Assembly: GCA_040754395.1 (NCBI GenBank)
Contig: JBFMCL010000025.1
Coordinates: forward strand, 1 to 39,904
Length of the DNA: 39,904 nt
DNA from: Nitrospirota bacterium
Lineage (GTDB): Bacteria > Nitrospirota > Thermodesulfovibrionia > Thermodesulfovibrionales > SM23-35
Reading direction: 5' to 3'
Shown: in pieces, positions 1-39,904 of the stretch
Layout: each line of letters starts with the position of its first letter
Position numbering within the stretch: the first letter of the stretch is position 1
Program-made: the position numbers and the translations under genes
Notes under the pieces: generated by a model
Database searches by the model: none
What the model was told of the DNA's origin: nothing
Seen by the model: the letters and a program-made list of their open reading frames with translations, nothing else

Positions 1-39
1 CTTTGTACCACTCTTTTGAATACTCTCTACTTGTTCCAT
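1..39 (-). CDS. 5' end of an unidentified ORF, possibly a transposase (runs off left edge)
   Basis: Only the first 13 codons are in the window, beginning MEQVESIQKSGTK on the minus strand. An ATG at 37-39 is preceded, eight bases upstream, by GGAG within a longer AAAGGAG, which is a credible ribosome binding site. The start sits just inside a short inverted repeat (43-51 with 70-78), an arrangement typical of the first gene of an insertion sequence. The protein is too short to place in a family, so the transposase idea is inference from context. Confidence 0.35.
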   Translation of the reverse strand, partial: MEQVESIQKSGTK

Positions 40-42
40 CGA

Positions 43-83
43 TGACACTCCTTTCGTCTAACCCAATTTGGAGTGTCACCCTA
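43..83. mobile_element. Candidate insertion-sequence end
   Basis: TGACACTCC at 43-51 is the exact reverse complement of GGAGTGTCA at 70-78, and a small ORF with a good ribosome binding site starts just inside and reads away to the left. The next gene on the right is a glycosyltransferase remnant lacking its 5' part, which fits an insertion or deletion event here. The other end of the element is outside the window, so its family and exact boundary cannot be read. Confidence 0.3.
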
Positions 84-185
84 TTTCCCTAATTCCTTGG
101 TATCATAAACTGGTCGTTAGGACAATCGTATTCATGAAAACCCTTGAGAATAATGCCCTGATGAGAATTTACAGAAAAGACTTGA

Positions 186-863
186 CAGTGCCGGCTCCCT
201 AGAGCAAAACTAATAGAACGTGTCAACAAATATCCTTCGAATATCAACAATATAGATTTTAGAATTGCTGTTGGCACTCTACCCAAATATCTGCGCCCTA
301 CAATAAACTATTTCCCTCAACGAAAAGCATATCTTATTCCTGACACTAAAATGGTGCAAATGTGGGAAAAAAGATATCTACATTTGGGAGAAGGACTAAA
401 GATAGGCATTTCCTGGCGAGGAGGAAGTAACCGCAAGCGTTCTGTCGAAATTGGACATTGGAGAAACTTATTTTCAGTCCCCCGAATAAAATTTATTAAC
501 CTCCAATATGGAGATTGTACTGATGAAATATTTATGATACATGATCAATTTGATCGAACCATATATGACTGGGAAGACTCAGACCCGCTCAAGGACCTGG
601 ACAATTTTGCTGCGCAAATTGCTGCACTTGACTTAGTCATTTCAATTGATAATGCAACCGTCCATATGGCAGGCGCTTTAGGGACGCCTGTTTGGACGTT
701 GCTGAGTTATTCTTCAGATTGGCGCTGGATGCTAGATCGTGAAGACAGTCCATGGTACCCCAGCATGAGGTTATTCCGTCAACCTGCACCGGGCGACTGG
801 GAATCGGCCATGACTAATATAAAATTTGAACTGCTGAATTTATCAACAAAATTTGACAACTGA
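186..863 (+). pseudogene. Truncated TPR-glycosyltransferase (GT9-like C-terminal domain only)
   Basis: The reading frame is open from 186, just after an in-frame TGA at 183-185, to the stop at 861-863; two more in-frame stops lie at 159-164. The translated product aligns with the C-terminal glycosyltransferase domain of the proteins at 30556-33006 and 36353-38152. Shared blocks are GTLPKYLRP, GLKIGISWRGGS, INLQYGDC, DLDNFAAQIAALDLVIS and DNATVHMAGALG. Homology stops near position 200, so all TPRs and the first half of the sugar-nucleotide-binding domain are missing. The first in-frame ATG (351) would give only 170 residues and has no good ribosome binding site. I read it as a decayed or rearranged remnant, probably linked to the mobile-element end upstream. 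An alternative is a recently recombined donor cassette. Confidence 0.7.
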
Positions 864-898
864 TCTCTTTTATGGCACTCTGTTGTGCATCAATAGTT

Positions 899-1552
899 TT
901 ATTCATTTATCACGAACGAATTGCTTTCTAACCACCTTTTGCCGCTCCATGGCGGAAATGCATTGCTATTTCTCCATCCGGTTGAGCATATTAAATAAAT
1001 AATTACCTTTGGATATTCAGTCGCGATGCTGTCAACCATACCTTTCCACCAGAGAGGATGACGGACCGTGATATGTGCGTTTTCTCCATTAGGCAGTTTG
1101 GCTGCCGCTGGATAACATGCGACATTAATAATAATAAGCTTAGTCGCGTAAGAGAACATATCCCGAAGAACGGAGGGCACATCTGAAATGAATATGTGTT
1201 CAAGCACATCAAATGAAACGACACAATCAACAGGTTGTCTTTCATCCAGATTTCTCGCTGGTTCGTATCTATATGCATTCTCTAATTTGAAATACTCTAT
1301 GGCTGAATGACCGGTCGCGTCGTCAAAACCATAACATCGCCAGTCGGAACCTCCACATCCATAATCCAGCACTGTGGAAATACCATGCTCATGAAAGATC
1401 GGCCGTAAATGCACCCTATAGGCCCGGAGCTCAAAATCGCTAAAGGCGTTATCCACTTTTGTCTTATCAGTGCGTTCATAACCTTCCTGAACCATTTGTT
1501 CATACAATTGTATTAGTTCTTGTCCCTTTTTACTGGATATTGGAGTACGCAT
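899..1552 (-). CDS. Class I SAM-dependent methyltransferase
   Basis: A 217-residue protein with the Rossmann methyltransferase signature: motif I (VLDYGCGGSDW, residues 61-71) binds S-adenosylmethionine, and VVSFDVLEHI (111-120) is the usual motif after strand 4 of this superfamily. The substrate cannot be read from the sequence; among TPR-glycosyltransferase genes a sugar, glycan or protein acceptor is plausible. The gene lies convergent to the glycosyltransferase remnant (35-base gap). Its ATG at 1550-1552 has no clear ribosome binding site, and a MITE-like repeat begins only about 11 bases upstream. The native 5' region therefore seems to have been displaced, and the gene may be poorly expressed or driven from the repeat. 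Confidence 0.8.
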   Translation of the reverse strand: MRTPISSKKGQELIQLYEQMVQEGYERTDKTKVDNAFSDFELRAYRVHLRPIFHEHGISTVLDYGCGGSDWRCYGFDDATGHSAIEYFKLENAYRYEPARNLDERQPVDCVVSFDVLEHIFISDVPSVLRDMFSYATKLIIINVACYPAAAKLPNGENAHITVRHPLWWKGMVDSIATEYPKVIIYLICSTGWRNSNAFPPWSGKRWLESNSFVINE

Positions 1553-1862
1553 TAGTGTTTACCCCAGATCCAGTGATAAATACCCCAAACGTTTGGTAAA
1601 CAGGTCATCGCGAGGCCCGAAAGCATTCGGGACGTGGTAATCTCACAAGAGAAGACAAGATTGCAAAGCCTGTTCCAAACGGAGTGAGGTGTACTCATCT
1701 CTAAGTCATCCATTACTATTGCAATGCTGAAATTATTATTTTTCATAAGAGACTGTGCTGTTCCCATTATTACAGCTCTGAACTCTATTTTTTCTAAAAC
1801 CGGTTATGGATTCCAAGTCAGGGAGCTCTCATAATAAAATTGCAGATATCGGTAAGAATTAT
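1553..1862. other. Intergenic region with repeat copy A
   Basis: About 310 bases between the methyltransferase start and the stop of the next TPR-glycosyltransferase. The left third is repeat copy A (1564-1670). The rest is AT-rich; a short minus-strand ORF (1552-1767) overlaps the repeat and resembles nothing known. I see no convincing promoter or terminator. Confidence 0.6.
1564..1670 (+). repeat. MITE-like intergenic repeat, copy A
   Basis: It begins CCAGATCCAGTGATAAATA and continues with TTTGGTAAACAGGTCATCGCGAG, split here as TTTGGTAAACAGG then TCATCGCGAG, followed by GGTAATCTCA and AGACAAGATTGC. The same order of blocks occurs at 3757-3885 and, inverted, at 33532-33667. This copy lacks the right-hand terminal block (CTGGATTTGGG), so it is truncated or diverged at that end. 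Its left end lies 11 bases from the methyltransferase start codon. Confidence 0.75.
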
Positions 1863-3629
1863 TCATTTTCTTCCTAATAATTGTAACAGCTCACCTCTCA
1901 CACTGACTATCACTGATTCCCAGTCTCCATCTGAAGGCTGGCGAAATAACCTCATGCTGGGGTACCATGGACTGTCTTCACGATCTAGCATCCAGCGCCA
2001 AGGTGAAACAAAAGGTAACAATGTCCAAACCGGTTTTCCGAGAGCTCCCGCCAAGTGTGCCACTGAGGTATCTACGGAAATAACCAGGTCGAGATTTTGA
2101 ATTAACGCTGCGGTATCCGTGAAGTCATGAATTTCTTCAGTGAGATCAATAAATTGCATCCCCTCTGGGAAGTTCTTTGCCTGTTCTGCAACTCTTCCCT
2201 TCTGCAAACTAAAAAAGATAGCATTACTGCTATTTTTCCCCAGCAGTGAAAATGTCTCGAAATCACAAGATCTATCCCCACCACCTGCAGCCCAGACTAA
2301 TCCCACTTTGAATTTGTCTTTATGATGCTGTATTTTCTTTTCCCATTCCTCAATTAATTGGGGATTGACAGGAATATATGGTATTTTTAAAGGAATATTA
2401 TCGAGCGAAACATCAAACACAAAAGGAAGATCCAAGAGAAAACAATGAACATCAAAATCAGAGGGTTCTTGGCCGAATTCTACAATCTGAGAGATGCCTT
2501 CAACAGCTTGTAATAAAGACACTAATTCTTTGTGGGTCTGAAAAATTACCTTTGCACAGCGCCGCGCAACTAAAGGCGCGTAACGGATAAATTGAATAGT
2601 ATCTCCAAATCCTGAGGAAGGTTTTGGCACGTCGCGCACCAGAATAACACGTTCGGATATATCAAACCCTGTCCAGAGCGGCTTAGGACAATTCTTTAAA
2701 TAGTCGCTATTATTTCCAAATTTCCAATGCCATTGGAACTCCTTCCAGCCACGGTTTAAATCACCAAGAGAAAAAAGGCAAAATGCCCAATTGAAATGTG
2801 CCCTGGGATTTTCGCTTTCAAGCTCTATGGCTTTTTGATAGGAGACTGATGCTTCATGGTATCTTCCTTTCTTAAACAATGCATCTCCCAGATAATAATG
2901 CGCTTTGAAAATATTCCCTTTGCTTTGTAACGCCATCTGCAAATATTTTATGGCCTCATCAAACTTCCCTTTCTGGTGGAAAGCAACTCCGAGATTTGTT
3001 AATGCTTCGGCATAATCGGGATTTAATTGTACCGCTTTTTGATAATGAGTAATGGCCTCATCCAGCTGGTGTTGGTATGTCAGAATAAGACCAAGATTAT
3101 TGTATATCTCAGCATAATCAGGGTTATACTTCAAAGCTTTTCGATAATAATACATAGCCAGATCAAGTTGTCCCTTTTCCTTGAAAATGTTCCCCAGGGA
3201 ACAATGTATTTCGGCTGAATCCGGAATGTACTGAATAGCTTTTTTGTAATGAGTGATAGCTTCGTCAAACTGTCGCTTGTCCCGGAAGATATCTCCCAGA
3301 TTTTCATATGCCTCGGCAATATCAGGATCGATCCCAACAGCTTTTTGATAATACTCTACCGCTTCATCAACCAGTCCTCTTTTCTGAAATATCGCTCCTA
3401 ACGCAAGGTATGCATCAGCATTTTTTGCATTGCATTGAAGCGCCCTTGTGAGATTCTGTATCGCCAGATCATATTCTTCATGTTGCGCATAGATAACTCC
3501 AAGCAGGTATAACATCGCTTCATTGTCGGGGTGTTTTTTCAAGATTTCCATGCAGGTATCTTTCGCCTGCTGAAAGTCACCGGTTTGATAATGCTGAAAT
3601 GCTAAATGAATTGACTCATTGATATTCAT
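1863..3629 (-). CDS. TPR protein with C-terminal GT9-like glycosyltransferase domain
   Basis: A 588-residue protein. Residues about 1-310 hold roughly nine tetratricopeptide repeats of the usual 34-residue period (for example AYENLGDIF, EIYNNLGLIL, EALTNLGVAF). They end in the family-typical GDLNRGWKEFQWHWK block. The second half is a glycosyltransferase-B-like domain: a [19 protein letters not shown] segment, then VGLVWAAGGG, then the sugar-nucleotide-site block [19 protein letters not shown]. It closes with the [18 protein letters not shown] tail shared by its paralogues. The C-terminal domain resembles heptosyltransferase-type GT9 enzymes; donor and acceptor are unknown. No signal peptide or membrane segment is seen, so it is probably cytoplasmic. 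It lies 345 bases downstream of a co-directional paralogue (3975-5642). Confidence 0.88.
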   Translation of the reverse strand: MNINESIHLAFQHYQTGDFQQAKDTCMEILKKHPDNEAMLYLLGVIYAQHEEYDLAIQNLTRALQCNAKNADAYLALGAIFQKRGLVDEAVEYYQKAVGIDPDIAEAYENLGDIFRDKRQFDEAITHYKKAIQYIPDSAEIHCSLGNIFKEKGQLDLAMYYYRKALKYNPDYAEIYNNLGLILTYQHQLDEAITHYQKAVQLNPDYAEALTNLGVAFHQKGKFDEAIKYLQMALQSKGNIFKAHYYLGDALFKKGRYHEASVSYQKAIELESENPRAHFNWAFCLFSLGDLNRGWKEFQWHWKFGNNSDYLKNCPKPLWTGFDISERVILVRDVPKPSSGFGDTIQFIRYAPLVARRCAKVIFQTHKELVSLLQAVEGISQIVEFGQEPSDFDVHCFLLDLPFVFDVSLDNIPLKIPYIPVNPQLIEEWEKKIQHHKDKFKVGLVWAAGGGDRSCDFETFSLLGKNSSNAIFFSLQKGRVAEQAKNFPEGMQFIDLTEEIHDFTDTAALIQNLDLVISVDTSVAHLAGALGKPVWTLLPFVSPWRWMLDREDSPWYPSMRLFRQPSDGDWESVIVSVRGELLQLLGRK

Positions 3630-3974
3630 TGTTTAAGAAGACAGATATATAATTTTGTTCATATTCAGTGTGATCTCAAGAATATCACCATGTATGTTGT
3701 GCCTTTCCCGCCTTTTGATAGTATATATTTTTCCTCTCTGAAAATACATCTTAACCACAGATCCAACGATAAATACTCAAACGTGTGGTAAACAGGTCAT
3801 TACAAGCACCTGAAAGGTGCGTAGCAATCTCAAATGATAAGACGAGATTGCTTTGCCTTCGGCTCGCAATGACTGGATTTGGGTTATAGTTTAAATGTTA
3901 CCGGACTATCTGCTTATCCAATAAAAAGTGTCTGTCATTTTTCTCGGATTATTAAGCCTATAAGGCCACTTTCG
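3630..3974. other. Intergenic region with repeat copy B
   Basis: A 345-base gap between two co-directional TPR-glycosyltransferase genes. It contains the most complete plus-orientation copy of the MITE-like repeat (3757-3885). The remainder is AT-rich, with no recognisable gene. Any promoter for the gene at 1863-3629 would have to lie in 3630-3756, but I could not pick a convincing one. Confidence 0.6.
3757..3885 (+). repeat. MITE-like intergenic repeat, copy B
   Basis: This roughly 130-base copy runs from CAGATCCAACGATAAATAC to ACTGGATTTGGGTTA. Internal blocks are GTGTGGTAAACAGGTCATT, CACCTGAAAGGTGCGTAGC (itself a small hairpin, CACCT/AGGTG) and GCAATCTC...GACGAGATTGC, which can pair as a longer stem. 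The same blocks are found in copies A and C. The ends form an imperfect terminal inverted repeat (ATCCA.CGATA against TGGAT). No coding capacity is visible, consistent with a non-autonomous element. Confidence 0.78.
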
Positions 3975-5642
3975 TTATACATTTAGCAATTTACGCAGTT
4001 CGTCCCTCACTTTGATTATCACTGATTCCCAATCTCCTGGTGAAGGCTGGCGAAATAACCTCATAGTGGGATACCATGGACTGTCTTCACGATCCAGCAT
4101 CCATCTCCAGCATGAAGCAAACGGCAATAATGTCCAAACCGGTTTACCAAGTGCGCCCGCTAAGTGCGCAACTGAAGTATCTACGGAAATGACCAGGTCG
4201 AGATTTTCTATAAGTGCTGCCGTATCTGCGAAGTCATGAATATCATCAGTCAGGTCTATAATATTCATTCCCTGGGGAGAAGTCTTCGCCTGCTTTGCGG
4301 AATCTCCTTTTTGCAGACTGAAAAAAGTAATATGATTACTAAACCCTAGTGGGGAATAGGTAACGAGACTGCAACATTTTCCAAACTCACCCACATGACC
4401 TTGTCCCCAAACTAATCCGATTTTAAAACTCGGTTGATAATAAATTATTTTCTCTCCCCATTCCTTTATTAATTGAGGAGCGACATGAATATATGGTATT
4501 TTTGAAGGAATATTATCGAGCGAGCAGTGAAATAAAAAAGGTAAGTCTAGGATGAAACAGTGAACATCAAAAGCACATGCTTTTTCACCGAATTCCATAA
4601 TCTTTGATATCCCTTGAACATTTCTCAAGAGGGGTATCAATTCCTTTTTGCACTCAAAAATTACTTTTGCACACTGCTCGGCCATTGAAGAAACATAACG
4701 GATGAATTGAATAGTATCTCCGAACCCAATTGATCCCTCTGCTCCATCATGCAATAAAACAGTGCATCCTGAAATATCAAATCCAGTCCAGCGCGGCTTT
4801 TGAAGGCTCTTCTGAAAATTAATCCCCTCCCGGGTTTTCCAATGCCATTGAAATTCTTCCCACCCACGCTTTAAATCTCCTGATGCCATTAGAGAAAATG
4901 ACATATTACTGTGTGCCTCTGCATTGTTTTTGTCAAGTTCAACTGCTTTGTGGAAGAAGACCAAAGCCTCACTGTTTTTCCCTCTTTTTTGCGATGCAAG
5001 TCCCAAATTGATATAGGAAATCGCATTGTTTTGATTCGACTGCAATGCTTGCTGATAACAGTCAATTGCTTTTTCATAAAATCCTTGTGCGTCGAAAACA
5101 TTGCCGAGATTGTTATATACGTGTGATAGCCTTGGGTCAAGATGCAACGCTTTTTGATAATATTTCATAGCTTCATCTAATTGTCCTGTTTTGTGCAAGC
5201 AGACACCGATATTATCATACAAAGTCGCACAATGCGGTTTAAGCAACAATGCCTTTTTATAATAGGATATAGCATCTTCGAAGATATCATTGTTTTGATA
5301 ACATTCTCCCAGTTTTTCATATGCATCAGCAAATTCCGGATCAATCTCAAGAGTTGTTTGAAAGCACTGCACAGCGTTATTCAATAGCCCTTTATTTTGA
5401 TAAATCACCCCCAGCATAAAACATGCATAAGCATTATCAATGCTAAATGCAAGAGACTCTCTTAAATAAGGGATTGCTAAATCATATTTTCCCATTTCTG
5501 CATACACGATTCCAAGAAAATATGATACTTCTTTATTACTTGGTTGCTCTTTGAGGACTTTTGAAAATATAATTTCTGCGTCTGGTAGGTTTCCCGACTG
5601 ATAATGCTGGAGAGCCGCTTGAATGGCATTATCGATATCCAT
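3975..5642 (-). CDS. TPR protein with C-terminal GT9-like glycosyltransferase domain
   Basis: A 555-residue paralogue of the gene at 1863-3629. About seven to eight TPRs fill residues 1-270 (EVSYFLGIVYAEMGKYDLAI, AYEKLGECY, VYNNLGNVFDAQGFYEKAI), ending in GDLKRGWEEFQWHWK. The GT9-like half contains [46 protein letters not shown] and [19 protein letters not shown], then the [18 protein letters not shown] tail. The start codon has AAGGA about six bases upstream. The last 250 bases are clearly similar to its neighbour at the DNA level, indicating gene duplication or gene conversion. It is probably a cytoplasmic glycosyltransferase with unknown donor and acceptor. Confidence 0.88.
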   Translation of the reverse strand: MDIDNAIQAALQHYQSGNLPDAEIIFSKVLKEQPSNKEVSYFLGIVYAEMGKYDLAIPYLRESLAFSIDNAYACFMLGVIYQNKGLLNNAVQCFQTTLEIDPEFADAYEKLGECYQNNDIFEDAISYYKKALLLKPHCATLYDNIGVCLHKTGQLDEAMKYYQKALHLDPRLSHVYNNLGNVFDAQGFYEKAIDCYQQALQSNQNNAISYINLGLASQKRGKNSEALVFFHKAVELDKNNAEAHSNMSFSLMASGDLKRGWEEFQWHWKTREGINFQKSLQKPRWTGFDISGCTVLLHDGAEGSIGFGDTIQFIRYVSSMAEQCAKVIFECKKELIPLLRNVQGISKIMEFGEKACAFDVHCFILDLPFLFHCSLDNIPSKIPYIHVAPQLIKEWGEKIIYYQPSFKIGLVWGQGHVGEFGKCCSLVTYSPLGFSNHITFFSLQKGDSAKQAKTSPQGMNIIDLTDDIHDFADTAALIENLDLVISVDTSVAHLAGALGKPVWTLLPFASCWRWMLDREDSPWYPTMRLFRQPSPGDWESVIIKVRDELRKLLNV

Positions 5643-5851
5643 TTTTTGTCCTTAATAATCAATCGATATCATTTTGCGTATTCTATAATGTTGTTATTTT
5701 TTGAGGAAGAAACCTGATAGTGGTCATTTTCATACCTTTATCTGCTATGGCAAAATCAGTTAACAAATACTGCTTATTCTTATATGTGATGTTTCAGAGT
5801 AAACATTATAAAAATCATAACCTGATCCATTAATAAGACGAATTGTACTGG

Positions 5852-6091
5852 TTAAAGATGCCACAGCTTTGCAAAAAAGTCAGCTGTTGAAGGGTATCCT
5901 TTCTCTCGCAGCAGATCACAGATAGATTGTAAAAGCTTTTTGTAGGCCTTTTTTTGGGTTAACCTATGGTCATGCACTAGGTCCGCAATGTCGTCCATGC
6001 TATTGCCTGCATCAATATCGTTTCTTATATTATCCATAAGTTTTTTGATTGTAGTGACAACAGACATGTCCAAAGTCGGCAATTCCGCCAT
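5852..6091 (-). CDS. Small hypothetical protein
   Basis: A 79-residue protein, mostly helical in appearance (MSVVTTIKKLMDNIRNDID, KAYKKLLQSICDLLREKG), without signal peptide, membrane segment or metal motif. A strong ribosome binding site (GAGGAGG, seven to eight bases before the ATG) supports that it is translated. I do not recognise the family. It stands alone, with more than 200 bases to each neighbour. Confidence 0.6.
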   Translation of the reverse strand: MAELPTLDMSVVTTIKKLMDNIRNDIDAGNSMDDIADLVHDHRLTQKKAYKKLLQSICDLLREKGYPSTADFFAKLWHL

Positions 6092-6401
6092 CTCAACCTC
6101 CTCGTCATCGATGTAACTGTCTTTATGGAGAATGCAACTCCTTGAATATTATACCTTACATGTGATATCTTCGGCAGTCCGTCGACAAAAAAAGAATATA
6201 ATGCTTTTCTGCACTATCAATATCCAAATCAATTTGACACATGGTACCGTGCAGAGAAATATGTGCGACTGCCTGTTCGGGGGGGCACATAATTGTGACT
6301 TGTTGATTGAATTGGCGTATTGTTAAAATCAATTTCTCAATCACCCGAAGCTGTCGAAATGCGATATAATTATACGTACCTGCAGAAATGAGATTTAAAG
6401 G
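6092..6401. other. Intergenic region, no confident gene
   Basis: About 310 bases between divergently arranged genes. Two overlapping short ORFs (plus strand 6132-6326; minus strand 6156-6344 with a GTG start) lack ribosome binding sites and recognisable sequence. A TATAAT at 6365-6370 lies about 35 bases before the lipoprotein start, but its -35 partner is poor. Nothing else is seen. Confidence 0.5.
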
Positions 6402-6986
6402 ATGATGAAAAAATTTCCATTGTTATTGTTTGCAGCAAGTTGTCTGATGCTCACGGTATCCTGCGCTACTACATCCCTGACAGATGTATGGATAAATCAT
6501 GCATACGAGGAAGGTCCAATCAGCAATATCCTTATCGTTGGGGTCATTGAACCGCAGCGGCTCCGAAAGCAGTTTGAAGATGAAATGGTCCTGCAGTTGA
6601 AGGGAAACGTGACAAAAGGAGTTCCGAGTTATTCTGTTTTCCCTGACGAGACAATGCCCGAAAAGGAAGAAATAGCATCAAAAATCAAAGAGATGGGCAT
6701 GGATTCTGTGCTGATCGCAAGACTTGTCGATATCAGGGATCTTGATTTACATGAGACGTATCCCCCTTTTGTTTCCTACGGCGGATATTATGCGCTTTGT
6801 TGTCAGAATATCATTTCCTCAGGGTACCACGTACGATTTGAAACGAAAATCTTTGCAGCACAAAAAGATGAATTGATATGGTCTGCATCATCAGAAACCC
6901 TGCTTGAACGGGCTCCGGAAAATATTACTTCATCATTTATTACCGCAATACTCAAAGACCTCCGCATCAGAAATCTTATTCAGTAA
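6402..6986 (+). CDS. Predicted lipoprotein, DUF4136-like in appearance
   Basis: A 194-residue protein with a lipoprotein signal peptide: basic start MMKKF, hydrophobic stretch, lipobox LTVSC with the lipidated cysteine near residue 21. The mature part starts ATTSLTDVW and holds ILIVGVIEPQRLRKQFEDE, SKIKEMGMDSVLIARLVD and a Gly/Tyr segment (YGGYYALCC). This layout resembles small outer-membrane lipoproteins that bind or sense envelope components. Two ATGs (6402, 6405) follow AAAGG; the second has slightly better spacing. It is convergent with the end of the Wood-Ljungdahl block. The role is unknown. Confidence 0.72.
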   Translation: MMKKFPLLLFAASCLMLTVSCATTSLTDVWINHAYEEGPISNILIVGVIEPQRLRKQFEDEMVLQLKGNVTKGVPSYSVFPDETMPEKEEIASKIKEMGMDSVLIARLVDIRDLDLHETYPPFVSYGGYYALCCQNIISSGYHVRFETKIFAAQKDELIWSASSETLLERAPENITSSFITAILKDLRIRNLIQ

Positions 6987-7023
6987 AGACTCAGATCGTG
7001 TGGAGAACATCTCAGATGGATAA

Positions 7024-9057
7024 TTAAAGAATATTTGCGGCTACGCCCCGCCCGGTCTCCTTCAGCCAGAGGAGTCTTGACCCGTTGATCACCGATGCAT
7101 TGAGAGACGCTATGAACTCGGCAGGGAAAACATCAATGCCTTCTTTTTTTGCAAACGGCTGGAATGAATGTTTCACTTTCCCCTTAACCGCCTTTTTGAT
7201 CTCGGCCTGAGTCGGTTTCCTGATTGCAGAACCCATAACCTTCGCAAGACCGATAAAGATATCCCCATGGCGTTTTGACTGTCCCCGAGGTTCCAGTGCT
7301 TTGGGAAGATGCTTCAGCCTGCCGAGGTAATCCACGATCGTACCCGAAGTTTCATACGGGGTTGCCGAGGGAAGTACCACGTCAGCATGTTTCGCCAGCT
7401 CTGAAAGATGCGAGTGCTGGACAACAAGAAATTCGACACCGTCCGGTCTTTTATCCAAAGGGATCTCCCCAACCGCATAGAGGACTTTCACCCCGCCCGC
7501 CATCATTTCACGCGCAGTCTTTCCCTCGGTTGTCAGTCCCATTAAAGCAACCCCTCGCGCATTACTTTCAAGACCAGCCGCCACGACTTTTCCCCCGAAC
7601 AATGCAATATTGGCAGCCGATTCAAATAATGCTGGAGAGGATATAAGCAACGGATTCCCTGCTTCGGCATACAGTGCTGCAGCCTTTTCAATCTCTTCCG
7701 TAACCATTGCGTCCATGACCGACGACACCAGACTTTTCTCAGATTTAAGTCCCTTTTCGGTGAGTGCCCTCGCAAGCCCCTTCAGGATACTGACCTCGTC
7801 TCCCTGAAGGGTGACTGTTGCCGCACCAGCTATTGACGTATCCGATGAGTTCACCACGATCAGCTTTGCCCCCCTGCTCACTCTTCGCCTTATTGCCGCA
7901 TCGAGTGCAGGCAAGGTCCTGTCCCACTGCGACGGATTCATTCCGATCAGAAGAATAACGTCTGCGTCATCAATATTCGCGTTATCAGATTGTATGAATA
8001 CGCCGGCATCTGCATAAAGACTCATTGTAGTATCGGCATTTTTCGTCTTTACGGCATTCTTTGCAAGTTTTCTGAGAGTCAGGGCGTCCTCATTGGTAAT
8101 GCCCGCGACGCTCACAAATCCGGCGTTGTGCCCCGCCTTCCTGAGGCTGTCTGCAACAAGCGCCAGCGCATCTTCCCATGTGGTCTCTGTCAGCTGGCCG
8201 TTAACCCGTTTCAGGGGGACCGTGACTCGCGAGTCCGCCTCAATACAATCAAAGCCGAATCTGCCATAGGCGCAGAGATACTTCCCGGCTGAGCCTGATA
8301 CTGCTCCGGAATTTATCTTCTGTATTGTTCCCTCCTTCAGGCTCAGGCTGATGTCACACCCGCTGCCGCATAACAGGCAGACAGAGTTCACCTGCGCATA
8401 TTCCCATTCCCTTCCCCTGCGCCATCTGTCCGACTCAAGAAGGGCATTTACCGGACATGCGTCAACACAGCTTCCGCAAAAGGTACACCCCGATTCCTGA
8501 AGCGGTTTGTCAACCGCGGTGGTAACCGTCGATTCAATTCCCCTGCCCATGAATTCCAGGACATTCGTCCCCTGCTCCCTGCATACCCTCACGCAGCGTC
8601 CGCAGAGGATACAGTATTCGGGGTCTCTCCTGATAAAGGGATTGGCTTCGTCTACCGGATATCCTGATTTTTTCCTCGTAAATGAGGACTCCTTAAGTTC
8701 GAAATCATAGGCATATTGCTGCAGGTTGCACACCCCGGCCTTTGTGCAGGTCATGCAGTCGAGTGGGTGCATGGAGAGGATAAGATCGATGACGAACTTT
8801 CTCACTTCCTTCAGCCGTTCAGTCTGAGTATGAATCACCATGCCATCCCTGACCTTTGTATTGCAGGCGATAACCGGTGCTTTCAGCCCCTCAACCTCAA
8901 TAAGGCAGAGCCTGCAGGCGCCTACCCCTTTCATGCCTTTCATATAGCAGAGGTTCGGAATATGCACCCCAGCGAGCTCCGCGGCATCTATCAGGTTCAT
9001 CCCGGCCGGGGCTTCTATCTCCTTGCCATCTATCTGAAGTTTCATACGTTTCTCCAT
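7024..9057 (-). CDS. NuoG-like iron-sulfur/molybdopterin-fold subunit of an NAD(P)H-dependent redox complex
   Basis: A 677-residue protein. Residues 6-75 are a [2Fe-2S] ferredoxin domain (Cys37, 48, 51, 65). His97/Cys101/104/110 form the HxxxCxxCxxxxxC site. Two [4Fe-4S] motifs follow (149/152/155/159 and 191/194/197/201), then the Cys227/230/234 cluster that opens a molybdopterin-oxidoreductase fold. Formate dehydrogenases have a catalytic Cys or Sec about where this protein reads MSLYADAGVF, so no such residue is present. It is therefore best seen as an electron-transfer subunit like NuoG rather than an active formate dehydrogenase. The ATG follows GGAGGG closely. It is the last gene of the CODH/ACS block, 15 bases after the iron-sulfur gene upstream. 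Confidence 0.85.
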   Translation of the reverse strand: MEKRMKLQIDGKEIEAPAGMNLIDAAELAGVHIPNLCYMKGMKGVGACRLCLIEVEGLKAPVIACNTKVRDGMVIHTQTERLKEVRKFVIDLILSMHPLDCMTCTKAGVCNLQQYAYDFELKESSFTRKKSGYPVDEANPFIRRDPEYCILCGRCVRVCREQGTNVLEFMGRGIESTVTTAVDKPLQESGCTFCGSCVDACPVNALLESDRWRRGREWEYAQVNSVCLLCGSGCDISLSLKEGTIQKINSGAVSGSAGKYLCAYGRFGFDCIEADSRVTVPLKRVNGQLTETTWEDALALVADSLRKAGHNAGFVSVAGITNEDALTLRKLAKNAVKTKNADTTMSLYADAGVFIQSDNANIDDADVILLIGMNPSQWDRTLPALDAAIRRRVSRGAKLIVVNSSDTSIAGAATVTLQGDEVSILKGLARALTEKGLKSEKSLVSSVMDAMVTEEIEKAAALYAEAGNPLLISSPALFESAANIALFGGKVVAAGLESNARGVALMGLTTEGKTAREMMAGGVKVLYAVGEIPLDKRPDGVEFLVVQHSHLSELAKHADVVLPSATPYETSGTIVDYLGRLKHLPKALEPRGQSKRHGDIFIGLAKVMGSAIRKPTQAEIKKAVKGKVKHSFQPFAKKEGIDVFPAEFIASLNASVINGSRLLWLKETGRGVAANIL

Positions 9058-9072
9058 GAAACCCTCCTGTTC

Positions 9073-9696
9073 TTATCTGGTAACATTCATGATTTCTTCA
9101 CGGGGTACAGCAATAATCTCTATCGCTCCTGTCGGGCATACCTTAATACATTCACCGCACCGAGTGCATTTTGTCTGGCGTATCTCGAAGGGAAGGTATC
9201 CCGACATATACGGCTTTATCCTCTCACCGATAACGGCATCGTATTCACATGCCTCCAGGCACTTTCCGCACATGATGCAGAGTTCAGGCTTTATGAAGTA
9301 CTGAATAAGGCTGATACATTCCCTTGTAGTGCATTCACCGGAAAGGTGCTTCCCGATGTCTTCTTCGAAGGCATCGAGTGTTTCGAGAATGAATCTTCCG
9401 GTATCCTTGCCCTTCTTGCAGAAGGACGCTTCTGTCATATTCACGCTGATCCTTCTCAAAGCCTGAATGTCTTCCGCGGAAGCTTTTTCCGGATGGTCAC
9501 TGAGCCTGATCAGCCGTATCTTCGCCTCTGCGGTCCCGAAGGAACAGGGGAAACATCTGCTGCACATTGGACCGTCGATAAATTCCCCGATGAAATAGAG
9601 CGCCCTTTGCACAGGACAGGACCGTTCCTCTGCCTCTTTTCTTATGTCCTCGAGTTTTTTCCCTTCTTCCGAAGGTAAACTCATGTCAGCCATCAT
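9073..9696 (-). CDS. Iron-sulfur protein resembling the C-terminal half of NuoF
   Basis: A 207-residue protein. Residues 45-93 (CSRCFPC, then Cys93) match the pattern of the NuoF C-terminal N3-type cluster domain. A segment matching NuoF follows (GKHL with Cys122 and Cys127), then two [4Fe-4S] motifs (140/143/146/150 and 177/180/183/187). The order is the same as residues 476-608 of the neighbouring NuoF-like protein, but no FMN/NAD domain is present. It probably shuttles electrons between the flavoprotein and another partner. Several close ATGs (9696, 9693, 9684) follow GGAGGG and the real start is uncertain. It lies between the nuoF-like and nuoG-like genes. Confidence 0.8.
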   Translation of the reverse strand: MMADMSLPSEEGKKLEDIRKEAEERSCPVQRALYFIGEFIDGPMCSRCFPCSFGTAEAKIRLIRLSDHPEKASAEDIQALRRISVNMTEASFCKKGKDTGRFILETLDAFEEDIGKHLSGECTTRECISLIQYFIKPELCIMCGKCLEACEYDAVIGERIKPYMSGYLPFEIRQTKCTRCGECIKVCPTGAIEIIAVPREEIMNVTR

Positions 9697-9779
9697 CCCT
9701 CCATATATTGCGCTGTGAGATACAGCATATATTTCAAATCTTTTGTATTTCTTCTTTCTCTCTTAGCATACTCCCTGCA

Positions 9780-12113
9780 TCAGTACATGGTTTCTGCCAT
9801 GAAACAGATTTCCGGAAGCAGATATGATACCAGGTCCCGGAACGTGATCATGCCCACGATCTTGTTTCCTTCCACTACCGGGAGATGCCTGATTTTCTTT
9901 CGCGAAGCAATCGAAATGGCCGAACTCACCTCTGTCGAAGGATCAAATACAGTAATGTCACGCATGATGAGATTCTCCAGAGACTCGCTTGTGGGGGTAT
10001 TATTGAAGACACAGCGGACGATATCTCGCTCAGTAAAAATGCTCACCAGTCTTTCCTGTTCGTCAACCACAAATATGCCGCTGACATTCTTTTCACTCAT
10101 CGTCCTGACTGCATCTGCGATGCAGCAGTTCCTGTTGATCATGACGATCTCATAGGGCTTTGACTCCAGTATATCCCTCAGTCTCATCCTGGTCCTCCTT
10201 TCGATGACCGCTATTTCTTCAGAAGGAATCTTCAGCTCTTCTTCGAGCCTCGCAAACCTCTGTTTCACGATTTTTACCGCATCTATAGGACACGCGTAAT
10301 AACATGCCTTGCACCTGGTACACGAATCCCTGTCTATGAAAAAGCTCCTCCTCGTTTCCTTGACCGCGCCGAACGCACAGGCCTGCTTGCAGAGCCCGCA
10401 GAGGATGCATTCATCATGATCGACCAGGAAGATGCCGAGATTGCATACCTTGGCCCTGCAGTATTTATCTTTGACATGTTCCTCATATTCGTCCCTGAAA
10501 TACTGTATCGTGGTGAGCACCGGATTCGGCGCGCTCTGCCCGAGACCGCAGAGGGAACCCATCTTGACCAGCTTTCCGAGATGCTCAAGCCTTTCGATAT
10601 CGCCCTCTTCACCATGCCCGGACGTGATCCTTTCAAGTATCTCAAGCATCCGGTACGTGCCGATCCTGCATGGCGGGCATTTGCCGCACGATTCAGCCTG
10701 GGTGAACGAGAGAAAGAATTTAGCGACATCAACCATGCAGTTGTCTTCATCCATGACCACCATGCCACCTGAGCCCATGATCGAGCCCACCTTCCAGAGA
10801 GAGTCAAAATCCACGGGGAGATCAAGGAACTGCTCGGGGATACATCCGCCGGAGGGCCCTCCGGTTTGCACCGCCTTGATTTTCCTGTTCCCGATAATGC
10901 CACCGCCGATATCATAGATGATTTCCCGCAGCGTAATGCCCATCGGCACTTCGACCAGACCGGTGTTTTTCACTTTTCCGGCAAGGGAAAAGACTTTCGT
11001 TCCGGGAGATCCCTGCGTCCCGATCCCAAGGAACCAGTCCGCCCCTCTTTCAATGATCGGAGGAACACACGCGTAGGTTTCCACATTATTGAGGTTCGAA
11101 GGATATCCCCACGGACCCCCCCCCGGTTCAGATACGCGCGGAGGCCGTGCATGCGGGAACCCTCTGTTGCCCTCAATGGATGCAACGAGTGCTGTCGCCT
11201 CCCCGCATACAAAGGCTCCTGCACCTTCCCGGATATGGACGGTAAAATCAAACCCTGTGCCGAGTATATTCTTGCCGAGCAGGCCGGTTTCCTCTGCCTG
11301 CCTGATCGCCGTTTTCAATGTCTTGATGGCAAGCGGGTATTCATGCCTGACATAAATAAACCCGAAATGCGCATCTATTGCATATGCGCATGTAAGCATG
11401 CCCTCGAGGAGACTGTGGGGGTCACCCTCCATGATAGACCTGTCCATGAACGCGCCGGGATCCCCCTCATCGCCATTCGCGATGACCATCTTTATCGTCC
11501 CCGGAGCCCTTTTTGTGTGTGCCCATTTGACTCCGGCAGGAAAGCCCGCCCCTCCACGTCCCCTGAGGTTTGACTTCCTCATTTCCTCAATCACCTGATC
11601 TGCGGTCATTGAGGTAAGAATCTTTTCAAGAGCAGTATAGCCTCCTGCAGCAATATAATGATGGATATTGAACGGGTCTATATTACCCGTATTTCTGAGA
11701 GCGACTTTCATCTGCTTCTTGTAAAAGGGAACTTCCTGCAACAATGGCTCAGGTTCTTCCAGAAATGAATCCCTGTGTATCAGTTCCCTCACAGGGATCC
11801 CCGCAGCACAGGTATTCGAGATAATCTCCCGTGCATGTGCAGGGTGTGCCCTCTGATAGAGAAAACCGTGCGGTTCGATCTGCAGCAGCGGCCCTTTCTG
11901 GCATAGCCCCTGGCACCCTGTCTTTATGATATCGACCTGAAGGCCGCTCCTTGAAGTCTCTTCCTCAAGTGCCTGCGCCACTTTGTGAGACCCCAGGGTG
12001 CTGCAGGGGAGCCCGCAGCAGACTTTTATCGTATTTTTCCCTGGTCTCAGGACATCGTTCTTCAGATGCTCCCTGAGATTCCTCAATGCTTCTATGTCCT
12101 TCAGTTTTTCCAT
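9780..12113 (-). CDS. NuoF-like NAD(P)H-binding flavoprotein with extra ferredoxin and CBS domains
   Basis: A 777-residue protein with this domain order: thioredoxin-like [2Fe-2S] domain (Cys33, 37, 67, 71); FMN/NAD-binding NuoF core (LRGRGGAGFPAG at 183-194, NGDEGDPGAFMDR at 213-225, EGAGAFVCGEATAL at 296-309); SLBB-like part; N3 cluster (Cys476, 479, 482, 522); two [4Fe-4S] motifs (569/572/575/579 and 598/601/604/608); and two CBS domains (about 645-705 and 715-770). The core oxidises or reduces NAD(P)H, as in bifurcating hydrogenases and formate dehydrogenases. The CBS pair, which usually binds adenine nucleotides, is unusual here and could gate activity by energy charge. The gene sits 38 bases after the nuoE-like gene. 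Confidence 0.9.
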   Translation of the reverse strand: MEKLKDIEALRNLREHLKNDVLRPGKNTIKVCCGLPCSTLGSHKVAQALEEETSRSGLQVDIIKTGCQGLCQKGPLLQIEPHGFLYQRAHPAHAREIISNTCAAGIPVRELIHRDSFLEEPEPLLQEVPFYKKQMKVALRNTGNIDPFNIHHYIAAGGYTALEKILTSMTADQVIEEMRKSNLRGRGGAGFPAGVKWAHTKRAPGTIKMVIANGDEGDPGAFMDRSIMEGDPHSLLEGMLTCAYAIDAHFGFIYVRHEYPLAIKTLKTAIRQAEETGLLGKNILGTGFDFTVHIREGAGAFVCGEATALVASIEGNRGFPHARPPRVSEPGGGPWGYPSNLNNVETYACVPPIIERGADWFLGIGTQGSPGTKVFSLAGKVKNTGLVEVPMGITLREIIYDIGGGIIGNRKIKAVQTGGPSGGCIPEQFLDLPVDFDSLWKVGSIMGSGGMVVMDEDNCMVDVAKFFLSFTQAESCGKCPPCRIGTYRMLEILERITSGHGEEGDIERLEHLGKLVKMGSLCGLGQSAPNPVLTTIQYFRDEYEEHVKDKYCRAKVCNLGIFLVDHDECILCGLCKQACAFGAVKETRRSFFIDRDSCTRCKACYYACPIDAVKIVKQRFARLEEELKIPSEEIAVIERRTRMRLRDILESKPYEIVMINRNCCIADAVRTMSEKNVSGIFVVDEQERLVSIFTERDIVRCVFNNTPTSESLENLIMRDITVFDPSTEVSSAISIASRKKIRHLPVVEGNKIVGMITFRDLVSYLLPEICFMAETMY

Positions 12114-12151
12114 CGGATATCCTCTTCCTGATCAGACTTCGGCCAAACTTC

Positions 12152-12643
12152 TCATGCCTCTTCCCTTATGGCACTGACAAACGCCCCGGTTTTCTTTTCT
12201 CCGATGATTTCCCCGACCACGTCTTCATTAATCGTGGCAACAGGAGCAAGTCCGCAGCATCCCACACATCCCACGGTCTCGAGCGTCATCGCAAGATCCT
12301 CTGTGGTATTTCCGCTTTTGACCGCAAATTCCTTCTCGAGTGTCGAGAGCAGTTTCGCAGCCCCTCTCACATAACAGGCGGTACCAAGACATACCTTCAC
12401 GATCTTCCTTCCCCTTGGCGTGAAGTGAAACATCTTGTAGAAGCTTGCCACACTGTAAATCTCTGAAAGGGCAATATTCAGGTTCCGGGAAAGTTTCCTC
12501 AGTATGTCTTCCGGGAGATACCCGTTATCTTCCTGAATCTGGTGAAGGGCATGAATCAGTACGCCCTTCTTTTTCTCCTGTGCATGAAGTATCCGGCCGA
12601 CTTCGCCGATCTGTTCGTCAATATCAAGTGCTTCAGCTAACAT
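12152..12643 (-). CDS. NuoE-like [2Fe-2S] subunit
   Basis: About 163 residues from the ATG at 12641-12643, which has GGAGGG upstream; a longer reading frame up to 12703 lacks such a signal. The C-terminal half is a thioredoxin-like ferredoxin with CLGTAC and CVGCC(GLAP) motifs, the four cysteines that hold the single [2Fe-2S] cluster of NuoE/HydA-gamma type subunits. The N-terminal helical part (IHALHQIQEDNGYLPEDIL) is also typical. It partners the downstream NuoF-like flavoprotein as part of the NAD(P)H-oxidising module. It follows acsA by roughly 100 bases on the same strand. Confidence 0.88.
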   Translation of the reverse strand: MLAEALDIDEQIGEVGRILHAQEKKKGVLIHALHQIQEDNGYLPEDILRKLSRNLNIALSEIYSVASFYKMFHFTPRGRKIVKVCLGTACYVRGAAKLLSTLEKEFAVKSGNTTEDLAMTLETVGCVGCCGLAPVATINEDVVGEIIGEKKTGAFVSAIREEA

Positions 12644-12739
12644 TATCCCTCCAATTGTGCAGCCCAATGTTTTTCGCTTCAGCGGACCGCCCTGGGTGAA
12701 CACCTGTGCGCACAGACAAACCCCAAAGACACGGCTGCA

Positions 12740-14725
12740 CTAATAAATTCCTAAATGCGGCTTTGCGGCCCGCTCAATCTCACGCCGTGCTGCCATATCC
12801 ATGAGAACTCTTTCGCCGCCGAATTTTCCCGGTTCGTATTTTCTGAGTTTCAGGGCATCACGCGCCCTGTCAATATAGTTAAGGGCAAGGCTCAGTATCT
12901 TCTCAGGGTCCTGTTCGAAATGGAAGGCACCCCTGAACCTCTCAAGCCATACTTCAGTCATGATCCGTGTCACTTCCCTGCTTGCGCCGACAGGAGATTC
13001 TCCGCCGAAAATCACCGGAACGCCTGAGGCTGCAAAATAGCAACCGATCGCAACCGCCTTCTCAGACATCCATTCAGGTGCTATGCCAACAGCAGGCATC
13101 CCGCCTATCTCGTCAGAGAGGCCGCCCTCTTCAGCCATTGCGGACACTATCGTCAATATCCTCGAATTATCGACACACGCGCCGAGGTGCAGTATCGGGG
13201 GTATGCCGATTGCCTCACATACCTCCCTCAGTCCGGGTCCCGCATTCTCAAGCGCCATCTCAGGCGTCAGATACCCCGCGGTTCCGCATGCAGCCGAACC
13301 GCATCCGGTAGACACAATGAGCACATCCCTTTTAATCAGTTCATTGGCAAGAAAACGGTGAAGTCCCTGTGAAGGGACACGCGGATTATCACATCCTGCA
13401 AGACCTACCACACCGCGTATCCTGCCTGCCATGATCGCATCATTCAAGGGCCTGAATGACGCCCTCCAGCTTCCGCCCTGCATGTATTCTATATATTCAT
13501 GCGAAAAGCCGGCTACAAGAGGAAATTTGTCCGTAATGTAGCTGCCCTCCCGTTTCCTGTTTACAAAATTATCGATCGCCAGCCTGACAATCTGCCTGGC
13601 GATGTCTTTGGCCCGGTGTTCGTCATATTCGATATGGACCGCACCGGGCATTTTTGCCTTGTATGACGTCGTGATGACCTTGGTATGAAACTTTTTCGAC
13701 AGCTCTGCAAGTGCGGGCATGATGCATTGCACATCAACGGTTATCGCATCCACAAGCCCGGTAAGCACCGCAAGTTCCTGATTGGTGAATCCCCCTGCCG
13801 TGGGAATGCCATGCCGCATGAGGACTTCATTGGCAGTACAGCACATGCCTCCAAGGTTGATCCCCTGCGCACCTTTTGATTTCGCATACTCAACCATTTC
13901 CGGTTCATTGACGACATCGACGATGGTCTCCGCAAGAGAAGGCTCATGTCCGTGAACCACGAGGTTCACTTCATCCTCTCTGAATATCCCGAAGCTCGCT
14001 TCCGCCTTTATCGGTTTTGGCGTACCGAAGAGGATATCCGTGATGTCTGTCGATATCATCGATCCTCCCCAGCCGTCTGCAAGCGACACCTTCAGGGCGC
14101 TCAGGAGAAGGCTGTCCGGATCATGGTCTACCCCGATGTTTGTCCTGTGCATTGCTTCTGCAATTTCCCGGTCAACGCCCCGCGGGGCAATGCCCCACTT
14201 CTGCCACCGCTCCTGCGTCTTGCGCGGAGCCCTTGTGATATAATTCAGGCTACCTTTCTGCCTGCTGAAGTCATCGATAAGTCGCAGGGCGACATCCCTC
14301 GCAACATCACTGACAGGACGTCCCTCAAATTCTATTGTGAGGATCCCTGCTATCCGGTACAGCTTTTTTACATCGGTTATCCTGAAATCACTGGTTTCCC
14401 CGTTTGCGACCGCCAGAAGGGTGAATGCCATGTCACGTGCATGGTCTGAATGCGCTGCGGTGCCGGCTGCCGCCATCCTGAGAAAATTTCGCGCTGCAAC
14501 CGTCGGCAGGGTTGCGCCGCACACACCGGTCGCCTCTTCCTCTGCATTCTTGCCGATCAGCCTGCACGGACCCATATGGCAGATTCTGCAGCACGCCCCG
14601 ACGGACCCGACAGGACATGGTTTCATCCGCTGTGCCCGGTCAAAACATGTCTCTATTTTCTGGGCTTCACTCCATTCAATGATTTTTTCTGCCGCTTCAT
14701 TCGCACTCTTTACGATCTTTTTCAT
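12740..14725 (-). CDS. acsA: Anaerobic carbon monoxide dehydrogenase catalytic subunit
   Basis: About 661 residues from the ATG at 14723-14725, which has GGAGGA at 14729-14734; an in-frame upstream extension to 14773 lacks a ribosome binding site. The enzyme interconverts CO and CO2 on a Ni-Fe-S C-cluster in the cytoplasm. N-terminal cysteines (CPVGSVGACCRICHMGPCR, residues 37-54, plus Cys69) supply the B- and D-clusters. C-cluster ligand blocks are visible in order: GGMCCTANEVLMRHG, GLAGCDNPRV, TGCGSAACG, HLGACVDNSRIL and IGCYFAASG. It is preceded by acsB on the same strand and acts in the CODH/ACS complex. The cooS symbol is equally valid. No cooC Ni-insertion ATPase is found nearby. Confidence 0.96.
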   Translation of the reverse strand: MKKIVKSANEAAEKIIEWSEAQKIETCFDRAQRMKPCPVGSVGACCRICHMGPCRLIGKNAEEEATGVCGATLPTVAARNFLRMAAAGTAAHSDHARDMAFTLLAVANGETSDFRITDVKKLYRIAGILTIEFEGRPVSDVARDVALRLIDDFSRQKGSLNYITRAPRKTQERWQKWGIAPRGVDREIAEAMHRTNIGVDHDPDSLLLSALKVSLADGWGGSMISTDITDILFGTPKPIKAEASFGIFREDEVNLVVHGHEPSLAETIVDVVNEPEMVEYAKSKGAQGINLGGMCCTANEVLMRHGIPTAGGFTNQELAVLTGLVDAITVDVQCIMPALAELSKKFHTKVITTSYKAKMPGAVHIEYDEHRAKDIARQIVRLAIDNFVNRKREGSYITDKFPLVAGFSHEYIEYMQGGSWRASFRPLNDAIMAGRIRGVVGLAGCDNPRVPSQGLHRFLANELIKRDVLIVSTGCGSAACGTAGYLTPEMALENAGPGLREVCEAIGIPPILHLGACVDNSRILTIVSAMAEEGGLSDEIGGMPAVGIAPEWMSEKAVAIGCYFAASGVPVIFGGESPVGASREVTRIMTEVWLERFRGAFHFEQDPEKILSLALNYIDRARDALKLRKYEPGKFGGERVLMDMAARREIERAAKPHLGIY

Positions 14726-14814
14726 AAATCCTCCGGCTTTATCGCAAATCGCATCCGGCAATTGGTGAAGCAATACTTTGCATGTTCCTTACACCGGACA
14801 CGTTACGATTTCTG

Positions 14815-17013
14815 TTACAGTATCGGTTCCATCTCAAGCGCCGGATGTCCGGCACCCGCAAGGAATTCGAGCAATTTCTCTGAATCTTCACATATTGTCT
14901 CATCAGCGATTTTTTCAAACAGATCCGGGACCCCTTCCTCGGCTGCCCTTTGCTCCAAAGCTTCCCTGAGGCTTTCCTTCAGGTTCTTTGTCATCCAGAC
15001 GATACGTTTGATGCCGCCGTCACCCGCAAGAAATTTCTTGCTGACGATAAAGTTTCTGCCGACTCCCATAAACCCGGGGTTCTGGGTACCTCCGCCGACC
15101 GTTCCCGCCAATGTGGAAAACTTCATACCCACAGGAGTCATGCCGGTATGCCCGCGGTTGACTATCATGACGCCGTTCGCTTCCGGGATAATCGCAACAA
15201 TGCATTCAAAGCAGCCGCATGAGGTCATCGGATTTTCCATGATGGTATAAAGATTGAGCGTCTCAACCGCTCCTCCCGACGCTTTCTTCAGATATTCATC
15301 GATACCGGTAAAGCGTCCATAGCGGTTGTCGAGTAGTTCTCCCTTCGGGATAGGCTGGTTTCCGCCCGTAGGGTCTATTTCGAACGCTGCCTTGCAGTCA
15401 AGCCAGTTGTAGGCGCCGCACAGTCCGAGCCTCTCGGGGCTGATGACACACACATGACTGGGTGCAAATGACTGGCAGAGGAGACAGGAATAAAACGTAT
15501 CGACCGCTTCATCGACAAGTCCGCCAAGCCTCTGATCACGTTCCCTGTAAGATTGCCTTGCCTCTTCCTGCAGTCTCAGGACATCCTCTTCCTCGGTATA
15601 GATGGTCACCTGAACCTTGTCCACAATCGACCTGAATCTGTGATGTGTCATGGTCGTGTTGATGATCCCGATATGCTCAAGCGTGAACCCCTCTTTCTTG
15701 GCATTATGGTTTATCCGTATCCAGTTTATGTCACGCTGTCCCATATGCCATAAGCCTTGTGCTTCATTCAGATTATGGTGTATCTTGCGTTCTATGACAC
15801 CTTCAAAATCCTTCTGCATCTTTCTGCCGGCAACATCTATGACAATGCCGAGCGGCATCTTGCCGCCCTGCGCATACCGTTCCTGCCAGTTGTTTCCGAC
15901 AACCACAACCTTCCCGTCTTCTATTTCTTCCATATCCCTGGTTCTCACCCATTCGAACGAAGGGGTACGGGCTCCGCCGAACTCAATAAACATATCCTCT
16001 TTCCGTATCCTCTCGCCTTCAAATGCCGGACCGTATGCAACAGGAATCGGCGGCTTCTCAACGGTAATCTTCAGCCCTCTGACCTCGATCGCCTTCTGAA
16101 CGATTTTACTGTGGTCAAACTCCTTGTCGACTTCTTCATATATGCATACACCGGTAGGGTGGATCACCGGCACGTCTGTATCACACACAGCCGGATATCC
16201 CATGTTGATGGCTCCCGCGCCATTCGTCCATTTAATGTCATCCAGTTCCCCCAGCACCATGGCGAAGGCAAATACCCTGTCTTTTGTATATTTAAGATGC
16301 CCCCTGAAATCCCCGGGTTTTTTCCCGCCAAAGATAAGCGAGGCCCTTACAGACCAGTCAAGGGGATAGATCGTATGTTCTGTGTCGGGTCCGACAGGGA
16401 CTATTCTCGTTTCCCAGCCGAGTTCGACCCCCTTTCTCAGAAGCTGCTTCGTCACGCTGTTGCCGTTTACGTTCCCCGAAAGAAAGATGAGGATGTTCTT
16501 CTCCTGAAGTTCCCTGATAATCTTCACCGCGGTGTCGTCGTCAGGAGCGGCGCCGATGACCGCGGCAAAACCGGGCATTGTCCCGTCAACGAGCTGAATA
16601 CCGAGGTTCCTCTGTATCGTGTCAGTGATAAACCCGTTATATACATATCCTGTCTCGGGGTCAACCGCCGGCTCCAGTCCGTTCACATAGCGCAATGCCA
16701 TGAGTATCTCCTCGGCGAAGAGTGTCGCCATGCCGGAATCGAGCGCCTCACCCAGATATGGTCTCCATATGTGCTCCTCGGGCTCTTCATGCAGCAATTC
16801 CCTCGCCATGCCGAGTGCGACCCGCATGTCAGACAGATTTTTTACGGCAAAGCCTTTCATGGCATATATCATGGGGAGATAATATGCGGTATCGGGGAAT
16901 TCAAACACATGATTTTCGCCTTTCTCGGCAATAGCCTTCTCGAGCATCTCTTCGGCCTGCTTCACAAGTCCGTGTGCGCCTCGTATTGCTGCTGAGGCTA
17001 TTAACTTGGACAT
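14815..17013 (-). CDS. acsB: Acetyl-CoA synthase (CODH/ACS alpha subunit)
   Basis: A 732-residue protein that condenses CO, the methyl group of the corrinoid protein and coenzyme A to acetyl-CoA, or runs in reverse. The A-cluster residues are all present: Cys510, 513, 522 and 532 for the cubane and the SCGCFEC block (Cys599, Cys601) for the distal nickel. These numbers are offset by four from the Moorella enzyme. The N-terminal CO-channel domain is complete (LIASAAIRGAHGLVKQAEEM onward). The length is normal for the bacterial type. It lies 121 bases after acsC and about 90 bases before acsA. Confidence 0.97.
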   Translation of the reverse strand: MSKLIASAAIRGAHGLVKQAEEMLEKAIAEKGENHVFEFPDTAYYLPMIYAMKGFAVKNLSDMRVALGMARELLHEEPEEHIWRPYLGEALDSGMATLFAEEILMALRYVNGLEPAVDPETGYVYNGFITDTIQRNLGIQLVDGTMPGFAAVIGAAPDDDTAVKIIRELQEKNILIFLSGNVNGNSVTKQLLRKGVELGWETRIVPVGPDTEHTIYPLDWSVRASLIFGGKKPGDFRGHLKYTKDRVFAFAMVLGELDDIKWTNGAGAINMGYPAVCDTDVPVIHPTGVCIYEEVDKEFDHSKIVQKAIEVRGLKITVEKPPIPVAYGPAFEGERIRKEDMFIEFGGARTPSFEWVRTRDMEEIEDGKVVVVGNNWQERYAQGGKMPLGIVIDVAGRKMQKDFEGVIERKIHHNLNEAQGLWHMGQRDINWIRINHNAKKEGFTLEHIGIINTTMTHHRFRSIVDKVQVTIYTEEEDVLRLQEEARQSYRERDQRLGGLVDEAVDTFYSCLLCQSFAPSHVCVISPERLGLCGAYNWLDCKAAFEIDPTGGNQPIPKGELLDNRYGRFTGIDEYLKKASGGAVETLNLYTIMENPMTSCGCFECIVAIIPEANGVMIVNRGHTGMTPVGMKFSTLAGTVGGGTQNPGFMGVGRNFIVSKKFLAGDGGIKRIVWMTKNLKESLREALEQRAAEEGVPDLFEKIADETICEDSEKLLEFLAGAGHPALEMEPIL

Positions 17014-17134
17014 CCCGACCTCCTCAAATTGTTATTCATTAAAGTAATAATTCCTGTCCGGAATACGCACTTCGTATTTCCACAAATGCAAATTATGACC
17101 TGCCGTTCACTGTTCACTGTTAAAAGTTCCCTCA

Positions 17135-18478
17135 TTACGCTGCGCGTGTTTTCAGGAATGCCGGTATCCCGTTCGCTTCACGGGGGCCTACCGTAATCTT
17201 CCATCCCTCAAGTTTGTCTTCGAGCGCACCGCTCAGTATCGCAACATATCCGGGAATAATAAGTTCCCTGTGTTTTATGGTATTCCCCACTTCGCTCTCT
17301 TTGATGAACTGCGCAATCTTGGATGCCGTAAATTTCCCGGCTGCCCAGGCTGTCAGCACGGAGAGGCCTTCGCAGTCCATTACCGCGAGATATCCCGGAA
17401 CCCTGCTGTTCTCTATCTCTCCGGAAACGATGAAGTATGTAAGAGAAAAGTTCGTGGTGATAAACAGCGGCGATTCCTGTGAAGGTTCGCCGATCTTGTA
17501 GACCTTCTGTTCGACCTGCATCGGAACCTGCGGATCGGTATAGATGTTCTGCCTGAGGGTAAACAGCGCAAGGTTCTTCCACTTCTCGATGCTGCTCAGC
17601 ACGACTATGGAAGAATATTTTGCAACACCGACACCTGCTATTAAGGATTCAACAAGGCTGTCTTCCCTCTGCGCAAAGGTGATTACCGGGTATCCGAGAG
17701 GTTTGTAGTTCTTTTTTATGGCAGCCCGCCTGATCAGGGTATTATGTTCCAGAATTTCTTTGGCCTTCCTTGCACCGGAATCTATGACCATATCCTCGAC
17801 CCCGAGTGACTTGATCTTTTCGGTGAGCCCGGTGAGTTCATCAAGCGATTTTGCAGAAACCCCAAGCGTCGCCTTGTATGTTTTTGCAACCTGGACCATC
17901 CCTTCAGCATTCTCTGCAGTGACACCATACACAACCGGTTTTCTGTCTGCAAAAAGTTTTGCCCCTGCTTCAGCAGCCTGAGGGTCTGCTGTGCAGAGAA
18001 TGACCGGGATCTCAGGGGCTTCTTTTGCGATCAGTTGTGCGGCTGCTTCAAATTTCCCCGCATCATTCGAGTCATTCAGCAGCGCTACCGCATCGATCCT
18101 CAGTGTCTGCCCCACCCTGTCAACCTCCGAGGCAAGCGCCTCTTTTACCCTGAGCAAAATATCAGCCTCAGAGAGCGTATCTTTTATCTCAAGTGCAAAT
18201 GCACAGGGATTTACAAACCTTTTATCATGCCTGAACAGCACGGTTTCTTCGCCCATCTTTACCGCATGTTCTCCTGCCCCCAGCACAATCGGCCTTACAG
18301 GCGGAGCAGATGCCTCACCGAGTTTCTGTTTTGCCTCTTCAGAGACATCGGGACACGAATCCAGTGAAGCCTGCCGCTGGGCAAGCTTCATTGCGAACGC
18401 AAGACAGGTCGGAAATCCGCATTTCTTGCAGTTTGTTTTTGGTAGGAGCTTGAATATTTCAACACCAGTCAATGCCAT
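17135..18478 (-). CDS. acsC: Corrinoid/iron-sulfur protein large subunit
   Basis: A 447-residue protein. The N-terminal [4Fe-4S] domain has Cys17, 20, 25 and 42 (TNCKKCGFPTCLAFAMKLA), the signature of the CFeSP large (gamma) subunit. The remainder is the TIM-barrel plus C-terminal corrinoid-binding region. It carries the methyl group on cobalamin from AcsE to AcsB. The ATG is preceded by GGAGGGT. It is the third gene of the block, between acsD and acsB, and shows no anomalies. Confidence 0.95.
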   Translation of the reverse strand: MALTGVEIFKLLPKTNCKKCGFPTCLAFAMKLAQRQASLDSCPDVSEEAKQKLGEASAPPVRPIVLGAGEHAVKMGEETVLFRHDKRFVNPCAFALEIKDTLSEADILLRVKEALASEVDRVGQTLRIDAVALLNDSNDAGKFEAAAQLIAKEAPEIPVILCTADPQAAEAGAKLFADRKPVVYGVTAENAEGMVQVAKTYKATLGVSAKSLDELTGLTEKIKSLGVEDMVIDSGARKAKEILEHNTLIRRAAIKKNYKPLGYPVITFAQREDSLVESLIAGVGVAKYSSIVVLSSIEKWKNLALFTLRQNIYTDPQVPMQVEQKVYKIGEPSQESPLFITTNFSLTYFIVSGEIENSRVPGYLAVMDCEGLSVLTAWAAGKFTASKIAQFIKESEVGNTIKHRELIIPGYVAILSGALEDKLEGWKITVGPREANGIPAFLKTRAA

Positions 18479-18618
18479 TTAAACCCTCCAGAATTATCGA
18501 AATTCTCAATGCGAATATCTAAATCCTACACGTATTCAGGTAACGCTCTTTGCCGCAACTGTGCTGCTGCACGGTGGTATTGGTGGGAATTTAGATTTTC
18601 GGATTGACAGTTTTTCAT

Positions 18619-19560
18619 TTACACAAGTTCCTCAATTACCTTCTCCACTGCCGCAACAGCCTTCGGATGTCTCATGATAAGAAGCTCTGCGCCGGACATG
18701 AGGAGCGCGGTGGCGGTCATTGCTTCCCAGGCCACTCCCCTTTCTTCCAGTCCGCCCCACTGAGGCACGTCTGCTTCATCTGCCTGCGTTTCCTTTACTT
18801 TCCAGACATACATGCCGACATCGCCGAGGATGGGCTGCTGCATGGTGGCATCATTCTGGGTAAGCGCAGCAAGCCGTATGCGTTCCATCACCGAATAGGT
18901 GTATTCAAGACCGTATCCAAGGGCGGAACACATCGGGTCGGTGATAATCCTCTCTTTCTCGAAACCCATCTGAGTTATCAGTATGTTGAGCTGCTTCGAA
19001 AGATTGATGTCGAGTTCAGACATCGCAATCAGTTTATGGTTGTTCGCCATCGCAGCGGCGGCAATCGTCTTGTAATTTGCCTCCTGGGCCTTTCCGATGA
19101 CACAGTTCCTGTCCTTCGCAGCCTCTGCCGCAGCAATCAGAACCGGGGCGTCCTTTTCCGCATGGTTGCTCCCGAGTATGAACAGCGGAATACTGACTGC
19201 GTCAAGAACATTTCTTACTGTTGTTGCCGCATCTTCAGGCGACCGGTTCTCCCTGTCAGGATGAGTGCCCAAAAGCCTCAAAGCCAGCGCCCTTGCCTTT
19301 AACGTGTCCTGACAGAATTTTGCCCATACAGCCGGATCGTGCGAAACATCCTTATAGGGTTTTTGCACTTCTTCCGGCCAGTCAGAAGGGGGTATATCCT
19401 GAATCTCATAGGCGATAACCGGTCTGTGCGGGGTTGGGCCTTCAAAGCTATGGAACGGGAGGACACTCTCGCCCCCGAAAGCAATTTCCTGAGGGCTGCT
19501 GCCGATGGTTACGGAATAAACCTTTCCTGCATATGTTTCCTTCGATGGTGCAAAAGCCAT
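18619..19560 (-). CDS. acsD: Corrinoid/iron-sulfur protein small subunit
   Basis: About 313 residues from the ATG at 19558-19560, which follows GAGGAGG; a longer frame to 19587 adds nine residues without a signal. It is the TIM-barrel delta subunit of CFeSP and forms the heterodimer with AcsC that presents the corrinoid to AcsE and AcsB. Typical segments are KVYSVTIGSSPQEIAFGGES near the start and NMLxxQMGFEKERIITDPM-like LITQMGFEKERIITDPM in the middle. It lies between acsE (94-base gap) and acsC (140-base gap). Confidence 0.94.
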   Translation of the reverse strand: MAFAPSKETYAGKVYSVTIGSSPQEIAFGGESVLPFHSFEGPTPHRPVIAYEIQDIPPSDWPEEVQKPYKDVSHDPAVWAKFCQDTLKARALALRLLGTHPDRENRSPEDAATTVRNVLDAVSIPLFILGSNHAEKDAPVLIAAAEAAKDRNCVIGKAQEANYKTIAAAAMANNHKLIAMSELDINLSKQLNILITQMGFEKERIITDPMCSALGYGLEYTYSVMERIRLAALTQNDATMQQPILGDVGMYVWKVKETQADEADVPQWGGLEERGVAWEAMTATALLMSGAELLIMRHPKAVAAVEKVIEELV

Positions 19561-19654
19561 GTCTCCTCCTCTTTTCGTAGAGAGCACAGCACATAGAGCA
19601 AAGAGTATCTCGAATACCGGGCTCTATGCCGTTTGCACTTGCTCTTTGCGAGTA

Positions 19655-20437
19655 TTACATTTCAAGATACGAGTGGGCATACAGGGTATTGCCCGTTATG
19701 ACATCAACAGTCTTCACGGTTGGAGCAACTTCATGCGGATCAGCGATAGCTGCCGTAAGTCCTTCATACATCAACAGGGATAGATAATGGTTGTTCAGCA
19801 CCGGTCGTATATTCTTCGGACATCCGTTCGAAATATTGCTCAGCCCAACCACTGTTTTCATTGGCGGATCATTCAGTTCCTGAAACATTCTGACCGAGTG
19901 TATGACCTTCAGGGCATGATCCTGCGATGTGGCTATCTGCAGGACCAGCGGATCGAGGTACAAATCCTCGAGAGGAACCCCGTATTCCGCAGCTCTTGCC
20001 ATAATCTCCGCGGCGATTCCTGCCCGTTCTTCTGCATCTGCAGGCAGACCTCCCTTCCCGACGGTAAGCCCTATTATCTGTGCGTTATATTTCGCCGCAA
20101 GCTCGAGCGTCGGGAACCTCTCGGGGTCATTGGAGGTAGAGTTTATTAAAGGTCTTCCCCACGTATTGTTATGCACTTTCAGCCCGGCATCTACGGCAGC
20201 ATAGTTTGTGGTGTCGAGACACAGCGGAAGGGAGACAACCTCCTGGATAGTGGTCACCATCCACTGCATCAAATCCTCTCCGCCGTCTTCAGCAGGCCCG
20301 ATATTCGCATCGATCATTCCGGCACCAGCCTTCCACTGAGAAACTGCAATATCCTGGATAGGTACCTTGTCCTTCTTCATCATTGCCTCTCTCACCCGCT
20401 TGGCTATTATGCTTAATTTTTCGCCGATGATCAGCAT
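19655..20437 (-). CDS. acsE: Methyltetrahydrofolate:corrinoid/iron-sulfur protein methyltransferase
   Basis: A 260-residue protein of pterin-binding TIM-barrel type that transfers the methyl group from methyl-tetrahydrofolate to the cobalt of AcsCD. Recognisable blocks are MIDANIGPA, LCLDTTNYAAVDAGL, PLINSTSNDPERF, IGLTVGKGGLP, LYLDPLVLQIAT and TVVGLSNISNG, the last two being characteristic of this family. The length matches the usual 260 or so residues. The ATG follows AAGGAG. It is the first gene of the CODH/ACS block, downstream of a leader hairpin and a candidate promoter. Confidence 0.96.
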   Translation of the reverse strand: MLIIGEKLSIIAKRVREAMMKKDKVPIQDIAVSQWKAGAGMIDANIGPAEDGGEDLMQWMVTTIQEVVSLPLCLDTTNYAAVDAGLKVHNNTWGRPLINSTSNDPERFPTLELAAKYNAQIIGLTVGKGGLPADAEERAGIAAEIMARAAEYGVPLEDLYLDPLVLQIATSQDHALKVIHSVRMFQELNDPPMKTVVGLSNISNGCPKNIRPVLNNHYLSLLMYEGLTAAIADPHEVAPTVKTVDVITGNTLYAHSYLEM

Positions 20438-20460
20438 TTCCGGGATACTCCTTTCTGACT

Positions 20461-20500
20461 ATGAGGGGCGACTCTCAAGCACTCCCGAGTCGCCCCTCAT
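20461..20500 (-). promoter_or_regulatory. Perfect inverted repeat in the acs operon leader
   Basis: ATGAGGGGCGACT at 20461-20473 is exactly complementary to AGTCGCCCCTCAT at 20488-20500, with one further C-G pair inside, giving a 13-14 bp stem and a 12-14 base loop. No U-run follows on either strand, so it is not a standard intrinsic terminator. It sits within the predicted leader, about 24 bases from the acsE start codon. It could stabilise the mRNA, serve as a protein-binding operator, or control translation. Confidence 0.75.
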
Positions 20501-20536
20501 GAATATGCAAATCTGTTAACTTCTAAAAGGGAATTA

Positions 20537-20565
20537 ATTTTATCACAAAGTTTTTCAAAAGTAAA
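20537..20565 (-). promoter_or_regulatory. Candidate sigma70-type promoter for the acs block
   Basis: On the minus strand TTTACT (20565-20560) and TAAAAT (20542-20537) are separated by 17 bases, in an AT-rich setting. A start near 20530 would give a leader of about 90 bases containing the inverted repeat. The match is moderate and unverified. Confidence 0.4.
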
Positions 20566-20756
20566 GCATTATTATTAGCAAATGATAATGTTACATTTCT
20601 GGGATTCGCTGCCCGATGGTTCCTCCAAAAAAACTCTTGCTTTTTTGCGGATACACATTATAAAATTTGTTGCACTTGGCATCAACAAAGAATTATGCAT
20701 GTAATATCTTTTTCAAGATATTCAGAAACGTATTATTGGAAGGAGGTGATAACTTA

Positions 20757-20945
20757 ATGAAAAAGGTTATAGCTTTAGTATTATCCCTAATGTTATTGGT
20801 GGCATTTACCGTTGGCTGCAAGCCGGCAGAGACACCGAAACCTGAGGCTCCGAAGCCAGCCGAGGCACCAGCACCAGCACCGGCTCCTGAGAAGCCAGCC
20901 GAGGCACCAGCACCAGCACCGGAGAAGCCAGCAGGACAAAAGTAA
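20757..20945 (+). CDS. Pro/Ala-rich mini-lipoprotein
   Basis: A 62-residue protein. The ATG at 20757 is preceded by AAGGAGGTGAT (20740-20750), an essentially perfect match to the 16S rRNA tail; the reading frame open from 20667 is therefore not the start. The signal peptide is KKVIALVLSLMLLVAFTVGC, with a lipobox ending at the cysteine near residue 21. The mature part of about 40 residues consists of Pro-, Ala-, Glu- and Lys-rich short repeats such as EKPAEAPAPAP. This suggests a flexible envelope-spanning tether or a small structural lipoprotein. It is monocistronic, with its own terminator. The role is unknown. Confidence 0.85.
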   Translation: MKKVIALVLSLMLLVAFTVGCKPAETPKPEAPKPAEAPAPAPAPEKPAEAPAPAPEKPAGQK

Positions 20946-20956
20946 GATATTCGACA

Positions 20957-21001
20957 TTCAGGGGATAGGCTGCATCTGCTTATCCCCTGAATTTGCTTTT
21001 T
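20957..21001 (+). terminator. Intrinsic terminator of the mini-lipoprotein gene
   Basis: The 11-bp stem TTCAGGGGATA / TATCCCCTGAA (20957-20967 and 20981-20991) is followed by TTTGCTTTTT. It begins 11 bases after the stop codon. Confidence 0.88.
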
Positions 21002-21048
21002 CAGTGTGAAACTGGTATATTTTTATAGTCATGTTGTGATGTTATGCG

Positions 21049-21075
21049 AAGAGTGGGTCGTCCCACTCTTTTGTT
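21049..21075 (+). promoter_or_regulatory. Hairpin with T-run in the rimP leader
   Basis: The 9-bp stem AAGAGTGGG / CCCACTCTT (21049-21057 and 21062-21070) has a four-base TCGT loop and is followed by TTGTTTTATT. It ends about 40 bases before the rimP start. From memory, GAGTGGG...CCCACTC hairpins of this kind recur upstream of rimP-nusA operons in many bacteria. An attenuator that lets NusA regulate its own operon is a reasonable inference. Confidence 0.65.
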
Positions 21076-21112
21076 TTATTGGGGTGTTTCTGGCATGCAC
21101 CGCTGAACGGAT

Positions 21113-21562
21113 ATGGATACGAAACAGAGGATCATAGATATCGCAAAACAGGTTGCTGATGAGCAGGGAGTTGAAATATTCGACATCGAATTGCTGGGAA
21201 AGGGGAAACTGTTGCTCAGGGTAATGATTGACAGGGAAGAAGGCATCACGCTCGACAGATGCGAGAGGTTCAGCAAGAGCTTCAGTGCGGTTCTTGATGT
21301 GGAAGACCCGATTTCCGGTCCCTATACCCTTGAGGTTTCCTCGCCCGGTCTCGACAGGCCCCTGAAAAGCATCAGGGATTTCGAAAAATATCAGGGGAAA
21401 CTCGCACGTATCGTTACCAGGGAAAAAATCGAGAACCAGAACTTCTTTATCGGCCGCATTCTCAGTGTGCATGACAACCGCATAAGACTGATGATCGATA
21501 CGCGTGAGATAGATATTCCTTTTGATGCCATATCAAAAGCTAAACTGGAGATAGAACTCTGA
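21113..21562 (+). CDS. rimP: Ribosome maturation factor RimP
   Basis: A 149-residue protein needed for 30S subunit maturation. Typical blocks are GVEIFDIELLGKGKLLLRVM, the motif GITLDRCERFSKSFSAVLD, and SGPYTLEVSSPGLDRPL, the hallmark of the family, followed by the SH3-like C-terminal domain. The upstream Shine-Dalgarno is weak. The stop codon overlaps the nusA start by one base (TGATG), consistent with the conserved rimP-nusA coupling. Confidence 0.95.
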   Translation: MDTKQRIIDIAKQVADEQGVEIFDIELLGKGKLLLRVMIDREEGITLDRCERFSKSFSAVLDVEDPISGPYTLEVSSPGLDRPLKSIRDFEKYQGKLARIVTREKIENQNFFIGRILSVHDNRIRLMIDTREIDIPFDAISKAKLEIEL

Positions 21563-22650
21563 TGTCCAAGGAGCTCTGCTATGTAATTGACCAGATAAGC
21601 AGGGAAAAGGGCATTCCGAGAGATGTCCTGCTTGAAACCCTGCGTTCCGCGCTGCTTTCCGCTGCGAGAAAAAGATTCGGAGGCAGAACAAACATCGACC
21701 TTATCATTGATCCAAAGACATGCAGCATATCGGTTTTTGAGACAAAAACGGTCGTTGCAACCGTCTCGAACAAGGATGAAGAAATCTCGATTAAGGACGC
21801 GGAAAAGATCTCCCCGGATGCAGTGGAGGGGAGTACGGTCAATCTGCCCCTCGACTTTCATGATTTCAGCAGGATCGCAGCCCAGACTGCAAAGCAGGTT
21901 ATTTTCCAGAGGGTAAGGGAAGCAGAACGGGATGTGATCTACAATGAATTCAAGGATAAAGTCGGACAGATCGTAAGCGGCATCGTCATGAGAAAAGAAA
22001 AAGGGGTCTATTTCCTAAACCTCGGCAAGACCGAGGCGGTTCTGCCGATAAAGGAGACTCTGCCGAATGAAAACCTCAAGAGAGGCGATACAGTCAGGGC
22101 GTATATTGAAGATGTGAGGGTTACGCCGAAAGGGCCCGCAATCATGGTGACAAGGACAAGCCCGATGTTTGTTGCCGGTCTTTTCAGGATGGAAGTTCCG
22201 GAAATCAACGATGGGCTTGTGATTATAAAAGACATTGTAAGAGAGCCGGGGGAAAGGACAAAGCTCGCGGTGTATTCAAAAAATCCGTCCATTGACCCGG
22301 TAGGCGCATGCGTGGGCATGAAAGGCACGAGGGTCCAGTCCATAGTTCGTGAACTGCGGGGCGAAAGGATCGACATTATCCCGTGGACCGATGATCCCAG
22401 GCAGCTTGTTGCAAGGGCGCTCAGCCCTGCGTCAGTCGACAGAATCGGCATAAATGAAGAAACAAAAACCGCGATGGTAGTTGTGAACGACCAGCAGCTC
22501 TCTCTCGCGATCGGCAAAAGAGGACAGAATGTCAGGCTTGCAATGAAGCTCACCGGATGGGATATCGATATCCTCAGCGAATCCGAATATTCCAAGATGA
22601 GAATCGAAGAGGCAGACAAAACATTCTCTCCTCCTTCGGCTGATGGCTAA
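21562..22650 (+). CDS. nusA: Transcription termination/antitermination factor NusA
   Basis: A 362-residue protein binding RNA polymerase and nascent RNA. It contains the N-terminal polymerase-binding domain (VIDQISREKGIPRDVLLETL), an S1 domain (about 135-200) and two KH domains (VGACVGMKGTRVQSIVREL and LSLAIGKRGQNVRLAMKLTGW). It ends soon after KH2, without the acidic C-terminal repeats of the E. coli protein, which is common outside gammaproteobacteria. It overlaps the recG start by eight bases; infB, its common partner, does not follow. Confidence 0.96.
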   Translation: MSKELCYVIDQISREKGIPRDVLLETLRSALLSAARKRFGGRTNIDLIIDPKTCSISVFETKTVVATVSNKDEEISIKDAEKISPDAVEGSTVNLPLDFHDFSRIAAQTAKQVIFQRVREAERDVIYNEFKDKVGQIVSGIVMRKEKGVYFLNLGKTEAVLPIKETLPNENLKRGDTVRAYIEDVRVTPKGPAIMVTRTSPMFVAGLFRMEVPEINDGLVIIKDIVREPGERTKLAVYSKNPSIDPVGACVGMKGTRVQSIVRELRGERIDIIPWTDDPRQLVARALSPASVDRIGINEETKTAMVVVNDQQLSLAIGKRGQNVRLAMKLTGWDIDILSESEYSKMRIEEADKTFSPPSADG

Positions 22651-24733
22651 AGACCTTTCAGACCTTCCTGTCCAATATATCAAAGGTGTAGGCCCTCACA
22701 GGGCTGAATTATTCAGCCGGCTTGGAATATCGTCAGTGAAAGACGCCCTGTACTATCTCCCCTACCGCTATGAAGACAGGAGCAGCATCAGGAAAATCAG
22801 CGAACTCGCTTACGGAAATGTTGAGACTGTATCCGGGAAGATCGTTTCTGCTGAAGTCATCAGATTGCGCGGGAGGAACCTCAGGATATTCGAGCTGACC
22901 GTCAACGACGGGAGCGGCTCTCTCAAGGGCAAATGGTTCAACCAGCCGTTCATGAAAAAGAACTTCAAGCCTGGACAGGAAGTCCTGCTCTCAGGCATGG
23001 TAAAAAGAAACCCGTACTGGAGTATCGGGTTCGAAATAGACAATCCTGAATACGAAATCCTTACTTCCGGGGAGGATTCCCTTATTCACACCAACAGGAT
23101 CGTCCCTGTCTACAGGGTTACAGGCGGTGTCAGTGTCAGGCAGATGCGGTCAGTCATGTTCAGTATCGTAACCATGTATCTGCAGGAAGTGGCTGATCCT
23201 GTCCCCCCGGAGATTCTTCAGAAAAACAGGCTGCCGGGGTTGCCGGAGAGCCTACAGCAGGTCCACTTCCCGAATGAGGATGCTGATCTTGAACTGCTGA
23301 ACAGGGGAACAAGCCTCTTCCACAGACGGCTCTCGTTTGATGAACTCTTTATGCTCGAGCTGGGTCTGGCAATCACGAAAAAAGGGAGCGTGCTCGCACA
23401 AGGAATCGTATTTGCTCCTGAAGGCAATCTTGTGCAAAAACTGCGTGAACTGCTGCCTTTCAGACTTACTGCCGCTCAGGAGAGGGTATTCAGCGATATC
23501 CTTGGAGACATGAAAAAACCATATCCTATGCACCGGCTCATCCAGGGAGATGTGGGATGCGGAAAAACAGTTGTGGCACTGATGGCCATGGTAACCGCGG
23601 CTGAATGCGGATACCAGTCTGCAATCATGGCACCCACGGAAATACTCGCCGAACAGCACTACCTTAATATCTGTAAACTGGCGCAGGGTCTCGGCCTGAA
23701 AATATGCCTTCTTACAGGGAGCAAGAAAGACCGTCCCCTGAACGAAATCTCCTCCGGAGAGATTGATCTGGTAGTCGGGACCCATGCATTAATCCAGGAA
23801 GGGGTGATATTCAGAAACCTCGGCCTCGCGGTTATCGATGAGCAGCACCGTTTCGGAGTAATGCAGCGCGCCCTTCTCAGGAAAAAAGCAGTTAACCCGG
23901 ATGTCCTTGTCATGACCGCAACTCCCATCCCCCGGACACTTGCACTGACCCTATACGGCGATCTCGATTATTCAGTAATTGACGAACTCCCTCCTGACAG
24001 GCGGCCGGTTTCCACCCTTTTGTTCCATCCGAAACAGAAGGATGCCATCTACGGCATGATCAGTGAAGAGATTAAGAAAGGCAGGCAGGTATACGTGGTA
24101 TACCCGCTTATCGAGGAGTCGGAAAAGACAGACCTCAAATCCGCAATCATGGGCAGGGATGCATTCGAGAAAATATTTCCTGACTTCAGGATCGGGCTCA
24201 TCCATGGCAGGATGAAAGCGCAGGAAAGGGAAGAGGTAATGGCATCCTTCACACAGGGTGAACTGGACATGCTCGTGAGCACGACCGTCATTGAGGTCGG
24301 CGTAGACGTGCCAAATGCCACGCTTATGGTTATAATACATTCAGAGAGGTTCGGACTGTCACAACTCCATCAGCTGAGGGGCAGAACCGGGAGAAGCCAC
24401 TTCCGGTCCTACTGCGTGCTTCTTGCCTATGAACCCCTGAGCGATGAGGCAAAGCGGAGACTTGAGATCATGGTACATAGTCATGACGGTTTCAGGATCG
24501 CCGAAGAGGATCTGGACATACGGGGTCCCGGTGAATTCTTCGGAACTCGCCAGTCCGGCATGCCGGACCTGAGGATCGCACATATCGTGAGGGACGCAAA
24601 GATTCTCAGTAAGGCAAGGGAAGAAGCGTTTGCGCTCATAGACACTGATCCGGAACTGCACACCCATCCGCTCCTGAGAAAAACCCTTGAAAAGTTCTGG
24701 GAAGGAAAGATCGAACTCTTTAAAACAGGCTGA
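22643..24733 (+). CDS. recG: ATP-dependent DNA helicase RecG
   Basis: A 696-residue protein that regresses stalled replication forks and branch-migrates Holliday junctions. It has the N-terminal wedge/OB domain (DLPVQYIKGVGPHRAELFSRLGI split at the start, GSLKGKWFNQPFM), Walker A GDVGCGKT (302-309), Walker B DEQHRFG (from 399), TATPIPRTLALTLYGDL, and the C-terminal block QLHQLRGRTGRS. The length is normal. The start overlaps nusA, suggesting translational coupling. Confidence 0.96.
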   Translation: MAKDLSDLPVQYIKGVGPHRAELFSRLGISSVKDALYYLPYRYEDRSSIRKISELAYGNVETVSGKIVSAEVIRLRGRNLRIFELTVNDGSGSLKGKWFNQPFMKKNFKPGQEVLLSGMVKRNPYWSIGFEIDNPEYEILTSGEDSLIHTNRIVPVYRVTGGVSVRQMRSVMFSIVTMYLQEVADPVPPEILQKNRLPGLPESLQQVHFPNEDADLELLNRGTSLFHRRLSFDELFMLELGLAITKKGSVLAQGIVFAPEGNLVQKLRELLPFRLTAAQERVFSDILGDMKKPYPMHRLIQGDVGCGKTVVALMAMVTAAECGYQSAIMAPTEILAEQHYLNICKLAQGLGLKICLLTGSKKDRPLNEISSGEIDLVVGTHALIQEGVIFRNLGLAVIDEQHRFGVMQRALLRKKAVNPDVLVMTATPIPRTLALTLYGDLDYSVIDELPPDRRPVSTLLFHPKQKDAIYGMISEEIKKGRQVYVVYPLIEESEKTDLKSAIMGRDAFEKIFPDFRIGLIHGRMKAQEREEVMASFTQGELDMLVSTTVIEVGVDVPNATLMVIIHSERFGLSQLHQLRGRTGRSHFRSYCVLLAYEPLSDEAKRRLEIMVHSHDGFRIAEEDLDIRGPGEFFGTRQSGMPDLRIAHIVRDAKILSKAREEAFALIDTDPELHTHPLLRKTLEKFWEGKIELFKTG

Positions 24734-24741
24734 GGGAAAAC

Positions 24742-25053
24742 ATGCTGAAACGGATAAAAGACAACTTCGACCGAGGAGTCGAAAAAATAAAGTGGTTTTC
24801 AACCCTGGTTTCCGACCGGACAAAAATAGAGATTTCCGTGATTAAGCTGCTGTATCATTCTGAACAGATGGAGAAAAAAAAGGAAGAGCTTATTAAGACA
24901 ATCGGCCAGCGGGTATACGAACTGAAAGAGAACCCTGAAAGGAACATCCTCAAAGACAGGGTTATCACGGAGGCGATCGGCGAGATCGAAACACTGAATA
25001 ACGACATCGAATCCACCAGAAAAAAGGCATCTGAAATAAGCAGTACCAGTTGA
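24742..25053 (+). CDS. Small coiled-coil protein of unknown function
   Basis: A 103-residue, highly charged, helical protein (EQMEKKKEELIKTIGQRVYEL and EIETLNNDIESTRKKASEI are heptad-like). No signal peptide or cysteine is present. The ATG lies eight bases after the recG stop and follows GAGGG, so it is probably co-transcribed with recG. I do not recognise a family. Confidence 0.7.
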   Translation: MLKRIKDNFDRGVEKIKWFSTLVSDRTKIEISVIKLLYHSEQMEKKKEELIKTIGQRVYELKENPERNILKDRVITEAIGEIETLNNDIESTRKKASEISSTS

Positions 25054-25159
25054 AGACCATGATCAATCTGCCAGGACCAAGTGATCATCCGTACGTGATT
25101 CGTACATTTCAGCAAATGCTCAGGAAACATACGTTGCCAGGCTCTTGTTCCGTATACGC

Positions 25160-25936
25160 ATGAATACTGTCATCCTTTACCTGTTCATCTTCGTTCTCGG
25201 TTCCCTGATCGGCTCATTCCTGAATGTCTGCATTTACCGGTTGCCCAGGAACCAGTCGATTGTGCTGCCGTCTTCAAAATGCCCCTCCTGTGACAATCCG
25301 ATCCAACCATACGACAATATCCCGATCCTGAGTTATCTGCTGCTCGGCGGGAAATGCAGAAATTGCAGGGCAACAATAGGCTTCAGATACCCGCTGGTAG
25401 AATTCCTGAATGCTTCATTATACGTCTTTATTGTATGGAGGTTCGGGATAGGGGTCCATACCCTTTTTTATTTTCTCTTCTGTTCGGCGCTCATTGCCAT
25501 CACCTTTATCGACCTGGATTTCCAGATCATTCCTGACAGGATCACCCTTCCCGGCATCCCGATCGGTCTTATCGCAGGGTCATTCCTGATGCCCGATCCG
25601 TTTCTGCGGTACACGCTTCTCGGGTTCAAATCGTCCGCAATCGGTTTTCTTGCCGGCGGCGGGCTTTTTTACGCGATTGCCGTACTCAGCAGAGGCGGCA
25701 TGGGAGGCGGAGACATCAAACTTATGGCAATGGTCGGGAGCCTCCTGGGATGGAAAGCGGTGCTCTCGACAACCTTCTTCGGCAGCCTTACGGGAGCTGT
25801 CGTCGGGATTTTCATGATGGTGATGAAGGGCAAGGGAAGAAAAACAAAAATCCCGTTCGGACCTTTCCTCGCGCTCGGCGCCCTTGTAAGTCTTTTCTAC
25901 GGCCAGGAGATTCTTTTCTGGTATCTCAGGAGGTAA
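25160..25936 (+). CDS. pilD: Prepilin peptidase / N-methyltransferase
   Basis: About 258 residues from the ATG at 25160; an in-frame TTG at 25145 would add five residues and neither has a strong ribosome binding site. This polytopic inner-membrane aspartyl protease cleaves and methylates type IV prepilins and pseudopilins. The cytoplasmic loop carries the CPSC...CRNC tetracysteine (Cys41, 44, 66, 69). The catalytic aspartates lie in FIDLDFQIIPD and MGGGDIKLMAM. The zinc-binding loop of the methylating type is intact. The stop codon overlaps the ribosome binding site of the following kinase gene. Which pilus or secretion system it serves cannot be said from this window. Confidence 0.93.
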   Translation: MNTVILYLFIFVLGSLIGSFLNVCIYRLPRNQSIVLPSSKCPSCDNPIQPYDNIPILSYLLLGGKCRNCRATIGFRYPLVEFLNASLYVFIVWRFGIGVHTLFYFLFCSALIAITFIDLDFQIIPDRITLPGIPIGLIAGSFLMPDPFLRYTLLGFKSSAIGFLAGGGLFYAIAVLSRGGMGGGDIKLMAMVGSLLGWKAVLSTTFFGSLTGAVVGIFMMVMKGKGRKTKIPFGPFLALGALVSLFYGQEILFWYLRR

Positions 25937-25943
25937 ATAACCC

Positions 25944-27194
25944 TTGGATTCCGGCCTGATATTTTTTTATTCGATCGTTTTTCTGATCATCCTTGTTGCG
26001 TCTTTCCTCGTCCTGCGGATTTTGCTCAGGTTTTACCGTACAAAAAAGAATCTGGAGCAGCAAGATGTTTCCAGGGTGGGTTTTGTCGTGGATACCTTCC
26101 ATGACCTTGTATCCCAGCTGAAAGAGAAGGAAAAGGAGCTCGAAACACTCAGAAACAGGGCTGAAGACCGGGCAACCGCCATCGAAGGATATAATGAAAA
26201 CATCCTGCAGAGCGTTCCGAGCGGTGTCATCAGCTTTGATGAGGAAATGAAAATCACGAAGGTCAATTCCGCTGCCGAAAAGATTCTTGAAATCGATGGA
26301 GAAACAGTTGCCGGAAAGCTCCATTCAGACATCCTGAGCAAGCCGATCACTGACTTTCTGACCGAAAGAAAGGTCATTGAACGGGGCGAGATAAGCTACC
26401 TGACTCCTTCAGGGAAAAAGATCTGGCTTGGACTCACGCTCTCTCCACTGAAAGACAAGGGGGGAACAATAATCGGCCAGATACTCATTTTCACGGACCT
26501 TACCCATCTTAAGGCGATTGAATCCCAGATCGAACTCAGGAACCGTCTGTCGAGCCTCGGAGAAATTTCTGCCGGGATCGCACACGAAATGAGAAATCCG
26601 ATGGCGGTCATTGCTGGGTATACCAAAATCCTTTCCAGAAAAGCGGACAGCTCTCTGAAACCTACGGTTGAGGCCATATTGAAAGAGATCGCGGTCATGG
26701 ACAGGATCATATCCGATTTCCTCTCCTTCGCAAAACCGGTTGATCTTAATCCAACCCGGATTGATCTCAAGGCGATAATAGAAACCTGTGTTTCCTCGAT
26801 TGCCGGTACACGCAGCGATATTGCGCTCAACGTTGCCATCGGTTCGATCCCTGCCTTTAAGGGCGACGAGGTGCTCATGCGTCAGGCGTTCATCAATATT
26901 ATCCAGAACGCTGCTGAAGCGATGCCACAGGGAGGAAAACTCATCATAAAGGCTTCACCGTTGCCGGTTTCGTCAGGAAATTTTTTTGATATTCTCATCA
27001 TCGATACAGGGCATGGAATCTCCGAGAATGTACGGGGCAAGATCTTCCTCCCGTTTTTTACGACGAAAGAGAAGGGCACAGGCCTCGGCCTCGCAATTGT
27101 ACACAAGATTGTCGTGTCCCACGGGGGAAGCATCTCCTTTCTCAGCACCGACAAAGGTACAACATTCAGGATACGGTTGCCGGCTGCTGCGTAA
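25944..27194 (+). CDS. PAS-domain sensor histidine kinase
   Basis: A 416-residue membrane protein: one N-terminal transmembrane helix (about 5-30), a short coiled linker, a PAS domain (about 80-190, SVPSGVISFDEEMKITKVN), the dimerisation/phosphoacceptor domain with His214 (GIAHEMRNPMAVI), and an ATPase domain with N-box (NIIQNAAEAMPQGG) and G-boxes (DTGHGIS, GTGLGLAIV). The TTG at 25944 is the likely start: AGGAGGT lies nine bases upstream and covers the end of pilD. A PilS-type role in pilin regulation is suggested by position, but no response regulator is adjacent. Confidence 0.9.
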   Translation: MDSGLIFFYSIVFLIILVASFLVLRILLRFYRTKKNLEQQDVSRVGFVVDTFHDLVSQLKEKEKELETLRNRAEDRATAIEGYNENILQSVPSGVISFDEEMKITKVNSAAEKILEIDGETVAGKLHSDILSKPITDFLTERKVIERGEISYLTPSGKKIWLGLTLSPLKDKGGTIIGQILIFTDLTHLKAIESQIELRNRLSSLGEISAGIAHEMRNPMAVIAGYTKILSRKADSSLKPTVEAILKEIAVMDRIISDFLSFAKPVDLNPTRIDLKAIIETCVSSIAGTRSDIALNVAIGSIPAFKGDEVLMRQAFINIIQNAAEAMPQGGKLIIKASPLPVSSGNFFDILIIDTGHGISENVRGKIFLPFFTTKEKGTGLGLAIVHKIVVSHGGSISFLSTDKGTTFRIRLPAAA

Positions 27195-27219
27195 TGCAGT
27201 ATCGATAAAGCACCGCTAA

Positions 27220-27250
27220 TTGGTCATGATAAAGAGATTATTGTTATAAT
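27220..27250 (+). promoter_or_regulatory. Candidate promoter for panB
   Basis: TTGGTC (27220-27225) and a perfect TATAAT (27245-27250) are spaced 19 bases apart. The panB ATG follows only five bases after the -10 box, leaving no room for a ribosome binding site, so the mRNA would be leaderless if this promoter is used. Confidence 0.3.
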
Positions 27251-27255
27251 ACCCA

Positions 27256-28056
27256 ATGTCCAGAATTACTATTCAGGATTTCCTGACAAAAAAGCATGAT
27301 CAGAAGAAAATCACCATGCTCACCGCCTATGACTATCCATTCGCAAAAATAGTCGATGAGGCCGGTATTGACGGCATAATTGTCGGCGACTCCCTGGGCA
27401 TGGTGGTACAGGGACTTGAAAACACCCTTCCGGTTACCATGGATGAGATGATCTACCACACAAAGATCGTTTCCAGGGCCGTCCAGAGCAGTCTTGTAGT
27501 CGGCGACCTCCCCTTCATGTCATATCAGGCCAGCCTTTCGGAAGCGGTCCGGAATGCAGGAAGGTTCCTGAAAGAGGCAGGCGCCTCGGCCGTCAAGATA
27601 GAAGGCGGCGCTGAAGTGGCAGAGCACATTAGGGCCATGACAAGGTCTGATATCCCGGTCATGGCGCACATCGGTCTCACCCCGCAATCGATCCACAGGA
27701 TGGGCGGGTACAAAGTCCAGGGAAAGACGGAAGAATCAGCACACAGACTTCTCGAAGAAGCCCGTATCGCTGAGGATGCGGGTGCGTTCTCTCTGCTGCT
27801 TGAGGCCATCCCCATGGGGCTCGCAAAGAAAATCACTGAGGAACTCTCAATCCCCACAATCGGCATCGGAGCCGGTCCCCACTGTGACGGACAGGTGCTC
27901 GTGCTGCACGACGTTATCGGTCTCTTTGAGCGATTCCTCCCGAAATTCGCAAAGAGATATACGAGTCTGAAGGATGAGGCACTCAAGGCAATCGAATTAT
28001 ACAGAAAGGAAGTCGAAGACGGGGTTTTCCCTTCGCAAGATCAGAGTTTCAAATGA
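27256..28056 (+). CDS. panB: 3-methyl-2-oxobutanoate hydroxymethyltransferase
   Basis: A 266-residue, full-length ketopantoate hydroxymethyltransferase, the first step of pantothenate/coenzyme A synthesis from 2-oxoisovalerate and methylene-tetrahydrofolate. Family blocks are [54 protein letters not shown] and [18 protein letters not shown]. The stop overlaps the start of the FKBP fusion gene (ATGA). CoA is also the substrate of the nearby acetyl-CoA synthase, but there is no sign of joint regulation. Confidence 0.96.
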
Positions 28057-29888
28057 GCGATGAGCTAGTGTCAAAAAATATTAGTGAGGAAACGGATTTA
28101 AAAGTTAAAACAGGGGATACGGTCAGGATACACTTCACTTGCACCCTTGAGGATGGGACCATAATTGACTCTTCCGTTAATAAGGAGCCTCTTGAGTTCA
28201 CTCTGGGGAAAGGGGAGGTTCTTTTTCCGGGATTGGAAGATGCTGTCATTGGAATGTATCGTGGAGAGTCTAAATCTATCACAATACCCGCTGAAAAAGC
28301 ATACGGCGTCCATCTCCCTGAAAAGATTTTTACTATAAGCCGGACCCAGTTTCCACCTACTCTGGAACCGGTCATCGGAATGAAATTTGAGATACAACAA
28401 ACAGATGGTAAGATGACTGTTGTTAGGGTAACAGATGTTCAAGAATCCTGTGTAACCCTGGATACAAATCATCCTTTGGCAGGAAAAGACCTCTTCTTTG
28501 AAATTCAATTACTCGATCAAGATATTACTGATATGTCAAAGGCACATGAACTGTATCAGCAGGGAACTGCTTATCAGGATAGGGGACAACTGGATGAGGC
28601 TATATCCTGTTATCAGAAGGCTGTCAAACTCGATCCTAAATTGTTTAAAGCATTTTATAATCTAGGGGTTGCTTTTCAGAATAAGGGAAACATTGATACC
28701 TCTATTCTTTATTATGAAATCGCTTTAGGACTGAATCCTGAATTTCTTGAAGCATATCATAATCTTGGGATTGCATACAAAGATAAAGGGCAATTTGATG
28801 ATGCAATTATGTGCTTTCTTAGGGCAATACAGATCAAAGCGGATCACGTCGGAGCGTATTATAATTTAGGGAATACACTTGTCGCTAATGGTCGATACAA
28901 CGAGGCATTGCAGATATATAAGAAAGTGCTCGATATAAAACCGGATTATCCTGATGCTCATTTAGCTATAAGTATGCTTAATTTAAGATTGGGAAACTTT
29001 CAAGACGGCTGGAAAGGATATGAATATCGATGGAAATTAGAAGAGAATTTGAACAGGCGCGAGTACTCTAAGCCCTTATGGGATGGTTCCGACCTGCAGG
29101 GGAAATCAATCCTGCTGTCAGCTGAGCAGGGTTTCGGAGATACTATCCAGTTTATCCGTTACGTCCCTCTCTTAGCTCAGCGGGGATCAAAAATAATCGT
29201 TGAGTGCCAGAAGGAATTATCCTCTCTGATCAGAAATATCAAAGGGGTCCATACAGTCGTTTCAAGGGGAGAACAGATTCCTGAATATGACGTCTATTGC
29301 CCTCTCCTGAGTCTGCCCCTCATGATAGGAACAACATTGCAGAATATCCCTGCCAACATCCCTTATATCAGTGTCGGACCTGAATTGAAAACAAAATGGG
29401 CCGGAAAAATCAGCCGTTTCAGTCATACTATGAAAATTGGGCTGGTATGGGCAGGACACCCGAAGCCAAAATTCGGCCATACCCGTTCTTGTCCGTTGAA
29501 CCTGTTCTTCCCTTTAAGGGAATTCGAAAAAATCACCGTCTTTAGTTTACAGATGAATAACGATCCTCATCGTGAACACACGCTGGAAAAAGATCTGCCA
29601 ATAATAGATTTCACTGGTGAAATAAAGGACTTCCACGATACTGCAGCTTTCATCGAAAATCTCGATTTAATTATCTCAGTTGACACGGCAGTTGCCCATT
29701 TGGCAGGTGCCCTTGGCAGGCCAGTCTGGACTTTGCTTCCTTTTGTTGCAGACTGGCGCTGGCTTGAAAACCGCGAGGACAGTCCCTGGTATCCGACTAT
29801 GAGACTTTTCCGACAACCAGCTATTGGAGACTGGGAATCAGTTATCGATCGCATTTTCGACAGTTTAAAGGTCTTTCTTCGTAATTAA
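28053..29888 (+). CDS. FKBP-TPR-GT9-like fusion protein
   Basis: A 611-residue protein with three parts. Residues about 18-160 are a SlyD-type FKBP peptidyl-prolyl isomerase ([38 protein letters not shown], and the closing [13 protein letters not shown]). Residues about 165-330 are four to five TPRs ([38 protein letters not shown]). Residues about 345-611 are a GT9-like domain ([65 protein letters not shown]). The ATG overlaps the panB stop (ATGA). Isomerase and glycosyltransferase in one chain suggest action on proline-containing unfolded or surface protein segments. The acceptor is unknown. Confidence 0.9.
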
Positions 29889-30112
29889 TATTACTTCTCT
29901 ATTATTCCGGATATTCATAAATTCTAATGAAAAATATATCCAATAATACTAAGAGTTTTAATATTATAGAGATCGAAATAACAAGAACACGAAGAAAATT
30001 TATATTGGCGTTTAATTTTTTATTGATAGGATGCTATGATATATAGCACATCCGCTTACTATCGAAAAGCCGGACTCGGAATATATATATTTATTTATGA
30101 AAAGGAGAAGAC

Positions 30113-30541
30113 ATGGCTGTTGCAGATTTTGGTAGAACAGTAAAAGTACACTATACTGTGAAGCTTGAGGATGGCACCGTTGTTGACAACACACGTAACC
30201 ATGAACCGTTTATATTTACTGTAGGAACAGGCCAGGTGATTCCTGGTTTTGAGACCGAAGTAATAGGAATGAGCCTCGGAGAAAAAAAGTCTTTCAAGGT
30301 TCCTGTTGAAGATGCATATGGTGAATATTATAAGGAATTAGTCACAGAAGTCGATAAGAAAGAATTCCCTGACGACTTTCAGTTTGAAGCAGGACAGCAT
30401 TTGGAGTTTCCAGGTACGGATGGCCAGGTTGGTCTTGCAACTGTTCTCAAGGTTACAGATACAACAGTCATATTCGACAGAAACCACCCACTGGCAGGCA
30501 AAGAGTTATTTATGGACATTGAGATATTAGAGGTTATTTAA
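30113..30541 (+). CDS. SlyD-type FKBP peptidyl-prolyl cis-trans isomerase
   Basis: A 142-residue FKBP with the SlyD layout: VKVHYTVKLEDGTVVDNT, PGFETEVIGMSLGEKKSF, an insert-in-flap chaperone region (about 65-120), and the terminal NHPLAGKELFMDIEILEV. The histidine/cysteine-rich metal tail of E. coli SlyD is absent. AAGGAG precedes the ATG. It lies between the FKBP-TPR-GT9 fusion and the TPR-GT9-GT2 gene and is similar to the FKBP part of the former. A shared origin by duplication is likely. Confidence 0.93.
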   Translation: MAVADFGRTVKVHYTVKLEDGTVVDNTRNHEPFIFTVGTGQVIPGFETEVIGMSLGEKKSFKVPVEDAYGEYYKELVTEVDKKEFPDDFQFEAGQHLEFPGTDGQVGLATVLKVTDTTVIFDRNHPLAGKELFMDIEILEVI

Positions 30542-30555
30542 CCAGTCTTCCATAA

Positions 30556-33006
30556 GTGGATCTTCAGGAATCATTTGATAGGGCGCTCGCTCACTTTCAA
30601 CAGGGGAAGTTGGGGGAAGCCGAACAAATCTGCCAGCAAATATTATATACCCGGCCAGATAGAAGTGATGTTCTTCATCTTCTCGGTATCATCTTTTTGC
30701 AACAGAAAAAAATTGAAAAGGCGATTGCATATCTTGAACAGGCAGTACAAATTGATATCCATGATCCCTATCTTTATTTCCATCTTGCAAATGCTTATCG
30801 GGAACATGGAATATCCGGGAAAGCAGTTACATACTATCAAAAGTCAATTGAACTTGCTCCGCATTTTGATGACGCTTATTATAATCTTGGAATAACACTG
30901 GAAGGAGAAGGAAACACTGATGAAGCAATAGATGTATATAAGAGGGCCTTACAACTGAATCCTGAAGCTACAGATATCTGGAACAATCTTGGAGTTGCCC
31001 TGCGCAAGAAACGCCAGTTGAATGAAGCCCTCAATTGCTTCAGAAAAGCTATTGAATTTAATCCCACATACTTGCGTGCTTTGTTTAATCTCGGCATTAC
31101 TTATCAGGAGATGGAGCAATTCAACGAGGCCTTAACATATTTCAAAAGAGTTACCGAACTTGAACCGGGATTTGCTGATGCATACCATAGCATGGGAACT
31201 GTCTGCAGAGAGATGTTCCAGTTGGATAATGCAGCACACTGGTATCAGGAAGCAATAAAACATAATCCAAACAGTTCCGAGATCTATACAAACTTAGGAT
31301 TGGTTTATGAGGAGAAAGGAGATATTGATCAATCTATTTCAAGTCTTCGCAAAGCAATAAAGCTTAATCGATGCGACCCGGAAATCCACTGGAATCTGTC
31401 ACTGGTCCTTTTGTCTGCTGGAAACCTCAATGAGGGCTGGCAAGAATATGAATGGCGCTGTTTAATAAAGGACTTTGGATTGCGCAGGTTCGCCCCACCC
31501 AGATGGGACGGTTCATCTCTGCGTAGAAAAACAATTTTCATATATGCTGAGCAGGGCATCGGTGAGGAAATCATGTTTTCCTCATGCATTCCGGAAATCA
31601 TCGAGCGGGGTGCTTCCTGTATTGTGGACTGCGATAAAAGGCTCGTTCCTCTTTTCGGAAGATCTTTCCCTGAAGCTGAGATACTCGACCGGTCGGCTAT
31701 TGTTCATTTGTCAGCCGAAATTCTTCGTGCAGACTTCTGTTCTCCGATGGGGAGTCTCCCACTATTCTTGCGTTCTAATCTCAGAAGTTTTCCACAGCGG
31801 AATTCCTATCTTGTGCCCGACACGAAGAAAGTAACTATGTGGCGTTCCCGATTTGCAAATTTGGGGGCGGGCCTTAAAATAGGAATTTCATGGCGTGGAG
31901 GTAGCAAAAAATGGGACCGACTTGTCCGATCAACCATGCTCTCTCAATGGGACAAGGTATTTTCCGTAACCCATCTTCATTTCATCAATTTGCAGTATGG
32001 AGACTGTGCTGCTGAACTAAATAACGCAAAAAACACAAAGGGCATCACCATCCATGACTGGGAGGATGCCGATCCCCTGAAGGACCTCGACAATTTTGCC
32101 GCACAGATCGCGGCGCTCGACCTGGTCATTTCTGTCGACAATGCCACCGTGCATATGGCAGGCGCTCTGGGAAAACCTGTCTGGGTATTGCTGCCCTTTG
32201 TCTGCGACTGGAGATGGATGCAGGACTTTGAGGATACCCCCTGGTACAAGACTCTCCGGCTCATCCGCCAGAAGACTCCGGGGGACTGGGACGGCGTATT
32301 TAGGCGTGTCGTATCCGACCTGAAACACTACCTCGAAACAGGCTCCATGCCTGAGATCACCAATTCCTATACACGCGCATGCACTGACACCCCTCAGGAA
32401 CCTGTCTTTCCTTCCCTGACCCCCTCATCCGACACTCCTTACCGGTGCGCGGTGATCACCCCCGTAGGCCCCGGTCACGAGAATCTGTATCAGGAATGTC
32501 TTGCCTCTGTCGAAAACGCCTTCAGGGAAAAACCGGCACACTGTACCGGGTTCATCCCTATACGGATCGACGATCCCCAGGGGAAACTGGGCCGTTCAAA
32601 GGCCCGCAATCTCGGTATTCAGAAGGCTTCCGAACAGGGGGCTGAATGGATATTCTTCCTTGACGCAGATGACCTGATGTCTCCTTCTGCGTTTGAATAT
32701 GTAGGACCCTATCTGGATAAGTATGATGCCGTCTGGGGTTCCATCTGGAGTATTGAATCAGGAGAGTCGACTGCCAGGGAACGTCCGAAACAACTGCCGT
32801 TCCTTTACGGCATCGAAGACGTACTTTCCTGCGATCCCTTCGTGAGTCTCCAGATGGGACATTTTGTACGGACACCTGTCGCACTGTCTGTTCTCTTTAA
32901 CGAATCTATCGACACGGGAGAGGACTTCGATTACTACCTCAGGGTCTGGGAAAAGTACCGCTGTATAAAAATTCCTCTGCCATTCATTTACAAAAGAGCC
33001 TTTTAG
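30556..33006 (+). CDS. TPR-GT9-like-GT2 triple-domain glycosyltransferase
   Basis: An 816-residue protein starting at GTG 30556, 14 bases after the FKBP stop and without a good ribosome binding site, so probably coupled to it. Residues about 1-280 hold eight TPRs, then NLNEGWQEYEWRC. A GT9-like domain follows (GIGEEIMFSSCIPEI, GLKIGISWRGGSKK, DLDNFAAQIAALDLVIS, DNATVHMAGALGKPV). From about residue 625 a GT2 (GT-A fold) domain begins (YRCAVITPVGPGHENLYQ), with a DADD metal/nucleotide motif at 703-706 (EWIFFLDADDLM) and a later GEDFDYYLRVWEK block. It may add two different sugars. Base composition becomes GC-rich from about 32040. Confidence 0.88.
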   Translation: MDLQESFDRALAHFQQGKLGEAEQICQQILYTRPDRSDVLHLLGIIFLQQKKIEKAIAYLEQAVQIDIHDPYLYFHLANAYREHGISGKAVTYYQKSIELAPHFDDAYYNLGITLEGEGNTDEAIDVYKRALQLNPEATDIWNNLGVALRKKRQLNEALNCFRKAIEFNPTYLRALFNLGITYQEMEQFNEALTYFKRVTELEPGFADAYHSMGTVCREMFQLDNAAHWYQEAIKHNPNSSEIYTNLGLVYEEKGDIDQSISSLRKAIKLNRCDPEIHWNLSLVLLSAGNLNEGWQEYEWRCLIKDFGLRRFAPPRWDGSSLRRKTIFIYAEQGIGEEIMFSSCIPEIIERGASCIVDCDKRLVPLFGRSFPEAEILDRSAIVHLSAEILRADFCSPMGSLPLFLRSNLRSFPQRNSYLVPDTKKVTMWRSRFANLGAGLKIGISWRGGSKKWDRLVRSTMLSQWDKVFSVTHLHFINLQYGDCAAELNNAKNTKGITIHDWEDADPLKDLDNFAAQIAALDLVISVDNATVHMAGALGKPVWVLLPFVCDWRWMQDFEDTPWYKTLRLIRQKTPGDWDGVFRRVVSDLKHYLETGSMPEITNSYTRACTDTPQEPVFPSLTPSSDTPYRCAVITPVGPGHENLYQECLASVENAFREKPAHCTGFIPIRIDDPQGKLGRSKARNLGIQKASEQGAEWIFFLDADDLMSPSAFEYVGPYLDKYDAVWGSIWSIESGESTARERPKQLPFLYGIEDVLSCDPFVSLQMGHFVRTPVALSVLFNESIDTGEDFDYYLRVWEKYRCIKIPLPFIYKRAF

Positions 33007-33037
33007 GCATTAACACCAATTGAATTTATTTTTGATT

Positions 33038-33475
33038 TTATTTCTTTGAGGGTTTAACAGGACAAACAGCATAATATAATTGATTTAATGGAGAAGTAGC
33101 CTCTATTGCTTTCCAGTCAGATCTGGTTTTGTTCATTGTATCAATTGCATTACCTCTTTTATCATAATATGCCTTTGATTTGATTTGAGCATGTTTGGTA
33201 TAACAGTTAATTTCAATCAATGATATTACCTCAACCAGATCTGCATATTTAGGCCCAAGATGAGAAATGATTCTATCAAGCGACTCATCATTAAAAATAA
33301 CTTTTTGCCATACACCTATAATTTCTCTTGAATTCTCAAGAGGATAATTAATACTTTCCTTATCATAATAATAATGATCATTGTAGTGGTCGAACAGTCT
33401 CCATTCTTCTGCTCCTGCTGAAGATGAAACAAAGATAATTATTATTCCTATAATAATTTGAAATATTTGTTTCAT
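33038..33475 (-). CDS. Secreted protein resembling surface-adhesin protein E
   Basis: A 145-residue protein with a Sec signal peptide (MKQIFQIIIGIIIIFVSSSAGA, cut into two parts here: MKQIFQII then GIIIIFVSSSAGA). Cleavage is likely after residue 22. The mature part has EEWRLF, YYYDKESI, VWQKVIF, SLIEINCYTKHAQIKSKAYYD and a closing LYYAVC. That order and the two cysteines match the adhesin-E-type domain common in small proteobacterial exported proteins. Function is not established. The gene is convergent with the triple-fusion gene, 31 bases away. Confidence 0.6.
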   Translation of the reverse strand: MKQIFQIIIGIIIIFVSSSAGAEEWRLFDHYNDHYYYDKESINYPLENSREIIGVWQKVIFNDESLDRIISHLGPKYADLVEVISLIEINCYTKHAQIKSKAYYDKRGNAIDTMNKTRSDWKAIEATSPLNQLYYAVCPVKPSKK

Positions 33476-33531
33476 AAACTATTGTCTAAAAGCCATCCTT
33501 TTTGATAGTAAATATGGAAATAATCTTGTGT

Positions 33532-33667
33532 AGCCCAAATCCAGCGATACACATAGTCATTGCAAGTACAATAAAGCAATCTTGTCTCATTTGAAATTGC
33601 CACAAACCTTGCAGGTGCTCGCAATAACCCGTTTACCGAACTGTTGATTTATTTATCGCTGGATCTA
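33532..33667 (-). repeat. MITE-like intergenic repeat, copy C (inverted)
   Basis: This is the reverse complement of copies A and B. It runs from AAATCCAGCGATA to TATCGCTGGATCT, which form an 11-base terminal inverted repeat (ATCCAGCGATA). Internal blocks GTCATTGCAAG, GCAATCTTGTCTCATTTGAA, CTTGCAGGTGCTCGCAATA and CGTTTACC correspond to those of copy B. Its right end overlaps the 3' end of the pentapeptide gene and supplies the last codons (SSDK) and the stop. Confidence 0.78.
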
Positions 33668-34431
33668 AGTTTTAATTTCTTCAGCAATCTGGGACTCAGT
33701 TGAACATCCTTCAGCGATTGAACACCCGTCAATTGCTCTAAAGTAAGTTTAATGGCACCTTTCAAATTGACTCGATCAAGATTGGCCCCCTTGAAATGCG
33801 CTCCCTGCAGTAAAGAACCACTCATATTCGTATCGGTCAAATTGGCACCATTCAGTTTCGCTCTCCTAAATTTTGCGGAAAAAAAATCTCCTCTCGAGAG
33901 ATTAGCCCCTTGAAGGGTTGCATCAGTAAAATTTGTCCCATTGCACCCTGCTTCTGTTAGGTCTGCTTCGTTTAAGTCAGCTTTCGAAAGATCTGCTCCA
34001 CTCAGTTCAGTTTTATAGAGAATTGCGGCTTGCAGGCTCGTTCCAATCAAATTAGCTCCGATGAGATATGCTCCACTTAAATTTGCCCTTTTGAGATTAG
34101 CTCCACTGAAATCCACCCCGCCAAGCTCAGCATTACTGAGATTCGCATTCAGAAGTCTCGCCTCAACAAAAGAGGCCATAAGGAGAACAGCGCCAACCAT
34201 ATTGGCTCCGCTGAGATCTGCTCTGCTAAGATCAGCACCATGCAGATACGTTCCAACGAGACCCGTCCCAATAAGCTGTGCACCTCTGAGACTGGACCCC
34301 CTGAGATCTGCTTCATTAAGTTCCGCTCCATTGAGATTCTTTTCTGAAAGATCCCATGGACCCTGAGGCATCTCTCCCTGAACAGCTTTCAATTCGACCA
34401 ACTTTTTCCATGTTTGTTCTCTCGTAAGCAT
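33649..34431 (-). CDS. Pentapeptide-repeat protein
   Basis: A 260-residue protein. Residues 28-227 form forty uninterrupted pentapeptides of the A(D/N)LXX type (DLSGA, NLSGA, NLIGT, DLSKA), enough for about ten coils of right-handed beta-helix. A helical cap (TREQTWKKLVELKAVQGE) precedes it and LTLEQLTGVQSL follows. Such helices can mimic DNA (gyrase-protecting Qnr/MfpA type) or act as adaptors; sequence alone does not choose. No signal peptide is seen. There is no ribosome binding site; a TATAAT lies about 13 bases upstream. The final residues come from repeat copy C. Confidence 0.9.
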   Translation of the reverse strand: MLTREQTWKKLVELKAVQGEMPQGPWDLSEKNLNGAELNEADLRGSSLRGAQLIGTGLVGTYLHGADLSRADLSGANMVGAVLLMASFVEARLLNANLSNAELGGVDFSGANLKRANLSGAYLIGANLIGTSLQAAILYKTELSGADLSKADLNEADLTEAGCNGTNFTDATLQGANLSRGDFFSAKFRRAKLNGANLTDTNMSGSLLQGAHFKGANLDRVNLKGAIKLTLEQLTGVQSLKDVQLSPRLLKKLKLRSSDK

Positions 34432-34485
34432 ATCAGTATTTTATATTATAATAAATTTTATTGCCTAACAGTTTTATATATGCAT

Positions 34486-34515
34486 TAGACTTTTAGTCTT
34501 TTTTATAGATATAAT
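34486..34515 (+). promoter_or_regulatory. Candidate promoter for the OGT operon
   Basis: TAGACT (34486-34491) and a perfect TATAAT (34510-34515), 18 bases apart, lie about 40-50 bases before the first gene of the operon. The -35 match is partial. Confidence 0.4.
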
Positions 34516-34553
34516 GTCATGAGCAATTATTATTTTAATGATAAAGCATTACG

Positions 34554-36356
34554 TTGTACAAGTATATGAACATTAAGCAGATAACCCTCTCAGCCATAGA
34601 ATACCTCCAAAAAGGAGATTTACAATATGCAGAAAGTCTATTCCGTCATATACTAAAAATTCAACCTAACAATGTCTCCGCCCTACATTTTCTTGGCGTA
34701 ATATATTACCAGCGCAAAGATTATAATGGATCTATAGAACATATAAATAAAGCACTTCATTTTGGCCCCAATTATGCTGATGCTTACAATAATTTGGGAA
34801 TAGTTTTGCAGGAAACAGGTCATTTAGAAGAAGCAACAGTTTGCTACAAAAAGGCTCTTAATCTTAATCCAAATTTTTCCAGAGCTTATTATAATCTTGG
34901 TAATATTTTTAGGGAGAAATGGCAACTAAACAATGCTATACATAATTATCAGAAAGCGATTCAGCTAGAACCTAATTTTTTTGAAGCATACAATAATATT
35001 GCTCTTGCGCTTCAAGATCAGGGGCTGCTAAAAGAAGCGGAAAAAAATTATAGGAATGCCCTTCAAATTAAGCCGGATTTCCCGGAATGTTACAGCAACC
35101 TCCTTCTCATGATGCATTATGATACACGATATGATTCGAAAAAAATCTTTTATGAACATCTGAGATATGCAAATCAGCTAACAAGATCTTTTTCACCATC
35201 TGTTATGCCTTATAATAACGATTGTTCATCTGTTCGTCGTCTAAAAATTGGTTATGTTTCACCGGATTTCAGAAGGCATTCAGTTGCCTATTTTATCGAA
35301 CCTATTATTACCACACATGAACGGCAGTCTTTCGAAGTAATTTGCTATTCTGATGTGCCTCGTGAAAAAGAAGACGAAGTGACTTTGCGTATCCAGGGGC
35401 ATAGTGATCAATGGCGAAACATCACGGCAATGTCAGATGAACAGGTGGCACAACAAATACAATCGGACCAAATTGATATCCTTATTGATCTCGCAGGACA
35501 TACCGCATTCAACAGAATGCCTGTTTTTGCACGAAAACCTGCCCCCATACAGGTAAGCTGGATAGGGTACCCTGCTACTACTGGCCTTTCAACAATGGAC
35601 TTTAAGATTGTTGACAGCTATACAGATCCTCAAGGAATGACAGAAAAATTTTTTACAGAAAAACTGCTTCGTATGCCTGATAGTTTTCTCTGCTATTTGC
35701 CCGACAAAGATAGCCCTGAAATAAAGCCATTGCCCGCACTCTCTTCTGGCCATATAACTTTTGGCTCTTTTAACTATTCATCAAAGATCTCACCTGATAC
35801 TGTTACACTCTGGGCCAATATCTTAAACAGAATGCCAAGCACCTGTCTATTATTAAAATCACGGAATTTTGTAGATAGCAAAACTGGTCAGCATATAATG
35901 AATATGTTTAATAAACTAGATATTTCTGCTGAAAGGATAGTTTTGATCCCTTCGAGCTGTTCTTTCATTGAGCATCTTTCAATGTACAACCAAATTGACA
36001 TCGCATTGGATACATATCCCTATAACGGAACAACTACCATCTGTGAAGCGTTATGGATGGGTGTTCCGGTGATCACTCTATCGGGGAATACCCATGTGTC
36101 ACGTGTCGGTATGAGTATTTTATCGAATGCTGGTTTGTCCAATTTTATCGCTGAATCACATGAACAATATCAAGAAATTGCGATAAATACAGCACATGAT
36201 TTCGAAGAGTTGCAACGTCTCCGCACCATACTAAGGGACAAATTACTGAATTCAGCACTCTTACAAAAAGAAAGGTTTACCCGAAATCTTGAACACATCT
36301 ACAGAGACATATGGAATACATGGTGTCAATCTCATAAAGGAGGAGATATATTTTGA
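34554..36356 (+). CDS. TPR-O-GlcNAc-transferase-like glycosyltransferase (GT41)
   Basis: A 600-residue protein. Five TPRs (about 10-180: DAYNNLGIVLQETGHLEEAT, AYYNLGNIFREKWQLNNAI) precede a GT41 catalytic domain. The key histidine (His242, in GYVSPDFRRHSVAYF), the catalytic-site lysine (Lys411, in FNYSSKISPD) and the nucleotide-binding block NGTTTICEALWMGVPVITL are all retained, so it should be active. The family transfers N-acetylglucosamine or a related sugar to Ser/Thr of proteins. The start is TTG 34554 or ATG 34566, neither with a good ribosome binding site. Its stop overlaps the next gene by four bases. Confidence 0.9.
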   Translation: MYKYMNIKQITLSAIEYLQKGDLQYAESLFRHILKIQPNNVSALHFLGVIYYQRKDYNGSIEHINKALHFGPNYADAYNNLGIVLQETGHLEEATVCYKKALNLNPNFSRAYYNLGNIFREKWQLNNAIHNYQKAIQLEPNFFEAYNNIALALQDQGLLKEAEKNYRNALQIKPDFPECYSNLLLMMHYDTRYDSKKIFYEHLRYANQLTRSFSPSVMPYNNDCSSVRRLKIGYVSPDFRRHSVAYFIEPIITTHERQSFEVICYSDVPREKEDEVTLRIQGHSDQWRNITAMSDEQVAQQIQSDQIDILIDLAGHTAFNRMPVFARKPAPIQVSWIGYPATTGLSTMDFKIVDSYTDPQGMTEKFFTEKLLRMPDSFLCYLPDKDSPEIKPLPALSSGHITFGSFNYSSKISPDTVTLWANILNRMPSTCLLLKSRNFVDSKTGQHIMNMFNKLDISAERIVLIPSSCSFIEHLSMYNQIDIALDTYPYNGTTTICEALWMGVPVITLSGNTHVSRVGMSILSNAGLSNFIAESHEQYQEIAINTAHDFEELQRLRTILRDKLLNSALLQKERFTRNLEHIYRDIWNTWCQSHKGGDIF

Positions 36357-38152
36357 AAAAAAATATTAATAATGTGGTTGAATCTGCCATAGAGCATTGC
36401 CAGGCGGGTGACCTAAAACGATCGGAAGCAATTTGCTATCAGATATTGGAGATGCAACCTGATAACCTTCGGGCTCTTAACATACTTGCAATCATATATG
36501 CTCAGCGCTCAGAGTATGATTCTGCCATAGACTGTTTGAAAAAAGCGCTGAATGTTGATCCATCTCATGCAAATCTATTAAGTAATCTGGGACATGCGTA
36601 CTTTGAAAAAGGTGATCTCAAGAATGCTATCAGATGCTTCCGAAAAGCAATAAAGTTAAACCCCCAGCTTTTTGATGCGCATTACAGGCTTGGCACAGTT
36701 TTTCATCAGAAAGGAAAGCTGTCTGAAGCAATAACCAGTTATAGGAAAGCCTTATCACTCAACCCGGATATGTTTGAAGTATCGTACAAGCTTGCTCTTG
36801 CTTTAAAAAATAGTGGCAAATTAGATGAAGCTCTGAAATTTAATCAACAAGCAGCAAAAGTTAACCCCAATTCTCCTGAAATACATTTTAATATGGCAAA
36901 TATTTACAGGGAAAAGGGGCAAATTGATGAAGCTATCACTTTTTATAATAACGTAATACAGTTGAGTCCATTTCATACTATGGCTATGACGAATCTGGGT
37001 ATGGCTCTGCAGGAAAAGCAGCTATTGGATGAAGCGATTGCAATATATCAGAAAGCGCTTCTCTATGATCCTGATTCAGTTATTATCTTGAATAATTTAG
37101 GCACTGCGCTCAGGGATAAAGGACAGCCTGAGGAGGCATTAAAGTATTTTCAGAAAGCAATCAAGCTAAAAAGAAGTTTTGCTCTTCCACATTATAATCT
37201 GTCTCTCACACTTTTACTCATGGGACAATTGAAGAAAGGCTGGAAAGAATATGAATGGCGATGGAAAGTCGAAGGGTTGTTTTCACCTCGTAATTTTTCG
37301 CATCCACAATGGGATGGGTCTTCACTAAAAGGAAAATCTATCTTGGTTTATTCCGAACAGGGAATTGGTGATGAAATCATGTTTGCTTCATGCCTTCGCG
37401 GGGTTATTGCTCAGGCTGATCTGTGCACTGTTGAATGTGATAAACGATTGATGCCCCTTTTTGCAAGGTCTTTTCCTGAGATTCAAGTAATAGACCGTTT
37501 TGCAGCTGCTGATTTAAGCCCGTCAGGCTTTCCCAATGCTGATGTGAAAATTGCGTTAGGCAGTCTCCCTAAATTCCTCAGACCCGACTTCTCCAGCTTT
37601 CCTCAGGACAACTCTTTTCTCATCCCAGACTCTCATAAAGTAGAACACTGGAGCAGGCGGTTTTCAGAGATAGGTTCAGGCCTGAAAATAGGTATTTCAT
37701 GGCGTGGAGGCAACAATCCCACTGCACAACTAACCCGTTCAATTATTCTCGAAACATGGGAGAGTCTATTCTCTATTCCGGGGATTCATTGGATCAATCT
37801 TCAGTATGGCGAGTGCAGCAAAGAGTTAAAAGCTATAAAAGAAAAATTCGGAATAATAATTCACGACTGGGAAGATGCAGATTCTCTGAAGGATCTTGAT
37901 AATTTTGCAGCACAGATTGCTGCACTCGACCTAGTAATATCTGTGGACAATTCAACAGTTCATATGGCAGGTGCTTTGGGAGTCCCTGTTTGGGTTTTGC
38001 TGCCTTTTGCTCCGGATTGGCGCTGGATGCTCAATAGATCAGACAGTCCCTGGTATCCAACAGTAACACTTTTTCGCCAACCTATACATGGAGATTGGGA
38101 ACCAGTCATAACAGAAGTGAGGAAATGCCTCAAGTCATATAAGACAATATAG
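36353..38152 (+). CDS. TPR protein with C-terminal GT9-like glycosyltransferase domain
   Basis: A 599-residue protein with about eight TPRs (residues 10-285) and a GT9-like domain of the DN(A/S)TVHMAG subtype (GIGDEIMFASCLRGV, GLKIGISWRGGNN, INLQYGECS, SVDNSTVHMAGALGVPV, closing with SDSPWYPTVTLFRQP). The start is TTG at 36353, overlapping the upstream stop (TTGA) and preceded by AAAGGAGGAG with a seven-base spacer. This is strong evidence of translational coupling to the OGT-like gene. It is a close relative of the remnant at 186-863 and of 30556-33006. Confidence 0.88.
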   Translation: MKKNINNVVESAIEHCQAGDLKRSEAICYQILEMQPDNLRALNILAIIYAQRSEYDSAIDCLKKALNVDPSHANLLSNLGHAYFEKGDLKNAIRCFRKAIKLNPQLFDAHYRLGTVFHQKGKLSEAITSYRKALSLNPDMFEVSYKLALALKNSGKLDEALKFNQQAAKVNPNSPEIHFNMANIYREKGQIDEAITFYNNVIQLSPFHTMAMTNLGMALQEKQLLDEAIAIYQKALLYDPDSVIILNNLGTALRDKGQPEEALKYFQKAIKLKRSFALPHYNLSLTLLLMGQLKKGWKEYEWRWKVEGLFSPRNFSHPQWDGSSLKGKSILVYSEQGIGDEIMFASCLRGVIAQADLCTVECDKRLMPLFARSFPEIQVIDRFAAADLSPSGFPNADVKIALGSLPKFLRPDFSSFPQDNSFLIPDSHKVEHWSRRFSEIGSGLKIGISWRGGNNPTAQLTRSIILETWESLFSIPGIHWINLQYGECSKELKAIKEKFGIIIHDWEDADSLKDLDNFAAQIAALDLVISVDNSTVHMAGALGVPVWVLLPFAPDWRWMLNRSDSPWYPTVTLFRQPIHGDWEPVITEVRKCLKSYKTI

Positions 38153-38186
38153 TATGCATCCTCATTTGCATCAAGATTGTTGAAGA

Positions 38187-39524
38187 GTGAATAAGCAAAA
38201 AATGAACGATCTGCCGCCAGAAATCATGCCTTTTGTCAAGCGGGCTGAAGCGTATATGGAAAAAGGCAATTTGATTGCAGCTTATTATGCCCTCAGCCAA
38301 GCTATGGGCTTAGATCCCGATAATCCTGTACTTATAATTTCACGGGGAAATATTTTGGTGAAGCTTGGTTGTCTTGCTGAAGCGCGTAATGAATTCATCA
38401 AAGCAAATATGCTTGCACCGAAATTAAGCACCTTATTGTTGCGAGAGCTAAACTTGGATGCTTTTTTAAGAAATGATGCCGGTATTCCCTTTGAACCCGC
38501 CTGTACTAATACAGCCTCAAAATCTCAAAGAGTATCAGATTTCTCAACAAGAGAATCAAATAATTTCGCTTCAACCTGTTACATAGTATTTGTTTACCTC
38601 GGAAGTCTTCCAAAATGGCATTTGCCGCCACTACAGCAGGCCAGGCTGTTTCATGATGAAACTGATATTTTCTTGATATATGATGACTCTTTGCCCAACA
38701 GACATCTTCTGCAATCATGGTTTAATACAAACCAATTAAATATCAGTCCTGTATCGACTCAATCACTGGGATTGTCGCAAAAACACCAAGAATTCAGAAA
38801 AATACGTTCATCCAGCTTTCGGCATGAGATTTTCTTCTATTCAATGGAGAGGTTATTTTTTTTGGAAACCTTCATGGAGAAGTGTAGTTTGTCTAACGTA
38901 TTCCATATCGAGAGCGATGTTTTACTATATACAAATCTCTATAATATGGCAGGAATCTTTTCTGCTTGCTACGACATGGCAACAACACCAGTATCCCTTT
39001 ACCATCTGACTCTTGCTTTGTTTTATATAAAAAAATATTCTTTTCTGTCTGATTTGACTTTATTCCTCATAGAAAAGCTATCAATGCCTCGTCACCAATT
39101 AGAAAAAGAGTTAGACGATTATTTTGAAAATAACCCGGGTTCATTGTTTTCTCAAAAAGACAACTGGTTAACAAGCGAAATGATTTTGGTAAACTGGTAT
39201 AACAGCAGTCAGGGCAGAGAGAAACTGGGCTTCCTGCCTGTCCTACCAACAGGAATGCATAGTCATAATATCGATAAATTTAAGTCGATATTTGACGGTG
39301 CATCATGGGGCATGCTTATAGGAGGCACACCATCTGACCCTTCTCAAGGAATAGTCTATAAAGAACACTTTGTTGGATATGAAGTATTAGAAATGAAGCA
39401 TGAGTTGGTTTGGCAAAAAGATGGAAATGGTAGGAAGATACCACTCTGCAAAACAGGGGAACAATATACAAAAATTAATAACTTACACATCCATTCTAAA
39501 AATATGGAGCCGTTCAAAGCATAA
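38187..39524 (+). CDS. TPR protein with putative GT-A-type glycosyltransferase domain
   Basis: A 445-residue protein. Residues 15-95 hold two TPR-like helical pairs (AEAYMEKGNLIAAYYALSQAM, ISRGNILVKLGCLAEARNEF, each cut short of the full unit). The rest begins TCYIVFVYLGSLPKWHLPPL and includes FHIESDVLLYTNL with an ESD motif at 242-244. Such a D-containing hydrophobic-strand motif is typical of metal-dependent GT-A enzymes. I cannot name the family. The start may be GTG 38187 or ATG 38202. It follows the TPR-GT9 gene by 34 bases and is probably the last gene of that operon. Confidence 0.7.
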   Translation: MNKQKMNDLPPEIMPFVKRAEAYMEKGNLIAAYYALSQAMGLDPDNPVLIISRGNILVKLGCLAEARNEFIKANMLAPKLSTLLLRELNLDAFLRNDAGIPFEPACTNTASKSQRVSDFSTRESNNFASTCYIVFVYLGSLPKWHLPPLQQARLFHDETDIFLIYDDSLPNRHLLQSWFNTNQLNISPVSTQSLGLSQKHQEFRKIRSSSFRHEIFFYSMERLFFLETFMEKCSLSNVFHIESDVLLYTNLYNMAGIFSACYDMATTPVSLYHLTLALFYIKKYSFLSDLTLFLIEKLSMPRHQLEKELDDYFENNPGSLFSQKDNWLTSEMILVNWYNSSQGREKLGFLPVLPTGMHSHNIDKFKSIFDGASWGMLIGGTPSDPSQGIVYKEHFVGYEVLEMKHELVWQKDGNGRKIPLCKTGEQYTKINNLHIHSKNMEPFKA

Positions 39525-39527
39525 TTG

Positions 39528-39904
39528 TTAATCTGAATTACACCAGTTTTTCCACATAGTTCTGTAACAGTTCTCCAGATGTGCGGTAAACCGTTTTGCG
39601 TCTGTTAACGGAGAATTTGACATCATAGTCCTCAAATTCCGGCGCAATACCCTTAGCCTCTCAAGATCATGCGCAAGCTCCGTTGCTATTGCCACATATT
39701 CCTCCGGCGTTTTGGCAATGAGCTCCGGAAGCCCGGCATTTGACAAAAGACTCACCCCAACCCTTGATACATGGGTGCTGCCCGCAAGGGTAATCACAGG
39801 TACCCCCATCCACAATGCCTCGCATGTCGTAGTGGTGCCATGGTAAGGATACGTATCAAGTGCAATATCGATTCGGTTATATACAGTCAGGTGCTCTCTT
39901 GTCG
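39528..39904 (-). CDS. C-terminal end of a second O-GlcNAc-transferase-like protein (GT41, runs off right edge)
   Basis: The frame is open to the right edge. It reads REHLTVYNRIDIALDTYPYH, GTTTTCEALWMGVPVITL and HVSRVGVSLLSNAGLPELIA, closely matching the C-terminal part of the protein at 34554-36356. About 125 residues are present, including the nucleotide-binding HGTTT block and the natural stop. The coding DNA is noticeably more GC-rich than the other OGT-like gene. It converges with the TPR-GT-A gene, with only three bases between the stops. Confidence 0.88.
   Translation of the reverse strand, partial: TREHLTVYNRIDIALDTYPYHGTTTTCEALWMGVPVITLAGSTHVSRVGVSLLSNAGLPELIAKTPEEYVAIATELAHDLERLRVLRRNLRTMMSNSPLTDAKRFTAHLENCYRTMWKNWCNSD

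Follow-up and report, generated by a model that had tools for sequence, protein, structure and literature searches.

A TPR protein with GT9-like and GT2 glycosyltransferase domains in a Nitrospirota genome, altered in both transferase domains

A gene on the plus strand at 30,556–33,006 of the window, by which we mean the whole 39,904-base stretch of Nitrospirota DNA analysed here, encodes an 816-residue protein that joins a TPR superhelix, a GT9-like GT-B domain and a GT2 GT-A domain. The same arrangement recurs in four other genomes, in three of them beside flagellar genes. The window copy ends before the C-terminal tail of its GT2 domain, carries Glu in place of a conserved Asp in its GT9-like domain, and lies in a genome in which we found no match to the flagellin/FlgL or FliG profiles. 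As a whole, we consider it somewhat better than an even bet (roughly 55%) that the protein descends from a FlmG-type glycosyltransferase with an added transferase, and that the window copy is an altered remnant or a repurposed version of it.

The gene begins with GTG, ends with TAG (33,004–33,006) and has no internal stop in the frame as read from the window. Pfam, the AlphaFold model and VIA-align place the TPR superhelix at residues 3–304 (30,562–31,467), with 18 helices, about nine repeats and Pfam TPR_1 matches in seven stretches (E = 4e-62). The GT9-like domain occupies residues 326–595 (31,531–32,340) according to Pfam, the AlphaFold model and homologue and profile alignments, and a linker of about residues 596–625 (32,341–32,430), with NSYTRA at 603–608, leads into the GT2 domain (32,431–33,003; Pfam, homologue alignment and AlphaFold model), which lacks its C-terminal tail. 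Glycos_transf_2 (PF00535) matches the full protein with E = 2.2e-9 and 37.9 bits, and the GT2 block scanned separately with 40.6 bits, both above the cut-off of 23.3. Within this block lie the DADD (DxD) motif at residues 703–706 (32,662–32,673) and a GED (xED) motif at 788–790 (32,917–32,925), which supplies the catalytic base feature and is unchanged in all 13 aligned GT2 rows.

An earlier note, made from the sequence, had proposed these three domains in one polypeptide, with DADD in a second, GT-A domain; the open frame, the Pfam matches and the AlphaFold model agree with it on both counts. It had named a stop or frameshift near 32,400 as the observation that would separate the GT2 part, and we found no support for one: the linker and its flanks share one frame, as they do in fused relatives. 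It had also suggested a domain search and a structure prediction. The search returned the same order in G018, G035, G358 and L031, which rules out a frameshift or chance fusion, since an order that recurs in other genomes is not a frameshift artefact; the prediction modelled the TPR helices, a GT-B-like block and a GT-A block.

That model, built from a 14-row alignment, has a mean pLDDT of 86.3 and a pTM of 0.59, at which the mutual placement of the domains is not certain; its blocks are the 18 helices at residues 3–304, the GT-B-like block at 326–595 and the GT-A block at 629–814. In VIA-align, residues 3–274 scored Z = 30.7 against a consensus TPR protein and Z = 28.5 against the TPR domain of OGT (1w3b), and 449 residues of the stretch 3–602 aligned with OGT (7ntf_B) at Z = 27.9 and an rmsd of 17.5. 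Because the full model returns mainly TPR proteins, this comparison barely probes the GT9 part. A PDB sequence search with the GT9-like domain gave no match, either with the single sequence (E up to 10) or with a 25-row profile (E up to 1). A GT41 identity for the GT-B part was unsupported: residues 279–595 matched PF01075 alone (E up to 0.1), and PF13844 was unmatched.

Scanned separately, this GT9-like block (residues 279–595) scores 18.8 bits against PF01075 (Glyco_transf_9), below the gathering cut-off of 22; four other GT9-like genes of the window exceed the cut-off with 24.1 to 31.8 bits, and the domain is 58% identical to that of the paralogue at 36,353–38,152. Profile–profile alignment with the E. 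coli proteins WaaC, WaaF, WaaQ and WaaU, which is good at the first strand and loop and again at the C-lobe motif but poor in the stretch between, sets the GIGD loop of the family on WaaC GD13, so that the family Asp falls on WaaC Asp13. The C-lobe motif SVDNATVH (residues 526–533; 32,131–32,154) aligns with the WaaC stretch SVDTGLSH (hhalign probability 95, pairwise E = 4e-8, 40 columns) and contains the Asp and His of the GT9 donor motif (WaaC D261 and H266). Set against this likeness to WaaC/HepI are the score below the Pfam cut-off, the Glu at the base position, the fusion to TPRs and an acceptor presumed to be a protein.

The Asp expected after the first beta strand of a GT9 enzyme is Glu337 in the window copy (codon GAG, 31,564–31,566; homologue and profile alignments). 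All 45 homologues with a residue at this position have Asp, the 46th row of the alignment being a gap, as do all 24 further domains that cover the motif (from a set of 28 domains in 20 loci, of which four partial ones starting past the motif were left out). Judged from these alignments, Glu337 likely occupies the position of WaaC Asp13, the proposed catalytic base. In HepI, D13A lowers activity 4,688-fold (PMC5713226), and D110A in TibC is among the changes reported to abolish or largely diminish heptosylation (PMC4358343). At the 41 GT9 columns conserved to 95% or more, the window domain deviates by D337E alone, and its terminal branch in the GT9 tree is 0.37 against a median of 0.43. With 816 codons free of stops and an ordinary GT9 branch, the copy shows no sign of general decay, and an Asp-to-Glu substitution may keep activity.

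The second alteration lies at the other end of the protein. All 12 aligned GT2 homologues end in a tail N-R-x-x-(H/R)-(S/A)-x-G, in which the H/R position is occupied by His 11 times and by Arg once (L038); in the window copy, homology ends at YKR and is followed by AF and the stop (32,998–33,006), leaving the protein with no C-His or equivalent in a C-terminal tail. A C-His in this tail is common among GT-A enzymes and not universal. We equate the tail His with the C-His described in PMC7185993 because it follows the last strand, a positional argument rather than one from residue-by-residue alignment; that source describes several GT-A clades in which the C-His has been lost and water or another residue substitutes. 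The final beta strand of the GT2 core is still present in the AlphaFold model of the window copy. In a leave-one-out comparison of the GT2 alignment, the window sequence deviates at 6 of 52 otherwise invariant columns, two of the six being the missing tail, G035 at 5 of 53, and the remaining 11 sequences at 0 to 2. Given the lost tail and the replaced Asp, one or both sites probably work weakly or not at all; with an open frame, an ordinary branch and C-His loss tolerated elsewhere, the alterations may be recent or some activity may persist.

Around the stop, GC content drops from about 49% to about 31%. Directly behind the truncated end, on the minus strand, lie an Adhesin_E-like gene (33,038–33,475; 30% GC) and a pentapeptide-repeat gene (33,649–34,431; 45% GC), which possibly arrived with the event that cut the GT2 domain. 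No terminator-like site follows the stop; 29,850–33,700 as a whole holds seven, against 2.6 in shuffles.

We searched a phylum sample of 395 genomes with the GT2 part of G035 including its tail and obtained matches in six. Four of these fuse GT2 behind TPR-GT9 (the window genome, G018, G035 and G358); in the other two the domain lies in a 777-residue frame with methyltransferase domains (G007) and in a 277-residue frame (G373). A scan of named genomes gave nine GT2 loci, one of them fused (L031, from a Planctomyces MAG). A TPR-GT9 gene directly precedes the GT2 gene in four loci of other bacteria (L032, with a GT9 match of 20.0 bits below the cut-off, L033, L035 and L038), and in L034, L036, L037 and L039 no GT9-like match of at least 200 residues was found within the locus DNA scanned. 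The fused relatives are 892 (G018), 1,120 (G035) and 1,176 residues long (L031), G358 being cut by a contig end. The G035 fusion extends into an FkbM methyltransferase domain (71.1 bits), and that of L031 matches Methyltransf_25 with 21.8 bits, short of the cut-off of 27; neither FkbM nor Methyltransf_25 was among the 25 families shown for G018. A search of the window genome for the methyltransferase part of G035, run without a positive control, gave no match.

TPR-GT9 is also joined to FKBP in G004 (L068), where GT2 matches weakly (20.6 bits, cut-off 23.3), and to another GT9 domain in G003 (L065). GT9-like domains of this kind occur in 106 of 289 genomes in the class of G406 (an Azospirillum record). 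Next to TPR glycosyltransferase genes lie genes for giant proteins of 2,037 residues (L040:3508–9621) and 2,971 residues (L080:4321–13236), both combining multiple GT2 domains with TPR stretches; the first also has a sulfotransferase domain, the second a methyltransferase domain.

In the GT9 tree, the window and G035 domains form a group (87/84, not starred) within a starred set of eight (99/98) that contains G358 and leaves G018 outside. This set includes five GT9-only proteins, two from G013 and one each from G006, G007 and G017, genomes in which no PF00669 match was found. Four of the five end 14 to 30 residues past the domain with an SY(K/R) motif, the counterpart of NSYTRA in the window linker, that the linkers of G018, G035 and G358 share; it is absent from the G017 protein and from the L031 linker. 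These shared ends suggest that GT2 was lost from a fused ancestor, though a later addition of GT2 to an ancient tail would leave the same pattern.

The claim of the earlier note that two potentially independent transferase sites stand behind one TPR array thus holds up for the family, with four fused genomes and four loci of neighbouring genes, and is weakened for the window copy by the missing tail and Glu337, neither of which it mentions. A disaccharide, the product it had envisaged on a single bound protein, is something that we infer for any copy, and its synthesis by the window copy is doubtful.

The surroundings of the fused relatives point to a substrate. In G018 the fused gene follows FlgN, FlgK and FlgL-like genes, with one gene for a 2,037-residue multi-GT protein between; the FlgL-like gene is the only PF00669 match above cut-off in that genome, the other match being a fragment at a contig edge. 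In G035 the fused gene is flanked on one side, at 1.3 kb, by a gene for a 264-residue flagellin and on the other, from 3.2 kb onwards, by FlgL-like, FlgK and FlgN genes, while fliD is the next gene in L031, 180 nt after the fused gene. G358 has three PF00669 matches, and its contig with the glycosyltransferase gene is 3,991 bases long. PF00669, which matches both flagellin and FlgL, has a match above cut-off in all four fused-relative genomes, and FliG (PF01706) was found in G018 and G035. With flagellar genes next to three of the four fused relatives, the ancestral role was likely to place a short glycan on a TPR-docked flagellar protein, that is, the ancestor was likely an extended FlmG-type enzyme.

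The window genome (G000, 99.96% complete) gave no match to PF00669 or to PF01706 (FliG_C), with control genomes positive. We discarded FliD_C (PF07195) as a flagellar marker: it is empty in G000 and also in the flagellated G018 and G035, and an empty result in G000 is therefore uninformative. Within the sampled family f1, PF00669 matched 2 of 20 genomes (G011 and G018). The GT9-like domain was matched in 17 of 101 sampled genomes, of which we left out four weak matches (G014, G040, G089 and G091; E = 2.6e-5 to 7.8e-4). Among the 13 strong ones, PF00669 is present in five (G011, G018, G035, G077 and G095) and absent from eight (G000, G003, G004, G006, G007, G013, G016 and G017), so there must be further acceptors for the TPR-GT9 family. 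The GT2 gene of G007 is unfused and keeps its tail, although that genome lacks PF00669 and FliG matches; a scan of 11 neighbouring genes on contig C15 of G007 for a substrate gave no acceptor candidate, these genes encoding TPR or giant multi-GT proteins, sulfotransferases, an FKBP-sulfotransferase and one protein without a match.

The window gene itself lies 14 nt downstream of an FKBP-type prolyl isomerase gene (30,113–30,541, plus strand), a possible operon mate. Further genes on the same strand encode a 611-residue FKBP-TPR-GT9 fusion with a paralogous GT9-like domain (28,053–29,888), a TPR-GT41 (OGT-type) glycosyltransferase recognized by Pfam (34,554–36,356) and the TPR-GT9 paralogue without GT2 (36,353–38,152). 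The 445-residue protein encoded at 38,187–39,524 matches TPR profiles weakly at its N terminus, and its C-terminal part has no Pfam or NCBIfam match; from where it lies, it may be another glycosyltransferase. FKBP fusions also occur as GT9-FKBP with a weak GT2 match in G004 (L068) and as FKBP-sulfotransferase in G007 (L080:13560–14684), and FKBP has thus repeatedly been joined to protein-modifying domains.

TPR glycosyltransferase genes occupy both ends of the contig (1–5,642 and 28,053–39,904), with a third-position GC of 0.32–0.40, compared with 0.48 for the TPR-GT9-GT2 gene and 0.54–0.64 for the core genes between the ends, among them a carbon monoxide dehydrogenase/acetyl-CoA synthase cluster with NADH-dehydrogenase-like subunits at 7,024–20,437. 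Third-position GC rises within the gene from 0.38 (30,556–31,563) to 0.55 (32,401–33,003); given the values of the core genes, this is no clear sign of transfer. The contig (C25) ends inside a GT9-like gene and, by sequence, a GT41-type gene, and the assembly therefore probably broke in repeats. An Rfam scan of the window gave no family at gathering score.

One of the closest known systems is FlmG, the enzyme that O-glycosylates flagellin in Caulobacter crescentus: its TPR half binds flagellins, and its GT-B half, the transferase, attaches pseudaminic acid to them (PMC7591256). Its 596 residues, divided into an N-terminal TPR half and a C-terminal GT-B half (PMC7591256), equal the TPR-GT9 part of the window protein in size. 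FlmG acts on flagellin in the cytoplasm (PMC7591256), whereas the window genome has no PF00669 or PF01706 match and so apparently makes no flagellin; the part of the FlmG description on which we drew names no second glycosyltransferase domain, in contrast to the GT2 domain here, and the likeness is one of layout and description. OGT and SPINDLY (GT41) share the general layout of a TPR superhelix followed by GT-B and differ in that the window GT-B part matches GT9, not GT41, in Pfam and is followed by an extra GT2 domain. In Pseudomonas syringae, Fgt1, Fgt2 and VioT with the methyltransferase VioM are described as building a flagellin glycan stepwise, with a methylated distal sugar (PMC3927599); these, likened to our case by description, are separate enzymes. 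No title or abstract among the open-licence papers searched dealt with a TPR-GT9-GT2 fusion.

For the second domain, the intact GT2 domain of L031 resembles K4 chondroitin polymerase (2z86/2z87) and other GT2 GT-A enzymes. Its best VIA-align row is 2z86 (Z = 18.8, rmsd 3.1, 212 residues), which ties with WrtF (18.1), with TarP (17.9) close behind; TarP is the top Foldseek hit. K4 chondroitin polymerase is a precedent for two sites within one chain; both of its sites are GT-A, and its product is a polysaccharide.

We propose that the ancestor was a cytoplasmic FlmG-type protein glycosyltransferase with a second transferase. In intact relatives, the TPR superhelix would, by analogy with FlmG, dock a protein destined for export, either flagellin or some other protein of the flagellar filament; the GT9-like GT-B site would attach a first sugar, the GT2 GT-A site would add a second, and the methyltransferase domain, where present, would cap the glycan. 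In the window genome, which apparently lacks flagella, the copy would be a recently altered remnant or a repurposed version that retains the TPR array and both folds; most likely, one or both of its sites are impaired and it acts on another acceptor or on none. We infer the reaction order, the donors, the flagellar acceptor, the loss of activity and flagellar loss as its cause. More tentatively, with the odds against it, the intact family (G018, G035, L031 and probably G358) may be a one-chain glycan assembly line for flagellar filament proteins, in which a TPR-held protein passes from GT-B to GT-A and, in one or two members, on to a methyltransferase, with domain order fixing glycan length and capping; the window copy would then represent a stage of dismantling after the loss of flagella, and the GT9-only relatives that stop just past the linker a later one.

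Three other readings deserve weight. That one domain is inert, structural or lectin-like, most likely with GT9-like active and GT2 inert or the reverse, is a minority possibility that overlaps with the altered-copy reading and differs from it in giving the protein a current job. The two sites are altered independently, and the GT9-only relatives of the same clade, which end shortly after the linker, illustrate that proteins without GT2 persist; why an inert domain should retain its catalytic motifs is left unexplained. Less probable still is a fully active bifunctional enzyme that uses Glu337 as base, runs GT2 without a C-His and builds a disaccharide on a non-flagellar acceptor such as pilin. 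The open frame, the intact DADD, GED and C-lobe motifs and the lack of a long branch are what such an enzyme would show; some GT-A families tolerate C-His loss (PMC7185993), the eight strong GT9-like genomes without PF00669 imply other acceptors, and the window holds a prepilin peptidase gene at 25,145–25,936. Against this, Asp is found in all 69 sampled domains that cover the position and the tail in all 12 homologues, neither change occurring elsewhere in the sample.

An error of assembly or sequencing, with the stop at 33,004 or the base at 31,566 wrong and the real gene intact, is improbable. The genome is a draft of 75 contigs, the window is all of contig C25 (39,904 bases) with both ends inside glycosyltransferase genes, and composition falls around the stop, all of which would fit such an error. 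A simple base error would leave a tail remnant in place, and the absence of one counts against it: in all frames of the window a search for the GT2 tail gave no meaningful match (best E = 0.14), and the tail-including query (E up to 1e-12) found the truncated gene alone in its own genome. The altered FlmG-type descendant is our best account.

FlmG exemplifies the single transferases for which TPR-guided glycosylation of proteins is known in bacteria. The window copy is mainly a natural comparison, with the same scaffold, altered sites and a genome in which flagellar genes were not found. If true, the recurrent fusion to a second transferase, and at times also to a methyltransferase, would allow a defined oligosaccharide to be assembled on a docked protein without a lipid carrier and would give glycan engineering a compact tool.
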